This document shows, piece by piece, positions 1 through 64,000 of a DNA stretch of 64,000 bases. The stretch lies in NCBI RefSeq assembly GCF_005080685.1, contig NZ_CP039371.1, forward strand, positions 4,588,001 to 4,652,000, in the 5' to 3' direction. A model generated the notes under the pieces. It had not been told where the DNA came from. It ran no database searches and saw only the letters and a program-made list of their open reading frames with translations. This DNA is from Pseudomonas putida (GTDB lineage: Bacteria; Pseudomonadota; Gammaproteobacteria; Pseudomonadales; Pseudomonadaceae). The translations under genes and the position numbers were made by a program. How positions within the stretch are numbered: position 1 is the stretch's first letter; each line of letters opens with the position of its first letter.

Positions 1-628
1 GGAGATGGACAAGGCCGACGCCAAGTTCGGACCGATCTTCGCCAGGTATGCCGCCATGCCCGTTGAAGAAGTGGCCAAGGACCCGCAGGCACTGAAGATG
101 GGCAGCCGCCTGTTCGCCTCCAACTGCTCGGTGTGCCACGGCTCCGACGCCAAGGGCGCCTATGGCTTCCCCAACCTGACCGACCACGACTGGCGCTGGG
201 GCGGCGAGCCCGAGACCATCAAGGCCTCGATCATGAACGGGCGCCATGGCGTGATGCCGGCCTGGGCCGAGGTGATCGGCGAGCAGGGCGTCGCCGATGT
301 GGCCGCGTTCGTGGTCAGCAAGCTCGATGACCGCCGCCTGCCAGAAGGCGCCAAGGCCGATGCCGAGAACGGCGAGAAGATCTTCGCCGCCAACTGCGTG
401 GCCTGCCACGGGCCTGAAGGCAAGGGCACACCGGCCATGGGCGCACCGGACCTGACCCACCCGCAGGCGTTCATCTACGGCTCGAACTTCGCCCAGTTGC
501 AACAGACCATCCGCTACGGTCGCCAGGGCCAGATGCCAGCCCAGGCCGACATCCAGGGCAACGACAAGGTGCATTTGTTGGCAGCGTACGTGTACAGCCT
601 GTCGCAAGGCAGCGCCACTTCCCAGTAA
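1..628 (+). CDS. ccoP: cbb3-type cytochrome c oxidase subunit III (CcoP), 5' end outside window
   Basis: This is the C-terminal two thirds of a CcoP subunit, the membrane-anchored dihaem cytochrome c that feeds electrons to the CcoN/CcoO core of the cbb3 oxidase. The frame is open from the left edge to the TAA at 626-628. Two haem c sites are visible, CSVCH and CVACH, both intact. The N-terminal membrane anchor lies outside the window. The sequence is almost the same as the C-terminal part of the second ccoP at 3149-4125, so two tandem cco operons are present, as known in Pseudomonas. In P. aeruginosa the upstream operon is the Anr-induced one; applying that here is inference. Confidence 0.95.
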
Positions 629-646
629 CGATCCCCCGCAACATCC

Positions 647-670
647 AGGGGCCGCCTTGCGGCCCCTTTT
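647..670 (+). terminator. Rho-independent terminator after first cco operon
   Basis: GGGGCCGC (648-655) and GCGGCCCC (659-666) form an 8-bp stem with loop CTT, followed by TTTT. It closes the first cco operon, so ccoN at 899 needs its own promoter. Confidence 0.8.
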
Positions 671-791
671 CCCCGCTATACCTCCTTCCTTGCACCCCCT
701 CCGAACGGAACTAAGCTTGTTGCCACAGCGGCTGCGCTTCCAATGGGCGAAGCAGACGCGGCGTATGGCCTGACGCCGCCGGCAGAAAAAG

Positions 792-853
792 CTTGACCGA
801 TCGATCAGAAAAAGGCGAAAAACGGTACACATTACAAGCCTTTATTTGTGTAC
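792..853 (+). promoter_or_regulatory. Palindromic elements upstream of ccoN
   Basis: Two inverted repeats lie in the 228-bp space before ccoN. One is TTGACCGATCGATCAG (793-808), an imperfect palindrome. The other is GTACACA (825-831) facing TGTGTAC (847-853) across 15 bases. Neither matches the Anr consensus TTGAY-N4-RTCAA. They are candidate operators for regulators that cannot be named from the sequence. Confidence 0.35.
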
Positions 854-898
854 ACTCGCCTCGTCCCAACAAGAATACCAAAACCGTGGAACCTTAGA

Positions 899-2341
899 AT
901 GAGCACTGTAATCAGTCCGACCGCTTATAACTATAGGGTCGTCCGCCAGTTCGCCATCATGACGGTGGTCTGGGGGATACTGGGCATGGGCCTCGGCGTC
1001 TACATCGCCTCGCAACTGGTCTGGCCCCAACTGAACCTGGACCTGCCATGGACCAGCTTCGGTCGCCTGCGCCCACTGCACACCAATTTGGTGATCTTCG
1101 CCTTCGGGGGCTGTGCGCTGTTCGCCACCAGCTACTACGTGGTGCAGCGAACCTGCCAGACCCGGCTGATCTCCGACAGCATGGCCGCCTTCACCTTCTG
1201 GGGTTGGCAGGCAGTGATCGTCGGCGCGCTGATCACCTTGCCGATGGGCTACACCACCACCAAGGAGTACGCCGAGCTGGAATGGCCGCTGGCGATCCTC
1301 CTGGCCATCGTCTGGGTCACCTACGCGCTGGTGTTCTTCGGCACCATCGTCAAGCGCAAGACCAAGCACATCTATGTCGGCAACTGGTTCTACGGTGCCT
1401 TCATCCTGGTCACGGCGATGCTGCACATCGTCAACCACATCTCGCTGCCGGTTAGCCTGTTCAAGTCCTATTCGGCCTACGCCGGCGCCACCGACGCGAT
1501 GATCCAGTGGTGGTATGGCCACAACGCCGTGGGCTTCTTCCTCACCACCGGCTTCCTGGGCATGATGTACTACTTCGTGCCCAAGCAGGCCGAACGGCCG
1601 ATCTACTCCTATCGCCTGTCGATCGTCCACTTCTGGGCCTTGATCACCCTGTACATCTGGGCGGGGCCCCACCACCTGCACTACACCGCCCTGCCGGACT
1701 GGGCGCAGTCGCTGGGCATGGTGATGTCGATCATCCTCCTGGCACCGAGCTGGGGCGGCATGATCAACGGCATGATGACCCTCTCCGGTGCCTGGCACAA
1801 ACTGCGCACCGACCCGATCCTGCGCTTTTTGGTGGTGTCGCTGGCGTTCTACGGGATGTCCACCTTCGAAGGCCCGATGATGGCCATCAAGACGGTGAAC
1901 TCGCTGTCGCACTATACCGACTGGACCATCGGCCACGTGCATGCCGGTGCCCTCGGCTGGGTGGCGATGATTTCCATCGGCGCCGTCTACCACATGATCC
2001 CGCGCCTGTATGGCCGCGCGCAGATGCACAGCGTGGGCCTGATCAACGCGCACTTCTGGCTCGCGACCATCGGCACCGTGCTGTACATCGCCTCGATGTG
2101 GGTCAACGGCATCACCCAAGGCCTGATGTGGCGCGCCATCAACGATGACGGCACGCTCACCTACTCCTTCGTCGAAGCCCTGCAAGCCAGCCACCCTGGC
2201 TACATCGTCCGCGCCCTCGGCGGTGCGTTCTTCGCCTCCGGCATGCTGCTGATGGCCTACAACGTGCTGCGTACCGTCCGTGCCGCCAATCCGGTACAGG
2301 CCGAGGAAGCCGCCAAGATCGTCGTCGTGGGAGCGCACTGA
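899..2341 (+). CDS. ccoN: cbb3-type cytochrome c oxidase subunit I (CcoN)
   Basis: CcoN is the catalytic haem-copper subunit that reduces O2 with very high affinity; it lies in the inner membrane with about twelve membrane segments. The product is 480 residues, the usual length. Histidine-rich helices with haem and CuB ligands are visible (for example [35 protein letters not shown]). The start at 899 ([15 protein letters not shown]) is chosen because it matches the family N-terminus; an in-frame ATG at 848 would add a 17-residue extension overlapping palindromic promoter DNA. Its TGA shares one base with the ccoO ATG (TGATG), indicating translational coupling. It begins the second cco operon. 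Confidence 0.97.
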
Positions 2342-2949
2342 TGAAGCATGAAGCCGTCGAGAAGAACATAGGCCTGCTGGCCTTCTTCATGGTCATCGCC
2401 GTGAGTATCGGTGGCCTGACCCAGATCGTCCCGCTGTTCTTCCAGGACGTGACCAACAAACCGGTCGAGGGCATGAAGCCGCGTACCGCGCTCGAGCTCG
2501 AAGGGCGCGACATCTACATCCGCGAAGGCTGCGTCGGCTGCCACTCGCAGATGATCCGCCCGTTCCGCGCCGAAACCGAGCGCTACGGCCACTACTCGGT
2601 CGCCGGCGAAAGCGTCTGGGACCACCCGTTCCTGTGGGGCTCCAAGCGCACCGGCCCGGACCTGGCACGGGTCGGCGGGCGCTACTCCGACGACTGGCAC
2701 CGCGCGCACCTGTACAACCCGCGCAACGTGGTGCCGGAATCGAAGATGCCGTCCTACCCGTGGCTGGTGGAGAACAAGCTCGACGGCAAGGACACCGCGA
2801 AGAAGATGGACGTGCTGCGTACCCTCGGCGTGCCGTACACCGACGAGGACATCGCCGGCGCCCGCGACGCGGTCAAGGGCAAGACCGAGATGGACGCCCT
2901 GGTCGCGTACCTGCAAGGTCTTGGCACCATCATCAAGAGCAAACGGTGA
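2341..2949 (+). CDS. ccoO: cbb3-type cytochrome c oxidase subunit II (CcoO)
   Basis: CcoO is the membrane-anchored monohaem cytochrome c of the cbb3 oxidase; it passes electrons from CcoP to CcoN. The product is 202 residues with an N-terminal membrane segment ([19 protein letters not shown]) and one haem c motif, CVGCH, followed by SQMIRPF, typical of CcoO. Its ATG overlaps the ccoN stop by one base, and ccoQ follows after five bases. Length and motif spacing are normal. Confidence 0.97.
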
Positions 2950-2954
2950 CGCTG

Positions 2955-3152
2955 ATGGATATCGGGATGATTCGCGGCCTGGGCACCGTCGTGGTGATGG
3001 TGGCCTTCGTCGGCCTGGCCGTGTGGGTGTTCAACCCACGGCGCAAGAAGGACTTCGACGAAGCCACCCAGCTACCCTTCGCGGATGACCCCGAGGCCAC
3101 CCGGCACGTCGAGCAAGCGCAAGCAAAAGCTTCTGGGAGCAAACAACAATGA
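2955..3152 (+). CDS. ccoQ: cbb3-type cytochrome c oxidase subunit CcoQ
   Basis: CcoQ is a small single-span protein that stabilises the cbb3 complex. The product is 65 residues with one membrane segment (residues 7-27, [20 protein letters not shown]) and then [12 protein letters not shown], the charged cytosolic stretch typical of the family. The start at 2955 is favoured over upstream in-frame codons because it begins [10 protein letters not shown] and lies just after the ccoO stop. Its stop overlaps the ccoP start by four bases (ATGA). Confidence 0.92.
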
Positions 3153-4125
3153 CAACCTTCTGGAGTCTGTACGTCACCGTCCTGACCCTGGGCACCATCT
3201 TCTCGCTGACCTGGCTGCTGCTGTCGACCCGCAAGGGCCAGCGCGACGAGGTCACCGACGAAACCGTCGGCCACGCCTTCGATGGCATCGAGGAATACGA
3301 CAACCCCCTGCCCAAATGGTGGTTCTGGCTGTTCGTCGGAACCATCATCTTCGCCCTCGGTTACCTCGTGCTGTACCCGGGCCTGGGCAACTGGAAAGGC
3401 GTGCTGCCAGGCTACAGCTACCTGGATAACGACAAGCAGACCGAGTTCAGCAACGGCCAGCCCGGCTGGACCGGCGTGCACGAGTGGGAAAAGGAAATGG
3501 CCAAGGCCGACGCCCGCTTCGGGCCGATCTTCGCCAAGTTCGCCGCCATGCCCATCGAGGACGTGGCCAAGGACCCGCAGGCACTGAAGATGGGCGCACG
3601 GCTGTTCGCCTCCAACTGCTCGGTGTGCCACGGCTCCGACGCCAGGGGCGCCTACGGCTTCCCCAACCTGACCGACAACGACTGGCGCTGGGGCGGCGAG
3701 CCGGAAACCATCAAGACCACCATCATGGGCGGTCGCCATGGCGTGATGCCGGCCTGGGCCGAGGTGATCGGCGAACAGGGCGTGGCCGACGTGGCCGCGT
3801 TCGTGATCGCTAAACTCGACAACCGGCCCTGCCCGAAGGCGTCAAGGCCGATGCCGAAAACGGCCAGAAGATCTTCGCCGCCAACTGCGTGGCTTGTCAC
3901 GGGCCTGAGGGCAAAGGTACGCCGGCCATGGGCGCACCCGACCTGACCCACCCGCAGGCGTTCATCTACGGATCGAGCTTCGCCCAGCTGCAACAGACCA
4001 TCCGCTATGGCCGCCAGGGCCAGATGCCGGCCCAGGAGCAACTGCAGGGCAACGACAAGGTGCATCTGCTGGCCGCTTACGTCTACAGCCTGTCGCATCA
4101 GGCGGAACCGGCCAAGGCTGAGTAA
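3149..4125 (+). pseudogene. ccoP: cbb3 oxidase subunit III (CcoP), frameshifted by one missing base
   Basis: The region codes for a full CcoP if one base is restored near 3827-3829. The N-terminal part has two membrane segments (about residues 4-22 and 57-78) and the first haem motif CSVCH. After KLDNR the frame shifts: the upstream frame runs on to a stop at 3946 (265 residues, nonsense tail), while the second haem motif CVACH and the conserved C-terminus continue one frame over to 4125. The intact upstream copy (1-628) has CGC-CGC-CTG where this copy has CGG-CC-CTG. Total length 977 nt is one short of 326 codons. This may be a true inactivating mutation or a sequencing/assembly error in a GC-rich stretch; reads would decide. 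A working cbb3 complex from this operon needs both haems. Confidence 0.9.
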
Positions 4126-4140
4126 GGCAGGCCTGGCCCG

Positions 4141-4190
4141 TTCGCGGCAAGCCCGCTCCTACATTTAGGAGCGGGCTTGCCCGCGAAGGG
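4141..4190. repeat. REP palindrome, GCGGGCTTGCCCGCGAA family
   Basis: TTCGCGGCAAGCCCGCTCCTA is followed within six bases by its near inverse complement. This is the first of many REP pairs in the window and could act as a terminator after ccoP. Confidence 0.8.
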
Positions 4191-4210
4191 GTCGGTAAAA
4201 ACCGCACAAG

Positions 4211-4224
4211 CTGACCTGGATCAA
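4211..4224 (+). promoter_or_regulatory. Candidate Anr/FNR box upstream of ccoG
   Basis: CTGAC-CTGG-ATCAA matches the Anr consensus TTGAY-N4-RTCAA at nine of ten fixed positions. It lies 186 bases before the ccoG start. This suggests oxygen control of the maturation genes by the Anr protein encoded at 11523. Confidence 0.6.
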
Positions 4225-4399
4225 TTGACACCCGCCATAACACGACTCACGCCACCAACCCAACGCGACTAAAGGTCGCAGCCTCACCCCGCGGTGCCAT
4301 CACCGGCGTATCATGGACCGCAGAGCGCCAGCAGCACGCGCGAGACCACGGCCGGCAAGCACTGGCCGCGGCGTTTTTCCACTGCCGTGGGACTTGATG

Positions 4400-5815
4400 A
4401 TGAGCAAGCAAATTCCGGTACATGATGTCACCCCGCCTGCCAGCAAAGGGAAGGATTCCGTCGACCTCTACGCCGCCCGGGAAAAAATCTACACCCGCGC
4501 CTTCACCGGCCTGTTCCGCAGGCTGCGCATGGTTGGCGGGGCGTTCCTGTTCCTGCTGTACTTCGGCACCGTGTGGCTGAACTGGGGTGGTCACCAGGCA
4601 GTCTGGTGGAACCTGCCCGAGCGCAAGTTCTACATCTTTGGCGCGACCATCTGGCCGCAGGACTTCATCCTGCTGTCGGGCATTCTCATCGTCGCTGCCT
4701 TCGGCCTGTTTTTCGTCACGGTCTATGCCGGCCGCGTGTGGTGCGGCTACACCTGCCCACAGAGCGTCTGGACATGGATTTTCATGTGGTGCGAAAAGGT
4801 CACCGAGGGTGACCGCAACCAACGCATGAAGCTCGACAGAGCCCCCATGAGCGGCAACAAGTTCCTGCGCAAGCTGGCCAAGCACAGCTTGTGGCTGCTG
4901 ATCGGCTTCGTCACCGGCATGACCTTCGTCGGCTACTTCTCGCCCATCCGGGAACTGGCCAGCGAATTCTTCACCGGCCAGGCCGATGGCTGGGCCTACT
5001 TCTGGGTCGGATTCTTCACCCTGGCCACCTACGGCAATGCCGGCTGGCTGCGCGAGCAGGTGTGCGTGTACATGTGCCCGTACGCCCGCTTCCAGAGCGT
5101 GATGTTCGACAAGGACACCCTGATCGTTTCCTACGACCCGCGCCGTGGCGAGACCCGTGGCCCGCGCAAGAAAGACGTCGACTACAAGGCCAAGGGCCTG
5201 GGCGACTGCATCGACTGCACCATGTGCGTGCAGGTCTGCCCGACCGGCATCGACATCCGCGACGGCCTGCAGATCGAGTGCATCGGCTGCGCGGCCTGCA
5301 TCGATGCCTGCGACAGCATCATGGACAAGATGAACTACCCACGCGGGTTGATCAGCTACACCACCGAGCACAACCTGTCCGGGCAGAAGACCCACATGCT
5401 GCGCCCACGCCTGATCGGCTACGCGGTGGTGCTGCTGGTGATGATCGGCGCCCTGGCCACGGCGTTCGCCACCCGCTCGCTGGTCGGCTTCGACGTCAGC
5501 AAGGACCGGGTGCTGTACCGCGAGAACGCCCAGGGACGGATCGAGAACGTGTACAGCCTCAAGGTGATGAACAAGGACCAGCGCGACCACGTCTACGTGC
5601 TCGATGCCGCGGGCCTGCCGGACCTGCGCCTGGAGGGCCAGCGCGAGATCAGCGTGGCCGCCGGCGATATCGTCAGCCTGCCGGTGCAGTTGTCGGTCGC
5701 CCCCGAGAAACTGCCCTCGACCACCAACGAAATCACCTTCATCCTCAAGAGCGCCGACGACGGCGACAGCCAGGTCGAAGCCAAGAGCCGCTTCATCGGC
5801 CCACAGATCCGCTGA
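4400..5815 (+). CDS. ccoG: cbb3 oxidase assembly protein CcoG (FixG-like polyferredoxin)
   Basis: CcoG is a membrane polyferredoxin that reduces Cu(II) so that copper can be delivered to cbb3 oxidase. The product is 471 residues. Membrane segments are followed by cysteine clusters CGYTCPQS and CVYMCPYA, then the ferredoxin-like motifs CIDCTMCVQVCPTG and CIGCAACIDACD, which bind two [4Fe-4S] clusters. The C-terminal part is an Ig-like periplasmic domain. Two ATGs sit back to back (4397, 4400) after GTGGGA; the second gives the family N-terminus MSKQIPVHDVTPP. An in-frame ATG at 4313 is also open but has no such support. It heads the ccoGHIS group. Confidence 0.95.
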   Translation: MSKQIPVHDVTPPASKGKDSVDLYAAREKIYTRAFTGLFRRLRMVGGAFLFLLYFGTVWLNWGGHQAVWWNLPERKFYIFGATIWPQDFILLSGILIVAAFGLFFVTVYAGRVWCGYTCPQSVWTWIFMWCEKVTEGDRNQRMKLDRAPMSGNKFLRKLAKHSLWLLIGFVTGMTFVGYFSPIRELASEFFTGQADGWAYFWVGFFTLATYGNAGWLREQVCVYMCPYARFQSVMFDKDTLIVSYDPRRGETRGPRKKDVDYKAKGLGDCIDCTMCVQVCPTGIDIRDGLQIECIGCAACIDACDSIMDKMNYPRGLISYTTEHNLSGQKTHMLRPRLIGYAVVLLVMIGALATAFATRSLVGFDVSKDRVLYRENAQGRIENVYSLKVMNKDQRDHVYVLDAAGLPDLRLEGQREISVAAGDIVSLPVQLSVAPEKLPSTTNEITFILKSADDGDSQVEAKSRFIGPQIR

Positions 5816-5830
5816 GAGAGAACAAGCACA

Positions 5831-6358
5831 ATGCCTGCTGCCACCGCCGCCAGCCCTTGGTACAAGCACCTCTGGCCCTGGATCATCATCGGCATCCTGA
5901 CCACCTCGGTGTGCCTGAGCCTGACCATGGTCAGCATCGCCGTGCGCAACCCGGACAACCTGGTCAACGACAACTACTACGAGGCCGGCAAGGGCATCAA
6001 CCGCTCGCTGGACCGCGAGCTGCTGGCCCAGACCCTCAACCTCAAGGCCAGCGTGCACCTCGACGAGCTGACCGGTGAAGTGGACGTGCGCCTGACCGGC
6101 AACAGCGACCCGCAGAGCCTGGAGTTGAACCTGATCTCGCCGACCCAGCCGGAGCGCGATCGCAAGGTGTCGCTGAGCCGTGTCGGCGCCGGGCGCTATG
6201 TCGGGCAACTGGATGACAAGGTCGAGGGGCGGCGCTTCGTCGAACTGCTAGGCAGCCAGGACGATCATGTGTGGCGGTTGTTCGAGGAAGAAAAGGTCGA
6301 GCATGGCCTGGCCTTGCAATTGGGCGATGAAGCGCTGCAAGGTGCCGAGCACCAGTAA
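5831..6358 (+). CDS. ccoH: FixH/CcoH family cbb3 assembly protein
   Basis: The product is 175 residues with one N-terminal membrane segment (WPWIIIGILTTSVCLSLTMV) and a periplasmic domain containing the FixH signature NPDNLVNDNYYEAGKGIN. FixH/CcoH is needed for stable assembly of cbb3 oxidase, probably as a transient partner of the copper ATPase or the CcoN subunit. It starts 15 bases after ccoG and is followed by a short GC hairpin (GGGGCGC/GCGCCCC, 6377-6393) and a REP pair. Confidence 0.93.
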   Translation: MPAATAASPWYKHLWPWIIIGILTTSVCLSLTMVSIAVRNPDNLVNDNYYEAGKGINRSLDRELLAQTLNLKASVHLDELTGEVDVRLTGNSDPQSLELNLISPTQPERDRKVSLSRVGAGRYVGQLDDKVEGRRFVELLGSQDDHVWRLFEEEKVEHGLALQLGDEALQGAEHQ

Positions 6359-6390
6359 TGATCTCTGCCATGCATGGGGGCGCTTGGCGC

Positions 6391-6464
6391 CCCTTTCGCG
6401 ACACAAGGCCGCTCCCCCAGGAAATCGCATATTCCTGTGGGAGCGGCCTTGTGTCGCGAAAGGG
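6391..6464. repeat. REP pair, GCGGCCTTGTGTCGCGAAAGGG family
   Basis: CCCTTTCGCGACACAAGG and its inverse complement flank a short AT-rich centre. It belongs to a different family from the REP at 4141. It overlaps the end of a GGGGCGC hairpin (6377-6393) that could end the ccoGH transcript. Confidence 0.8.
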
Positions 6465-6509
6465 CTGCCAAGCTGCCCCGACGATCTCACACTATAAGAC
6501 CGCTCCAAG

Positions 6510-8981
6510 ATGACCCAGCCCACGCCCTGCTACCACTGCGCCCTGCCCGTTCCGGCCGGTAGCCACTTCACCGCCGTGGTGCTCGGCGAGCCCCGCGCGT
6601 TCTGCTGCCCAGGCTGCCAGGCGGTGGCCGAAGCCATCGTCGCCGGTGGCCTGGAGCATTACTACCAGCACCGCAGCGACAGCAGCGCCAACCCCGAGGC
6701 GTTGCCGCGGCAACTGCAGGACGAACTGGCACTGTACGACCGCAGCGACGTGCAACAGGCCTTCGTGCGCCATGCAGACGACCTGGCCGAAGCCACCTTG
6801 CTGGTCGAAGGTATCAGTTGCGCCGCCTGTGGCTGGCTGATCGAGAAACACCTGCGCAATCTGCCCGGGGTCGCCGAAGCGCGACTCAACCTGTCCAACC
6901 ACCGCCTTTTCCTGAACTGGGACGACCGCCAGCTGCCCCTGTCGACGCTGCTGGCCGAGCTGCGCCAGATCGGCTACGCCGCCCACCCCTACCAGCCCGA
7001 CCAGGCTGCCGAACAGTTGGCCCAGGAGAACCGCAGCGCCTTGCGCCGCCTAGGCGTTGCCGGGTTGCTGTGGTTCCAGGCGATGATGGCGACCATGGCC
7101 ACCTGGCCGGAATTCAACATCGACCTTTCGCCAGAGCTGCACACCATCCTGCGCTGGGTGGCGCTGTTTCTGACGATTCCGATCGTGTTCTACAGCTGCG
7201 CGCCGATCTTCAAGGGCGCCGCACGCGACCTGCGCACACGCCACCTGACCATGGACGTGTCGGTGTCCCTGGCCATCGCCCTGGCCTTTGGCGCCGGGAT
7301 CTGGACCGCCATCAGCGGCAGCGGCGAGCTGTACTTCGACACCGTCGGCATGTTCGCGCTGTTCCTGCTCACCGGCCGCTACCTGGAGCGCCGCGCCCGC
7401 GAGCGCACCGCAGCGGCCACCGCGCAGCTGGTCAATCTGTTGCCAGCCTCGTGCCTGCGCCTGGACGGCAACGGCAGCGCCGAACGCATCCTGCTGCGCG
7501 AACTGCAGCGCGGCGACACCGTACGCGTGCTGCCCGGCGCGGTGATCCCGGCCGATGGCCGTATCGTCGAGGGCCGCTCCAGTGTCGACGAGTCGCTGCT
7601 GACCGGCGAATACCTGCCCCTGCCCCGCGAGGCTGGCGAACAGGTCACAGGCGGCACCTTGAACGTGGAAAGCACGCTGGATATCGAAGTCCAGGCGCTC
7701 GGCCAGGACTCACGGTTGTCGGCCATCGTGCGCCTGCTCGAACGCGCCCAGACGGAAAAACCACGGCTGGCGCAGATCGCCGATCGCGCCGCGCAATGGT
7801 TCCTGTTGTTCAGCTTGGTGGCGGCCGTGGCCATCGGACTGTGGTGGTGGTACCTGGAGCCGGCGCGGGCGTTCTGGATCGTTCTGGCGATGCTGGTGGC
7901 GACCTGCCCTTGCGCCTTGTCGCTGGCCACCCCCACCGCCCTGACTGCTGCCACCGGCACCTTGCACAAACTCGGCTTGCTGGTGACCCGTGGCCACGTA
8001 CTGGAAGGCCTCAACCAGATCGACACGGTGATCTTCGACAAGACCGGCACCCTCACCGAGGGGCGCCTGGCCCTGCGCACCATCCACCCCCTCGGCGCCT
8101 TGCCCGCCGAGCGCTGCCTGGCGCTGGCCGCAGCCTTGGAGAAGCGCTCCGAGCACCCTATCGCGCGGGCCTTCGGCCAGGCCACCCTGCCCGCCGAAGC
8201 CGTGCGCAACGTGCCGGGCCTGGGCCTGGAAGGCCAGGTGGATGACCTGCAGCTGCGCATTGGCCAGGCGACGTTCGTCTGCGCGCTGAGCGGCGCCACT
8301 CCACCTCCCCTGCCGGAACACCGTGGCCAGTGGCTGCTGCTGGGGGACGCGCGCGGCCCGCTGGCCTGGTTCGGCCTGGACGACCGGCTACGCGAGGATG
8401 CCCCTGCGCTGCTGGCGGCCTGCAAGGCACGCGGCTGGCGCACCCTGTTGCTGTCCGGCGACAGCTCGCCGATGGTCGCCGAAGTGGCTGCACAGCTGGG
8501 CATCGACCAGGCCATTGGCGGCTTGCGCCCGGACGACAAGCTCGAGCGACTCAAGGCGTTGCAGGCCGAGGGGCACACCGTGCTGATGCTCGGCGACGGG
8601 GTCAATGACGTACCGGTGCTGGCTGCCGCCGACATCAGCGTGGCCATGGGCAGCGCCACCGACCTCGCCAAGACCAGCGCCGACGCAGTACTGCTGTCCA
8701 ACCGCCTGCAGGCCCTGGCGCAAGCCTTCGACCTGGCCCGACGCACGCGCCGCAACATCCTCGAGAACCTGCTGTGGGCGACCTTGTATAATGGCCTCAT
8801 GTTGCCGTTCGCCGCGCTCGGCTGGATCACCCCGGTGTGGGCGGCGATCGGCATGTCGGTCAGCTCGCTGATCGTGGTGCTCAATGCCCTGCGCCTGACC
8901 CGCCTGCCGGCCGGCCCGGCGCCGCTGTCGAGCGAAACACCGCTGCCTGGAAGGAACACGCCATGCCCGCGCTCTATGTGA
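6510..8981 (+). CDS. ccoI: Copper-translocating P1B-type ATPase CcoI (CopA2-like)
   Basis: CcoI exports copper across the inner membrane for insertion into the CuB site of cbb3 oxidase. The product is 823 residues. The N-terminus has a cysteine-rich metal site (CYHC at 7-10 and CCPGC at 32-36), then a heavy-metal domain with CAAC (104-107). The transport motif CPC is at 466-468, and the phosphorylation loop DKTGT starts at 510. A GDGVNDVP motif lies in the hinge. Length and motif order are typical for the Cu+ oxidase-maturation ATPases. Its last 19 bases overlap ccoS. Confidence 0.96.
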   Translation: MTQPTPCYHCALPVPAGSHFTAVVLGEPRAFCCPGCQAVAEAIVAGGLEHYYQHRSDSSANPEALPRQLQDELALYDRSDVQQAFVRHADDLAEATLLVEGISCAACGWLIEKHLRNLPGVAEARLNLSNHRLFLNWDDRQLPLSTLLAELRQIGYAAHPYQPDQAAEQLAQENRSALRRLGVAGLLWFQAMMATMATWPEFNIDLSPELHTILRWVALFLTIPIVFYSCAPIFKGAARDLRTRHLTMDVSVSLAIALAFGAGIWTAISGSGELYFDTVGMFALFLLTGRYLERRARERTAAATAQLVNLLPASCLRLDGNGSAERILLRELQRGDTVRVLPGAVIPADGRIVEGRSSVDESLLTGEYLPLPREAGEQVTGGTLNVESTLDIEVQALGQDSRLSAIVRLLERAQTEKPRLAQIADRAAQWFLLFSLVAAVAIGLWWWYLEPARAFWIVLAMLVATCPCALSLATPTALTAATGTLHKLGLLVTRGHVLEGLNQIDTVIFDKTGTLTEGRLALRTIHPLGALPAERCLALAAALEKRSEHPIARAFGQATLPAEAVRNVPGLGLEGQVDDLQLRIGQATFVCALSGATPPPLPEHRGQWLLLGDARGPLAWFGLDDRLREDAPALLAACKARGWRTLLLSGDSSPMVAEVAAQLGIDQAIGGLRPDDKLERLKALQAEGHTVLMLGDGVNDVPVLAAADISVAMGSATDLAKTSADAVLLSNRLQALAQAFDLARRTRRNILENLLWATLYNGLMLPFAALGWITPVWAAIGMSVSSLIVVLNALRLTRLPAGPAPLSSETPLPGRNTPCPRSM

Positions 8982-9175
8982 TGATTCCGGCTGCCCTGCT
9001 GCTCGTCGGGGTGGCCGTGTACATCTTCTTCTGGGCAGTGGACAGCGGTCAGTACGACGACCTCGACAGCCCCGCCCACAGCATCCTGTTCGACGACCAG
9101 GATCCGCGCCATCAAGCCGCCGTGAAGCCCGAGCCTGCAGAACCAGAAGACCAGGAACCCACACCCCGTGCCTGA
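8963..9175 (+). CDS. ccoS: cbb3-type oxidase assembly protein CcoS
   Basis: CcoS is a small membrane protein required for cofactor insertion into cbb3 oxidase. The product is 70 residues with one membrane helix (residues 4-24) followed by FWAVDSGQYDDLDSP, the family signature. The start at 8963 lies inside the end of ccoI and is preceded by AAGGAA. The C-terminal tail is rich in Pro and Glu. It overlaps the GTG of the next gene by eight bases. Confidence 0.94.
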   Translation: MPALYVMIPAALLLVGVAVYIFFWAVDSGQYDDLDSPAHSILFDDQDPRHQAAVKPEPAEPEDQEPTPRA

Positions 9176-9851
9176 CCTGCTCCCCCTGCTCGGCTCGGCA
9201 CTGATCCTCGGCCTGCTCGGCGGCGGCCACTGCCTGGGCATGTGCGGCGGCCTGATGAGCGCGCTGACCCTGGCCATCCCACCCGAACAGCGCAGCCGCC
9301 GCCTGCGCCTGCTGCTGGCGTACAACCTGGGCCGCATCCTCAGCTACGCCTGTGCCGGCCTGTTGCTGGGCCTTGCCGGCTGGGCCGTGGCCAGCAGCCC
9401 CGCGGCAATGGCATTGCGGATAGTGGCGGCGCTACTGCTGATCGCCATGGGCCTGTACCTGGCAGGCTGGTGGAGCGGGCTGACCCGTATCGAGGCATTG
9501 GGCAAGGGGCTGTGGCGACACATCCAACCGGTGGCCACGCGCCTGCTGCCGGTGTCCAGCATGCCCCGGGCACTGCTGCTGGGCGCACTGTGGGGCTGGC
9601 TGCCCTGCGGGCTGGTGTACAGCACGTTGCTCTGGGCCGCCAGCCAGGGCAATGCGGGGCATGCTGCGGCCCTGATGCTGGCCTTCGGCCTGGGCACCTG
9701 GCCGGTGCTGCTGGCCACGGGGCTGGCGGCAGAACGGGTGAGCACGCTGTTGCGCCGGCGCAGCGTGCGGGTAGCCGGCGGGATGCTGGTGATCCTGTTC
9801 GGCCTCTGGACCCTGCCTGGGCCGCATCAGCATTGGTTGATGGGACACTGA
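9168..9851 (+). CDS. Sulfite exporter TauE/SafE family (DsbD-like) membrane protein
   Basis: The product is 227 residues with about six membrane segments. It begins with a glycine-rich hairpin GLLGGGHCLGMCGGLMSAL that carries the paired cysteines typical of the CcdA/SafE-like cytochrome biogenesis proteins found in pseudomonad cco loci. A second half repeats the pattern (WGWLPCGLVYSTLLWA). The start is GTG at 9168, overlapping ccoS by eight bases, so it is part of the ccoIS transcript. A role in copper or thiol transfer for oxidase assembly is likely from family and context, not proven. Confidence 0.88.
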   Translation: MPDLLPLLGSALILGLLGGGHCLGMCGGLMSALTLAIPPEQRSRRLRLLLAYNLGRILSYACAGLLLGLAGWAVASSPAAMALRIVAALLLIAMGLYLAGWWSGLTRIEALGKGLWRHIQPVATRLLPVSSMPRALLLGALWGWLPCGLVYSTLLWAASQGNAGHAAALMLAFGLGTWPVLLATGLAAERVSTLLRRRSVRVAGGMLVILFGLWTLPGPHQHWLMGH

Positions 9852-9879
9852 TGGAGGCCGCCCGACCCGCCGTTAGCCC

Positions 9880-9893
9880 TTGATACAAGTCAA
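9880..9893 (+). promoter_or_regulatory. Anr/FNR box upstream of hemN
   Basis: TTGAT-ACAA-GTCAA matches the Anr consensus at every fixed position. It lies 62 bases before the hemN ATG, a spacing suited to activation. In P. aeruginosa hemN is a known Anr target. Confidence 0.85.
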
Positions 9894-9955
9894 CACGGCC
9901 TGTCACCGCCAGCCCTAGACTCCGGACACAGCATCTCTTTCCGGGGACCGCCACC

Positions 9956-11338
9956 ATGCTCGACGACCTACGTTGGGATGCCGACCTGATTCGTCGATAC
10001 GATTCGGCCGGCCCACGCTACACCTCATATCCGACCGCCGTGCAGTTGCACAGCCAGGTGGGCTCGTTCGACCTGCTCCACGCCCTGCGCGAGAGCCGCC
10101 GAGCGGTGCGCCCCCTGTCGCTGTACCTGCACGTGCCGTTCTGCGCCAACATCTGCTACTACTGCGCCTGCAACAAGGTCATCACCAAGGACCGAGGCCG
10201 TGCCGCGCCCTACCTGCAGCGTCTGGAGCAGGAGATCCAGATGATCGCCTGCCACCTCGATCCGCTCCAACGCGTCGAACAACTGCACTTCGGCGGCGGT
10301 ACGCCGACATTCCTCAGCCACGCCGAGCTGCGCCAACTGATGGCGAGCCTGCGCCGCCACTTCAACCTGCTGGATGACGACTCGGGCGACTATGGTATCG
10401 AGCTCGACCCGCGCGAGGCCGACTGGCCCACCATGGGCCTGCTCCGCGAACTGGGATTCAACCGCGTCAGCCTGGGCGTGCAGGACCTCGACCCGGCGGT
10501 ACAGCGCGCGGTCAACCGCCTGCAAAGCCTGGAGCAAACCCGCACGCTGATCGAAGCGGCGCGTACCCTGCAGTACCGCTCGGTGAACCTCGACCTGATC
10601 TATGGCCTGCCGAAGCAGACCGTGGAAGGCTTCGCACGCACTGTCGACGAGGTGATCCGCCTGCAACCCGACCGTCTGTCGGTTTTCAACTATGCGCACC
10701 TGCCCGAGCGCTTCATGCCGCAACGGCGCATCGACAGCAATGACCTGCCAGCACCGGCGGCCAAGCTGGAGATGCTGCACAACACCATCGAGCAGCTCAC
10801 CGCCGCCGGCTACCGCTACATCGGCATGGACCACTTCGCCCTACCCGACGACGAATTGGCCGTGGCCCAGGAGGAAGGCACCCTGCAGCGCAATTTCCAG
10901 GGCTACACCACCCATGGCCACTGCGACCTGATCGGCCTGGGCGTCTCGGCAATCAGCCAGATCGGCGACCTGTACTGCCAGAACAGCAGCGACCTCAACA
11001 CCTACCAGGAAGCGCTCGCCAACGGCCAACTGGCCACCCAGCGCGGCCTGCTGTGCAACGACGACGACCGCCTGCGGCGCGCGGTGATCCAGCAGTTGAT
11101 CTGCCACTTCGAGCTGGATTTCGAGCCCATCGAGCAGGCCTTCAACGTCGATTTTCGCGGTTACTTCAGCGAGTTGTGGCCGCAACTGCAAAGCATGCAG
11201 CGTGACGGCCTGATCAACCTCGATGCCCAGGGCATCCGCATTCTGCCGGCCGGCCGCCTGCTGGCCCGCTCGGTGTGCATGCTGTTCGACGCCTACCTGG
11301 CCCTACAGAACCGCCAGCGCTTTTCGCGGGTGATCTGA
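9956..11338 (+). CDS. hemN: Oxygen-independent coproporphyrinogen III oxidase HemN
   Basis: HemN is a cytosolic radical SAM enzyme that converts coproporphyrinogen III to protoporphyrinogen IX without oxygen, supplying haem for anaerobic and microaerobic growth. The product is 460 residues, the family length. The [4Fe-4S]/SAM site is C63-x3-C67-x2-C70 (CANICYYC), with the HFGGGTPTF motif after it and the C-terminal HemN domain beyond. A perfect Anr box lies upstream at 9880. It stands between the oxidase assembly genes and anr, the regulator it probably depends on. Confidence 0.97.
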   Translation: MLDDLRWDADLIRRYDSAGPRYTSYPTAVQLHSQVGSFDLLHALRESRRAVRPLSLYLHVPFCANICYYCACNKVITKDRGRAAPYLQRLEQEIQMIACHLDPLQRVEQLHFGGGTPTFLSHAELRQLMASLRRHFNLLDDDSGDYGIELDPREADWPTMGLLRELGFNRVSLGVQDLDPAVQRAVNRLQSLEQTRTLIEAARTLQYRSVNLDLIYGLPKQTVEGFARTVDEVIRLQPDRLSVFNYAHLPERFMPQRRIDSNDLPAPAAKLEMLHNTIEQLTAAGYRYIGMDHFALPDDELAVAQEEGTLQRNFQGYTTHGHCDLIGLGVSAISQIGDLYCQNSSDLNTYQEALANGQLATQRGLLCNDDDRLRRAVIQQLICHFELDFEPIEQAFNVDFRGYFSELWPQLQSMQRDGLINLDAQGIRILPAGRLLARSVCMLFDAYLALQNRQRFSRVI

Positions 11339-11522
11339 GACCGAGACGAATAACCACATGGACAATACGCCTTGTCAGGCACACTATGGGCAGGCAAACC
11401 GCTTCGGCGAGACACCCGCCGGGGCACGGCCAGGCCGCGGCACAATCGCGCAAGCTGGCCTCTGACCCTTGCCGTAGGTTACCCTTACGGCCTATGTGTG
11501 TTTTTCACAAGGATCGATTCAA

Positions 11523-12257
11523 ATGTCTGAGCCAGTCAAACTGCGCGCACACAACCAGGCCCACTGCAAGGATTGCAGCCTGGCTCCACTGTGCCTGCCT
11601 CTTTCGCTCAATCTGGAAGACATGGATGCACTGGATGAGATCGTCAAACGCGGACGACCGCTGAAAAAAGGCGAGTTCCTGTTCCGCCAGGGCGACAATT
11701 TCGGCTCGGTCTACGCCGTACGCTCCGGCGCCCTGAAGACCTTCAGCCTGAGCGACAGCGGCGAAGAGCAAATCACCGGCTTCCACCTGCCCAGCGAGCT
11801 GGTCGGGTTGTCGGGCATGGATACCGAGGCCTACCCGGTATCGGCCCAGGCCCAGGAAACCACGTCGGTCTGCGAAATCCCCTTCGAGCGCCTCGACGAA
11901 CTCTCGGTCCAACTGCCACAACTGCGTCGTCAGCTGATGCGAGTGATGAGCCGCGAGATCCGCGACGACCAGCAGATGATGCTGCTGTTGTCGAAAAAAA
12001 CCGCCGACGAACGGATCGCCACCTTCCTGGTCAACCTCTCGGCGCGCTTCCGCGCTCGTGGCTACTCGGCCAACCAGTTCCGCTTGAGCATGTCGCGTAA
12101 CGAGATCGGCAACTACCTGGGCCTGGCGGTGGAAACCGTGTCGCGGGTGTTCACCCGCTTCCAGCAAAACGGCCTGATCAGTGCCGAAGGCAAGGAAGTG
12201 CATATCCTCGACCCGATCCAGCTGTGCGCGCTGGCCGGTGGCGCGATGGACGCCTGA
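11523..12257 (+). CDS. anr: Anr, FNR-type oxygen-sensing transcriptional regulator
   Basis: Anr is the CRP/FNR-family activator of low-oxygen genes. The product is 244 residues. Cysteines at 15, 18, 24 and 117 correspond to the four ligands of the oxygen-sensitive [4Fe-4S] cluster of FNR. A cyclic-nucleotide-like beta barrel is followed by a helix-turn-helix with VETVSR, the FNR-type recognition helix that reads TTGAT half-sites. The start at 11523 ([15 protein letters not shown]) gives the normal length; an ATG at 11496 adds nine residues outside the family pattern. It stands downstream of hemN with a separate 184-bp leader. Confidence 0.97.
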
Positions 12258-12311
12258 GTCCGCCGGGACAGGGTATACTGGCGCATTCGTTTTTCCAGGA
12301 TACCCGCGACA

Positions 12312-12860
12312 ATGCACAGCGACGCCTTCGACCTCAAAGCCCTCATCCGCCCGGTAGTGGACTTCCCCAAGCCGGGCGTGATCTTCCGCGACATCACCCC
12401 GCTGTTCCAATCGCCGCGTGGGCTGCGCTATGTGGCCGACCAGTTCATCGAGCGCTATGTCGAAGCCGAGTTCAGCCACATCGGCGCCATGGATGCACGG
12501 GGCTTTCTGATCGGCTCGATCATCGCCCACCAGTTGAACAAGCCGCTCATCCTGTTCCGCAAACAGGGCAAGCTGCCTGCCGACGTACTCTCGGAAGGCT
12601 ATCAGACCGAATACGGCGAGGCGTTTCTGGAAGTGCATGCCGACAGCCTGTGCGAAGGCGACTCGGTGCTGATCTTCGATGACCTGATCGCCACCGGCGG
12701 GACCTTGCTGGCCGCGGTCAACCTGGTGCGCCGCACCGGGGCGCAGGTGTTCGAAGCGGCGGCGATCATCGACCTGCCCGAGCTGGAAGGCTCGCGCCGG
12801 CTGCAGGCGACTGGGGTGCCGACCTTCTGCCTGACCGAGTTTTCCCTGAGCGAATACTGA
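12312..12860 (+). CDS. apt: Adenine phosphoribosyltransferase
   Basis: Apt salvages adenine to AMP using PRPP in the cytosol. The product is 182 residues. The PRPP-binding loop [16 protein letters not shown] is present, with FRDITPLF near the N-terminus typical of Apt. A TATACT hexamer (12274-12279) in the 54-bp space after anr could be its -10 element. The gene is intact and of normal length. Confidence 0.96.
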
Positions 12861-12885
12861 GTCGCTGCGGGGCTGCCCTGCAGCC

Positions 12886-12973
12886 CATTCGCGGGCAAGC
12901 CCGCTCCCACAGGTACTGCGTAATGATTGAAAGCTGCGCAAGACCGGTGGGAGCGGGCTTGCCCGCGAATGGG
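12886..12973. repeat. REP pair, GCGGGCTTGCCCGCGAA family
   Basis: CATTCGCGGGCAAGCCCGCT and its inverse lie 33 bases apart, between the convergent apt and recR genes. They can form a long hairpin and may serve as a bidirectional terminator. Confidence 0.85.
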
Positions 12974-12990
12974 CCGCAGCGGCTCCAACA

Positions 12991-13593
12991 TTACAACGCG
13001 ATCGGCTTGCGCCCGGCAAAGGCATGCGCCAGCGTACCACCGTCGACCAGCTCCAGTTCGCCGCCCAGCGGCACACCATGGGCGATACGCGAGGCCACCA
13101 GGCCCTTCTCGGCCAGCAACTGGGCAATGTAATGCGCAGTGGCCTCCCCCTCCACCGTCGGGTTGGTAGCCAGAATCACTTCGGTGAAGGTGCCCTGCTC
13201 CTCGATCCGCGCCATCAGTTGCGGGATCCCGATCGCATCCGGGCCCAGGCCGTCCAGCGGCGACAGATGCCCCTTGAGCACGAAGTAACGACCGCGATAA
13301 CCGGTCTGTTCCACCGCATACACGTCCATCGGCCCCTCCACCACGCACAGCTGGCTGTCGTCGCGACGCACGTCGGCGCACTGCGGGCACAGCTCCTGCT
13401 CGGTCAGGGTCCGGCACTGGCGACAGTGGCCCACCCCTTCCATGGCTTGGCTCAAGGCCTGGGCCAGGCGCAGGCCGCCGCTGCGGTCACGCTCGAGCAG
13501 CTGCAAGGCCATGCGCTGGGCGGTTTTCTGGCCGACGCCCGGAAGGGTGCGCAGGGCGTCGATCAGCTGGCGGATGAGGGGGCTGAAGCTCAT
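12991..13593 (-). CDS. recR: Recombination mediator protein RecR
   Basis: RecR works with RecF and RecO to load RecA on gapped DNA. The product is 200 residues. It has a helix-hairpin-helix ([20 protein letters not shown]), a C4 zinc finger ([16 protein letters not shown]) and a Toprim domain. The start at 13593 ([10 protein letters not shown]) gives the family length; upstream in-frame codons are rejected. In most gammaproteobacteria recR follows ybaB directly; here about 4 kb of unrelated genes lie between them, and a sigma70-like promoter lies 32 bases upstream of the start. Confidence 0.97.
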
Positions 13594-13624
13594 GGGGAAG
13601 GCCTGACATATCAATGAGAGCCGG

Positions 13625-13653
13625 TTTATACCGGCGTGGGCGGGCAGCGTCAA
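13625..13653 (-). promoter_or_regulatory. Sigma70-like promoter of recR
   Basis: On the minus strand TTGACG (13653-13648) and TATAAA (13630-13625) are separated by exactly 17 bases. This gives recR its own promoter, in keeping with its separation from dnaX-ybaB. Confidence 0.75.
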
Positions 13654-13774
13654 ATCTCCCACTTCATAGCCGGAAACCACCGACCCGTCGAGACTGTTGA
13701 CCCACTCGCTCCGGCAACCGTTCCTTGTCAAGCAGGCGTCGCCGCGGGCGGTTGTCCATGGCGACGCCCAGGCA

Positions 13775-15082
13775 TCACCAGATCGGCAAGGAGTAGCTGA
13801 CGGTCAGGCGGTTGTGATCGGCATCACCGCCCACTTCGCTGCGCAGCATGGAGTTGCGCCAGGCGAAGCCGAGGTTCTTCAGCGGCCCGCCCTGGATGAC
13901 ATAGCTCAGCACCAGGTCACGCTCCCACTCCTTGGCATCCGCTGCCCCGGCGACCTTGATCTGGTCACCCTTGAGGTAGGCCAGGTTGAGGTTGAGCCCA
14001 GGCACGCCCACGGCAGCGAAGTCGTACACGTACTGGCCCAGCACGGTGCGCTCGCCAGCATAGTTGAAGCTGGCGGTCAGGCGGTCGGTGATCAGGTACA
14101 GGGTGGTGCCGCCAGCCCCTTCGCCGGGCAGGCTGCCCTGATTGAGCTGGACGAAGTTGCTGCCATCGGAAACCTCCTGGTAGCCCAGGCTGAAGGCATG
14201 CCCACCGACGCCATAGGTGAACATGGCGCTCCAGGTGTTGTTGTCGATCTCGCCATCGCCACCACGGGTATAACCCGAGGTGCGATAGCCGGCCTTGCCG
14301 CTGGCGTTGGCCCCATCGCTGCCGGTGCGGAAGTAGCGCAAGTCGGACTTGAGCACCTGTCCTGGCGCCAGCGGCAGGCTGTGCAGCAAGCCGAAGAAGT
14401 TCTGCTTGTAGTAATCCTCGAGGTTGGCGTAGTAGTACTGCAGGGTCAGGTCCTTGATCCCCTTGTAGTCGCCGCCGGCGAACAGGAACGTGTTGCTTTG
14501 CGCTTGCCCGCCCGCCACGGCCATGCCGGTGAAGTTGCTCGACATGCGCCCGACCACGTGCTCGATCTGCCCCGCCGTCAAGGTCAGACCGTCGATGTCG
14601 TTGGAGGTGATGATGCCGCCCTCGAACAGCTGCGGTAGCAAGCGTGCGTCGTTGCTGGTGAGGATTGGCAACTTGGGCTGCAGGATGCCGTAGCGGGCCT
14701 CGGTCTTGGCGACCTTCAGCTTGCCCGTCAGCCCTCCCCGGCTGAACGCGTCGGCGGCTTCGGCGCGCCCTTTGCTGTCGGTATTCTCGGGAAATACCGA
14801 ACCCTGCCCCGGGGCATCGAGCTTGACCCCCACGGTTGCGATCGCGTCGACCCCCACGCCGATCGTGCCGGGCGTGTAGCCCGACTGAACGTTGAGCACG
14901 AATGCCTGCCCCCATTCGCGCACGCTGTCCTTGTCGACGTCGCGGTAGTCGTGGTTGTAGTAGAAGTTGCGCAGGTCGAGCCTGGCGCTGCTGTCCTCGA
15001 TGAAGCCCGTGGCCTGCGCCATCTGGGCCTGTGTTGCCAGCGCGGTGCTCCCCACAGCCATCGCCAGTAACGTTTTTCTCAT
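13775..15082 (-). CDS. OprD-family outer membrane porin
   Basis: The product is 435 residues with a signal peptide ([20 protein letters not shown]) and the OprD pattern beginning [20 protein letters not shown], with many short alternating beta strands and a C-terminal aromatic residue (SYSLPIW). OprD-type channels take up small specific substrates such as amino acids or aromatic acids. The start at 15082 is chosen for the signal peptide. It lies 184 bases after an MHS-family transporter on the same strand, so the two probably form an uptake pair for the same unknown compound. It lies inside the insertion that separates recR from ybaB. Confidence 0.9.
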
Positions 15083-15266
15083 TGCTCTCGTCTCCCAAGT
15101 GTTGCTGTTATGGTTATTGCACTCGAATCCAGGACGAACGCTTCCCCAGGCGAGGCGTATGCCACCCGTACGAAGCGGTTGTTGTGAAACGGTTGATGTG
15201 AAGCGGATAGCTTGAAGCGAACAGCAGATGGCAATCGGGGCCTGATCAGGCCCCGATGCGCTCAAC

Positions 15267-16595
15267 TCATTGCGACTTGACGGCGCCGCGTACCACCGCG
15301 CCCTGCTCGCCCGTCTTGGGCGAGCGCACGGCCAGTACGGCGATCAACGAAATCAGCACGGTGCCTAGCAAGTACATGGCAACCGGCTGCCAGCTGCCGT
15401 TGTAACGGCTGAGCAGGAAGGTGGCGATCAGCGGCGCGGTGCCGCCAGCCAATGCAGCCCCCAGTTGGTAACCCAGGGTGATGCCGGTGTAGCGCACGCG
15501 GGTGGAGAAGATCTCCGAACTCATGGTGCCGAGCACTGCGGTGACCGGTGCCCAGAGCACGCCGAAGGCGATCACCGTGGCCAGCAGCAGCCCCCAGCTG
15601 GTACGGGTATCGAGCAGCATGAAATACGGCACGACGAACGCTGCGATGGCCAGGATGCCGACGATGTAAACGGTCTTGCGCCCAACCTTGTCCGACAGCC
15701 ACCCCATCAGCGGGATCATCAGCGAAGCGACCGCCGCGCCGACCATCACGGCATTCAGGGTGCTGACCTTGTCGTAGCCCAGGGTGCTCACCGCGTAGCT
15801 GACGACGAAGGTGGAGAAGATATAGAACGGCGCCGTCTCGACCACTTTCAGGCCCGCGGCGATCAACACTTCGCGCCAGTGGTCGCGCAGCGTCTCGACC
15901 AGCGGCATCTTGGCGACGTTGCCGGTTTCCTTGGCTTTCTTGAAGTCCGGGGTTTCGTCCAGACCATGGCGGATCCACAGGCCGAGGAATACCAGGCCGG
16001 CACTGAGCAAGAACGGCACACGCCAGCCCCAGCTCATGAACTGCTCGTCGGGCAGCAGGGCCATCAGGCTCACCGCCATGGTCGCCAGCAGCATGCCGAG
16101 GGTCACACCGACCTGCGGCACGCTGCCGAACAGGCCCTTGCGTTTGGCCGGGGCATATTCGTAGGCCAGCAGTAGCGCGCCACCCCACTCGCCACCGATG
16201 CCCAGCCCCTGGATCACCCGCAGGGTGATCAGCAGCACCGGCGCCCACACACCAATGTGCTCGTAGGTCGGCAAGCAGCCGATGAGCACGGTTGCACCCC
16301 CCATCAGCGACAAGGTGATGACCAGGGTTTTCTTGCGCCCGATGCGGTCACCGATATGGGCGAACAGCACCCCGCCGATTGGCCGCACGAAGAAAGTCAG
16401 GGAGAACGACAGGTAGGCCAGCAGCAGGCCGACAACCGGGTCGAACGTGGGGAAGAACAGCTTGTTGAATACCAAGGCGGCGGCGGTGCCGTAGAGGAAA
16501 TAGTCGAACCATTCGATCGAGCTGCCGGTAAGGCTGGCGACCAAGGCTCGGCCACGCCCCTGGTTTGCAGGAGGGGTTGCACTGGACGGCGTCAT
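15267..16595 (-). CDS. MFS transporter, metabolite:H+ symporter (MHS) family
   Basis: The product is 442 residues with about twelve membrane segments. Signatures include SSIEWFDYFLYGTAAAL in the first helix, GDRIGRKKTLV between helices 2 and 3, and GGEWGGALLLAYEYAP in helix 5, which mark the ShiA/ProP/KgtP-like MHS family. These proteins take up organic acids, betaines or related compounds with protons. The start at 16595 (MTPSSATPPANQG) is preceded by GGAGACTC. It is divergent from the ProC-like gene at 16955 and shares with it a regulatory region with repeated GGTTGCACC boxes. Confidence 0.9.
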   Translation of the reverse strand: MTPSSATPPANQGRGRALVASLTGSSIEWFDYFLYGTAAALVFNKLFFPTFDPVVGLLLAYLSFSLTFFVRPIGGVLFAHIGDRIGRKKTLVITLSLMGGATVLIGCLPTYEHIGVWAPVLLITLRVIQGLGIGGEWGGALLLAYEYAPAKRKGLFGSVPQVGVTLGMLLATMAVSLMALLPDEQFMSWGWRVPFLLSAGLVFLGLWIRHGLDETPDFKKAKETGNVAKMPLVETLRDHWREVLIAAGLKVVETAPFYIFSTFVVSYAVSTLGYDKVSTLNAVMVGAAVASLMIPLMGWLSDKVGRKTVYIVGILAIAAFVVPYFMLLDTRTSWGLLLATVIAFGVLWAPVTAVLGTMSSEIFSTRVRYTGITLGYQLGAALAGGTAPLIATFLLSRYNGSWQPVAMYLLGTVLISLIAVLAVRSPKTGEQGAVVRGAVKSQ

Positions 16596-16654
16596 TCGAG
16601 TCTCCGTTTTTTTGATGTTATGTCGGCGAGCACAGGGTGAATTGGCGCAAAAGA

Positions 16655-16918
16655 GCAACCGGGTTGCACCGTGTCGAGCGGATCTTATTCAAGTTTCAAA
16701 AAAAGGTGCAACCTAGATTAAACGATTAATCTTCAAATATTTTCAAAATAGCCTGAAATTGCCCTGTTTCGATTCATATACAAGACAGAAAACCCTGGCA
16801 TCACCAAAATGGTGCGGCGTGACCAACTAGTCATTTAATTGCTTAACGGTTTCAGCGAACGCCCCATCGTTTTATAAGTTGCCCCTGGTTGCACCTTCCC
16901 CGAAAAAGCCCTTAATCT
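16655..16918. promoter_or_regulatory. Divergent promoter region with repeated GGTTGCACC and TTAATCT boxes
   Basis: This AT-rich 359-bp space separates the transporter and ProC-like genes. GGTTGCACC occurs at 16662-16670 and 16887-16895, and inverted at 16705-16713. The first is part of the palindrome GCAACC-G-GGTTGC (16655-16667). AGATTAA-ACGA-TTAATCT (16715-16732) is a perfect inverted repeat, and TTAATCT recurs at 16912-16918. On each side an 11-base GGTTGCACCTT lies facing inward. These look like operators of a regulator not encoded nearby. Confidence 0.6.
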
Positions 16919-16954
16919 AAAAAGCGACACAACAACAAACACACCGAGGCAGCA

Positions 16955-17749
16955 ATGAACGTGCTTTTTATTGGTTATGGGCGCATGGGAGGCGCACTAG
17001 GCGACGCCTGGCTGCGCGGCGGGCTGGTCAGCCACTTGAATATCGTCGACCCCGGCCTCACGCCAGACCCTGAGCAACGCCGCTACGCCCACCTGGAAGA
17101 GGTGCCGGCCGAGCGGGCCTTCGACCTGATCGTCCTGGCGGTGAAGCCCGCCTACGCCAGCGCCGCCCTGGCCGGCCTGAACGACCGGCAATGCAGCCAG
17201 GCCGTCGTGGTCTCCGTGGCAGCAGGGGTTACAGAGCGCACCTTGAGCAATGCCGTCGGCCAGCGCAGCCCGGTGGTGCGGGCCATGCCTAATACTCCCG
17301 TCCTGGTCGGCGCAGGGTGCACCGGGCTGTACGCCAGCGAGCGACTGGACACAGCGCGCAGGGCCATCATCAGCGGTTTGTTCGAAGCGGTGGGCAGCGC
17401 CTATTGGGTCGCCGAGGAAGGGTTGCTGGATGCCGTCACCGCCATCAGCGGCAGCGGACCAGCCTACTATCACCTGTTCAGCGAGGCACTGGCAGAAGCC
17501 GGTATCAAGCTGGGCCTGGATCCGCAACTGGCGCGCGACCTGGCGGCACAAACAGCGTTCGGCGCAGCAACGTTGCAACATCAACCGCATGCCAATTTCA
17601 CCGACTTGCGGATTGCGGTAACTTCACCAAACGGGACCACTGCAGCCGCAATCGATGTTTTCGAAACTCAAGCGAAACTTCGTGAACTGGTTGAAGCGGC
17701 AACTTACGCAGCCCATCGACGCTCGGTCGAACTCTCGAATGAAAGCTGA
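16955..17749 (+). CDS. Pyrroline-5-carboxylate reductase family protein (ProC-like)
   Basis: The product is 264 residues and has the ProC fold: an N-terminal NAD(P)-binding motif (IGYGRMGGAL, residues 6-15), then the dimerisation domain with AISGSGPAYYHLFSEALAEA and VTSPNGTT. The second motif differs from the usual VTSPGGTT. ProC reduces pyrroline-5-carboxylate to proline; pseudomonads normally carry proC near the pilus-twitching genes, so this is probably a paralogue acting on a related cyclic imine. It is divergent from an MHS transporter and OprD porin that share its control region, which suggests use of an imported imino compound. The substrate is unknown. Confidence 0.82.
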   Translation: MNVLFIGYGRMGGALGDAWLRGGLVSHLNIVDPGLTPDPEQRRYAHLEEVPAERAFDLIVLAVKPAYASAALAGLNDRQCSQAVVVSVAAGVTERTLSNAVGQRSPVVRAMPNTPVLVGAGCTGLYASERLDTARRAIISGLFEAVGSAYWVAEEGLLDAVTAISGSGPAYYHLFSEALAEAGIKLGLDPQLARDLAAQTAFGAATLQHQPHANFTDLRIAVTSPNGTTAAAIDVFETQAKLRELVEAATYAAHRRSVELSNES

Positions 17750-17790
17750 CACGGTTTATTGATCAAACATTCAAATTAAATAACCGCGCA

Positions 17791-17822
17791 TAAAAAAGCC
17801 GCCACTGGAACCCAGCGGCGGC
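17791..17822 (-). terminator. Terminator of the dnaX-ybaB transcript
   Basis: An 11-bp stem with one mismatch (17798-17808 with 17812-17822, loop AAC) is followed on the minus strand by TTTTTTA. It lies 20 bases after the ybaB stop and is also at the 3' end of the ProC-like gene, so it may serve both strands. Confidence 0.8.
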
Positions 17823-17841
17823 CTTTAACATTGCAAATGCC

Positions 17842-18177
17842 TTAGAACGGCATCTTGAAACCAGGCGGCAGTTGCATGCCGGCGGTCATGCTGCCCATCT
17901 TGTCCTGGCTGTTTTGCTCGACCTTGCGTACCGCGTCGTTGAGGGCGGCGGCGATCAGGTCTTCCAGCACTTCCTTGTCGTCTTCGTCGGTCGACATCAG
18001 GCTCTGGTCGATGCTGACGCGCTTGACGTCGTGGCGACCGGTCATCACCACGCTGACCAGGCCACCACCCGCTTGGCCGGTCACTTCGGCGTTGGCCAGC
18101 TCTTCCTGCATCTTGGCCATCTTTTCCTGCATCTGCTGGGCCTGCTTCATCAGGCCGGCCATGCCACCTTTCATCAT
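17842..18177 (-). CDS. ybaB: YbaB/EbfC family nucleoid-associated protein
   Basis: YbaB/EbfC is a small dimeric DNA-binding protein. The product is 111 residues with the family layout: N-terminal helix [20 protein letters not shown], a beta core, and the C-terminal [11 protein letters not shown]. The start at 18177 has GAGG eight bases upstream; a longer in-frame start at 18231 is rejected. It follows dnaX by 63 bases, as in other gammaproteobacteria, but recR does not follow it here. Confidence 0.95.
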
Positions 18178-18240
18178 GGGGTATACCTCGATTGGGTCAT
18201 TGGGTGCAGCCCGGCAACTGGCCGGGCGCATGGTTATCCG

Positions 18241-20334
18241 TTACTGGCCCTGGCTGGCCAGGGCCTCTACAGGCTCAATAGTATCCTGTCGCACCTTGGC
18301 ACCGAACTGCTTGATCATCTGCTGGATCAACGGATCCTGCTCGATCGACACCACGGCGTCCTGCTGGCGTTCGGCGCGCTTGCGTGCCGCAGCCTGGGCT
18401 GGCGTCTCCTGCTCGGGGCGGATCAGCTCGATGCGCAGGTTCAGGGTACGCCCCAGGTGCTGGTTGAGCGCTTCGTTCAGGCGCCGCTGCTGGGTGGCAT
18501 TGAACAACGCACCCTGGCCCGGATCCAGGTGCAGCAACCAGTCGTCACCGTCCGCCGCTATCAATGTACAGTTTGCCGCGATGTTGCCTGTCATGCCCGA
18601 CACTGGCAACTGCGGGAATAATTCCAGCCATTGCAGGGCCAGGCCGGTCGCGGGCATGGCCGCGGGCAACGGCTCCGGCGCGGCGGCGGGCGCTTCTTCC
18701 TGGACGTGCTCGGCCAACTCGTCAAGGTAGCTGAAGCCCACCGGATCGCTGTCGCCGACGTAGTAATCCTCATCCATCGGCGGCTCGTCATCGCGATCCA
18801 TGCCGGCTGGAGAATAGGAGGACGGGTCGAAAGGCGGCTCGTCGTAGTCCTGCTGACTGGCTTGCGGCGCGCTGGCAGCTGGTGCAGGGACCTCGACGTA
18901 CGTTGGCGTCGGCTCGGGTACTGGCTGCGGGACCGGCGCTGGGCTGACCGGCGCCGATACCGCGGCAGGCTCTTCCCACGGCAGGTCGATGACTTCCTCC
19001 ACCGACACGGCCACGGGCGCAGCGCTCACAGGTTCAAGTGCTGGCTCCGGCTCAGGCTCGGGTGCTGCCACGGGTTCAGGCTCCGGCGCCACGGCCACGC
19101 GGCTTTCAACCACGGGCTCGGGTTCCGGTTCGGCAACGACGGCAGGCACCTCGGGCGCCAGCGCCGTTGCTGCCACCTGCTTTGCAGGATCAGCTGTGGC
19201 CTGGCTGATCCCCACCGGCTTTAGCACCGGTGTCGGTGCATCCTCGGCATCCGCGGGGCGGAACGCCAGCATGCGCAGCAGCACCATCTCGAATCCGCCC
19301 CGCGGGTCCGGCGCCAGGGGCAGGTCGCGGCGGCCAATCAGGCCCATCTGGTAATAGAACTGCACATCCTCGGCCGGCAGGGCCGCCGCCAGGGCAAGCA
19401 CCCGCTCGCGATCGCCCTGGCCGTTGTCCACCGCCTCGGGCAGCGCCTGGGCGATGGCCACGCGGTGCAATACGTTGAGCATCTCGGCGAGCACACCGCT
19501 CCAGTCCGGTCCTTGCTCGGCCAGGTTGCGCACGGCCTCGAGCAAGGCCCGGGCATCGCCCTCGAGCAAGGCCTGCAACACACCGTAGACCTGGCCATGG
19601 TCGAGGCTGCCGAGCATGGCGCGCACATCGGCTGCCAGCACCTTGCCTTCACCGAAAGCGATGGCCTGGTCGGTCAGGCTCATGGCGTCGCGCATCGAAC
19701 CATCGGCGGCACGGCCAAGCAACCACAGGGCATCCGCTTCGAACGGCACGTTCTCGGCAGCCAGCACATGACTGAGGTGCTCGACCACCCGCTCCGGGCT
19801 CATGTTCTTCAGCGAGAACTGCAGGCAGCGCGACAGGATGGTGGCCGGCAGCTTCTGCGGGTCAGTGGTGGCAAGGATGAACTTGACGTAGGGCGGCGGC
19901 TCTTCCAGCGTCTTGAGCAAGGCGTTGAAGGAGTGCGTTGAGAGCATGTGCACTTCGTCGATCAGGTAGACCTTGAAGCGGCCACGGCTCGGCGCGTACT
20001 GCACATTGTCGAGCAGCTCGCGGGTATCCTCGACCTTGGTGCGGCTGGCGGCGTCGATCTCGATCAGGTCGACGAAGCGGCCCTCGTCGATCTCGCGGCA
20101 TACCGAACAGGTGCCGCACGGCGTGGAGGTGATGCCGGTTTCACAGTTCAGGCACTTGGCGATGATACGGGCGATGGTAGTCTTGCCCACGCCCCGGGTG
20201 CCGGTGAACAGATAGGCGTGGTGCAGACGCTGGTTGTCCAAGGCATTGATCAAGGCCTTGAGCACATGGGTCTGGCCGACCATTTCGCGGAACGAGCGCG
20301 GACGCCATTTACGTGCAAGAACCTGATAACTCAT
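18241..20334 (-). CDS. dnaX: DNA polymerase III subunits gamma/tau
   Basis: DnaX is the clamp-loader ATPase; tau also binds the polymerase core and DnaB. The product is 697 residues. The AAA+ part has Walker A GTRGVGKT (45-52), a zinc site with cysteines 64, 73, 76 and 79, Walker B DEVH (126-129) and the sensor SRC. A long Pro/Glu/Ala-rich linker (roughly residues 375-560, with repeats such as EPEPEP) precedes the C-terminal tau domain. No clear A-AAA-AAG slippery site was seen, so gamma may not be made by the E. coli-type frameshift. It is co-directional with ybaB. Confidence 0.97.
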   Translation of the reverse strand: MSYQVLARKWRPRSFREMVGQTHVLKALINALDNQRLHHAYLFTGTRGVGKTTIARIIAKCLNCETGITSTPCGTCSVCREIDEGRFVDLIEIDAASRTKVEDTRELLDNVQYAPSRGRFKVYLIDEVHMLSTHSFNALLKTLEEPPPYVKFILATTDPQKLPATILSRCLQFSLKNMSPERVVEHLSHVLAAENVPFEADALWLLGRAADGSMRDAMSLTDQAIAFGEGKVLAADVRAMLGSLDHGQVYGVLQALLEGDARALLEAVRNLAEQGPDWSGVLAEMLNVLHRVAIAQALPEAVDNGQGDRERVLALAAALPAEDVQFYYQMGLIGRRDLPLAPDPRGGFEMVLLRMLAFRPADAEDAPTPVLKPVGISQATADPAKQVAATALAPEVPAVVAEPEPEPVVESRVAVAPEPEPVAAPEPEPEPALEPVSAAPVAVSVEEVIDLPWEEPAAVSAPVSPAPVPQPVPEPTPTYVEVPAPAASAPQASQQDYDEPPFDPSSYSPAGMDRDDEPPMDEDYYVGDSDPVGFSYLDELAEHVQEEAPAAAPEPLPAAMPATGLALQWLELFPQLPVSGMTGNIAANCTLIAADGDDWLLHLDPGQGALFNATQQRRLNEALNQHLGRTLNLRIELIRPEQETPAQAAARKRAERQQDAVVSIEQDPLIQQMIKQFGAKVRQDTIEPVEALASQGQ

Positions 20335-20459
20335 CGAAAAACCATCGCAACCTGAACGAGCGGAAGATCGCTAATGCTAGCGGAGCGGGGCCGAAATTGC
20401 ACCCTGCGTGGCTCGTCTAAGCTAATGAACTGGCGCACGCAGCTCAGGGAGGATGCGTC

Positions 20460-21227
20460 TTGCGAAAAATGTTGCTGTTGTGGCTGCTGTGCATGTCCCC
20501 CGTCTTTGCCGAGCAGCCGGTGTTGCGCTTTTCCGTAGCCGAGAGCTGGAGCATGCCGTTGGTCCGCGTAGAGGGCGGCCAACCGGTGGAGGGCATGCTG
20601 TTCGATCTGATGCAGGCCATGGCCCGCGAAGCCGGTGTGCGCCCCGAGTATCACCTGATGGCGCGGTTGCGCCTGCAGCAAGCCATGGAAGATGGCGACA
20701 TCGATGTACGTTGCTATGTCAGCCCCCAGTGGTTCAACGCCCGTCCTGGCAATTTCATCTGGAGCATCCCCCTGATCCGCCAGCGCGATCTGCTGGTCGG
20801 GCGCGCTACCGACACCGCCCCCGCCCTCCCCGAGCAACTGCCTTCGCAGGCCATCGGCACGGTGCTGGGGTTCGTGTACGACACCCTCGATCCCTTGTTC
20901 GCGAAAGGCCAACTGCAACGCGAAGACAGCCGCAACCAGTTGCTCGCCCTGCAAAAGCTGCAGGCCGGCCGCTACCGGCTTGCGGTGAGCAACCAGTTGT
21001 CGTTGCAGTGGTTCAATCAGCAGGTGCCGCCCGCTCAGCGCCTGCAGGTCATAGCGGTGCTCGACGAGCAGTCGCTGGGCTGCCTGGTGCGCAACGACCC
21101 GGCCATTCCCTCGCAAGGGCTGTTGCGAGCACTGGTGCGGATGCGGCAATCGGGGGAACTGGAGCGGATCGTCCAGCGCTATGGGGCGTCGGGGTATTCC
21201 GAAAAGATGTCGGTGGCACGGCCCTGA
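20460..21227 (+). CDS. Periplasmic substrate-binding protein (SBP family 3-like)
   Basis: The product is 255 residues with a short signal peptide (MRKMLLLWLLCMSPVFAEQP). The mature part reads as a type 3 extracellular solute-binding protein (VEGMLFDLMQAMAREAGVRPEYHLM, then IGTVLGFVYDTLDPLF). The start is TTG at 20460, seven bases after GGAGG; an ATG at 20453 leads to a different, unsupported frame. No permease or ATPase gene is adjacent, so it may be an orphan binding or sensory protein. It is divergent from dnaX. Confidence 0.8.
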   Translation: MRKMLLLWLLCMSPVFAEQPVLRFSVAESWSMPLVRVEGGQPVEGMLFDLMQAMAREAGVRPEYHLMARLRLQQAMEDGDIDVRCYVSPQWFNARPGNFIWSIPLIRQRDLLVGRATDTAPALPEQLPSQAIGTVLGFVYDTLDPLFAKGQLQREDSRNQLLALQKLQAGRYRLAVSNQLSLQWFNQQVPPAQRLQVIAVLDEQSLGCLVRNDPAIPSQGLLRALVRMRQSGELERIVQRYGASGYSEKMSVARP

Positions 21228-21386
21228 GCGACCTGCGAAGGCGCTCTATTCGAACAAAGGAATACAACTGATTATTAGTTGTAAACCCATGCGATAGACG
21301 GCATCTGCGCTCGCCTGAAGTTCGTGATCCCCAGGCTGGCACAGTGCTACGCTCTGAGGGCGGGGTTCCTTCTGGGGAGAAAGATT

Positions 21387-21518
21387 ATGCCGCTCTATGC
21401 CAACAAGAACGAGTTGTACCTGTCCTTGGCCGCCATCACGCTGGGCGTCATCTTCATCGCCTATGCCGTCGACATTCCGACCATGGGCTTGATCTGGACC
21501 CTGGTTCATCGCTCCTAG
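21387..21518 (+). CDS. Small single-span membrane protein, unknown function
   Basis: The product is 43 residues, MPLYANKNELYLSLAAITLG and then a hydrophobic stretch through IWTLVHRS. One membrane segment is predicted (about residues 12-32). GGGGAGAAAG lies directly upstream of the ATG, a strong ribosome site. No family recognised. It stands alone between the binding protein and a lipoprotein gene. Confidence 0.65.
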   Translation: MPLYANKNELYLSLAAITLGVIFIAYAVDIPTMGLIWTLVHRS

Positions 21519-21694
21519 CCTCAAACGCTTCGACTTCGCCTCCTTGCAGGGGCTCTCATCGCTTGAAGCGGCTTGGTCGAGCGCACGGTAGCCCTGCACT
21601 CAAAATGATGCCAAACGGCCACCACTCCATGTAGAGTGCGCGCACTCGTGCCCCGTGAGGGGCCGAGCACGCCAACACCTTCAAGGAACACTGG

Positions 21695-22120
21695 ATGTCC
21701 ATGCTTCGCAATTTCACCGCTGCCACATTGATTGCACTCACCGCGGGTTGCGCCAACGGTCTCAACTCATTTCAGGAATCGGAGCTTGCCGGCTACCGCG
21801 CCCGCAACCTCGCCGTCGAGGAAAAGAGCCCAGGCGTCGCGGCCGGCCTTGGCCTGCTGCCGGGTGGTGGCTCGTTCTATGGCCGCTCGTATGGCTACGG
21901 CGTGGTCAACCTGCTGTTCTGGCCGCTGTCCATTCTGTGGGACCCGGTCAGCGGGCACAACGCAGCAGAGTCCATTAACTATCAGGCCACCAAGGCACAC
22001 GTTGCCAACCTGAAGAGCCACGAACTGGACGTACTCGGCGCCAAGCTGGACGCCGATGAAATCGACCTGAAGCGCTACACCCTCGACAAACGCAACATCG
22101 AAGAAAAATACTCGCTTTGA
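21695..22120 (+). CDS. Small lipoprotein, unknown function
   Basis: The product is 141 residues with a lipoprotein signal: a hydrophobic N-terminus and the lipobox LTAGC with cysteine at about residue 19. A glycine/tyrosine-rich stretch follows (GLGLLPGGGSFYGRSYGYG), then a short hydrophobic segment (NLLFWPLSILWDPV) and a charged, helical C-terminus. It would be anchored in the outer or inner membrane facing the periplasm. A terminator follows at 22130. No specific function can be assigned. Confidence 0.8.
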   Translation: MSMLRNFTAATLIALTAGCANGLNSFQESELAGYRARNLAVEEKSPGVAAGLGLLPGGGSFYGRSYGYGVVNLLFWPLSILWDPVSGHNAAESINYQATKAHVANLKSHELDVLGAKLDADEIDLKRYTLDKRNIEEKYSL

Positions 22121-22129
22121 TGATGTTTG

Positions 22130-22165
22130 GATCCACTGCTTCGGTGGTGGATCGCAAATTTTTCA
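22130..22165 (+). terminator. Rho-independent terminator after lipoprotein gene
   Basis: GATCCAC (22130-22136) pairs with GTGGATC (22147-22153), followed by GCAAATTTTTC. Confidence 0.7.
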
Positions 22166-22343
22166 GTGTAAGAAATTCAGCAAACGAACGTAGCCCGCTT
22201 CCGCACTCCCCCGCATTGCGCCCCGCCCCTCCTTTTTAGGACTTGCCCTACAAATCCTATTGCCACAAGCGGTATAGGGTCGAACGACAACACCGCACAA
22301 TAGCTTCAACCAGGGCTTATCCAATCAAATTCGGGATACACCG

Positions 22344-22538
22344 ATGCTACGCGATGATCTCGCTCACCTAGAGCTCGAAAGGCTTAACGCCGAAACTCAA
22401 AAGCTCACCAACGAGTCGCGCAAGTTCGCGGCCGAAGAGCGCAAGCTCAAGCGAGAAGCCTTCTGGTACCCGTTCATGGTCGGGTCAGCCGCGATCACAT
22501 CACTAGCAGGTCTCTCGGCCGTATTGGTAACCCTGTAA
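22344..22538 (+). CDS. Small coiled-coil membrane protein, unknown function
   Basis: The product is 64 residues. The first 38 are strongly charged and helical (ELERLNAETQKLTNESRK), fit for a coiled coil, and the rest is hydrophobic (YPFMVGSAAITSLAGLSAVL), giving one tail anchor. It lies 24 bases before another tiny membrane gene on the same strand, and the two may be co-transcribed. No family recognised; coding is supported by composition and position only. Confidence 0.6.
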   Translation: MLRDDLAHLELERLNAETQKLTNESRKFAAEERKLKREAFWYPFMVGSAAITSLAGLSAVLVTL

Positions 22539-22562
22539 GCCCTAACCTCGAAGGAGATAACA

Positions 22563-22742
22563 ATGCCCTACTCCAGACAAGAAGCCAGCGAGAACATACG
22601 CCGCGAGTTGATAGATCTGGCGGAAGACATGCGCCGGGAACGAAACACCCCGGCCTGGCACGCGCTGATACCCTTGGGCCTAGGCGCCCTGTTCGGGCTG
22701 GTCATGGTTGTAGCCGTGGCTCTGGTGGTGCGCATGCTCTGA
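22563..22742 (+). CDS. Small membrane protein, unknown function
   Basis: The product is 59 residues: an amphipathic, charged N-terminus (MPYSRQEASENIRRELIDLA) and one hydrophobic helix (LIPLGLGALFGLVMVVAVAL) ending VVRML. A strong ribosome site, AAGGAGATAACA, lies just before the ATG. It follows the coiled-coil gene at 22344 and converges on the muramidase pair. No family recognised. Confidence 0.7.
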   Translation: MPYSRQEASENIRRELIDLAEDMRRERNTPAWHALIPLGLGALFGLVMVVAVALVVRML

Positions 22743-22764
22743 GCCAACCGGCCAGCGCACTGAC

Positions 22765-23385
22765 TCAGCTCCCAGGCACCAACAACCGGGTGTACTGATC
22801 GTCGCGAATCCAACCGATGAACGAGCGATCATCTTTGCCAATGAACTCGACACGGGCCCAACCATTCTTGTATGCCAGCACGCCTACGACGTCTTCCTTG
22901 ACGATGTAAGGACGCTTCGCAGCCTTACCGCCTGCAGTTTTCAACAGGTAGGCCTTGTCGACAGACACCGTCACCAGGCCGATCCACGGCTTGCTGGCGG
23001 TCTGGCTCAACTCCAGGCCGGTGGCAATTTCCGGCATCAGCACACTCGGGCATCCAGGATGCTCGCGGCCCCTTTGCACCGTCAGGGTCACGCCGTCCGC
23101 TGCGGGCGCTACGGTGCCTGGATAGGCCTCGTCGAGCCAGGTGGTGATCGGCGTGGAAGCCGCATCGTCGATCTTGCCCTGCAAATAGAAGGTGCAATGA
23201 CGGGTGACACCCTGCCCCATTTCTTCGGAGTAATAACCTTCGACCTGATGTTCCGGCGTGACCGCCAGCATCAGCGATTCGTACTGGCCTGGCTCAAACC
23301 CCGGGCTACCCGCCGTTGCCTGCGTAACACCGCACAGCAGCAATGCCCCCGTGGCCAATACGTGGGCGGAGAATGTTTTCAGCAT
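22765..23385 (-). CDS. Exported protein with C-terminal SH3-like region, candidate immunity partner
   Basis: The product is 206 residues with a signal peptide (MLKTFSAHVLATGALLLCGV, cleaved near ATAGS). The C-terminal 60 residues (KRPYIVKEDVVGVLAYKNGWARVEFIG) resemble a bacterial SH3 domain. Its ATG is two bases after the muramidase stop, with GGGAAG upstream, so the two are translated from one message. A periplasmic partner of a cytosol-made cell-wall hydrolase is the classic layout of an effector with its immunity protein. That role is inferred from layout and export signal; no immunity family was recognised. Confidence 0.6.
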   Translation of the reverse strand: MLKTFSAHVLATGALLLCGVTQATAGSPGFEPGQYESLMLAVTPEHQVEGYYSEEMGQGVTRHCTFYLQGKIDDAASTPITTWLDEAYPGTVAPAADGVTLTVQRGREHPGCPSVLMPEIATGLELSQTASKPWIGLVTVSVDKAYLLKTAGGKAAKRPYIVKEDVVGVLAYKNGWARVEFIGKDDRSFIGWIRDDQYTRLLVPGS

Positions 23386-23386
23386 C

Positions 23387-24448
23387 TTATTTCTTCCCTT
23401 CAAGTGCTTCGTAGGCTCGCTTGATCCTGGCGTCGTAGTCGCCGTAATCGTCGCCGTTGTAGCTTCTCGCCATGCCGGCGTAATCCTTGTTTTTCGCCGC
23501 CTTGATGAACGCCGGGTTCTTGCTGCAGAACCCTAGGAATGCCTTGAGTTGCTGACCGGCATTGAGCTTCATCGCGGTCACGAAGTCGAATGCATTCTTG
23601 TAACCGCAATCGGCAAAGTTGAACCCCATGATCTGGAACATACCCCACGAAGCCGACTTCAGGGCCGCCTCCTGATCCAGGGCAAAGGCCGTGGCCATGG
23701 TCTCCCATGCCTTGGCCTGGTCCTTGTTGTTGGCCTGCCATTGGGGCCCGGCTTTCTTCTTGTAGGGGTAGGAAAGCAACGGATGGGTGCGGTCGTACTT
23801 GTGCTTGGTGTACCGACGGAAGATGTGCCCCTCGAAGGCTATCACCGGCAAGTTGGCCGGCCCGAAGCCCGAGCGCCCACCGGACTCCACCGTGGCAAAC
23901 GCCTTGACCAGGTTGGCGGTGATGCCATGGCCAAGCTGGGTGGCGGCGTTCTGGAAGTCGCTGTCGCTGAGGGTGGTCCCGCCGTCACAGGTGGCTTGCA
24001 GCACCATCTGCCGATTGCGTCGCTCGGCTTCGATGATCGCTCGCGCCCGAGCCAGGTAGTGATTGACGGTGGCCTGGATCAGATCGGGACCATTGTTGCT
24101 GCCATAGACGCTGCCCAGGGCATTGGCGAAAGTCGGCAGGCGCAGCGTGGGGTGCAACTTGACCGGTACGCGAATGGCTTCTTCGATCAGGCTGTTGAAG
24201 GTACGCCCACCTGGGTCCACTACCCCGTCGGGGTGCGCATACTTGAGATGGCGGAATTGATACTGGCTGATGCACTGCACCAGACGGCTGTCGGTGCGAC
24301 CATTTTCAGGCAGGGGCATACCCAGCCTTGGCGTGATCAGGTTGAGCAGATACTGGATGCATTGAACATCGGCAGGCAGGTTTCGCGCTTTGCCTGGAGC
24401 CCCCACCGACGCCACGATGAGGCTCGGCAACCCTTGCAGGTTTTTCAT
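23387..24448 (-). CDS. N-acetylmuramidase domain protein (candidate peptidoglycan effector or endolysin)
   Basis: The product is 353 residues without a signal peptide. The N-terminal 90 residues resemble a peptidoglycan-binding region. The C-terminal half has the N-acetylmuramidase (DUF3380-like) pattern: VESGG at 187-191 with likely catalytic Glu188, SWGMFQIMG at 267-275, and SYNGDDY near 329-335. Proteins of this kind are phage endolysins or cell-wall effectors delivered by secretion systems. No phage structural genes and no VgrG or Hcp are in the window. The tightly coupled exported gene after it favours an effector/immunity pair. Confidence 0.75.
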   Translation of the reverse strand: MKNLQGLPSLIVASVGAPGKARNLPADVQCIQYLLNLITPRLGMPLPENGRTDSRLVQCISQYQFRHLKYAHPDGVVDPGGRTFNSLIEEAIRVPVKLHPTLRLPTFANALGSVYGSNNGPDLIQATVNHYLARARAIIEAERRNRQMVLQATCDGGTTLSDSDFQNAATQLGHGITANLVKAFATVESGGRSGFGPANLPVIAFEGHIFRRYTKHKYDRTHPLLSYPYKKKAGPQWQANNKDQAKAWETMATAFALDQEAALKSASWGMFQIMGFNFADCGYKNAFDFVTAMKLNAGQQLKAFLGFCSKNPAFIKAAKNKDYAGMARSYNGDDYGDYDARIKRAYEALEGKK

Positions 24449-24756
24449 TGCATACGTCCTTGTCGGTTAACGCAGCGATATCGATCTGATATCGCTCTCT
24501 AGCCTCGGTCACATTCTGAAACATGTGACGGCGGAAACTAACAAGGGGACTGTGGGTTGTCCAGCAATCGGGGTGCGGACATTCTGAAACTGCGGACTAG
24601 CTCTTCAAAGCTTGCCAACTAGCGATTTATCCTACGCATCTATCAGAAGCGCTCATATTGTCGGAAAACTGCCACAGGGCTAACTTCACCGGGTCGTCAC
24701 ATTGATGACCGGGTGTGAGAGCCTGTGAGGTTAGATTGTAGGAAGCGTTCTGCTAT

Positions 24757-24834
24757 GGCAGTCGTGCGTGGGCAGGCTCAAGCCTGGCCGGGTTTTCCTA
24801 TGTCTACCGGTCTCTCACCCCACGCATGGCTGCC
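24757..24834 (+). ncRNA. Structured leader element upstream of a truncated small gene
   Basis: The 16-base arm 24757-24772 pairs fully with 24819-24834 (14 Watson-Crick and two G-U pairs). Inside, CAGGC-TCAA-GCCTG (24773-24786) and paired CCGG elements form smaller hairpins. It ends 59 bases before the ATG at 24894. From memory, similar leaders occur repeatedly before MKKIVPDPP-type small genes in Pseudomonas. It may be a cis-acting RNA or a mobile repeat. Confidence 0.5.
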
Positions 24835-24893
24835 GCCCTATCCTGTGAGAGGGAGAACAGTGGTAGCTCCTGGTTAGATATAGGAGTTACACC

Positions 24894-24998
24894 ATGAAAA
24901 AGATTGTTCCCGACCCACCCCGCCCCCTTCAATATCTCAGGCGAACGCTTGGGAACAGCCAGATCTTCATTCCAGCGGATACGAAGTTGTTGCACTGA
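24894..24998 (+). pseudogene. Truncated DUF3077-type small gene remnant
   Basis: The frame codes for 34 residues beginning MKKIVPDPP, a start shared (from memory) by the small DUF3077/DUF6124-type proteins of Pseudomonas, which are normally 80-120 residues. After about 12 residues the likeness ends and a stop comes at 24998. AGGAG lies ten bases upstream. It is best read as a decayed copy behind an intact structured leader. Bases 24999-25212 show nothing else recognisable. Confidence 0.45.
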
Positions 24999-25212
24999 CG
25001 CAACTTGTTTCGCCTGGGCTGGGTTTATCGTAGGCAGGTCAGTAATTCTACAAGGGCGGCGATTCTGACAGACTGGTGGGCCGCACCTGTGGGGGCTGGT
25101 TTGCCTTGAGGGCATACCACAGCGGTAGGGCCAACCCAGGCACCTATTCGAAATACAGGCAAGACAGAGATAAGCGGAGACAGCCTCGAGAATGCGAAGG
25201 CCTGAAATGGAG

Positions 25213-25322
25213 GCGGCCCCACCAGCCACACCCCGGCACTCGATGTTCCCGCTATGGCTGCTCCCTTCCGGGCCTGACCAGGTTAACGGGTAATCAATGC
25301 GGGGGGACCGATGGGGCCACCA
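25213..25322 (-). ncRNA. ffs: 4.5S signal recognition particle RNA
   Basis: On the minus strand the conserved SRP core CAGGCCCGGAAGGGAGCAGC is present at the tip of a long hairpin, closed at the base by GGTGGCCCC (5' end) with GGGGCC (3' end). This is the bacterial small SRP RNA, partner of Ffh in membrane targeting. Exact ends are uncertain by a few bases. Confidence 0.93.
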
Positions 25323-25326
25323 CTAC

Positions 25327-25381
25327 GCGGCTCGCTAAGCAGCGAGCCGCGCCATTGTACCGGTCTGGGGCGAAGATACAA
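25327..25381 (-). promoter_or_regulatory. Promoter and 5' hairpin of the ffs precursor
   Basis: On the minus strand TTGTAT (25381-25376) and TACAAT (25359-25354) are 16 bases apart. Just downstream is a perfect 10-bp hairpin, GCGGCTCGCT-GCTT-AGCGAGCCGC (25350-25327), which ends five bases before the mature RNA. It is probably a leader removed by processing. Confidence 0.65.
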
Positions 25382-25520
25382 CCGTTGAGGACAGAAAAAG
25401 TCATCGTTTCTCAATGACTTGTCTTTGAGGGCTATGCGGGACGTGGTCCGGACTCTGTGGGTGATCACCCAGCCCTTCTGGGCTGCGCTGCTGTCGCGCA
25501 GAGAACTGTGGACACTGTGA

Positions 25521-25609
25521 CTGTGGGAGCGGGCTTGTCCCGCGAATGGGGCGACACGGTGAGTGGCACCGGCTTCGCCGGTGTTCGCGGGACAAGCCCG
25601 CTCCCACAG
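25521..25609. repeat. REP pair, GCGGGCTTGTCCCGCGAA variant
   Basis: CTGTGGGAGCGGGCTTGTCC and its inverse flank a small hairpin (CACCGGCTTCGCCGGTG). It lies upstream of ffs. Confidence 0.85.
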
Positions 25610-25612
25610 AGT

Positions 25613-25901
25613 TCAGTTAAATCAATGAGTAATGCTTTGCTCTATGAGAGCGGTCTTGCGTCGCGATGGGCTGCGAGAAGCCCTGTGGTGCAGGCAGGGC
25701 TGCCGCTAACTGAGGCTGCTGCGCGGCTCATCACGACCAAGGCGGTTCTCATTCGATGTGGCTTTGGCTCAACGACGACCTTTCCTACAGCGTGAATGGC
25801 TGGGCGTCCCTTGATCCCGACTCGCCCATTGATAAAAATCACTGATGCTTCGCCATGGCTCGGTTCCGAATACGAGCGTCACACCGAACCAGAAGGTACA
25901 A
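25613..25901. other. Non-coding or decayed stretch between ffs and a small ORF
   Basis: No gene is supported. A frame of 29 residues (25756-25845, MWLWLNDDLSYSVNGWASLD...) has protein-like composition but no recognisable ribosome site and no known relative, and may be a fragment of a lost gene. Confidence 0.3.
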
Positions 25902-26090
25902 ATGTCGAACGTCTCGATTGCGTTGATCAAAGAGAGCAACAAAAGGCTTTGCGCATCTGCAACGAAGGCCGTTGTCGATCGCTCCTCGAAGCTGTCGCCT
26001 GAGACCATCAACGACATGATGAAAAAAGCTTTCAATCGCCTGGCACGCTATCCAGATCGTCGCCTCGTGAGCGCAAAGCACACCTGCTAA
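25902..26090 (+). CDS. Small hypothetical protein
   Basis: The product is 62 residues (MSNVSIALIKESNKRLCASA...), basic and largely helical, with no signal peptide or membrane segment. AGAAGG lies five bases before the ATG. Base composition is lower in GC than the neighbours. It lies 34 bases from the end of ligA on the opposite strand. No family recognised; it could be a fragment of a longer lost gene. Confidence 0.4.
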   Translation: MSNVSIALIKESNKRLCASATKAVVDRSSKLSPETINDMMKKAFNRLARYPDRRLVSAKHTC

Positions 26091-26124
26091 CTCGCTGCCT
26101 CTACTTCCCCACGGCTGAAGGCAC

Positions 26125-28632
<2,508 letters not shown>

Positions 28633-28689
28633 GCAACCACAGCCCCGAACCGACCAGCACGCCCCCAGGCTGCTCTTCGTCTGGATCTA

Positions 28690-29571
28690 TCAGCGTTTCT
28701 GAGTCAGCGCCCGGCGCTCGAACTCGACGATGCGTTGGCGGTAATGCTCGATGGTCTGGGCAGTCAGTACGCTGCGCTGGTCATCCTTGAGCTCGCCATC
28801 GAGCTCATGGGCCAGCTTGCGCGCCGCGGCCACCATCACGTCGAAGGCCTGCTTCGGATGACGGGGGCCAGGCAGGCCAAGGAAGAAGCTCACCGCACGG
28901 GTGCTGAAATGATCGATGTCGTCCAGGTCGAAGATGCCCGGCTTGACCGCGTTGGCCATGGAGAACAGCACCTCGCCGTGGCCAGCCATGCTTTCGTGAC
29001 GATGGAAGATATCCATCTCGCCGAAGCGCAGGCCGCTTTCAAGAATGTTCTGCAGCAGCGCTGGGCCCTTGAAGCCGCCCTCGTCGCGGGAGATCACGCT
29101 GATCACCAGCACTTCCTCGACCGGAGGCAGTTCCTTGGCGGCATTGCCGGTGGCGGCGAAGCCACTGTTGCGGCTGTTGTCGGCGCTGAAGTCTTCGTCG
29201 CTGTCGGCGAACAGGTCCGGCTCGCGCGGCTCGGCGGCCAGGTTCAGGTCGCCTTGCGCGGCTTCGGCGGCACGCTTGCCGCGCTTGCTGGCCTTGGCAG
29301 GCTTGGGCTCGCGTTCACGCTCGCGCGCCGGGGCACTCATCGAAGGCAGGTCGCTTTCGTCGAGTTCAGGTTCTTTCTGGGTCTCCAGTACCCGGGCCGG
29401 GCCCAGCACCTCGGCACTGCCTTCTTCATCAGGCAGGTTGGAGTAGCTGCGATCCAGGCGGAATTTCAGCTTGCCTTTGCCGCCGCGCATGCGGCGCCAG
29501 CCGTCGAAAAGAATACCGGCGATGACAATGATGCCGATGACGATCAGCCACTCGCGCAGACCGATTTCCAT
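28690..29571 (-). CDS. zipA: Cell division protein ZipA
   Basis: ZipA anchors FtsZ to the inner membrane at the division site. The product is 293 residues: an N-terminal membrane helix ([20 protein letters not shown]), a charged linker rich in Pro, Ala and Glu, and a C-terminal FtsZ-binding domain ([21 protein letters not shown]). The start at 29571 (MEIGLREW) is the family start; a longer frame to 29631 would put 20 residues before the membrane helix and is rejected. It lies between smc and ligA, the usual pseudomonad order. Confidence 0.96.
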
Positions 29572-29737
29572 GTAATCCCGTGCCTCTATAAAAATATGCT
29601 TGAAAACAAAGGGTTCAAAGCCCTTTAACACGTGGCGCCAACTCTATGTTCTGACAGGCGTTTTACCCACGCAAAAAACGAGTGACATTAAGCTAGCACG
29701 ACCAAAGACAACTTTACACCGTCTGTCGCACATGGCG

Positions 29738-29772
29738 GGGGCATTTAGCTGCACAATTGTGTGCAATGCCCC
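29738..29772. other. Hairpin just after smc
   Basis: GGGGCATT (29738-29745) pairs with AATGCCCC (29765-29772), and the centre holds TGCACA/TGTGCA. It begins five bases after the smc stop on the minus strand but has no T run, so it may be a processing or pause site between smc and zipA rather than a strong terminator. The rest of the 205-bp gap shows nothing clear. Confidence 0.45.
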
Positions 29773-29776
29773 TTTC

Positions 29777-32700
29777 TCAGGCGTCGACCATGGCCAACGC
29801 CTCCTCCACATCAACTGCAACAAGACGTGAGCAACCAGGCTCATGCATGGTCACGCCCATCAATTGGTCGGCCATTTCCATGGCGATCTTGTTATGGGTG
29901 ATGTAGATGAACTGCACGCTTTCACTCATTTCCTTGACCAGGCGGGCGTAACGCCCGACGTTGGCATCGTCCAGCGGTGCGTCGACCTCGTCGAGCATGC
30001 AGAACGGTGCGGGGTTCAACTTGAAGATGGCAAACACCAGCGCCAGTGCGGTCAGTGCTTTTTCGCCGCCGGACAGCAAATGGATCGTGCTGTTCTTCTT
30101 GCCCGGCGGACGCGCCATGATCGTCACCCCTGTATCGAGTAGATCTTCGCCCGTCAGTTCCAGATAAGCGCTGCCACCACCGAAAACTTTTGGAAAAAGT
30201 GCCTGTAATCCAGCATTTATCTGATCAAAGGTATCCTTGAAGCGATTGCGGGTTTCCTTGTCGATCTTGCGGATGACGTTTTCCAGGGTCTCCAGGGCCT
30301 CGACCAGGTCGGCATCCTGGGCATCGAGGTAGCGCTTGCGCTCGGACTGCTGTTCGTACTCTTCGATGGCCGCGAGGTTGATCGCGCCCAGGCGCTGGAT
30401 GCGCGCGTCCATCTGTTCGAGCTCCTGCTCGGTCCCCTGCTCGCTGGCCTCGGCCTCGAGGGTGGCGAGCACCCCTTGCAGGTCGTAGCCGTCGGCCAGC
30501 AGTTGCTCCTGGAGGGTCTTGCGGCGCACGTCCAGGCCCTGGCTTTCAAGGCGCAACTGCTCCAGTTGGCCACGTAGCAACTGGGCTTGTTGCTCGGCCT
30601 GGGTGCGACGGCGCTCGGCATCGCGCAATGCGCGGTCGGCTTCGTCCATGTGCAGGCGCGCCTGGCGCATTTCCTCGTCGACCCCCATGCGCTGTTCGAG
30701 CAGGGCCTCAAGCTTCATGCGCAGCTCTTCCAGCGGCGCCTCGCCCTCCTCCAGGTTCAGGCTCAGTTGCTCCTGGCGCTCGGTCAGGCGGGCGGCTTGC
30801 TGCTCCAGGCGCTCGAGGGCCTGGCGGGTGGAGTCGTGCTGGGCGCGCAACGAGCCCAGGCGCACGGCCAACTGATGGGCATGGTCCTCGTGCTGGCGGG
30901 CTTCCTGGCGCACGCGGTCGAGGCTTTCGCGCAGGGTGTCGCGGCGAGCCATCAACTGCTCGCGCTGCTCGGTATCCTGGGCCATCAGGTCCAGGGCTTC
31001 CTGCAGCAACAAGCGCGCCTCGCCCAGTTGCTCGTGCTCCAGCGTGCGCTGCTCCTGCAGCTCGAGCAGTTCTTCCTGCAAGCGCCGCAGGCGCAGTTCG
31101 AGCTGCTCGGCACGGGCCTGAGCGGCCGAAAGGCTGGCCTTGAGTTCGCCGTGCTGGCGGGTTTCGTCCTGGGTGCGGCGGCGCAATTGCTCGCGCTGTT
31201 CTTCCAGATCGAGTTGCTGCTCGCGCAGGGTGTGCAACTGCGTCTCCAGTTGCTCCAGCGCGGCTTCCTGCTCCAGTCGCTCCTGGCCCAGGCGTTCGAT
31301 CTCCTGGCCTCGGGCCAACACCCCGCCCTCGGCATCGCTGCCGCGGCTGACACGCAGGAAATGCCTGCCGACCCAGTAGCCGTCACGGCTGACCAGGCTC
31401 TGGCCATCGGCCAACGAAGCACGCAGGGCCAAGGCCTGAGCAAGATCCTCGACGGGCTTGACCTGGCCGAGCCAGGGAGCGAGGTCGATACGTCCCTCGA
31501 CCTTGTCGAGCAGACTGCCGGGTTGGCGCGCACCCTCGCCCTCGGCCCACAGCAGGCGCAGTTCGCCCTGCTCCAGGCCGAGGAAATCGAGGCTGGCGAA
31601 ATCCTCCACCAGTACCGCCTGCAAGTCCGCACCGAGCACCGTTTCCACGGCCAGTTCCCAGCCCGGCTCCACACGCAGCCCTTCGGCCAGGCGCGGGCGC
31701 TGCGCCAGGCCCTGGTCACGCAACCAGTCGGCGGCCCCAGCGGCAGGCTCCAATGCTGCCTGCTGCAGAGCCTCCAGCGACGCCAGGCGCCCGCCCAGAC
31801 GCTGGACCTCGCCCTGGGCCTGCTGTTGCTCGCGGGTGGCTTGCTGCAATTGCTCGCGCAGCGCCTCCAGGCGCTCGACCACCTGCTCTTCGGACAACTG
31901 CAATTCTTCGAGCACCAGCTCGCTGCTGGCCAACTGCTCGGCCAGCTCGAGCATGGCGGCGTCCTGCGGATCGGCGCCCATCTGGTCACGCTCTTCAGCG
32001 AGCTTGCGCTGGCGCTCGGCCAGGCGCTCCAGGCTGGCCTCCAACTGCTGCAGGCGCGCCTGCTGCACTTCGGCCTGGCGCCGCGGCTCGGCGGAGCGGG
32101 TATTGAAGGCGTCCCACTGCTCCTGCCAGCCGTGCATCCCCGACTCGGCCTCCTCCAGGGTGGCAGCGGCTTCCTCGGCTGCGGCCAGGGTCAGCTCCTG
32201 CTCGGGCTCGAGCCTCTGCAGCTCTTCGTCCAAGGTGGCCAGCAAGGTGCGGTCATGGCCGAGGTGCGATTCGGTTTCCAGGCGCGTGCGCTCGGCCTCC
32301 TTTAAATCGTCCTGCAACTGGCGCAGGCGCTGCTGGCCGTGCTGGATGCTCTGCTCGACCCGGGCGATATCACCGGCCACCGAGTAGAAGCGGCCCTGCA
32401 CCTGGTTGAAACGCTCGGACAACTCATGATGGCCATCGCGCAGCCGTTCGATGCTGGCATCGGCGTTGCGTTGCTCGGCGACCAGCGCTTCGTGGGCCAC
32501 ATCCTGGTCGCCGATCACCGCCTCGCGCTGGCGCACGCGTTCGTCCAGATCGCGCCAGCGCAAGGCCGACAGCCGCGCCTTGAGCTGGCGTTCCTGAGCC
32601 TTGTACTCGCGGTACTTCTCGGCGGCCTGGGCCTGGCGGTGCAGGCGTTCGAGCTGGCGCTCGAGCTCTTCGCGCAGGTCGGTCAGGCGCGCCAGGTTCT

Positions 32701-33265
32701 CCTGGGTGCGGCGGATACGGCTCTCGGTCTCGCGACGACGCTCCTTGTACTTGGAGATGCCGGCCGCTTCCTCGATGAAGTTGCGCAGCTCCTCGGGCTT
32801 GGCCTCGATCAGCTTGGAGATCATGCCTTGCTCGATGATCGAGTAGCTGCGCGGGCCGAGGCCGGTGCCGAGGAAGATGTCGGTAATGTCGCGACGCCGG
32901 CACTTGGTGCCGTTGAGGTAATAGGTGTTCTGCCCGTCGCGGGTGACCTTGCGGCGGATCGAGATCTCGGCATAGGCCGCGTACTCGCCCAACAGGGTGG
33001 TTTCGCTGTTGTCGAACACCAGTTCGATGCTCGCCTGGCTGACCGGCTTGCGACTGGTGGAGCCGTTGAAGATCACGTCGGTCATCGACTCGCCGCGCAG
33101 GTTCTTCGCCGAACTCTCGCCCATCACCCAGCGCACGGCGTCGATGATGTTGGACTTGCCGCAACCGTTGGGCCCTACCACGGCGGCCATGTTGCTGGGG
33201 AAATTGACCGTGGTCGGGTCGACGAACGACTTGAACCCGGCCAGCCGTATGCACTTCAGGCGCAT
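29777..33265 (-). CDS. smc: Chromosome segregation protein SMC
   Basis: SMC is the core ATPase of bacterial condensin. The product is 1162 residues. Walker A GPNGCGKSN is near residue 32. Two very long Glu/Gln/Leu-rich coiled coils flank a hinge region in the middle (about residues 490-650). The C-terminal head has the signature LLSGGEKALTALAL and Walker B CMLDEVDAPLDD. Length and layout are normal. It starts three bases after the stop of the GntR gene on the same strand. Confidence 0.97.
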   Translation of the reverse strand: MRLKCIRLAGFKSFVDPTTVNFPSNMAAVVGPNGCGKSNIIDAVRWVMGESSAKNLRGESMTDVIFNGSTSRKPVSQASIELVFDNSETTLLGEYAAYAEISIRRKVTRDGQNTYYLNGTKCRRRDITDIFLGTGLGPRSYSIIEQGMISKLIEAKPEELRNFIEEAAGISKYKERRRETESRIRRTQENLARLTDLREELERQLERLHRQAQAAEKYREYKAQERQLKARLSALRWRDLDERVRQREAVIGDQDVAHEALVAEQRNADASIERLRDGHHELSERFNQVQGRFYSVAGDIARVEQSIQHGQQRLRQLQDDLKEAERTRLETESHLGHDRTLLATLDEELQRLEPEQELTLAAAEEAAATLEEAESGMHGWQEQWDAFNTRSAEPRRQAEVQQARLQQLEASLERLAERQRKLAEERDQMGADPQDAAMLELAEQLASSELVLEELQLSEEQVVERLEALREQLQQATREQQQAQGEVQRLGGRLASLEALQQAALEPAAGAADWLRDQGLAQRPRLAEGLRVEPGWELAVETVLGADLQAVLVEDFASLDFLGLEQGELRLLWAEGEGARQPGSLLDKVEGRIDLAPWLGQVKPVEDLAQALALRASLADGQSLVSRDGYWVGRHFLRVSRGSDAEGGVLARGQEIERLGQERLEQEAALEQLETQLHTLREQQLDLEEQREQLRRRTQDETRQHGELKASLSAAQARAEQLELRLRRLQEELLELQEQRTLEHEQLGEARLLLQEALDLMAQDTEQREQLMARRDTLRESLDRVRQEARQHEDHAHQLAVRLGSLRAQHDSTRQALERLEQQAARLTERQEQLSLNLEEGEAPLEELRMKLEALLEQRMGVDEEMRQARLHMDEADRALRDAERRRTQAEQQAQLLRGQLEQLRLESQGLDVRRKTLQEQLLADGYDLQGVLATLEAEASEQGTEQELEQMDARIQRLGAINLAAIEEYEQQSERKRYLDAQDADLVEALETLENVIRKIDKETRNRFKDTFDQINAGLQALFPKVFGGGSAYLELTGEDLLDTGVTIMARPPGKKNSTIHLLSGGEKALTALALVFAIFKLNPAPFCMLDEVDAPLDDANVGRYARLVKEMSESVQFIYITHNKIAMEMADQLMGVTMHEPGCSRLVAVDVEEALAMVDA

Positions 33266-33268
33266 CGG

Positions 33269-33928
33269 TCAGCCTCGGGCCAGCGCGGCCAGCACCAGTT
33301 CGCAACTGCGCTGGCTGTAGGCGCTGAGTACCTCGCGAATGCGCGGCAGGTCGCGGGCGACCACGGCGTCGAGCAAGCGGGCGAACAGTTCAAGGTAGTC
33401 GACCATGTTCGCCTGGCGCTGATCCAGTGCCAGGTAATAGGCACGGCTCATGGCCGGCTGCAGGTTCTCCACGGTTTCCTGCAGGTAGGGGTTGTCGGCG
33501 AAGGGATAGGCGGCGCGCATCACCGAGAAGCTGTCGGCAACGAAGGCCTTGATGTCCTGCCGGTCGCAGGCGTGCTGCAGGCGCTGCTGGATGTCCAGGA
33601 ACGGGCGCAGATCGGTGTCGAGGCGCCATTTTTGTGCAACCGCGTTGCCCAGCAGGATGTAGAACTCGCCCATCAAGGTGCACAGGCTGCGCACGTTGTG
33701 CTCGCCGAGTTCGGTGACATGGGCGCCGCGGCGCGGCAGGATGGCGACCAGATGGCGACGTTCGAGGATCAGCAGCGCCTCGCGCACCGAGCCACGGCTG
33801 ACGTCCAGGGCCTGGGTCACCTTCTGCTCCTGGATGCGTTCGCCAGGCGCGAGTTCGCCACGAATGATCCGCTCTGCGAGGTAGTCGGCAATCTGCTCGG
33901 AGAGGCTGTCCGGCGCCTTGAACGTCAT
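33269..33928 (-). CDS. GntR family transcriptional regulator, FCD domain
   Basis: The product is 219 residues. An N-terminal winged helix (LSEQIADYLAERIIRGELAPG to VSRGSVREALLILERRHLV) is followed by an all-helical FCD ligand domain. It is divergent from xdhA, which suggests control of xanthine dehydrogenase (an XdhR-like role), but it also lies three bases before smc. The effector is unknown. It is a different protein from the GntR/FCD regulator at 41215. Confidence 0.9.
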   Translation of the reverse strand: MTFKAPDSLSEQIADYLAERIIRGELAPGERIQEQKVTQALDVSRGSVREALLILERRHLVAILPRRGAHVTELGEHNVRSLCTLMGEFYILLGNAVAQKWRLDTDLRPFLDIQQRLQHACDRQDIKAFVADSFSVMRAAYPFADNPYLQETVENLQPAMSRAYYLALDQRQANMVDYLELFARLLDAVVARDLPRIREVLSAYSQRSCELVLAALARG

Positions 33929-34130
33929 GGTTTTCCTTCAAAATCATTGGACTGGGCACTAAGGAGGCGATTGTAGCGCACTTGGCCAGCGCTCGCGCAG
34001 AGGGGGCATGCGGTTTATTCGACCAGCGCCCGGCAGCCAAAGACGGCGCGATCTATGCTTGGGAAAGGGACAGCAACAGGCCGTTGGGCAGGGGCTCGTG
34101 CTTTTTCCTGACCTTTGAGTCAGAAAAATA

Positions 34131-34159
34131 TTGACCAAGTCGTCAGGTCTGCTTAGAGT
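34131..34159 (+). promoter_or_regulatory. xdhA promoter with RutR-like operator
   Basis: TTGACC (34131-34136) and TAGAGT (34154-34159) are 17 bases apart. TTGACCAAGTCGTCAG (34131-34146) overlaps the -35 and matches the E. coli RutR consensus TTGACCA-N2-TGGTCAA at 12 of 14 fixed positions. This predicts repression of xdhABC by the RutR-like protein at 52868. Confidence 0.6.
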
Positions 34160-34197
34160 CCGCCCGACAACAATAAAACCATTGCGAGGCCATCCCC

Positions 34198-35652
34198 GTG
34201 ATCCAGTTTCTCGTCAACCAGGAGCTGCGCCGTGAGCACGCCCTGGACCCGAACATGACGGTGCTGCAGTACCTGCGCGAGCACTTGGGCAAACCCGGCA
34301 CAAAGGAGGGCTGCGCCAGCGGCGACTGCGGCGCCTGCACCGTGGTGGTGGGCGAATTGACTCAGGACGAACACGGCCAGGACAGCCTGCGCTATCGCAG
34401 CCTGAACTCATGCCTGACCTTCGTTTCGGCGCTGCACGGCAAGCAACTGATCAGCGTCGAAGGCCTCAAGCACCAAGGCGAGCTGCACAGCGTGCAACGC
34501 GCCATGGCCGACTGCCATGGCTCGCAGTGCGGCTTCTGCACCCCAGGCTTCGTGATGTCGTTGTTCGCCCTGCAAAAAAACAGCAGCGGCCATGACCTGC
34601 ACCGCGCCCAGGAAGCCCTGGCCGGCAACCTGTGCCGCTGCACCGGTTACCGACCGATCCTCGATGCGGCCGAGCAAAGCTGCCAGCGCCCTTGCCAGGA
34701 CCAGTTCGATGCCCAGCAGGCGCAGACCATCAGCCGCCTCAAGGCCATCACCCCGACCCAGACCGACGAACTCAACAGCGGAGACAAGCGCTGCCTGGTG
34801 CCGCTGACCGTGGCCGACCTGGCTGACCTGTACAGCTCGCATCCCGAGGCGCGCCTGCTGGCCGGCGGTACCGACCTGGCACTGGAAGTCACCCAGATGC
34901 ACAAGACACTGCCGGTGATGATCTACGTCGGCCACATCGCAGAACTCAAGCGCATCGAGACGACCAGCAGCCACCTGGAAATCGGCGCCGCGACCCCGCT
35001 CACCGACTGCTACACCGCCCTGGACGCCGAATACCCCGATTTCGGTGCCCTGCTGCACCGCTTCGCTTCGCTGCAAATCCGCAACCAGGGCACCCTCGGC
35101 GGCAACATCGGCAACGCCTCGCCGATCGGCGACTCGCCACCCCTGCTGATCGCCCTGGACGCGCAGATCGTCCTGCGCCAGGGGGAACGCCAACGCACCA
35201 TGGCGCTGGAAGACTACTTCATCGACTATCGCATCACCGCCCGCCAGGACAGCGAGTTCATCGAGAAGATCGTGGTGCCCCGCGCCAGCAACGACTGGAC
35301 GTTCCGCGCCTACAAGGTCTCCAAGCGCCTGGACGACGACATTTCCGCCGTGTGCGGTGCCTTCAACCTGAGCATCGAAGATGGCGTGGTCAGCGGCGTG
35401 CGCATCGCCTTCGGCGGCATGGCCGCCATCCCCAAGCGCGCCCGCGCCTGCGAAGCGGCCCTGCGCGGCAAGCCCTGGACCCAGGCCAGCATCGAGCGCG
35501 CCTGCCAGGCCCTGGCCGAGGACTTCACCCCACTCAGCGACTTCCGCGCCAGCTCCGAGTACCGCCTGCTGACCGCGCAGAACCTGCTGCGCAAGTACTT
35601 CATCGAACAGCAAACACCGCACATCGAGACCCGGGTGACCGCTTATGTCTAA
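34198..35652 (+). CDS. xdhA: Xanthine dehydrogenase small subunit XdhA
   Basis: XdhA carries the two [2Fe-2S] clusters and FAD of the enzyme that oxidises hypoxanthine to xanthine and urate with NAD+. The product is 484 residues. Cluster ligands include C39, C44, C47 and C72, then C111, C114, C146 and C148 (CGFCTPG, CRCTGY). The FAD-binding domain has LLAGGTDLALEV and GNIGNASPIGDSPP. The start is GTG at 34198 (MIQFLVNQELR). It overlaps xdhB by eight bases. Confidence 0.97.
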   Translation: MIQFLVNQELRREHALDPNMTVLQYLREHLGKPGTKEGCASGDCGACTVVVGELTQDEHGQDSLRYRSLNSCLTFVSALHGKQLISVEGLKHQGELHSVQRAMADCHGSQCGFCTPGFVMSLFALQKNSSGHDLHRAQEALAGNLCRCTGYRPILDAAEQSCQRPCQDQFDAQQAQTISRLKAITPTQTDELNSGDKRCLVPLTVADLADLYSSHPEARLLAGGTDLALEVTQMHKTLPVMIYVGHIAELKRIETTSSHLEIGAATPLTDCYTALDAEYPDFGALLHRFASLQIRNQGTLGGNIGNASPIGDSPPLLIALDAQIVLRQGERQRTMALEDYFIDYRITARQDSEFIEKIVVPRASNDWTFRAYKVSKRLDDDISAVCGAFNLSIEDGVVSGVRIAFGGMAAIPKRARACEAALRGKPWTQASIERACQALAEDFTPLSDFRASSEYRLLTAQNLLRKYFIEQQTPHIETRVTAYV

Positions 35653-38044
35653 CCATCACGCAGCCAAGAGCCAGGCCGAGATGGCCGAACTGTTCCGCCA
35701 GGACCTGGCCACCGGGGTCGGGCGCAGCATCAAGCACGACAGCGCCGACAAGCACGTCTCTGGCGAGGCGGTATACATCGACGACCGCCTGGAATTCCCC
35801 AACCAGTTGCACGTGTATGCGCGCACCGCAGACCGCGCCCACGCACGCATCGTGCGCATCGACACCTCGCCTTGCTATGCCTTCGAAGGCGTGCGCATCG
35901 CCATCACCCACGAAGACATCCCCGGGCTCAAGGACATTGGCCCAGTGGTCGCCGGCGACCCATTGCTGGCCATCGACAAGATCGAGTTCTTCGGCCAGCC
36001 GGTGCTCGCCGTGGCCGCCCGCGACCTCGACACCGCCCGCCGCGCGGCGATGGCGGCGATCGTCGAGTACGAGGACCTGGAACCTGTGTTGGACGTGGTC
36101 GAGGCCCTGCGCAAGAAGCACTTCGTGCTCGACAGCCACACCCACCAGCGCGGCGACTCGGCCAACGCGCTGGCCAGTGCGCCGCATCGCCTGCAGGGCA
36201 CCTTGCACATCGGCGGGCAGGAACACTTCTACCTGGAGACGCAGATTTCCTCGGTGATGCCCACCGAGGATGGCGGCATGATCGTCTACTGCTCGACGCA
36301 AAACCCAACCGAAGTGCAGAAGCTGGTCGCCGAAGTGCTCGACGTACCGATGAACAAGGTAGTGCTGGACATGCGCCGCATGGGCGGCGGTTTCGGTGGC
36401 AAGGAAACCCAGGCCGCCAGCCCGGCGTGCCTGTGCGCGGTGATCGCGCGCCTGACCGGCCAACCGACCAAGATGCGCCTGCCCCGGGTCGAGGACATGA
36501 CCATGACCGGCAAGCGCCACCCGTTCTATGTCGAGTACGACGTCGGCTTCGATGACGATGGTCGCCTGCACGGCATCAACCTGGACCTGGCCGGCAACTG
36601 CGGTTACTCGCCCGACTTGTCAGGCTCGATCGTCGACCGCGCCATGTTCCACTCCGACAACGCCTACTACCTGGGCGATGCCACGGTGCATGGCCACCGC
36701 TGCAAGACCAACACCGCCTCCAACACCGCCTACCGTGGCTTCGGCGGCCCGCAGGGGATGGTCGCCATCGAGCAGGTGATGGACCACATCGCCCGCCACC
36801 TGGGCCGCGATCCCCTGGCGGTGCGCAAGGCCAACTACTACGGCAAGACCGAGCGCAACGTCACTCACTACTACCAGACCGTCGAGCACAACATGCTCGA
36901 AGAGATGACCGCCGAGCTCGAGGCCAGCAGCGACTATGCCGAGCGCCGCGAGTCGATCCGGCGCTTCAACGCCAACAGCCCGATCCTGAAGAAGGGTCTG
37001 GCGCTGACGCCGGTCAAGTTCGGCATCTCGTTCACCGCCACCTTCCTCAACCAGGCCGGCGCGCTGATCCACATCTATACCGACGGCAGCATTCACTTGA
37101 ACCACGGCGGCACCGAGATGGGCCAAGGCCTGAACACCAAGGTCGCGCAGGTGGTGGCGCAGGTGTTCCAGGTCGATTTCAGCCGCATCCAGATCACCGC
37201 AACCAACACCGACAAGGTGCCCAACACCTCGCCCACGGCCGCTTCCAGCGGCGCCGACCTGAACGGCAAGGCCGCGCAGAATGCCGCCGAGATCCTCAAG
37301 CAGCGCCTGACCGAATTCGCCGCCCGGCACTACCAGGTCACCGAGGAAGATGTGGAGTTTCGCAACGGCCATGTGCGCGTGCGCGACCAGATCGTCAGCT
37401 TCGAGCAGCTGGTGCAACTGGCCTACTTCGCCCAGGTCTCGCTGTCGAGCACCGGCTTCTACCGCACGCCGAAGATCTACTACGACCGCAACCAGGCCCG
37501 CGGCCGGCCGTTCTACTACTTCGCCTTCGGCGCTGCCTGCGTGGAGGTGATCGTCGACACCCTGACCGGCGAGTACAAGATGCTGCGTGCCGACATCCTG
37601 CATGACGTCGGCGCGTCGCTGAACCCGGCCATCGACATCGGCCAGGTCGAGGGCGGCTTCATCCAAGGCATGGGCTGGCTGACCACCGAGGAACTGGTGT
37701 GGAATGCCAAAGGCAAGCTGGTGACCAACGGCCCGGCCAGCTACAAGATCCCGGCGGTGGCCGACATGCCGCTGGACCTGCGGGTGAAGCTGGTGGAAAA
37801 CCGCAAGAATCCCGAGGACACGGTGTTCCATTCCAAGGCCGTGGGCGAGCCGCCGTTCATGCTCGGCATCGCTGCCTGGTGCGCGATCAAGGACGCCGTG
37901 GCGAGCATCGCCGACTACAAGGTGCAACCGCTGGTGGATGCGCCGGCGACGCCGGAGCGGGTGCTGTGGGGCTGCGAGCAGATGCGCAAGGCGCACGCCC
38001 TGCAGCAACCGGCCGAGCGGGAACTGGAAACCGTGAGCCAGTAA
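35645..38044 (+). CDS. xdhB: Xanthine dehydrogenase molybdopterin-binding subunit XdhB
   Basis: XdhB holds the molybdenum cofactor and the purine site. The product is 799 residues. Mo-cofactor motifs GGGFGGKETQA, AYRGFGGPQG and TEMGQGLNTK are present. The catalytic glutamate is E735 in VGEPPFMLG. The N-terminus overlaps the end of xdhA, and a long REP palindrome separates it from xdhC, which should still be needed for cofactor sulfuration. Complete and of normal length. Confidence 0.97.
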   Translation: MSNHHAAKSQAEMAELFRQDLATGVGRSIKHDSADKHVSGEAVYIDDRLEFPNQLHVYARTADRAHARIVRIDTSPCYAFEGVRIAITHEDIPGLKDIGPVVAGDPLLAIDKIEFFGQPVLAVAARDLDTARRAAMAAIVEYEDLEPVLDVVEALRKKHFVLDSHTHQRGDSANALASAPHRLQGTLHIGGQEHFYLETQISSVMPTEDGGMIVYCSTQNPTEVQKLVAEVLDVPMNKVVLDMRRMGGGFGGKETQAASPACLCAVIARLTGQPTKMRLPRVEDMTMTGKRHPFYVEYDVGFDDDGRLHGINLDLAGNCGYSPDLSGSIVDRAMFHSDNAYYLGDATVHGHRCKTNTASNTAYRGFGGPQGMVAIEQVMDHIARHLGRDPLAVRKANYYGKTERNVTHYYQTVEHNMLEEMTAELEASSDYAERRESIRRFNANSPILKKGLALTPVKFGISFTATFLNQAGALIHIYTDGSIHLNHGGTEMGQGLNTKVAQVVAQVFQVDFSRIQITATNTDKVPNTSPTAASSGADLNGKAAQNAAEILKQRLTEFAARHYQVTEEDVEFRNGHVRVRDQIVSFEQLVQLAYFAQVSLSSTGFYRTPKIYYDRNQARGRPFYYFAFGAACVEVIVDTLTGEYKMLRADILHDVGASLNPAIDIGQVEGGFIQGMGWLTTEELVWNAKGKLVTNGPASYKIPAVADMPLDLRVKLVENRKNPEDTVFHSKAVGEPPFMLGIAAWCAIKDAVASIADYKVQPLVDAPATPERVLWGCEQMRKAHALQQPAERELETVSQ

Positions 38045-38064
38045 CGCCACCGCTCCGCTTTTTC

Positions 38065-38179
38065 TGTGGGAGCGGCCTTGTGTCGCGAAAGGGTCGCGCA
38101 GCGGCCCCATGATTTGTGCAGCAGCAGGGATTTTTGGGGCCGCTGCGCAGCCCTTTCGCGACACAAGGCCGCTCCCACA
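38065..38179. repeat. Long REP palindrome, GCGGCCTTGTGTCGCGAAAGGG family
   Basis: Two near-perfect arms of about 45 bases (TGTGGGAGCGGCCTTGTGTC... and its inverse) enclose about 25 bases. It stands inside the xdhB-xdhC space and could reduce transcript reaching xdhC. Confidence 0.9.
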
Positions 38180-38219
38180 ATAAAAAGCGGACCGCGTTGT
38201 TCTGAAGAGGAACCGAATC

Positions 38220-39065
38220 ATGCACCAATGGATCAACGCCCTCGCCGACCACCAGTCCCGTGGCGAACCCTGCGTACTGGTGACCATCATCGAAGAACGC
38301 GGCTCCACACCGCGCAATGCCGGCTCGAAGATGGTCGTCAGCGCCACCGCGCTGTTCGACACCATCGGTGGCGGCCACCTGGAGTACAAGGCCCTGCACA
38401 TCGCCCGGCAGATGCTCGCCGAGCACCGCACCACCCCGCATCTGGAGCGTTTCAGCCTGGGCGCGAGCCTGGGTCAATGCTGCGGCGGCGTCACCGTGTT
38501 GCTGTTCGAACCGATGGCTGCGGTGCAGGCAGAGATCGCGGTGTTCGGCGCGGGCCATGTCGGCCGCGCTCTGGTACCCTTGCTCGCCGCGCTGCCCTGC
38601 CGGGTGCGCTGGATCGATTCGCGCGAACAGGAATTCCCTGCGCTCATCCCCAGTGGGGTGACCAAGGTGGTCAGCGAGGAGCCGGTCGACGAAGTGGCCG
38701 AGCTGCCTGCCGGCTGCTACTGCATCGTCATGACCCACAACCACCAGCTCGACCTGGAACTGACCGCCGCCATTCTCAAGCGCAACGATTTCACCTGGTT
38801 CGGCCTGATCGGCTCGAAGACCAAACGGGTCAAGTTCGAGCATCGCCTGCGCGAACGCGGCTACGACGATGCCGTGATGGCGCGCATGCGTTGCCCCATG
38901 GGCCTGGCCGAGGTCAAGGGCAAGCTGCCGATCGAGATCGCCGTGTCCATCGCCGGGGAAATCATCGCCACCTACAACGCCTGCTTCGGCCAGCACGACG
39001 CTGGCGCCAATGCCGGCCCCATTGCCCAGTTGCTGCCGCCCTCCCGGCGCAGCCAAGCCATTTGA
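38220..39065 (+). CDS. xdhC: Xanthine dehydrogenase accessory protein XdhC
   Basis: XdhC binds molybdenum cofactor, promotes its sulfuration and inserts it in XdhB. The product is 281 residues. The N-terminal XdhC/CoxI motif has LGASLGQCCGGVTVLLFEP; the C-terminal Rossmann-like part has VFGAGHVGRALVPLL. guaD follows ten bases after the stop, so the two are probably co-transcribed. Confidence 0.95.
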   Translation: MHQWINALADHQSRGEPCVLVTIIEERGSTPRNAGSKMVVSATALFDTIGGGHLEYKALHIARQMLAEHRTTPHLERFSLGASLGQCCGGVTVLLFEPMAAVQAEIAVFGAGHVGRALVPLLAALPCRVRWIDSREQEFPALIPSGVTKVVSEEPVDEVAELPAGCYCIVMTHNHQLDLELTAAILKRNDFTWFGLIGSKTKRVKFEHRLRERGYDDAVMARMRCPMGLAEVKGKLPIEIAVSIAGEIIATYNACFGQHDAGANAGPIAQLLPPSRRSQAI

Positions 39066-39075
39066 CGAGTGTGTT

Positions 39076-40380
39076 ATGACCCTTACCCGCAAAGCCTACC
39101 GCGCCGCCATCCTGCACAGCATCGCCGACCCGGCCGAGGTGGGCCTGGACGCTTCCCATGAGTACTACGAAGACGGCCTGCTGGTGGTCGAAGATGGCCG
39201 CATCAGCGCTGTCGGCCCGGCTAGCGAGCTGCTGCCGACCCTGGACGCCGGTATCGAAGTGGTGCATTACCAGGATGCCCTGATCACTCCCGGCTTCATC
39301 GACACCCATATCCATTTCCCACAGACCGGCATGATCGGTTCCTACGGCGAACAATTGCTGGACTGGCTGAACACCTACACCTTCCCTTGCGAAAAGCAGT
39401 TCGCCGACAAGGACCACGCCGACAAGGTGGCGGGCATCTTCATCAAGGAACTGCTGCGTAACGGCACCACCACCGCCCTGGTGTTCGGCAGCGTGCACCC
39501 GCAGTCGGTCAATGCCCTGTTCGAGGAGGCCGAGCGCCTGGACCTGCGCATGATCGCCGGCAAGGTGATGATGGACCGCAACGCCCCCGAGTACCTGACC
39601 GACACCGCCGAAACCAGCTACACCGAGAGCAAGGCGCTGATCGAGCGCTGGCATGGCAAGGGCCGCCTGCACTACGCCGTGACCCCGCGCTTCGCCCCCA
39701 CCAGCACCCCGGAACAATTGGCGATGGCCGGCCAGTTGCTCAAGGAATACCCGGACCTGTACCTGCACACCCACCTGTCCGAGAACCTCAAGGAAATCGA
39801 CTGGGTCAAGTCGCTGTTCCCCGAGCAGAACGGTTACCTGGACGTGTACGACCACTTCGAGCTGCTCGGCGAACGCTCGGTGTTCGCCCACGGCGTGCAC
39901 CTGTGCGACGACGAATGCCAGCGCCTGGCTGAGACCGGTTCTGCCGTAGCGTTCTGCCCCACCTCCAACCTGTTCCTCGGCAGCGGGCTGTTCAACCTGC
40001 CCCAGGCCGAGCGCTTCAAGGTCAACGTTGGCCTGGGGACCGACGTGGGTGCCGGTACCAGCTTCTCGCTGCTCAATACCTTGAACGAGGCGTACAAGGT
40101 CATGCAGTTGCAAGGCGCACGCCTGCACCCCTACAAGTCGTTGTACCTGGCCACCCTCGGCGGCGCCCGCGCGCTGCGCCTGGACGACCGCATCGGCAGC
40201 CTGCGGCCCGGCAATGACGCCGACTTCGTGGTGCTGGACTACAAGGCCACGCCGCTGTTGGACTACCGCCTCCAACAATCCAACAGCATCGAGGAAACCT
40301 TGTTCGTGCTCACGACCCTGGGTGACGACCGCACGGTGCGTGAAACCTACGCCGCCGGCCGCTGCGTGCACCAGCGCTAG
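39076..40380 (+). CDS. guaD: Guanine deaminase
   Basis: GuaD hydrolyses guanine to xanthine and ammonia, feeding XdhABC. The product is 434 residues of the amidohydrolase fold. Metal ligands H78 and H80 are in [12 protein letters not shown], followed by [18 protein letters not shown] typical of guanine deaminase, and HTHLSEN and [13 protein letters not shown] later. The start at 39076 is chosen for length and position; an in-frame ATG at 39010 would overlap xdhC by 56 bases. Its stop overlaps that of aqpZ (CTAG at 40377-40380). Confidence 0.96.
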
Positions 40381-41075
40381 GGTTTGGGGGCGAGGCCTCG
40401 GTACAAGGCGCCGCCAATCGCGGCGCCGATCAGCGGTGCCAGCCAGAACAGCCACAGCTGCTGCAACGCCCAGCCTCCGACGAACAAGGCCGGCCCGGTA
40501 CTGCGCGCAGGGTTGACCGAGGTATTGGTCACGGGGATCGAGATCAGGTGGATGAGGGTCAGGCACAGGCCGATGGCAATCGGCGCGAAGCCGGCCGGCG
40601 CTCTGGCGTCGGTGGCCCCCATGATCACCACCAGGAACATCGCGGTCATCACCACTTCGCTGACGAAGCCGGCGGCCAATGTGTAGCCACCTGGGGAGTG
40701 CTCGGCGTAGCCGTTGGAGGCAAGCCCGGCCGACAGCTCGAAACCGGCCTTGCCGCTGGCGATGAAGTAGATCACCCCAGCTGCCAGCACTGCGCCGATC
40801 ACCTGGGCGATCACGTAGGGCAGCAGTTCCTTGGCCGGAAAGCGCCCGCCCACGACCAGCCCGAACGAAACCGCGGGGTTGAGATGGCAACCGGAAATAT
40901 GGCCAATGGCGAATGCCATGGTCAGGACCGTCAGGCCGAAAGCGAAGGCGACACCGAGCACGCCGATGCCGACCGGGGAGCTGGCCGCCAGTACCGCACT
41001 GCCACACCCACCGAGAACCAACCAGAACGTGCCGACCAGCTCGGCACCCATCCGTGTACCCAGAGACATGCTCAT
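40377..41075 (-). CDS. aqpZ: Aquaporin Z
   Basis: AqpZ is an inner-membrane water channel. The product is 232 residues with six membrane segments and the two NPA boxes, [11 protein letters not shown] and [13 protein letters not shown]. The arginine after the second NPA marks a water rather than glycerol channel. The start at 41075 ([17 protein letters not shown]) has AGGAAGG upstream. It is tail-to-tail with guaD, sharing a CTAG that serves as part of both stop codons. Its place inside the purine block has no obvious metabolic reason. Confidence 0.94.
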
Positions 41076-41214
41076 GAAACCTTCCTCAAGTAGTTGTCCC
41101 GCAATCAATTGCGCAAGCCCAACTGCTTGATGAAGGTTTGCCCACAAGAATTTAGCAGACCTTTGGCTGATGACCAGTGACACGAAGCGGCCCTGGGGTC
41201 ATACCGGCGAACGA

Positions 41215-41973
41215 TCAACCCTTGGCGGACACCTTGGGCTTTTTCTGCAGCAGGTGCGAGAACACCGCATGCAGGTCGTCCGAGGCGCTCTCCTCGTCGA
41301 GGTTGAGCTTGCTGTCGATGTGGTCCATGTGGTGCATCATCAGGCTCACCGCCTGCTGCGCGTCACGGGCCTCGATGGCGTCGATCAACTGCATGTGCTC
41401 GTCATACGAGCAATGCGAGCGGTTGCCGCTTTCGTACTGGGCGATGATCAACGAGGTCTGCGATACCAGGCTGCGCTGGAAGCTCACCAGCGGCGCATTG
41501 CCGGCGGCCTCGGCCAGCTTCAGGTGGAACTCGCCCGACAGGCGAATGCCCGCGCCGCGGTCACCACGCGAGAAGCTGTCGCGCTCCTCGCGCACCATCT
41601 GGCGCAGTTCGTTGAGTTGTTCGGCAGTGGCGTGCTGCACGGCCAGCTCGGTGATGGCGCGTTCGACCATGCGCCGCGAGAAGAACACCTGGCGTGCCTC
41701 TTCGACGGTAGGGCTGGCCACCACTGCGCCACGGTTGGGACGCAACAGCACCACGCTCTCGTGGGCCAGGCGCGACAGCGCACGACGGATGATGGTGCGG
41801 CTGACGCCGAAGATCTCGCCCAGCGCTTCCTCGCTCAACTTGGTGCCAGGCGCCAGGCGCTGCTCGAGGATCGCCTCGAAAATATGCGCATAGACGATGT
41901 CGTCCTGGGTACCGCTACGGCCAGCCTTGCCGGTGCGCGCAGGTTTTTTCAGAGGTTGCAGCTGTTCGTTCAT
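41215..41973 (-). CDS. GntR family regulator, FCD domain, candidate purine-degradation regulator
   Basis: The product is 252 residues with a winged helix (IVYAHIFEAILEQRLAPGTKL to VSRTIIRRALSRLAHE) and a C-terminal FCD domain. The start at 41973 (MNEQLQPLKK) is preferred over an in-frame ATG at 42087, which would put the operator inside the gene. It is divergent from a purine permease, and each gene has a TTGTAYACA-type palindrome upstream. The same palindrome recurs at hiuH/puuE and glcG/gcl, so this protein is the best candidate for the shared regulator. FCD regulators commonly bind such short palindromes. The effector may be a pathway intermediate. Confidence 0.9.
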   Translation of the reverse strand: MNEQLQPLKKPARTGKAGRSGTQDDIVYAHIFEAILEQRLAPGTKLSEEALGEIFGVSRTIIRRALSRLAHESVVLLRPNRGAVVASPTVEEARQVFFSRRMVERAITELAVQHATAEQLNELRQMVREERDSFSRGDRGAGIRLSGEFHLKLAEAAGNAPLVSFQRSLVSQTSLIIAQYESGNRSHCSYDEHMQLIDAIEARDAQQAVSLMMHHMDHIDSKLNLDEESASDDLHAVFSHLLQKKPKVSAKG

Positions 41974-42079
41974 GGGCTCTCGAGCACGAAGGATCCGCCA
42001 GTCAAGCCTCGACTGTAATACCTGTCGGAGGGTGCTTGGCAAGTCCTGATGAAAAATGAAGGACCAAGGTATGGCGCCA

Positions 42080-42089
42080 TTGTACACAG
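42080..42089. promoter_or_regulatory. TTGTACACAG operator upstream of gntR (41215)
   Basis: Nine of ten bases match the TTGTAYACAA palindrome. It lies 106 bases before the gntR start and suggests autoregulation. Confidence 0.55.
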
Positions 42090-42178
42090 GCGGAACCCTT
42101 TCTGCAGGCCGCCCTTTACTTATATAGCCGTTGTGCCGGGGTTTGTGCGAACAAAAGATAAAACATTATTTGCATTCT

Positions 42179-42188
42179 TTGTACACAA
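42179..42188. promoter_or_regulatory. TTGTACACAA operator upstream of the purine permease
   Basis: Perfect match to TTGTAYACAA, 138 bases before the permease start. Confidence 0.65.
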
Positions 42189-42326
42189 AAGCATAATCCA
42201 GCGAGCAACTTCCTGACCAACAAGTCAACAAATCGGTCGGACGTCTGCCTTCCCTCGCGGAGCCACCAAGTGCATAGCGCAGGACACTGGCTCCAGAACA
42301 ACAAGAAAGACTTGAGGAGTACCGCT

Positions 42327-43676
42327 GTGGAAAGCCGCAAATCCGAAGCCCCTACGCTGGATCTCGCGCCCCCGCTCGAAACGAGCTGGCTGGAGCGGAT
42401 TTTCAAACTCAAGCAACACGGCAGCACCGTACGCACCGAACTGATCGCCGGGGTGACCACCTTCATCACCATGGCGTACATCATCTTCGTCAACCCCAAC
42501 ATCATGGCCGACGCCGGCATCGACCACGGCGCGGCGTTCGTCGCCACCTGCATCGCCGCCGCGCTGGGCTGCCTGCTCATGGGCCTGTACGCCAACTGGC
42601 CGGTGGGCCTGGCACCGGGCATGGGCCTGAACGCATTCTTCACCTACACCGTGGTCGGCACCATGGGCTACAACTGGGAAACGGCGCTGGGCGCAGTGTT
42701 CGTCTCGGGCGTGTTGTTCATGTTCCTGACCTTGTCGAAAGTGCGCGAATGGTTGCTCAACAGCATCCCGGTCAGCCTGCGCCATGCCATGGGAGCCGGC
42801 GTCGGATTGTTTCTCGGACTGATCGGCCTGAAGACCGCGGGCATCATCGTCGACAGCCCGGCCACGCTGATCAAGCTCGGCTCGCTGCACGAGCCTGGCC
42901 CGCTGCTGGCGGCGCTGTGCTTCCTGCTGATCGCCATCCTCAGCTACAAACGGGTGTTCGGCGCCATCCTCATCAGCATCATCGGCGTGACCCTGGCCGG
43001 CTGGGGCCTGGGGCTGGTCAAGTTCGGCGGGGTGATGTCGATGCCGCCGAGCCTGGCGCCGACCTGGATGGCCATGGATGTCGCCGGGGTGTTCAACGTC
43101 AGCATGATCAGCGTGGTGCTGGCGTTTCTGTTCGTGCACATGTTCGATACCGCCGGCACGCTGATGGGCGTCGCACAACGCGCCAACCTGGTCGCGCCGG
43201 ACGGACGCATCGAGAACCTGTCACGGGCCTTGAAGGCTGATAGCGCCTCGAGCGTGTTCGGCGCCGTGGTCGGCGTGCCACCGGTGACCAGCTATGTGGA
43301 GAGCGCGGCGGGTGTCGCGGCGGGTGGTCGCACTGGCCTGACGGCTGTGGTGGTCGGCGTGTTGTTCGTCGCGGCGATGTTCTTCGCCCCGCTGGCCGGG
43401 ATGATTCCGGCCTACGCCACCGCTGGCGCACTGATCTACGTGGCGATGCTGATGATGGGCAGCATGGCGCACATCCATTGGGACGAAGCCACCGACAGCA
43501 TTCCGGCGATCGTCACGGTGATCATGATGCCGCTGACCTTCTCGGTGGCCGATGGCATTGCCCTGGGCTTCATCAGCTATGTGGCGTTGAAGGCAGGTAC
43601 TGGCAAGTACAAGGAGATCTCGGCCAGCCTGTGGGTGTTGTGCGCGATCTTCATCGCCAAGTTCGTGTTTCTCTGA
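42327..43676 (+). CDS. NCS2-type purine permease (AzgA/AGZA-like)
   Basis: The product is 449 residues with about twelve to fourteen membrane segments. TTFITMAYIIFVNPNIM near the N-terminus and GMGLNAFFTYTVVGTMGY mark the AzgA/PbuG-like branch that takes up adenine, guanine or hypoxanthine. The start is GTG at 42327, seven bases after GAGGAG; an ATG at 42270 has no such site. It stands with its divergent GntR regulator between aqpZ and hiuH. Confidence 0.93.
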   Translation: MESRKSEAPTLDLAPPLETSWLERIFKLKQHGSTVRTELIAGVTTFITMAYIIFVNPNIMADAGIDHGAAFVATCIAAALGCLLMGLYANWPVGLAPGMGLNAFFTYTVVGTMGYNWETALGAVFVSGVLFMFLTLSKVREWLLNSIPVSLRHAMGAGVGLFLGLIGLKTAGIIVDSPATLIKLGSLHEPGPLLAALCFLLIAILSYKRVFGAILISIIGVTLAGWGLGLVKFGGVMSMPPSLAPTWMAMDVAGVFNVSMISVVLAFLFVHMFDTAGTLMGVAQRANLVAPDGRIENLSRALKADSASSVFGAVVGVPPVTSYVESAAGVAAGGRTGLTAVVVGVLFVAAMFFAPLAGMIPAYATAGALIYVAMLMMGSMAHIHWDEATDSIPAIVTVIMMPLTFSVADGIALGFISYVALKAGTGKYKEISASLWVLCAIFIAKFVFL

Positions 43677-43693
43677 ACCCAGCCACACACAGA

Positions 43694-43717
43694 CGAAGGG
43701 CGCCTCGGCGCCCTTCG
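43694..43717 (+). terminator. Terminator-like hairpin after the permease
   Basis: CGAAGGGCGCC and GGCGCCCTTCG pair around a two-base centre, 18 bases after the stop; only TTCGTTTCC follows, so strength is uncertain. Confidence 0.6.
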
Positions 43718-43730
43718 TTCGTTTCCATTG

Positions 43731-43833
43731 CCTGTACCGGCCCTTTCGCGGGACAAGCCCGCTCCCACAGGATGACACCAGGCCGGAGGACTGCGATGAA
43801 CCTGTGGGACCGGGCTTGCCCGCGAAGAGGCCA
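43731..43833. repeat. REP pair, GCGGGCTTGTCCCGCGAA family
   Basis: CCCTTTCGCGGGACAAGCCC and a diverged inverse copy (GACCGGGCTTGCCCGCGAAG) lie between the convergent permease and hiuH genes. Confidence 0.8.
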
Positions 43834-43858
43834 GCACAGCCCCCAAAACCCATAGACG

Positions 43859-43888
43859 AAAAAAAGCCCGCCAGTGTGAGAGCGGGCC
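43859..43888 (-). terminator. Rho-independent terminator of hiuH
   Basis: On the minus strand GCCCGC (43887-43882) pairs with GCGGGC (43871-43866), followed by TTTTTTT. It lies 32 bases after the hiuH stop. Confidence 0.85.
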
Positions 43889-43919
43889 AAGGACCTACGA
43901 AGATTCTTCTAGCGACCAA

Positions 43920-44273
43920 CTAGCTTCCACGATAGGTCGAATAGCTGTACGGCGAGATCAGCAGCGGCACGTGGTAATGCTCCTGCTTCTCGTCGATGCC
44001 GAAACGCAGCACCACCACATCCAGAAATGCGGCTTCCGGCAACTGCACGCCACGGCCACGGTAGTAATCGCCAGCGCTGAACTGCAGTTGATAGACGCCG
44101 GTGCGATAGTCGTCACCCTGCAGCAGCGGCGCATCGACGCGGCCATCGCTGTTGGTCAGGGCAGTGTTGACCAGCTCAAGCTGCTGGCCTTCGACACGAT
44201 ACAGCTCGACCTTGATCGCGCTACCCGGGCAGCCGTGAGCGGCATCCAATACGTGTGTGGTCAAACGTCCCAT
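43920..44273 (-). CDS. hiuH: 5-hydroxyisourate hydrolase
   Basis: HiuH (transthyretin-like) hydrolyses 5-hydroxyisourate, made by urate oxidation, to OHCU. The product is 117 residues, without a signal peptide. The N-terminal LTTHVLDAAHGCPG and C-terminal SPYSYSTYRGS (ending YRGS) are the active-site motifs of the family. It is divergent from puuE; a TTGTACACAA operator lies 110 bases upstream. Confidence 0.97.
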   Translation of the reverse strand: MGRLTTHVLDAAHGCPGSAIKVELYRVEGQQLELVNTALTNSDGRVDAPLLQGDDYRTGVYQLQFSAGDYYRGRGVQLPEAAFLDVVVLRFGIDEKQEHYHVPLLISPYSYSTYRGS

Positions 44274-44382
44274 TTGCTCGTCGCCTCTTGTTCAATCTGT
44301 GGGCAAAAAATACACAGCCCTCGCACCAGCACAGTGCATGCGATGGGCAGGAATGGCTTCATTAAGACATTTCAAAAAAATA

Positions 44383-44392
44383 TTGTACACAA
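44383..44392. promoter_or_regulatory. TTGTACACAA operator upstream of hiuH
   Basis: Perfect TTGTAYACAA palindrome within the 387-bp hiuH/puuE divergent region. Apart from the two operators this AT-rich space shows no gene. Confidence 0.65.
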
Positions 44393-44576
44393 TTTTTTAC
44401 TCCCTTCTGTCGCACGCCCCATAAAACGGCCATCAGTCGCAAATACAGGCTCTATCTGCACGCCAAGGTTATTAGCTGACCAAGTAGGCAGGTTTCTTGC
44501 ACAGGTTTCAGCGCTGCAGCTGGAGCGACAAAAGGGCAGAAATGCGGAAAAACAGGCTTACAAAAGATTTCAGAAG

Positions 44577-44586
44577 TTGTATACAA
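44577..44586. promoter_or_regulatory. TTGTATACAA operator upstream of puuE
   Basis: Perfect ten-base palindrome, 74 bases before the puuE start. Confidence 0.7.
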
Positions 44587-44660
44587 TCAGCCCATCCGGT
44601 GGTGCGACATCCCGACGCGGCCCGCCCACCCCGCACTAACGCACAAGAAGGAAGATAGCA

Positions 44661-45587
44661 GTGAGCGCTGACTACCCTCGCGACCTGATCGGTTACGGCA
44701 ACACCCCACCTCACCCGCAATGGCCGGGCAACGCCCGCATCGCGCTGTCTTTCGTGCTCAATTACGAAGAAGGTGGCGAGCGCAACATCCTGCATGGCGA
44801 CAAGGAGTCCGAGGCCTTCCTTTCCGAAATGGTCGCCGCGCAACCGCTGCAAGGCGCGCGCAACATGAGCATGGAGTCGCTCTACGAATATGGCAGCCGC
44901 GCCGGCGTGTGGCGCCTGCTCAAGCTGTTCAAGGACAGCGGCGTGCCGCTGACCATCTTCGCCGTGGCCATGGCCGCCCAGCGCCACCCCGACGTGATCC
45001 GCGCCATGGTCGAGGCCGGCCACGAGATCTGCAGCCACGGCTACCGCTGGATCGACTACCAGTACATGGACGAGGCCCAGGAGCGCGAGCACATGCTCGA
45101 AGCCATCCGCATCCTCACCGAACTCACCGGCGAGCGCCCACTGGGCTGGTACACCGGTCGCACCGGCCCGAACACCCGCCGCCTGGTAATGGAGGAAGGT
45201 GGCTTCCTCTACGACAGCGACACCTACGACGACGACCTGCCCTACTGGGAGCCGAACAACCCTACCGGCAAGCCGCACCTGGTGATCCCCTACACCCTCG
45301 ACACCAACGACATGCGCTTCACCCAGGTGCAGGGCTTCAACTGCGGCGAGCAGTTCTTCCAGTACCTCAAGGACGCCTTCGACGTGCTGTATGCCGAGGG
45401 CAGCGAAGCACCGAAGATGCTCTCCATCGGCCTGCACTGCCGCCTGGTCGGCCGCCCCGCTCGCCTGGCCGCGCTCAAGCGCTTCATCGACTATGCCAAG
45501 AGCCATGAGCAGGTCTGGTTCGCCCGTCGCGTGGACATCGCCCGCCACTGGCACGCCACCCACCCGTACAAGAAAGAGAACGCCTGA
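44661..45587 (+). CDS. puuE: Allantoinase PuuE (polysaccharide deacetylase family)
   Basis: PuuE hydrolyses allantoin to allantoate and is unrelated to the amidohydrolase-type allantoinase. The product is 308 residues. Family marks are YGNTPPHPQWPGNARIALSF, VNYEEGGE (here LNYEEGGERN), HGYRWIDYQ and LGWYTGRTGPNTRRL. The start is GTG at 44661 after AAGGAAG. Its TGA overlaps the uraD ATG (ATGA). Confidence 0.97.
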   Translation: MSADYPRDLIGYGNTPPHPQWPGNARIALSFVLNYEEGGERNILHGDKESEAFLSEMVAAQPLQGARNMSMESLYEYGSRAGVWRLLKLFKDSGVPLTIFAVAMAAQRHPDVIRAMVEAGHEICSHGYRWIDYQYMDEAQEREHMLEAIRILTELTGERPLGWYTGRTGPNTRRLVMEEGGFLYDSDTYDDDLPYWEPNNPTGKPHLVIPYTLDTNDMRFTQVQGFNCGEQFFQYLKDAFDVLYAEGSEAPKMLSIGLHCRLVGRPARLAALKRFIDYAKSHEQVWFARRVDIARHWHATHPYKKENA

Positions 45588-46102
45588 TGACCGCCTTCAA
45601 GACTCTCAAGCCATCGACCCTGAGCCGTGACGCCTTCGTCCAGGCCTTTGCCGACATCTACGAGCACTCGCCGTGGGTCGCCGAAAAGGCCCATGACCTG
45701 GGCCAACCGGGCGAGCTGGACGAGATCGAGGCGCTGCACCAGCGCATGAGCGACATCCTGTTGAGCGCCGGCCATGCCGAGCAGCTGGCGCTGATCAACG
45801 CCCACCCGGACCTGGCCGGCAAGGCGGCGATCCAGGGCGAGCTGACCGAATCGAGCACCAACGAGCAGGCCGGCGCCGGCATCCACCAATGCACCGCCGA
45901 GGAGTTCGCCCGCTTCACCGAACTGAACGATGCCTACAAGGCCAAGTTCCAGTTCCCGTTCATCATGGCGGTTAAAGGCAGCAATCGGCACCAGATCCTC
46001 GCTGCCTTCGAAAAACGCATTCACAACGATGCCGACACCGAGTTCAAGGAAGCCCTGGCGCAGATCAACCTGATCGCCCTGTTCCGCCTGTTGCAGCTTT
46101 GA
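45587..46102 (+). CDS. uraD: OHCU decarboxylase UraD
   Basis: UraD decarboxylates 2-oxo-4-hydroxy-4-carboxy-5-ureidoimidazoline to S-allantoin. The product is 171 residues. The active-site HPDLAGKAA (H73) and the C-terminal RIHNDADTEFKEALAQINLIALFRL pattern fit the family. It is translationally coupled to puuE. In other pseudomonads allantoicase follows next; here 109 bases without a gene lead to allA. Confidence 0.96.
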   Translation: MTAFKTLKPSTLSRDAFVQAFADIYEHSPWVAEKAHDLGQPGELDEIEALHQRMSDILLSAGHAEQLALINAHPDLAGKAAIQGELTESSTNEQAGAGIHQCTAEEFARFTELNDAYKAKFQFPFIMAVKGSNRHQILAAFEKRIHNDADTEFKEALAQINLIALFRLLQL

Positions 46103-46211
46103 GGGCCAGGCGCAGGCCTGGCCCGAGTGCGTGACGCGAACGTACCCAGGGCCTGACCTGCCAGCCGGTCCACCCCATTCAAGAACGACGAACAATAGAA
46201 GAGAGACCCGC

Positions 46212-46715
46212 ATGCGCACCCTGATGATCGAGCCCCTGACCAAAGAAGCCTTCGCCCCCTTCGGTGACGTGATCGAAACCGACGGCAGCGACCACTTCAT
46301 GATCAACAACGGTTCGACCATGCGCTTCCACAAGCTCGCCACGGTCGAAACCGCCGAGCCCGAGGACAAGGCCATCATCAGCATCTTCCGCGCCGACGCG
46401 CTGGAAATGCCCTTGACGGTCCGCATGCTGGAACGCCATCCGCTGGGCAGCCAGGCTTTCATCCCGCTGCTCGGCAACCCCTTTCTGATCGTGGTCGCGC
46501 CAGTTGGCGATGCACCTGTATCAGGTTTGGTCCGAGCCTTCCGCAGCAACGGCAGGCAGGGCATCAATTACCATCGCGGCGTCTGGCACCACCCGGTGCT
46601 GACGATCGAAAAGCGGGATGACTTCCTGGTGGTTGATCGCAGTGGTTCCGGCAACAACTGCGACGAGCATTACTTCACCGAGGAACAGATGCTGATCCTC
46701 AATCCCCACCAATAA
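46212..46715 (+). CDS. allA: Ureidoglycolate lyase AllA
   Basis: AllA splits ureidoglycolate to glyoxylate and urea. The product is 167 residues, a cupin. Typical segments are LMIEPLTKEAFAPFGDVIE, NYHRGVWHHPVL and the C-terminal NCDEHYF. The start at 46212 follows AGAGAGAC; an in-frame ATG at 46131 adds 27 residues of low-complexity sequence and is rejected. The glyoxylate it makes is the substrate of Gcl, encoded at 54225. Confidence 0.95.
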   Translation: MRTLMIEPLTKEAFAPFGDVIETDGSDHFMINNGSTMRFHKLATVETAEPEDKAIISIFRADALEMPLTVRMLERHPLGSQAFIPLLGNPFLIVVAPVGDAPVSGLVRAFRSNGRQGINYHRGVWHHPVLTIEKRDDFLVVDRSGSGNNCDEHYFTEEQMLILNPHQ

Positions 46716-46758
46716 GAAAAGGTCGATCATCAAAGGTGATTGGCATGAGGTACATACT

Positions 46759-48078
46759 GTGGAAGCACACCTTCACGAATGGCTGAACCTGAGCATTCGC
46801 TGGGTTCACATGATCACCGGTGTCGCCTGGATCGGTGCATCGTTCTACTTCGTCTGGCTGGAAAACAACCTCAACCGCAGCAACCCGCGCGATGGGTTGT
46901 CGGGTGACCTCTGGGCCATCCACGGCGGTGGTATCTACCACCTTGAGAAGTACAAGCTGGCACCGCCGAAAATGCCCGAGAACCTGCACTGGTTCAAATG
47001 GGAAGCCTATTTCACCTGGATGTCCGGGATCGCCCTGCTGTGCGTGGTGTTCTACTGGAACCCGACCCTGTACCTGCTTGCCCCCGGCAGCACCCTGAGC
47101 GGTGCCGAGGGCGTGGCCATCGGTATCGGTTCGCTGGTGGCTGGCTGGTTCATCTACGACCTGCTCTGCGACTCGCCACTGGGCAAACGCCCGGCGCTGC
47201 TCGGCGGCGTGCTGTTCGTCCTGATCATCGCCGCGTGCTGGGGCTTCAGCCAGGTGTTCAGCGGCCGTGGCGCGTACCTGCACACCGGCGCGATCATCGG
47301 CACCATCATGGTCGGTAACGTGTTCCGCATCATCATGCCGGCCCAGCGCCAACTGGTGGCTGCGATCGAGAACAACACCACCCCTGACCCACGCCTGCCG
47401 GCCAAAGGCCTGCTGCGTTCGCGCCACAACAACTACTTCACCCTGCCGGTGCTGTTCATCATGATCAGCAACCACTTCCCGAGCACCTATGGCAGCCAGT
47501 ACAACTGGCTGATCCTGGCCGGCATCGCGGTAGCGGCAGTCCTCATCCGTCACTACTTCAACACCCGCCACGACAGCAACAAGTACGCCTGGACCTTGCC
47601 GGTCGGCGCCCTGGCGATGATCTGCCTGGCCTACGTCACCGGCCCCAAGCCAATGCCAACCAGCCCAGAGCAAGCCGCGGCGAAGATCGAGTACCAGCCG
47701 TTGCCCGCCACCGCCGTCGGCGGCAAGACCGCGGCGCAGCTGCGCGAAGAGGAGGCTGCCAAGCCCGCCGAGGCGCCTGCACCGGCCCAGGCCGAAGCCA
47801 CGGCCCAGGTTGGCGGCGACGCCTTCGACAAGATCCACAATGTCATCCAGGAACGCTGCACCGTGTGCCACTCGTCCAAGCCGACCAGCCCACTGTTCAG
47901 CGCCGCCCCTGCCGGCGTGATGTTCGACACCCCGCAGCAGATCCAGGCCCAGGCCGCGCGCATCCAGGCGCAAGCGGTCGCCAGCCAGATCATGCCGCTG
48001 GGCAACATCACCCAGATGACCACCGAGGAGCGCAAGCTGGTCGGTGACTGGATCGCCAAGGGCGCCCCGGTGAACTGA
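46759..48078 (+). CDS. puuD: Urate hydroxylase PuuD with cytochrome c domain
   Basis: PuuD is a membrane urate oxidase that passes electrons to a fused cytochrome c rather than to oxygen directly. The product is 439 residues. The first 300 hold about eight membrane segments (DUF989-like: WVHMITGVAWIGASFYF, then SNHFPSTYGSQYNW). An Ala/Pro/Glu linker follows, then one haem c site C367-x2-C370-H371 (CTVCH). The start is GTG at 46759, eight bases after GAGG. No separate soluble uricase gene is in the window. Confidence 0.95.
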   Translation: MEAHLHEWLNLSIRWVHMITGVAWIGASFYFVWLENNLNRSNPRDGLSGDLWAIHGGGIYHLEKYKLAPPKMPENLHWFKWEAYFTWMSGIALLCVVFYWNPTLYLLAPGSTLSGAEGVAIGIGSLVAGWFIYDLLCDSPLGKRPALLGGVLFVLIIAACWGFSQVFSGRGAYLHTGAIIGTIMVGNVFRIIMPAQRQLVAAIENNTTPDPRLPAKGLLRSRHNNYFTLPVLFIMISNHFPSTYGSQYNWLILAGIAVAAVLIRHYFNTRHDSNKYAWTLPVGALAMICLAYVTGPKPMPTSPEQAAAKIEYQPLPATAVGGKTAAQLREEEAAKPAEAPAPAQAEATAQVGGDAFDKIHNVIQERCTVCHSSKPTSPLFSAAPAGVMFDTPQQIQAQAARIQAQAVASQIMPLGNITQMTTEERKLVGDWIAKGAPVN

Positions 48079-48107
48079 AACACGACTGCAAGGCGACACC
48101 GCTCCCC

Positions 48108-48155
48108 GTGTGGGAGCGGGTTTGCCTGCGAGAAGGCCGGCACTGCCGGCCTTTG
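48108..48155. repeat. Single REP unit followed by terminator hairpin
   Basis: GTGTGGGAGCGGGTTTGCCT is one REP half. It runs into AAGGCCGGC-ACT-GCCGGCCTTT (48133-48154), a likely terminator of puuD. Confidence 0.75.
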
Positions 48156-48287
48156 TCTCAAGCGATACGCAACAAGCAAGCATCGAGCGTCACGCTTTGC
48201 CACGGGAACCCCAGGTTTCGTCATGAAGCCTGCCACGTAAAGCCTGGCGCTTGGATCCGAGAATAAAAACAAGACTCGAGGTGCTGC

Positions 48288-49643
48288 ATGTCCCAGTTAC
48301 GCCAAGCGTACATTCCCGTCGCGCCCCCGCGACAGCCCCTGCCCCTGTTCCAACTGATCCTGGTTGGCCTGCAACATGTGCTGCTGATGTACGGCGGCGC
48401 CATCGCCGTCCCCCTGATCATCGGTCAGGCCGCCGGCCTTTCCCGTGAAGAAGTCGCTTTCCTGATCAACGCCGACCTGCTGGTCGCCGGCGTCGCCACC
48501 ATCATCCAGTCGTTCGGTTTCGGCCCGGTCGGTATCCGCATGCCCGTGATGATGGGCGCAAGCTTCGCCGCCGTCGGTAGCATGGTCGCCATGGCCGGCA
48601 TGCCCGGCGTGGGCCTGCAGGGGATCTTCGGCGCGACCATCGCCGCCGGCTTCTTCGGCATGCTGATCGCGCCGTTCATGTCCAAGGTCGTGCGCTTCTT
48701 CCCGCCCCTGGTCACCGGTACGGTGATCACCTCGATCGGCCTTTCGCTGTTCCCGGTCGCGGTCAACTGGGCCGGTGGCGGTGCCGAGGCCGAAACCTTC
48801 GGTTCGCCCATCTACCTGCTGGTGGCCAGCCTGGTGCTGGCCGTGATCCTGTTGATCAACCGCTTCATGCGTGGCTTCTGGGTCAATGTCTCGGTACTGG
48901 TGGGCATGGGCCTGGGCTACGTGCTGGCCGGCTCCATCGGCATGGTCGACCTCTCCGGCCTGGGCCAGGCGCCTTGGCTGCAGGTGGTCACGCCGCTGCA
49001 CTTCGGCATGCCGACCTTCAGCCTGGCGCCGATCCTGTCGATGTGCCTGGTGGTGGTGATCATCTTCGTCGAGTCCACCGGCATGTTCCTCGCCCTGGGC
49101 AAGGTCACCGACCGTGAGGTAACGCCGGGCATGCTGCGGCGCGGGCTGCTGTGCGACGCTGGCGCATCGTTCGTGGCCGGCTTCTTCAACACCTTCACCC
49201 ACTCCTCGTTCGCCCAGAACATCGGCCTGGTGCAAATGACCGGGGTACGCTGCCGCTACGTCACGGTCATGGCCGGCGGGCTGCTGATCCTGCTCAGCCT
49301 GCTGCCCAAGGCGGCCTACCTGATCGCCTCGATTCCGCCGGCGGTGCTGGGCGGCGCGTCCATCGCCATGTTCGGCATGGTCACCGCCACCGGCATCAAG
49401 ATTCTCCAGGAAGCGGACATCAGTGACCGACGCAACCAGCTGCTGGTGGCAGTGAGCGTCGGCTTCGGCCTGATCCCGGTGGTGCGACCGGAGTTCTTCG
49501 CCCAAATGCCCCAGTGGATGGAACCCATCACCCACAGCGGCATCGCCATGGCGACCATCAGCGCCCTGGTGCTCAACGTGCTGTTCAACATCCTCGGTGG
49601 CGCCGACCGCGCCCGGCACAACGAGGCCTGTCAGCAACATTGA
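48288..49643 (+). CDS. uacT: NCS2 urate/xanthine permease (UacT/PbuX-like)
   Basis: The product is 451 residues with about fourteen membrane segments. The NAT signature is clear: FFNTFTHSSFAQNIGLVQMT, and GLQHVLLMYGGAIAVPL in the first helix. This branch takes up urate or xanthine, unlike the AzgA-type permease at 42327. It follows puuD and precedes tandem outer-membrane channels, giving both membranes a purine route. The choice between urate and xanthine is not settled by the sequence. Confidence 0.92.
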   Translation: MSQLRQAYIPVAPPRQPLPLFQLILVGLQHVLLMYGGAIAVPLIIGQAAGLSREEVAFLINADLLVAGVATIIQSFGFGPVGIRMPVMMGASFAAVGSMVAMAGMPGVGLQGIFGATIAAGFFGMLIAPFMSKVVRFFPPLVTGTVITSIGLSLFPVAVNWAGGGAEAETFGSPIYLLVASLVLAVILLINRFMRGFWVNVSVLVGMGLGYVLAGSIGMVDLSGLGQAPWLQVVTPLHFGMPTFSLAPILSMCLVVVIIFVESTGMFLALGKVTDREVTPGMLRRGLLCDAGASFVAGFFNTFTHSSFAQNIGLVQMTGVRCRYVTVMAGGLLILLSLLPKAAYLIASIPPAVLGGASIAMFGMVTATGIKILQEADISDRRNQLLVAVSVGFGLIPVVRPEFFAQMPQWMEPITHSGIAMATISALVLNVLFNILGGADRARHNEACQQH

Positions 49644-49779
49644 GGCAAGGGCGGCCCTGTCGGCCGCCCCACCCCATCCGCCACACACGCAACGGCCTCG
49701 GCTCACTCGACGTGCACCGTACGGGGCTCGCTTGCGCGACAAAAAAAACGCCAACAACGACAAGTCCGGGAATCACGAC

Positions 49780-50565
49780 ATGAAGCGCATCACCTCGTCC
49801 CTGCTGTTGGGCAGCAGCCTGCTGGCCACCCTCCCCGCCCACGCTGGCGAATGGCTGCAGTGGCACGGCGAAAGCCTCACCTACCTGTACGGCAAGGATT
49901 TCAAGGTCAACCCGCGTATCCAGCAGACGATCACCTTCGAGCACGCCAACAAATGGAAGTACGGCGACACGTTCATGTTCGTCGACAAGATCTTCTACAA
50001 CGGCCAGGCCGACGCCAGCAAAGGCGTCACCACCTACTACGGCGAATTCAGCCCGCGCCTGTCGTTCGGCAAGATCTTCGACCGCAAGCTGGCTTTCGGG
50101 CCGGTCAAGGATGTGCTGCTGGCCATGACCTACGAACGCGGCGAAGGCGACAACGAGGCCTACCTGATCGGCCCCGGCTTCGACCTGGCCATCCCCGGCT
50201 TCAACTATTTCACCCTCAACTTCTACGTGCGCAACACCGAAGGCAGCCGCCCGGGCGACAACGTCTGGCAGATCACCCCGGCGTGGTCCTACACCATCCC
50301 GATGGGCAGATCCGACATTTTGATCGACGGTTACATGGACTGGGTCGTGGACAACGACCAGACCCGCCGCGGCACCTACCACGCCAACCTGCAGTTCAAC
50401 CCGCAGGTCAAGTACGACCTGGGCAAGGCCCTGAACCTGGGCGCCAAGCAACTGTACGTGGGCATCGAGTACAGCTACTGGAAGGACAAGTACGGCATCG
50501 ACAGCCGCGGCAACGTCGACAGCAACCAGAGCGTGACCAGTGCCCTGGTGAAGGTGCATTTCTAG
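49780..50565 (+). CDS. Tsx-like nucleoside-specific outer membrane channel, copy 1
   Basis: The product is 261 residues with a signal peptide (MKRITSSLLLGSSLLATLPA, cleaved near AHA-GEW). The mature part is a small beta barrel of the Tsx/OmpK family (LQWHGESLTYLYGKDFKV; ending SALVKVHF with terminal Phe). It is about two thirds identical to the next gene. Start at 49780 is chosen for the signal peptide. It probably brings nucleosides or purine bases across the outer membrane for UacT. Confidence 0.9.
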   Translation: MKRITSSLLLGSSLLATLPAHAGEWLQWHGESLTYLYGKDFKVNPRIQQTITFEHANKWKYGDTFMFVDKIFYNGQADASKGVTTYYGEFSPRLSFGKIFDRKLAFGPVKDVLLAMTYERGEGDNEAYLIGPGFDLAIPGFNYFTLNFYVRNTEGSRPGDNVWQITPAWSYTIPMGRSDILIDGYMDWVVDNDQTRRGTYHANLQFNPQVKYDLGKALNLGAKQLYVGIEYSYWKDKYGIDSRGNVDSNQSVTSALVKVHF

Positions 50566-50690
50566 GAAACTGACCGAACGCCCAACTTTGTTCCAGCGTG
50601 CTCCAGGACGGAGCACTTGAGGCCAGGCGCGCAAGTGAGTAATCTGCGCGCCCCCTCGATCAGGGCAGGACGGATCCTGCCCGCGTTAAC

Positions 50691-50704
50691 TGACCGCTCG
50701 GTCA
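50691..50704. promoter_or_regulatory. RutR-like palindrome upstream of the second tsx gene
   Basis: TGACCG-CT-CGGTCA is a perfect palindrome and, with flanks, matches 11 of 14 fixed positions of the RutR consensus TTGACCA-N2-TGGTCAA. It lies 216 bases before the gene. The rest of the 354-bp gap holds no gene. Confidence 0.55.
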
Positions 50705-50919
50705 ATGAATACGGGCGGTTGGTGGATGTGTTGCCAGCCTGAAAGACCCTTTTCATCGGTGCAGAACGACGTCGAGCAGGACGGTTGCCGCCAACCCGGA
50801 AAGTTGGCGCAACTCTTGCCAAACAGCTGTGGCCAATCGAAAAAAGCTGACTAAAAAGACAAAAAACGGCGCCATCAACAAGCGCTGACAACTGATCACC
50901 CTAGGGAGCGACTTCAACA

Positions 50920-51702
50920 ATGCGTATCATCAACAGCCTGATTCTCGCGGGCGGCCTGCTGGCCTGTGGCACCTCTTTCGCCGGCGACCTGCTGCAGTGG
51001 CAGAACAACAGCCTCACCTACCTGTGGGGCAAGAACTTCAAGGTCAACCCCGAGACCCAGCAGACCTTCACCTTCGAGCACGCCGACGCGTGGAAGTACG
51101 GCGACAACTTCATCTTCGTCGACAAGATCTTCTACCAGGGCAAGAAGGACGCCAGCAACGGCCCGAACACCTACTATGGCGAGATCAGCCCGCGCCTGTC
51201 GTTCGGCAAGATCTTCGACCAGAAGCTGGAGTTCGGCCCGGTCAAGGACGTGCTGCTGGCGATGACCTACGAGTTCGGCGAAGGTGACACCGAGGCCTAC
51301 CTGATCGGCCCGGGCTTCGACCTGGACATTCCTGGCTTCGACTACTTCCAGCTGAACTTCTACCAGCGCACCACCGATGGCAGCCGCGCCGGTGACAACG
51401 TCTGGCAGATTACCCCGGTCTGGTCCTACACCATTCCGGTCGGCTCTTCCGACGTGCTGATCGATGGCTTCATGGACTGGGTGGTGGACAACGACGAAAA
51501 TCGCCACGGCACCTACCAGGCCAACCTGCACTTCAACCCGCAGATCAAGTACGACCTGGGCAAGGCCATGCACCTGGGCGAGAAGCAGCTGTACGTAGGT
51601 ATCGAGTACGACTACTGGAAGAACAAGTACGGGATCAAGGATTCCGACGCGTTCACCACCGACCAGAACACCGCAAGCCTGCTGGTCAAGGTTCACTTCT
51701 GA
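50920..51702 (+). CDS. Tsx-like nucleoside-specific outer membrane channel, copy 2
   Basis: The product is 260 residues: signal peptide (MRIINSLILAGGLLACGTSF, cleaved near AGD) and a Tsx/OmpK-like barrel (LLQWQNNSLTYLWGKNFKV; ending LLVKVHF). It is a tandem paralogue of the gene at 49780, and most differences are in exposed-looking short segments. A palindromic operator lies upstream at 50691, which the first copy lacks, so the two may be used under different conditions. Confidence 0.9.
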   Translation: MRIINSLILAGGLLACGTSFAGDLLQWQNNSLTYLWGKNFKVNPETQQTFTFEHADAWKYGDNFIFVDKIFYQGKKDASNGPNTYYGEISPRLSFGKIFDQKLEFGPVKDVLLAMTYEFGEGDTEAYLIGPGFDLDIPGFDYFQLNFYQRTTDGSRAGDNVWQITPVWSYTIPVGSSDVLIDGFMDWVVDNDENRHGTYQANLHFNPQIKYDLGKAMHLGEKQLYVGIEYDYWKNKYGIKDSDAFTTDQNTASLLVKVHF

Positions 51703-51728
51703 CCTGAGCATGGGGCTGCTGCGCAGCC

Positions 51729-51796
51729 CTTTCGCGGCACAAGGCCGCTCCTACAGACGAGCGCATCACCTGTAGGAGCGGCCTTGCGCCGCGAAC
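51729..51796. repeat. REP pair, GCGGCCTTGCGCCGCGAA variant
   Basis: TTCGCGGCACAAGGCCGCTC and its inverse lie 24 bases apart, between convergent tsx copy 2 and the DUF808 gene. Confidence 0.8.
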
Positions 51797-51821
51797 CGGG
51801 GTAAAACCCCGGCCATACACC

Positions 51822-52736
51822 TCAAGCCGCGGGCCGAACCACTCGCCACAGTTTCCCGGCAGCAGTCACCACCGCCAGCACCACCGCCCCAGCGACCACT
51901 CCCGCTACCCCATTGAGCAATGCCCCGGTCAACGCCCCGCCGCGCCCTTCGCTGAACGCCTCGATGGCATGATGCAACGGTGCGATCCCGTGCACCAGAA
52001 TCCCGCCACCGACCAGGAACATCGCCGCGGTACCGATCACCGACAGGCTTTTCATCATGTACGGGGCGGCGCGCAGAATGCCGTTGCCGACCGCCTGGAG
52101 CGCCTTCGAGGACTTCTGGGTCATCCACAGGCCCAGGTCATCGAGTTTGACGATGCCCCCTACCAGGCCGTACACGCCGATGGTCATGACGATGGCGATA
52201 CCGGCCAGGACGATGATCTGCTGGGTCAGCGGCGCATCGGCCACGGTGCCCAGGGTGATCGCGATGATTTCGGCCGAGAGGATGAAGTCGGTGCGCACCG
52301 CGCCCTTGATCTTGGCCTTTTCGAAGGCCACCAGGTCGACGTTGGTGTCGGCCACCGCTTCCTTGCGCGCCGCATGCTGCGCCTGGTCTTCTTCCTCGCT
52401 GTGCATGAACTTGTGCGCCAGCTTCTCGAAGCCCTCGAAACACAGGTAGGCACCGCCGAGCATCAGCAATGGCGTGACCGCCCAGGGGATGAAGGCGCTG
52501 ATCAGCAGCGCGGCCGGCACCAGGATCGCCTTGTTGACGAACGAGCCCTTGGCCACCGCCCACACCACCGGAATTTCCCGCTCGGCGCGCACGCCCGTGA
52601 CCTGTTGGGCATTGAGCGCAAGGTCATCGCCGAGCACGCCCGCGGTTTTTTTCGCCGCGACCTTGGTCATCAGCGACACGTCGTCGAGCACCGTGGCGAT
52701 GTCGTCGATCAGTACCAGTAGACTGCTTCCTGCCAT
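51822..52736 (-). CDS. DUF808 family inner membrane protein (YedI-like)
   Basis: The product is 304 residues with several membrane segments. It starts [20 protein letters not shown] and continues [20 protein letters not shown], the conserved DUF808 N-terminus. The function of the family is not known. The start at 52736 gives the family length; a longer frame to 52820 is rejected. It is divergent from the RutR-like regulator. Confidence 0.88.
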
Positions 52737-52867
52737 GTTTGCGCTTTCCAAATGAGTGAATGGGCCCGATTCTAGCCCAAAGCCGCTGCCTTGAGCGCCC
52801 GTTGGGGCCGGTGCTACCATGCCCGATCCCTCTTAGAGGTGGCCAGACACGAGGAAGATCCCCGAAA

Positions 52868-53479
52868 ATGAGCACCATTCGCGAGCGCAACAAGGAACTG
52901 ATCCTGCGCGCGGCCAGCGAGGAATTCGCCGACAAGGGCTTCGCCGCCACCAAGACCAGCGATATCGCGGCCAAGGCCGGCTTGCCCAAGCCGAACGTGT
53001 ACTACTACTTCAAGTCCAAGGACAACCTCTACCGCGAGGTCCTGGAAAGCATCATCGCGCCGATCATGCAGGCGTCGACGCCGTTCAATGCCGACGGCGA
53101 TCCGAAAGAAGTATTGAGTGCGTACATCCGCTCGAAGATCCGCATCTCGCGCGACCTGCCGCACGCATCGAAGGTGTTCGCCAGCGAAATCATGCACGGG
53201 GCGCCGCATCTGTCGCCGAGCCAGGTCGAGCAGTTGAACGAGCAGGCGCGGCACAATATCGAGTGTATCCAGCGCTGGATCGAGCGCGGGCAGATCGCCC
53301 ATGTCGATGCCCATCACCTGATGTTCAGCATCTGGGCCGCGACCCAGACCTACGCCGATTTCGACTGGCAGATCTCGGCGGTGACCGGCAAGGCCAAGCT
53401 GGCCGACAGCGATTACGAGGCGGCGGCCGAGACCATCATTCGCATGGTGCTCAAGGGTTGCGAGCCCGAGGCTGCCTGA
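52868..53479 (+). CDS. rutR: TetR family regulator, RutR-like
   Basis: The product is 203 residues. The N-terminal helix-turn-helix (FAATKTSDIAAKAGLPKPNV then YYYFKSKDNLY) is followed by a C-terminal domain with SRDLPHASKVFASEIMHGAP and MFSIWAATQTYADF, which closely resemble E. coli RutR. RutR represses pyrimidine and purine catabolic genes and responds to uracil or thymine. RutR-like palindromes occur here at xdhA (34131) and before the second tsx gene (50691). Ligand in this organism is unknown. Confidence 0.85.
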   Translation: MSTIRERNKELILRAASEEFADKGFAATKTSDIAAKAGLPKPNVYYYFKSKDNLYREVLESIIAPIMQASTPFNADGDPKEVLSAYIRSKIRISRDLPHASKVFASEIMHGAPHLSPSQVEQLNEQARHNIECIQRWIERGQIAHVDAHHLMFSIWAATQTYADFDWQISAVTGKAKLADSDYEAAAETIIRMVLKGCEPEAA

Positions 53480-53482
53480 GAA

Positions 53483-53520
53483 TCGGCTGTACTGGCCTCT
53501 TCGCGGGCCAGTACAGCCGA
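53483..53520. terminator. Perfect 15-bp inverted repeat between convergent genes
   Basis: TCGGCTGTACTGGCC (53483-53497) and its exact inverse (53506-53520) enclose TCTTCGCG. It lies between rutR and glcG; no T run, so its role as a bidirectional terminator is likely but unproven. The loop recalls a REP core. Confidence 0.55.
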
Positions 53521-53527
53521 TGGAGAA

Positions 53528-53968
53528 TCAGGCCGCTACGCCAGCATCCGCCGTCAACCCCGCCTCCTCGATGGCACTGATCGCACACTGCTCGTCGATA
53601 TCCGACGTATCCCCACTGATCCCCACCGCCCCCAGCACCCTACCGTCCTGACTGCGAATCAGCACGCCACCCGGCGCCGGCACCACCGGCCGTTCACCCA
53701 ATCCATTCAACGCCGCGAAAAACGCCGGCCGCTGCTGCGCGTCCAGCGCCAGCAAGCGTGAGCCCTTGCCCAGGGCAATCGCCCCCCAGGCCTTGCCAAT
53801 GGCCACCTGCGGGCGGATCAGGCTGGCGCCATCCTCGCGCTGCAGGGCCAGCAAATGCCCGCCGGCATCGAGCACTGCCACTGTCAATGGCGCGGCACCG
53901 ATCTTGCGGCCCGCGGCCAGCGCGGCATTCACCAGGCCGACCGCGACATTCAGGTTCAAAGCGTTCAT
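53528..53968 (-). CDS. glcG: GlcG/HbpS family protein
   Basis: The product is 146 residues, soluble, with the GlcG-like pattern VAVLDAGGHLLALQREDGAS, ALDAQQRPAFFAALNG and GAVGISGDTSDIDEQCA. GlcG/HbpS proteins are often next to glycolate or glyoxylate genes; their exact function is not settled, though some bind haem. The start at 53968 follows GAGGACC; an upstream in-frame ATG at 54040 is rejected. It is divergent from gcl with one operator per gene. Confidence 0.88.
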   Translation of the reverse strand: MNALNLNVAVGLVNAALAAGRKIGAAPLTVAVLDAGGHLLALQREDGASLIRPQVAIGKAWGAIALGKGSRLLALDAQQRPAFFAALNGLGERPVVPAPGGVLIRSQDGRVLGAVGISGDTSDIDEQCAISAIEEAGLTADAGVAA

Positions 53969-54049
53969 GCAAAGGTCCTCTTCTTGTTGTGAGAAGCCCT
54001 GAGGGCAGTTGAAAACCGATAGACCAATAGAACACAACAAATCATATTT

Positions 54050-54059
54050 TTGTATACAA
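54050..54059. promoter_or_regulatory. TTGTATACAA operator upstream of glcG
   Basis: Perfect ten-base palindrome, 81 bases before the glcG start. Confidence 0.7.
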
Positions 54060-54189
54060 TAAATTCAAACATACGTATGCGATCCTGCAAACGCCCGTTT
54101 TCATGGGCGCTCTAGCGAAACGTCTTTTCACCGACGAAAACCCATTGACCTGAGCCTCTAGGCGTGAATACACTTTGGCGCAAAGCAAG

Positions 54190-54199
54190 TTGTATACAA
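54190..54199. promoter_or_regulatory. TTGTATACAA operator upstream of gcl
   Basis: Perfect ten-base palindrome, 25 bases before the gcl start, a position suited to repression. Confidence 0.7.
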
Positions 54200-54224
54200 T
54201 TACAAAATCGATGAGGCACAAATC

Positions 54225-56000
<1,776 letters not shown>

Positions 56001-56050
56001 TCGACAGACGCCCCCGGCGCGCCGGGGGCCTTCATCGCAAGGAGACAACC

Positions 56051-56833
56051 ATGCCACGTTTGGCTGCCAACCTGTCCATGCTGTTCACCGAACAGGATTT
56101 CCTGGCCCGCTTCAAGGCGGCCGCCGATGCTGGTTTCAGCGGCGTCGAGTACCTTTTCCCCTACGATTTCGGCGCCGCCGAGATCAAGCAACAACTCGAC
56201 GCCAACGGCCTGACCCAGGTGCTGTTCAACCTCCCTGCCGGCGACTGGGGCAAGGGTGAGCGCGGCATCGCCTGCCACCCCGACCGCATCGAAGAATTCC
56301 GCGCAGGCGTCGACAAGGCCATCGAGTACGCCAAGGTGCTGGGCAACACCCAGGTCAACGCCCTGGCCGGCATCCGCCCGCAAGGCCCGGACTGCGCCAC
56401 CGTGCGCAAGACCTTCGTCGACAACCTGCGCTTTGCCGCCGACAAGTTGAAGGCCGCCGGCATCCGCCTGGTCATGGAAATGATCAACACCCGCGACATC
56501 CCCGGCTTCTACCTGAACACCACCCAGCAAGCCCTGGAGATCCAGGCCGAGGTGGGCAGCGACAACCTGTTCCTGCAGTACGACATCTACCACATGCAGA
56601 TCATGGAAGGTGACCTGGCGCGGACCCTGGAAACCAACCTGCCCCTGATCAACCACATCCAGTTGGCGGACAACCCGGGGCGCAACGAGCCGGGGACCGG
56701 CGAGATCAACTACCGCTTCCTGTTCGAGCACCTGGACCGCATCGGCTACCAGGGTTGGATCGGCGCGGAGTACAAGCCCAAGACCACCACCGAAGCGGGC
56801 CTGGGCTGGCTGAAGACACACAACGCGATCTAA
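56051..56833 (+). CDS. hyi: Hydroxypyruvate isomerase
   Basis: Hyi interconverts hydroxypyruvate and tartronate semialdehyde. The product is 260 residues of the TIM-barrel family, with NLSMLFTEQDFLARF at the start, VMEMINTRDIPGFYL, and the metal-site QYDIYHMQIMEGD and IGAEYKPK. The start at 56051 follows AAGGAGACAACC. It lies 50 bases after gcl in the same direction. Confidence 0.95.
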   Translation: MPRLAANLSMLFTEQDFLARFKAAADAGFSGVEYLFPYDFGAAEIKQQLDANGLTQVLFNLPAGDWGKGERGIACHPDRIEEFRAGVDKAIEYAKVLGNTQVNALAGIRPQGPDCATVRKTFVDNLRFAADKLKAAGIRLVMEMINTRDIPGFYLNTTQQALEIQAEVGSDNLFLQYDIYHMQIMEGDLARTLETNLPLINHIQLADNPGRNEPGTGEINYRFLFEHLDRIGYQGWIGAEYKPKTTTEAGLGWLKTHNAI

Positions 56834-56851
56834 CGAACAACTCGCCCCCCC

Positions 56852-56966
56852 TGTGGGAGCGGCCTTGTGTCGCGATTGGGCTGCGCAGCAGCCCCGGCCC
56901 TCTTTGCCGAGGCGAAAATCCTGGGGCCGCTGCGCGCCCCTTTCGCGACGCAAGGCCGCTCCCACA
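56852..56966. repeat. Long REP palindrome, GCGGCCTTGTGTCGCGATT family
   Basis: TGTGGGAGCGGCCTTGTGTC and its inverse are 115 bases end to end, with inner GCTGCGCAGC/GCGGCCCC complementarity. It lies between hyi and glxR, the same family as at 38065. Confidence 0.85.
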
Positions 56967-57023
56967 AAGGGCCCAAAGCGCCTGTTCCAGCGGGATTCAA
57001 CAAATACAAAGAGGTAATCTCTC

Positions 57024-57917
57024 ATGGCTAAAATCGGTTTCATCGGCACCGGCATCATGGGCAAGCCCATGGCCCAGAACCTGCAAAAAGCAGGTCACAG
57101 CCTGTTCGTCTCCACCCACCACGACGCAGCCCCGGCCGAGCTGATCGCCGCTGGCGCGGTGGCCCTGGCCAACCCCAAGGAAGTGGCCCAGGAAGCCGAA
57201 TTCATCATCGTCATGGTGCCCGACACCCCGCAGGTCGAGAGCGTACTGTTCGGTGACAACGGCGTTGCCCAGGGCGTAGGCCCGAACAAGGTGGTGATCG
57301 ACATGAGCTCGATCTCGCCCACCGCCACCAAGGCCTTCGCCGAGAAGATCAAGGCCACCGGTGCTGCCTACCTGGACGCCCCCGTGTCCGGCGGCGAAGT
57401 CGGTGCCAAGGCCGCGACCCTGAGCATCATGGTCGGTGGCTGCCCGAATGCCTTCGAACGCGCCCTGCCGCTGTTCCAGGCCATGGGCAAGAACATCACC
57501 CGCGTCGGCGGCAACGGCGACGGCCAGACCGCCAAGGTGGCCAACCAGATCATCGTCGCCCTGAACATCCAGGCCGTCGGCGAAGCACTGCTGTTCGCCG
57601 CCAAGAACGGCGCGGACCCAGCCAAGGTGCGTGAAGCGCTGATGGGTGGCTTTGCCTCGTCGAAGATTCTCGAAGTGCATGCCGAGCGGATGATCAAGGG
57701 CACCTTCGACCCGGGCTTCCGCATCAATCTGCATCAGAAGGACCTGAACCTGGCATTGCAAGGCGCCAAGGAGCTAGGCATCAACCTGCCCAATACCTCC
57801 AACGCCCAGCAAGTGTTCAACACCTGCCAGGCACTGGGTGGCGGCAACTGGGACCATTCGGCGCTGATCAAGGGGCTGGAGCACATGGCCAATTTCTCGA
57901 TCCGCGACGACAAGTAG
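57024..57917 (+). CDS. glxR: 2-hydroxy-3-oxopropionate (tartronate semialdehyde) reductase
   Basis: GlxR reduces tartronate semialdehyde to D-glycerate with NAD(P)H. The product is 297 residues of the beta-hydroxyacid dehydrogenase family: GFIGTGIMGKPMAQNL at the N-terminus, substrate motif DAPVSGGEVGAK, and catalytic lysine in GQTAKVANQIIV. It is separated from hyi by a long REP and has AGAGGTAATC as ribosome site. Confidence 0.97.
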   Translation: MAKIGFIGTGIMGKPMAQNLQKAGHSLFVSTHHDAAPAELIAAGAVALANPKEVAQEAEFIIVMVPDTPQVESVLFGDNGVAQGVGPNKVVIDMSSISPTATKAFAEKIKATGAAYLDAPVSGGEVGAKAATLSIMVGGCPNAFERALPLFQAMGKNITRVGGNGDGQTAKVANQIIVALNIQAVGEALLFAAKNGADPAKVREALMGGFASSKILEVHAERMIKGTFDPGFRINLHQKDLNLALQGAKELGINLPNTSNAQQVFNTCQALGGGNWDHSALIKGLEHMANFSIRDDK

Positions 57918-57935
57918 TCCTGTTGTAGGTCTCTC

Positions 57936-58024
57936 CGGCCCTTTCGCGGGTAAACCCGCTCCTACAGGTACACCGCCGCCTTCAAAATCGGTGGGATCCT
58001 GTAGGAGCGGGTTCACCCGCGAAG
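57936..58024. repeat. REP pair, GCGGGTTTACCCGCGAA family
   Basis: CCCTTTCGCGGGTAAACCCG and a nearly exact inverse, about 30 bases apart, between glxR and ttuD. Confidence 0.85.
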
Positions 58025-58124
58025 ATGCCAACACCGAGCAACACCCGCCCCTGGTTCGGCCTGCACGGAGGCAGTTCCAGGGGCGTTTTGGATTCTGCAG
58101 AACAACAATAATTGGGAGCCTGCC

Positions 58125-59399
58125 ATGTCGGTCGATCCGCAAAAATTTCTCCGCGAACTGTTCGACACAGCCATCGCCGCCGCCCACCCACGCCAAGTCC
58201 TCGAACCCTACCTGCCCGCCGACCGCAGCGGCCGGGTCATCGTCATCGGCGCCGGCAAAGCCGCAGCCGCCATGGCCGAAGTGGTCGAGAAGCACTGGCA
58301 GGGCGAAGTCAGCGGCCTGGTCGTGACCCGCTACGGCCATGGCGCCAACTGCCAGAAGATCGAGGTGGTCGAAGCCGCCCACCCGGTCCCCGATGCTGCC
58401 GGCCTGGCCGTGGCCAAGCGCGTGCTGGCGTTGGTCAGCAACCTCGACGAAAACGATCGCGTCATCTTCCTGCTGTCTGGCGGTGGCTCTGCCCTGCTGG
58501 CCTTGCCCGCAGAAGGCCTGACCCTGGCCGACAAGCAGCAGATCAACAAGGCGCTGCTCAAATCCGGCGCCACCATCGGCGAGATGAACTGCGTGCGCAA
58601 GCACCTCTCGGCGATCAAGGGTGGCCGCCTGGCCAAGGCCTGCTGGCCCGCCACCGTCTACACCTATGCCATTTCCGATGTACCGGGCGACCTGGCCACG
58701 GTGATCGCCTCCGGCCCGACCGTGGCCGACCCGAGCACCTCGGCCGACGCCCTGGCGATCCTCGAGCGCTACAACATCGAAGCGCCGCAAGCGGTCATCG
58801 ACTGGCTCGCCAACCCAGCTTCCGAGACCGTCAAGGCCGGCGACCCGTGCCTGGCGCGCAGCCATTTCCAGTTGATCGCCAAGCCGCAACAGTCGCTCGA
58901 GGCCGCTGCGGTGAAAGCCCGCCAGGCCGGTTTCAGCCCGCTGATCCTCGGCGACCTGGAAGGCGAATCGCGCGAAGTGGCCAAGGTGCATGCCGGCATC
59001 GCGCGGCAGATCGTGCAGCACGGCCAGCCGCTCAAAGCGCCCTGCGTGATCCTCTCCGGCGGCGAGACCACGGTCACCGTGCGCGGCAATGGCCGCGGCG
59101 GCCGCAATGCCGAGTTTCTCCTGAGTTTGACCGAAAGCCTCAAGGGGCTGCCGGGCGTGTACGCACTGGCCGGCGATACCGACGGCATCGATGGCTCGGA
59201 GGAAAACGCCGGCGCCCTGATGACCCCAGGCAGCCATGCCCGTGCCGAGTCGCTGGGCCTCTCGGCCAGCAGTGAGCTGGACAATAACAATGGCTACGGC
59301 TACTTCGCCGCACTCGATGCGCTGATCGTCACCGAGCCAACCCGCACGAACGTCAACGACTTCCGCGCCATCCTGATCCTCGAGACCTCGCCATCATGA
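58125..59399 (+). CDS. ttuD: Glycerate 2-kinase / hydroxypyruvate reductase (MOFRL family, TtuD)
   Basis: TtuD-type proteins phosphorylate glycerate to 2-phosphoglycerate, though many are annotated hydroxypyruvate reductase. The product is 424 residues. The N-terminal DUF4147 part has VIGAGKAAAAMAEVVE and VFLLSGGGSALL-like FLLSGGGSALLALPAEG; the C-terminal MOFRL part has GETTVTVRGNGRGGRNAEF and GDTDGIDGSEENAGA. Context after glxR favours the kinase. It overlaps pyk by four bases (ATGA). Confidence 0.93.
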   Translation: MSVDPQKFLRELFDTAIAAAHPRQVLEPYLPADRSGRVIVIGAGKAAAAMAEVVEKHWQGEVSGLVVTRYGHGANCQKIEVVEAAHPVPDAAGLAVAKRVLALVSNLDENDRVIFLLSGGGSALLALPAEGLTLADKQQINKALLKSGATIGEMNCVRKHLSAIKGGRLAKACWPATVYTYAISDVPGDLATVIASGPTVADPSTSADALAILERYNIEAPQAVIDWLANPASETVKAGDPCLARSHFQLIAKPQQSLEAAAVKARQAGFSPLILGDLEGESREVAKVHAGIARQIVQHGQPLKAPCVILSGGETTVTVRGNGRGGRNAEFLLSLTESLKGLPGVYALAGDTDGIDGSEENAGALMTPGSHARAESLGLSASSELDNNNGYGYFAALDALIVTEPTRTNVNDFRAILILETSPS

Positions 59400-60811
59400 C
59401 GCCTGACAAAAAAGTCAAAATCCTCGCCACCCTCGGCCCTGCGATCAACGGCATCGACGACATCCGCCAACTGGTGGAGGCCGGGGTGAACATCTTCCGG
59501 CTCAACTTCAGCCACGGCGAACACGCCGACCATGCCCTGCGCTACCAGTGGATCCGTGAAGTCGAGCAGCAACTGAACTACCCGTTGGGCATCCTGATGG
59601 ACCTGCAGGGGCCCAAACTGCGGGTCGGCCGCTTCGCCCAGGGCAAGGTCCAGTTGCACCGCGGCCAGGCCCTGCGCCTGGACCTCGACCCCACGCCTGG
59701 CGATAGCCGCCGAGTCAACCTGCCACATCCGGAGATCATCGACGCCCTGGAACCCGGCATGGACCTGCTGCTCGATGACGGCAAGCTGCGCCTGCGCGTT
59801 ACCGCCAAACATGGCGATGCCATCGACACCGAAGTGCTGGCCGGCGGCGAGCTGTCCGACCGCAAGGGCGTCAACGTGCCTCAAGCGGTACTCGAACTTT
59901 CGCCACTCACCGAGAAGGACCGCCGCGACCTGGCCTTCGGCCTGGACCTGGGCGTGGACTGGGTGGCCCTGTCGTTCGTGCAGCGCCCCGAGGACATCGT
60001 CGAAGCCCGCCAGTTGATCGGCGAACGCGCCTACCTGATGGCCAAGATCGAGAAGCCTTCGGCCGTCGACCAACTACAGGCCATCGCCGAACTGTCCGAC
60101 GCGATCATGGTGGCGCGTGGCGACCTCGGCGTGGAAGTACCCGCCGAGAGCGTGCCACAGATCCAGAAACGCATCATCGGCACCTGCCGCCAGCTCGGCA
60201 AACCGGTGGTGGTGGCGACGCAGATGCTCGAGTCGATGCGCTTCTCGCCCGCCCCGACCCGCGCCGAAGTCACCGACGTGGCCAATGCCGTGGCCGAAGG
60301 TGCCGATGCGGTGATGCTGTCGGCCGAGACCGCTTCGGGTGACTACCCGCTGGAAGCGGTACGGATGATGAGCAAGATCATCCGCCAGGTGGAAAACGGC
60401 CCGGACTACCAGGCTCAGCTCGACGTTGGCCGGCCCAAGGCCGAAGCCACGGTTTCCGACGCCATCAGCTGCGCGATCCGCCGCATCAGCGGCATCCTGC
60501 CGGTGGCGGTGCTGGTCAACTACAGCGAGTCGGGTGCCTCGACCCTGCGCGCCGCCCGCGAGCGGCCACGGGCGCCGATCCTCAACCTGACGCCGAACCT
60601 GGCCACGGCGCGCCGCCTGAGCGTGACCTGGGGCGTGCACTCGGTGGTCAACGATCGCCTGCGTCAGGTCGATGAAATCTGCTCGACCGCCCTGGAGATC
60701 GCCCAGGCCCAGGGCATGGCCAGCCGTGGCGACACGTTGCTGATCACCGCCGGTGTGCCTTTCGGCAAGCCGGGTTCGACCAACACGCTGCGGATCGAGA
60801 CCTTGATCTAA
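59396..60811 (+). CDS. pyk: Pyruvate kinase
   Basis: Pyruvate kinase turns PEP and ADP to pyruvate and ATP. The product is 471 residues. Signatures are FRLNFSHG near the N-terminus, MAKIEKPSA with the catalytic lysine, VMVARGDLGVE, and QMLESM. The C-terminal domain is complete. Coupling to ttuD places it at the end of the glyoxylate route (2-phosphoglycerate, PEP, pyruvate); enolase is not in the window. Confidence 0.97.
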   Translation: MTPDKKVKILATLGPAINGIDDIRQLVEAGVNIFRLNFSHGEHADHALRYQWIREVEQQLNYPLGILMDLQGPKLRVGRFAQGKVQLHRGQALRLDLDPTPGDSRRVNLPHPEIIDALEPGMDLLLDDGKLRLRVTAKHGDAIDTEVLAGGELSDRKGVNVPQAVLELSPLTEKDRRDLAFGLDLGVDWVALSFVQRPEDIVEARQLIGERAYLMAKIEKPSAVDQLQAIAELSDAIMVARGDLGVEVPAESVPQIQKRIIGTCRQLGKPVVVATQMLESMRFSPAPTRAEVTDVANAVAEGADAVMLSAETASGDYPLEAVRMMSKIIRQVENGPDYQAQLDVGRPKAEATVSDAISCAIRRISGILPVAVLVNYSESGASTLRAARERPRAPILNLTPNLATARRLSVTWGVHSVVNDRLRQVDEICSTALEIAQAQGMASRGDTLLITAGVPFGKPGSTNTLRIETLI

Positions 60812-60827
60812 GCCATCACACCGACCT

Positions 60828-60914
60828 TGTAGGAGCGGGTTTACCCGCGAATGCGATAGACCAGGCGATACAGTTGTCCAGACTGACGCATTCGCGGGTA
60901 AACCCGCTCCTACA
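60828..60914. repeat. REP pair, GCGGGTTTACCCGCGAA family
   Basis: TTGTAGGAGCGGGTTTACCC and its inverse are 31 bases apart, just after pyk. Confidence 0.9.
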
Positions 60915-60997
60915 GGGTAGGTTGTGTGCCATTCAAGCGCGGAAAACCGAGGCCCAAAGAGGCCCACCGCTCCCCCTTAAACCTTACCGACTGCCCC

Positions 60998-61873
60998 ATG
61001 TACGCCAAACATTCCCTCGTGCCATGCCCCGACTGGGCCACGGCACTGCTCAACGGCTTCAGCCAGGTGCTGCTGCTGCGCAATCCCCTGTGCGGCCTGT
61101 GCTGCCTGCTGGCCATGCTGCTGACCGCCCCGGCACTGGTCGGCGGCGCCCTGCTCGGCGCCCTCGCCGGGCTGCTCACGGCCCAGCGCCGCGGTTATGA
61201 CCGCAGCGACCGCCAGGCCGGCCTGTACTGCTACAACGGGGTGCTGATCGGCATCCTGATCAGCGCGGTGTTGCCCTGGTCGGCGATCCTGCCACCACTG
61301 ACCATCGCCGCCGGTGGCCTCTCCAGCATCATCACCCACCAGTGGCGCAAGCGCGGCGGCACGCTGCTGATCGCCTATACCGCGCCTTTCGTGCTGCTCG
61401 GCTGGGCTACCCTGCTGTTCGGCTCGCCTTCGGCCAACGGCTACGTAGAAGCCGAACCGTTGCACGCGGTGGCACGTGGCGTGGGGCAGATCTTCCTGCT
61501 CGACCAGCCGCTGGCGGGGGCGTTGATCATGCTTGGCGTGTTCATCGCCAACCCCTACGCGGCGCTGTGGGCACTGATCGGTTCGGCGGTCGGCGGCGGC
61601 GCTGCACTGCTGGCCGGCGAAGTCCAAGGGGCGTGGCTGGGGCTCTACGGATTCAACGCCGCGCTGGCGGCGCTGGCCTTCAGCCGCCAGGGTGAAAAAC
61701 CCTGGGTGACGCTACTGGCAATCGCCCTCGCGCTACTGCTGCAACCGCTGTTCAACCTGCTGCCGCTCGCTGCACTCACTGCGCCTTTCGTCGTCGCATG
61801 CTGGCTGATGCACCTGGGCAATCATCTGGCGCGACACAGCCAAAAGGGCAACGGGGCTCGCTTGCACAGCTGA
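60998..61873 (+). CDS. Urea transporter
   Basis: The product is 291 residues with about ten membrane segments and the internal duplication typical of urea transporters: GFSQVLLLRNPLCGLCCLLA in the first half and GVGQIFLLDQPLAGALIMLG in the second. It matches a pathway in which AllA releases urea. The start at 60998 is favoured by the family length; an in-frame ATG at 60926 overlaps non-coding sequence after a REP. Urease genes are not in the window. Confidence 0.9.
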   Translation: MYAKHSLVPCPDWATALLNGFSQVLLLRNPLCGLCCLLAMLLTAPALVGGALLGALAGLLTAQRRGYDRSDRQAGLYCYNGVLIGILISAVLPWSAILPPLTIAAGGLSSIITHQWRKRGGTLLIAYTAPFVLLGWATLLFGSPSANGYVEAEPLHAVARGVGQIFLLDQPLAGALIMLGVFIANPYAALWALIGSAVGGGAALLAGEVQGAWLGLYGFNAALAALAFSRQGEKPWVTLLAIALALLLQPLFNLLPLAALTAPFVVACWLMHLGNHLARHSQKGNGARLHS

Positions 61874-61917
61874 AACACAGCCCCTAGGCTCAGCCCATTG
61901 CACAGTGGAACGAGCCC

Positions 61918-62739
61918 ATGGACAACCCGACGAGCCTGCGCGAGCGGCTCTACATCATCGTCTTCCAGACCGACACCAAGGCCGGCAGACGCTTCGACAA
62001 GATCCTCCTGCTGATCATCCTGGCCAGCCTGGTGACGGTCATCCTCGACAGCATCGACGAGGTGCACCGTGGCTACGCCGGGGTGCTCGCAACCATCGAG
62101 TGGGGGTTCACCGCGATCTTCCTGGCCGAGTACCTGACCCGGCTGTACTGCTCGCCCAAGCCCCTGCGCTATGCGTTCAGTTTCTACGGGCTGGTGGACC
62201 TGCTGGCCATCGTCCCGGGGATCATCGCGCTGTACTACAGCGACGCCCAGTACCTGTTGATCATCCGCGTGATCCGCATGCTGCGGATCTTCCGCGTGCT
62301 CAAGCTCAGCCCCTACCTGAAGCAGGCCAACTACTTGCTCGACGCGCTGCGCGGCAGCAAGCAGAAGATCATCGTGTTCCTGGTCAGCGTGTCGACCCTG
62401 GTGACCGTGTTCGGCACCTTGATGTACGTGATCGAAGGCCCCGAGCATGGCTTTACCAGCATTCCCAAGGGCATCTACTGGGCCATCGTCACCCTCACTA
62501 CCGTGGGCTTTGGCGACATCGTGCCGAAGACGCCCCTGGGGCAGGTGCTGTCGTCGCTGGTGATGATCACCGGTTATTCGATCATCGCCGTGCCGACCGG
62601 GATCTTCACTGCAGAGCTGGCCAACGCGATGCGTGGCGATCAGCTGAAACACGATTGCCCGCGCTGCAGCAAGAAGAGCCATGAACCCAGCGCGGCATTC
62701 TGTTCGCGCTGTGGCAGTGTGCTCTTTCCGGGGCAGTGA
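61918..62739 (+). CDS. Voltage-gated-type ion channel (probable K+)
   Basis: The product is 273 residues with six membrane segments. The fourth is arginine-spaced (IIRVIRMLRIFRVLKLS), a voltage-sensor pattern. The pore has TTVGFGDIVPKTP, the potassium selectivity filter. The C-terminus ends with a small zinc-ribbon-like CPRCSKKSHEPSAAFCSRCG, an unusual addition that may be regulatory. It follows the urea transporter by 44 bases on the same strand. Confidence 0.9.
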   Translation: MDNPTSLRERLYIIVFQTDTKAGRRFDKILLLIILASLVTVILDSIDEVHRGYAGVLATIEWGFTAIFLAEYLTRLYCSPKPLRYAFSFYGLVDLLAIVPGIIALYYSDAQYLLIIRVIRMLRIFRVLKLSPYLKQANYLLDALRGSKQKIIVFLVSVSTLVTVFGTLMYVIEGPEHGFTSIPKGIYWAIVTLTTVGFGDIVPKTPLGQVLSSLVMITGYSIIAVPTGIFTAELANAMRGDQLKHDCPRCSKKSHEPSAAFCSRCGSVLFPGQ

Positions 62740-62751
62740 TGGTGTCGGCAC

Positions 62752-62847
62752 TGGCCCTTTCGCGGGTAAACCCGCTCCTACAGGTACCCCACTGTTCTGG
62801 AATTAAGTGGGGTACCTGTAGGAGCGGGTTTACCCGCGAAAGGGCCA
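62752..62847. repeat. Perfect 42-bp REP palindrome
   Basis: Arms 62752-62793 and 62806-62847 are exact inverse complements around a 12-base loop. It is the most regular REP in the window and may be a recent insertion; it can terminate the channel transcript. Confidence 0.92.
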
Positions 62848-62956
62848 ATACAGACACCAGCATAACCAAAGCATTTTTTGTTCTTTAACCGCCACAATGC
62901 CAACCGCTATAGTCGCTGGCATTCTGCCAACAGCTCACCCAGAACAAGGACGCAAC

Positions 62957-63955
62957 GTGAAAAGACTCTTCACCGCTTCGCTGCTCGCCGCAGGCCTGAC
63001 CCTCGGCAACCTCGCCCACGCCGCCCCGACCCTGCTCAACGTGTCCTACGACGTGATGCGCGACTTCTACAAGGACTACAACCCGGCCTTCCAGAAGCAC
63101 TGGGAAGCCGAGCACAACGAGAAGGTCAACCTGCAGATGTCCTTCGGCGGCTCGAGCAAACAGGCGCGTGCGGTGATCGACGGCCTGCCGGCCGATGTCA
63201 TCACCATGAACATGGCCACCGACATCAACGCCCTGGCCGACAACGGCAAGCTGGTACCGGACAACTGGGTGACGCGCCTGCCGAACAACAGCGCGCCTTT
63301 CACCTCGGCGACCGTGTTCATCGTGCGCAAGGGCAACCCCAAGGCGCTGAAGGACTGGCCCGACCTGCTCAAGGATGGCGTGCAGGTGATCGTGCCCAAC
63401 CCCAAGACCTCGGGTAATGGCCGCTATACCTACCTGTCGGCATGGGGCTACGTGCTCAAGCAAGGCGGCGACGAGGCCAAGGCCCGCGACTTCGTCGGCA
63501 AGCTGTTCAAGCAGGCGCCGGTGCTCGATACCGGTGGCCGCGCCGCGACCACGACCTTCATGACCAACCAGATCGGCGACGTGCTGGTGACCTTCGAGAA
63601 CGAGGCCGAGATGATCGCCCGCGAGTTCGGTCGCGACCAGTTCGAGGTGGTCTATCCAAGCGTCTCGGCCGAAGCAGAGCCGCCGGTGAGCGTGGTCGAC
63701 AAGGTGGTGGCCAAGAAGGGCACCCAGGCCGTGGCCGAGGAGTATTTGAAGTACCTGTGGTCGCCAGCCGCTCAGGAAATCGCCGCGCAGAACTACCTGC
63801 GCCCACGCGATGCGACGGTGCTGGCCAAGTACACCGACCGCTTCCCGACAGTCGATTTCCTCTCGGTGGAAAAAACCTTCGGTGACTGGCGCACCGTGCA
63901 AAAGACCCACTTCAACGACGGTGGTGTGTTCGACCAGATCTACACCAACAAGTAA
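62957..63955 (+). CDS. sbp: Sulfate-binding periplasmic protein Sbp
   Basis: Sbp delivers sulfate to the CysTWA ABC transporter. The product is 332 residues with a signal peptide (VKRLFTASLLAAGLTLGNLAH, cleaved after AHA). The mature part has LLNVSYDVMRDFYKDYN, FGGSSKQARAV, NPKTSGNGRYTYLSAWG and LDTGGRAATTTF, which form the sulfate site. The start is GTG at 62957, six bases after AAGGAC; an ATG at 62897 adds 20 residues ahead of the signal peptide. The transporter genes are probably downstream, outside the window. Confidence 0.96.
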   Translation: MKRLFTASLLAAGLTLGNLAHAAPTLLNVSYDVMRDFYKDYNPAFQKHWEAEHNEKVNLQMSFGGSSKQARAVIDGLPADVITMNMATDINALADNGKLVPDNWVTRLPNNSAPFTSATVFIVRKGNPKALKDWPDLLKDGVQVIVPNPKTSGNGRYTYLSAWGYVLKQGGDEAKARDFVGKLFKQAPVLDTGGRAATTTFMTNQIGDVLVTFENEAEMIAREFGRDQFEVVYPSVSAEAEPPVSVVDKVVAKKGTQAVAEEYLKYLWSPAAQEIAAQNYLRPRDATVLAKYTDRFPTVDFLSVEKTFGDWRTVQKTHFNDGGVFDQIYTNK

Positions 63956-63964
63956 TCGCCGTAG

Positions 63965-64000
63965 CCAGTACCGGCCCTATCGCCGGCAAGCCGGCTCCTA
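63965..64000. repeat. REP unit at the right edge, incomplete
   Basis: CGGCCCTATCGCCGGCAAGC runs into GGCTCCTA at the window end, one half of a REP of the GCGGGCTTGCCCGCGAA type. Confidence 0.7.

Follow-up and report, generated by a model that had tools for sequence, protein, structure and literature searches.

Operators of a UgmR/GclR-type repressor in Pseudomonas putida: one palindrome in purine and glyoxylate genes and helically phased operator spacing

Genes and operators of the locus

In this study, a stretch of 64,000 nucleotides of Pseudomonas putida (contig NZ_CP039371.1, positions 4,588,001 to 4,652,000; hereafter the window) was analyzed. Its genes and candidate control sites were as follows.

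41215..41973, minus strand: UgmR/GclR-type repressor with GntR HTH and FCD domain; 252 aa when counted from the conserved ATG
42080..42089: operator before the repressor gene, with a single mismatch; YTGTGTACAA kept in loci L013–L078
42179..42188: permease promoter operator, within the spacer of a sigma-70-like site (42169–42197)
42327..43676, plus strand: nucleobase permease (Xan_ur_permease family), PF00860 on ORF 42270–43676, GTG start at 42327, 82% to the P. aeruginosa counterpart
43920..44273, minus strand: hiuH, 5-hydroxyisourate hydrolase, NCBIfam TIGR02962 over cut-off
44383..44392: hiuH operator, conserved in 197 distinct sequences
44487..44501, plus strand: sigma-54-like promoter (GG-N10-GC) toward puuE, between the operators at 44383 and 44577
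44577..44586: operator of the puuE operon, in helical phase with 44383 and 44487 across species
44661..45587, plus strand: puuE, allantoinase, NCBIfam TIGR03212 over cut-off
45587..46102, plus strand: uraD, OHCU decarboxylase, NCBIfam TIGR03164 over cut-off
46131..46715, plus strand: allA, ureidoglycolate lyase, NCBIfam NF002949 over cut-off with the match beginning at residue 28; probable true start near 46212
46759..48078, plus strand: membrane-type urate oxidase, Pfam PF06181
48288..49643, plus strand: xanthine/urate-type permease, NCBIfam TIGR03173 over cut-off, Pfam PF00860
53528..53968, minus strand: glcG/HbpS-like protein, divergent from gcl, Pfam PF03928 on ORF 53528–54040, start at 53968 inferred by inspection
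54050..54059: glcG operator, from the pattern scan and the operator pairs of the genus
54145..54174, plus strand: sigma-70-like promoter of gcl, TTGACC-18-TACACT, pattern match
54190..54199: gcl operator, directly downstream of the promoter-like site 54145..54174
54225..56000, plus strand: gcl, glyoxylate carboligase, NCBIfam TIGR01504 over cut-off
56051..56833, plus strand: hyi, hydroxypyruvate isomerase-like, named from position and literature; identity 98.5% over 260 aa with the hyi-like frame in a second gcl cluster (L094) and 82% for the P. aeruginosa counterpart
57024..57917, plus strand: glxR, tartronate semialdehyde reductase, NCBIfam TIGR01505 over cut-off
58125..59399, plus strand: ttuD/glxK-type glycerate kinase, NCBIfam NF041176 below cut-off, 79% to the P. 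aeruginosa counterpart
59396..60811, plus strand: pykF, pyruvate kinase, NCBIfam TIGR01064 over cut-off, best PDB match 7oo1

An earlier, sequence-only reading had reported six TTGTAYACAA-type palindromes in three divergent promoter regions, with one for each gene. The pattern scan found all six. The operators at 42179, 44383, 44577, 54050, and 54190 were perfect, as had been claimed, and the one at 42080 (TTGTACACAG) had one mismatch. The start-to-start spacing in the window was 99 bp for the regulator/permease pair, 194 bp for hiuH/puuE, and 140 bp for glcG/gcl. The sigma-70-like site at 42169–42197 was the single such match in its region, which is no more than shuffles give. In the glcG/gcl region, GTGTATTCA and GGTCAAT blocks recurred by eye in many of the listed rows.

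With at most one mismatch, the window contained 14 strand-matches against 1.14 expected in shuffles, and 14 was reached in 0 of 100 shuffles. Perfect matches in the whole genome (6.6 Mb, two strands) numbered 22, against 5 with a reversed control pattern; one-mismatch sites showed no genome-wide excess over the control (73 + 60 vs. 73 + 74). Chance as the source of the perfect sites was rejected by the shuffles and the reversed pattern, and for one-mismatch sites it was not rejected. The sequence-only reading had named many random matches genome-wide as evidence against the operator; the perfect sites did not behave in this way, and the one-mismatch sites did. Therefore, the 42080 site rests on conservation. 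It was CTGTGTACAA in 65 of the 66 P. putida-type loci L013–L078 and TTGTGTACAA in one (L037), at 97–99 bp from its partner operator; the 14 loci L079–L092 differ and have a single site near the regulator.

The perfect matches of the genome fell in 13 places: five in the window, two conserved places upstream of permeases, and six others. The proposed genome scan for further sites thus yielded two operators outside the window, both upstream of purine-type permeases and conserved in 29 of 30 and 30 of 30 loci. The six others (C1:334206, 3921925, 4178189, 4670033, 5896846, and 6145152) lay within frames or beside genes of no obvious connection and were set aside. They are probably due to chance, as judged from the frames, with Pfam on one neighbouring frame at two of the places. 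Among 398 genomes of the genus, a perfect operator pair 171–231 bp apart was present in 309, and a TTGTATACAA pair 111–171 bp apart in 269. When the operator text was searched for in the literature, no bacterial regulon was among the matches listed.

The repressor and related systems

The 41215 protein matched PF00392 with 62.2 bits (cut-off 27) and PF07729 with 83.4 bits (cut-off 24.3). Counted from the conserved start (MNEQLQP...), it was 91–98% identical to seven named orthologues. Judged by this conserved start, the gene most likely begins at 41973, and a GTG at 42087 was set aside as the start. The operator at 42080 therefore lies about 107 bp upstream of the regulator gene. A structural model (mean pLDDT 76) predicted C-terminal helices at residues 90–114, 117–135, 141–157, 160–180, 190–201, and 205–221, and a separate helix of low confidence at 234–242 after this six-helix domain. 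By its domains and the six predicted helices, the protein fits the VanR group of FCD (PF07729) regulators in the GntR superfamily.

The gene order guaD–regulator–permease–hiuH/puuE was common to the window and genome G511. This genome was taken as P. aeruginosa from its sequence; its PykF had 468 of 470 residues identical to PDB 7oo1. Identity was 78.4% over 250 aa for the regulator and 82% over 449 aa for the permease between the regulator and hiuH/puuE. Sites in G511 were found at its own regulator gene (one imperfect, one perfect), hiuH/puuE, a later permease, and gcl. On these sequence comparisons, the 41215 protein is identified as the orthologue of P. aeruginosa UgmR (PA1520).

UgmR has been reported to keep gcl and the urate genes repressed as long as urate is absent; in the relevant passages, in vitro binding and derepression by urate are reported for P. 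aeruginosa only (PMC12694930). The two systems share an orthologous repressor, its neighbourhood, the targets (urate genes and gcl cluster), and urate as the reported effector; unlike the pair of the window, the gcl operator pair of P. aeruginosa is imperfect and 157 bp apart. GclR (PP_4283) of P. putida has been reported as a repressor of gcl and glxR (PMC9206389, PMC13357446). The 41215 protein matches it by description, in family and position. GclR of strain KT2440 is, in the passages concerned, a GntR regulator encoded about 12 kb away from gcl; it represses this gene and is connected to xanthine metabolism. However, it is known from ethylene glycol evolution, and these passages describe neither a purine regulon nor operators.

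A paralogous GntR/FCD regulator might read the palindromes, instead of or besides the 41215 protein. At least 16 matches to the regulator query occurred in its own genome (16 of 45 candidates scored), operators of the GT-N2-AC type are common to several FCD family members in the part of the survey concerned (PMC4494728), and SELEX data list PA0120 as having a site before gcl (PMC12694930). However, the best own-genome paralogue among the matches listed was 49% identical, the site distribution tracked UgmR-linked genes and orthologues, and a ugmR mutant of P. aeruginosa is reported to express the gcl-cluster genes more strongly (PMC12694930). A paralogue as the reader of the sites is thus very improbable. 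The FCD regulator at 41215, which the sequence-only reading had proposed as the binder, was supported by its orthology to UgmR and the reported repression, binding being known from the literature on relatives.

The proposal that purine uptake, urate breakdown, and glyoxylate disposal form one regulon also held, with operators in front of gcl and of the urate gene cluster in both the window and P. aeruginosa. This reading is right but largely known, since repression by UgmR/GclR has been published. The sites, their conservation, the orthology, and the phased spacing come from the present data. New are the two further permease operators, the helically phased spacing, and a sigma-54-like promoter phased to both of its flanking operators.

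HpxS of enterobacteria has a role in purine catabolism. Compared by description only, it resembles the present repressor as a FadR-subfamily regulator with an operator of the GT-N2-AC type (PMC4494728).

Spacing of the paired operators

For hiuH/puuE, 151 of the 309 matching genomes were measured (73 + 78 from two listings). The set of 233 sources gave 207 pairs, 197 of them distinct; the 26 loci without a pair were accounted for by a contig end, another gene order, or L109. Two pairs of the first listing were left out as presumed other loci: G377:C3:408685, with a spacing of 230 and TTGTGCACAA in both arms, and G204:C68:7082, with a spacing of 204 and TTGTGCACAA in one arm. Spacings in the 197 distinct sequences were 179–184, 192–196, 203–207, and 215–218 bp, with none between. 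The four classes were narrow and 11 to 12 bp apart.

The changes of spacing were placed on a two-gene FastTree tree of 186 rows; 11 of the 207 pairs had no recognised PuuE start. Between the operators, 26.5 of 27.4 large changes were within 2 bp of a multiple of 11. In the operator-to-gene control intervals, 10.4 of 21.7 and 20.4 of 29.6 large changes were near multiples of 11. The puuE operator-to-gene interval (20.4 of 29.6) was itself enriched in phased changes, and against this stricter background the excess was smaller: 26 of 27 gave p about 6e-4 and the minimal 8 events gave p about 0.05. For glcG/gcl, 73 of the 269 matching genomes were measured, with G090 duplicates counted once. A set of 54 distinct rows from 55 sources had spacings of 127–130, 138–140, and 149 bp, and the large changes were 10 or 11 bp in 6.0 of 6.0.

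In other genera, spacings were assigned to hiuH/puuE by the operator flank and the distance from the regulator. In g4, g9, and g12, 35 of 36 spacings were phased, with G415, G477, and the first match of G511 excluded as presumed other loci; one g9 genome (G489) was off phase at 201. Genus g1 was phased at the two loci described above. In genus g15 (spacings of 133, 138 in three cases, 158 in two, 159, 164, and 169, assigned in this provisional way) no phasing was seen, and likewise none at glcG/gcl of P. aeruginosa, where the pair 157 bp apart includes one imperfect site.

Shared ancestry and a local bias toward gains and losses of about 11 bp might produce such clusters with no selection of phase. 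The event count depends on the two-gene FastTree tree, in which the spacing class changed in at least 8 disjoint well-supported clades (support 90); changes of 10–13 bp were common also between the puuE operator and the gene start, and genus g15 is unphased. However, indels were seen by eye in the alignment at three separate positions and in unrelated sequence. Changes of 3–8 bp, frequent in the control intervals, were almost missing between the operators, and the hiuH/puuE and glcG/gcl loci behaved alike. Ancestry with indel bias is therefore considered quite unlikely.

The element at 44487..44501 fits, by its sequence, a sigma-54 promoter pattern with GGCA and TTGC blocks. GGCA was conserved in 100% and TTGC in 99–100% of the 179 rows used for this count, the middle element being unrecognisable in 16 of 197 sequences. 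The pattern alone occurred in 29 of 100 shuffles of the window. The candidate promoter was phased to both flanking operators across species, and its distance from the puuE operator was 64–65, 74–76, 86–88, or 97–99 bp, in 11-bp steps. Since both halves of the hiuH/puuE interval are phased to this third element, the phasing does not isolate contact between the operators.

UgmR might act as independent dimers that simply block each promoter, with the phasing imposed by other proteins facing one side of the helix (sigma-54 RNA polymerase, an enhancer-binding activator, possibly NtrC, or a bending protein). The conserved sigma-54-like element with both half-distances phased agrees with this, as does the position of the permease, glcG, and gcl operators, which lie in or near promoter-like elements. 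In P. stutzeri, an ntrC mutant is reported as impaired on uric acid (PMC8443478). Of 100 FadR-type divergons that combined a regulator gene with two sites, 71 were grouped as having presumably independent sites in the passage concerned (Suvorova 2015, PMC4494728). However, the puuE operator, although downstream of the presumed sigma-54 start, moves in 11-bp steps relative to that promoter, which an upstream activator does not need. The glcG/gcl region also shows 11-bp steps, and no sigma-54-like site was found there in the window. Independent dimers are thus a rather unlikely explanation.

Looping as the proposed mechanism

Atu1419 of Agrobacterium fabrum, an FCD repressor of the VanR type, is a tetramer; its 10-bp palindromes (ATGTATACAT) lie 190 bp apart, and the loop has been seen by electron microscopy (PMC7797058). 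Chains of Atu1419 were matched by the model of the 41215 protein in a fold search (22–24% identity), which served for the domain group only and does not exclude families missing from its list. According to the model, both are FCD repressors with a six-helix C-terminal domain, and both have paired 10-bp palindromes in a divergent region. They differ in pathway and effector, and the tetramer shown for Atu1419 is presumed for UgmR. The phased spacing was read as repression by DNA looping, as shown for Atu1419. Operator phasing and looping are unmentioned in the sections on UgmR, and no literature on such phasing was found, the UgmR and GclR passages included, which is no proof of absence.

In the proposed mechanism, the 41215 protein would be a VanR-type FCD repressor with the TTGTAYACAA palindrome as its operator. 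In the absence of urate, every operator would be occupied by dimers, next to or within promoter elements, which would silence import, the steps of urate breakdown starting with hiuH, and the glyoxylate carboligase route. The dimers would be released by urate. Binding, repression, and urate as the effector are drawn from published work in P. aeruginosa and P. putida. At hiuH/puuE and glcG/gcl, we infer a tetramer: the paired operator-bound dimers would touch, and the intervening DNA would loop and trap the promoters, including the sigma-54-like promoter through which sigma-54 would control the puuE operon. The explanation as a whole, with a UgmR/GclR orthologue on the palindrome, released by urate and looping at both structural-gene divergons, is probably correct. 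The chance is about even that a loop-forming UgmR/GclR keeps the hiuH operator, the sigma-54 promoter, and the puuE operator in one helical register over much of Pseudomonas, with the same geometry at glcG/gcl.

The results suggested that a soil Pseudomonas uses one short palindrome and a repressor known in its relatives to switch on urate breakdown and glyoxylate disposal jointly, and the spacing of the pairs across species suggested looping. Such a regulon explains the link between the use of purine carbon and nitrogen and the removal of glyoxylate, the toxic end product, and it bears on the loss of GclR in P. putida strains evolved for growth on ethylene glycol. If looping is true, insertion of a half turn should weaken repression and insertion of a full turn should not. 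UgmR/GclR would then join Atu1419 as another VanR-type FCD looper, and looping would silence a sigma-54 promoter from both sides. With hundreds of species, the phased spacing also provides an extensive natural data set on in vivo DNA-loop geometry, with an apparent repeat of about 11 bp.

The regulator/permease pair (97–99 bp) lay outside the shared 11-bp register. In the same region, one minus-strand sigma-54-like match was observed at 42204, with a GG-N10-GC core and 3 mismatches.

Operator sites and their regulator

The sequence-only reading had proposed that six copies of the palindrome TTGTAYACAA link three divergent gene pairs in one regulon, with the product of the gene at 41215 as the probable binder. 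All six copies (6/6) were found in the window, arranged as follows.

42080 and 42179: operators of the regulator/permease pair; gene order xdhB, xdhC, guaD, then regulator, nucleobase permease and hiuH
44383 and 44577: operators of the hiuH/puuE pair; urate operon puuE-uraD-allA-urate oxidase-permease
54050 and 54190: operators of the glcG/gcl pair; glcG and gcl, then hyi, glxR, glycerate kinase and pykF, some 12 kb away from the regulator

The window (C1:4588001–4652000) belongs to a 6.6 Mb genome of the P. putida group, close to P. entomophila COR5, whose regulator counterpart is 100% identical. In the genome scan for further sites that the earlier reading had suggested, perfect palindromes were in excess (22 strand-matches versus 5 for the reversed pattern), but one-mismatch palindromes were not over-represented against the control. 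The 42080 site was therefore accepted on its conservation and not on its sequence. The six-site observation is real and beyond chance. No palindrome with at most one mismatch lay between 29766 and 42080, so xdhB, xdhC and guaD have no close upstream operator. These three genes act before urate. The regulon seems to start after them, at the urate step, which fits urate as the effector.

The 41215 product contains GntR and FCD domains, and its aligned orthologues at seven named loci showed 91–98% identity. Genome G511 was taken as P. aeruginosa because 468 of 470 residues of its PykF agree with the P. aeruginosa PykF structure 7oo1. Its regulator orthologue is 78.4% identical to the 41215 product, with gene order shared, and the neighboring permease is 82% identical to the window permease. 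G511 has one imperfect and one perfect site near its own regulator gene, hiuH/puuE sites 182 bp apart, and further sites at a later permease and at gcl. The P. aeruginosa regulator, UgmR, reportedly keeps gcl and the urate genes repressed as long as urate is absent (PMC12694930).

Parts of the literature on P. putida KT2440 describe PP_4283 (GclR) as a repressor of the GntR type with a connection to xanthine metabolism; its gene lies about 12 kb away from the gcl cluster and has been inactivated in strains that evolved on ethylene glycol (PMC13357446, PMC9206389). In P. umsongensis GO16, gcl is controlled by another regulator, and removing the counterpart left growth on ethylene glycol unchanged, according to sections of PMC13357446. 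The orthologue, gene order and sites agree with the UgmR/GclR literature, so the proposed regulon and binder were correct. The regulon itself is already known, and the first reading is a correct rediscovery.

A RutR-like TetR regulator (52760–53479, score under the family cut-off) adjoins glcG and occupies the same place in P. aeruginosa. PA1504, a P. aeruginosa TetR protein with a RutR-type domain, is suggested in part of PMC12694930 as a possible mediator of the response to allantoin.

Phased spacing of the paired operators

Two perfect palindromes 171–231 bp apart (start to start) were present in 309 of 398 genus genomes. The hiuH/puuE spacing, measured from listings in 151 of the 309, fell into classes of 179–184 bp (37 genomes), 193–196 bp (71) and 203–207 bp (41), with 215 and 218 bp in one genome each and no values between the classes. 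The classes were unchanged among 197 distinct sequences, with a recognised hiuH start in all and a recognised puuE start in nearly all (186 in the tree). The outer distances from operator to gene were scattered over many values.

Changes were counted on a FastTree tree of 186 rows built from the puuE and hiuH coding sequences. There were at least 24 changes of phase class and at least 55 of exact spacing. Among inter-operator changes of at least 5 bp, 26.5 of 27.4 (mean of 50 parsimony draws) deviated by no more than 2 bp from a multiple of 11 bp; the controls gave 20.4 of 29.6 (puuE outer interval) and 10.4 of 21.7 (hiuH outer interval). Restricting the count to disjoint clades with support of at least 90 still left 8 or more class changes. 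With chance set at 5/11 residues, p was about 2e-8 for 26/27 and about 0.002 for 8/8; against the stricter puuE background it was 6e-4 and 0.05, respectively. By eye, the aligned indels lay at three different positions in unrelated sequence. In genera g4, g9 and g12, 35 spacings were 180–184, 193–194, 205 and 206 bp, and one more, in a g9 genome, was 201 bp. Genus g15 showed no such register (133, 138 in three, 158 in two, 159, 164 and 169 bp).

At glcG/gcl, the spacing was 127–130 bp in 13 and 138–140 bp in 60 of 73 measured genomes. The 54 distinct rows, including four from other genus codes (L256–L259), gave 127–130 (13), 138–140 (40) and 149 bp (1), and 6.0 of 6.0 large changes were of 10 or 11 bp. 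Register 7 modulo 11 was common to both loci (128, 139; 183, 194, 205, 216), which could be chance, being a single comparison. The regulator/permease pair (97–99 bp) was off register, and P. aeruginosa gcl had an imperfect pair spaced 157 bp apart. One of 17 g9 genomes, the g1-like G518, had a perfect pair 111–171 bp apart. The grouping of G518 looks odd: its regulator and PykF are 95% and 94% identical to those of the window, unlike other g9 genomes.

As far as was searched, the operator phasing is a previously undescribed feature. It points to DNA looping, with odds of about even; the g15 spacings, the 201-bp g9 genome, the P. aeruginosa gcl pair and the regulator/permease pair count against this reading.

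A conserved sigma-54-like element in the hiuH/puuE region

One further conserved block lies between the operators of hiuH and puuE.

44487–44501, puuE strand: sigma-54-type promoter-like block, GG-N10-GC, AGGCAGGTTTCTTGCA

The GG-N10-GC pattern alone is not rare (29 of 100 window shuffles); the evidence for a sigma-54-like promoter is its conservation: GGCA was 100% and TTGC 99–100% conserved in 179 rows. The element was recognised in 181 of 197 sequences. In these, its distance to the puuE operator followed 11-bp steps (64–65, 74–76, 86–88 and 97–99 bp), and that to the hiuH operator was also stepped (108–109, 115–121 and 130 bp). An activator bound upstream of a sigma-54 promoter could be the source of the hiuH-side phasing, but it leaves the puuE side unexplained because the presumed start lies upstream of the puuE operator. 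A P. stutzeri ntrC mutant is described in part of PMC8443478 as compromised on uric acid. A weak GG-N10-GC element (three mismatches) occurs at 42204 on the minus strand of the regulator/permease region, toward the regulator gene.

Sites and a gcl cluster outside the window

Two perfect palindromes precede permease genes, one by 145 bp (NCS1 type; C1:4657030, 5 kb past the window) and the other by 78 bp (NCS2 type; C1:5734920, 1.1 Mb away). The 400 bp upstream were scanned in the best 30 orthologous loci fetched per permease, own genome counted. A perfect site was present in 30/30 NCS1-type and 29/30 NCS2-type loci, the remaining locus having one mismatch. Both were taken as true members of the predicted regulon. 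In four P. putida-type loci (L389–L392), the conserved perfect permease operator is preceded by a further palindrome with one mismatch, always about 103 bp upstream. Another perfect palindrome, at C1:4670033 and probably a chance match, adjoins a FliK-like frame (flagellar hook-length control).

The genome also has a second gcl, followed by hyi- and glxR-like genes (C1:4154373–4156142), with no palindrome of at most one mismatch in the 1.5 kb upstream. It is divergent from a LysR-like frame, an arrangement resembling P. umsongensis GO16 gcl/TtdR as described in part of PMC13357446. Its hyi-like product shares 98.5% identity with the window hyi product, which hints at a recent duplication or exchange.
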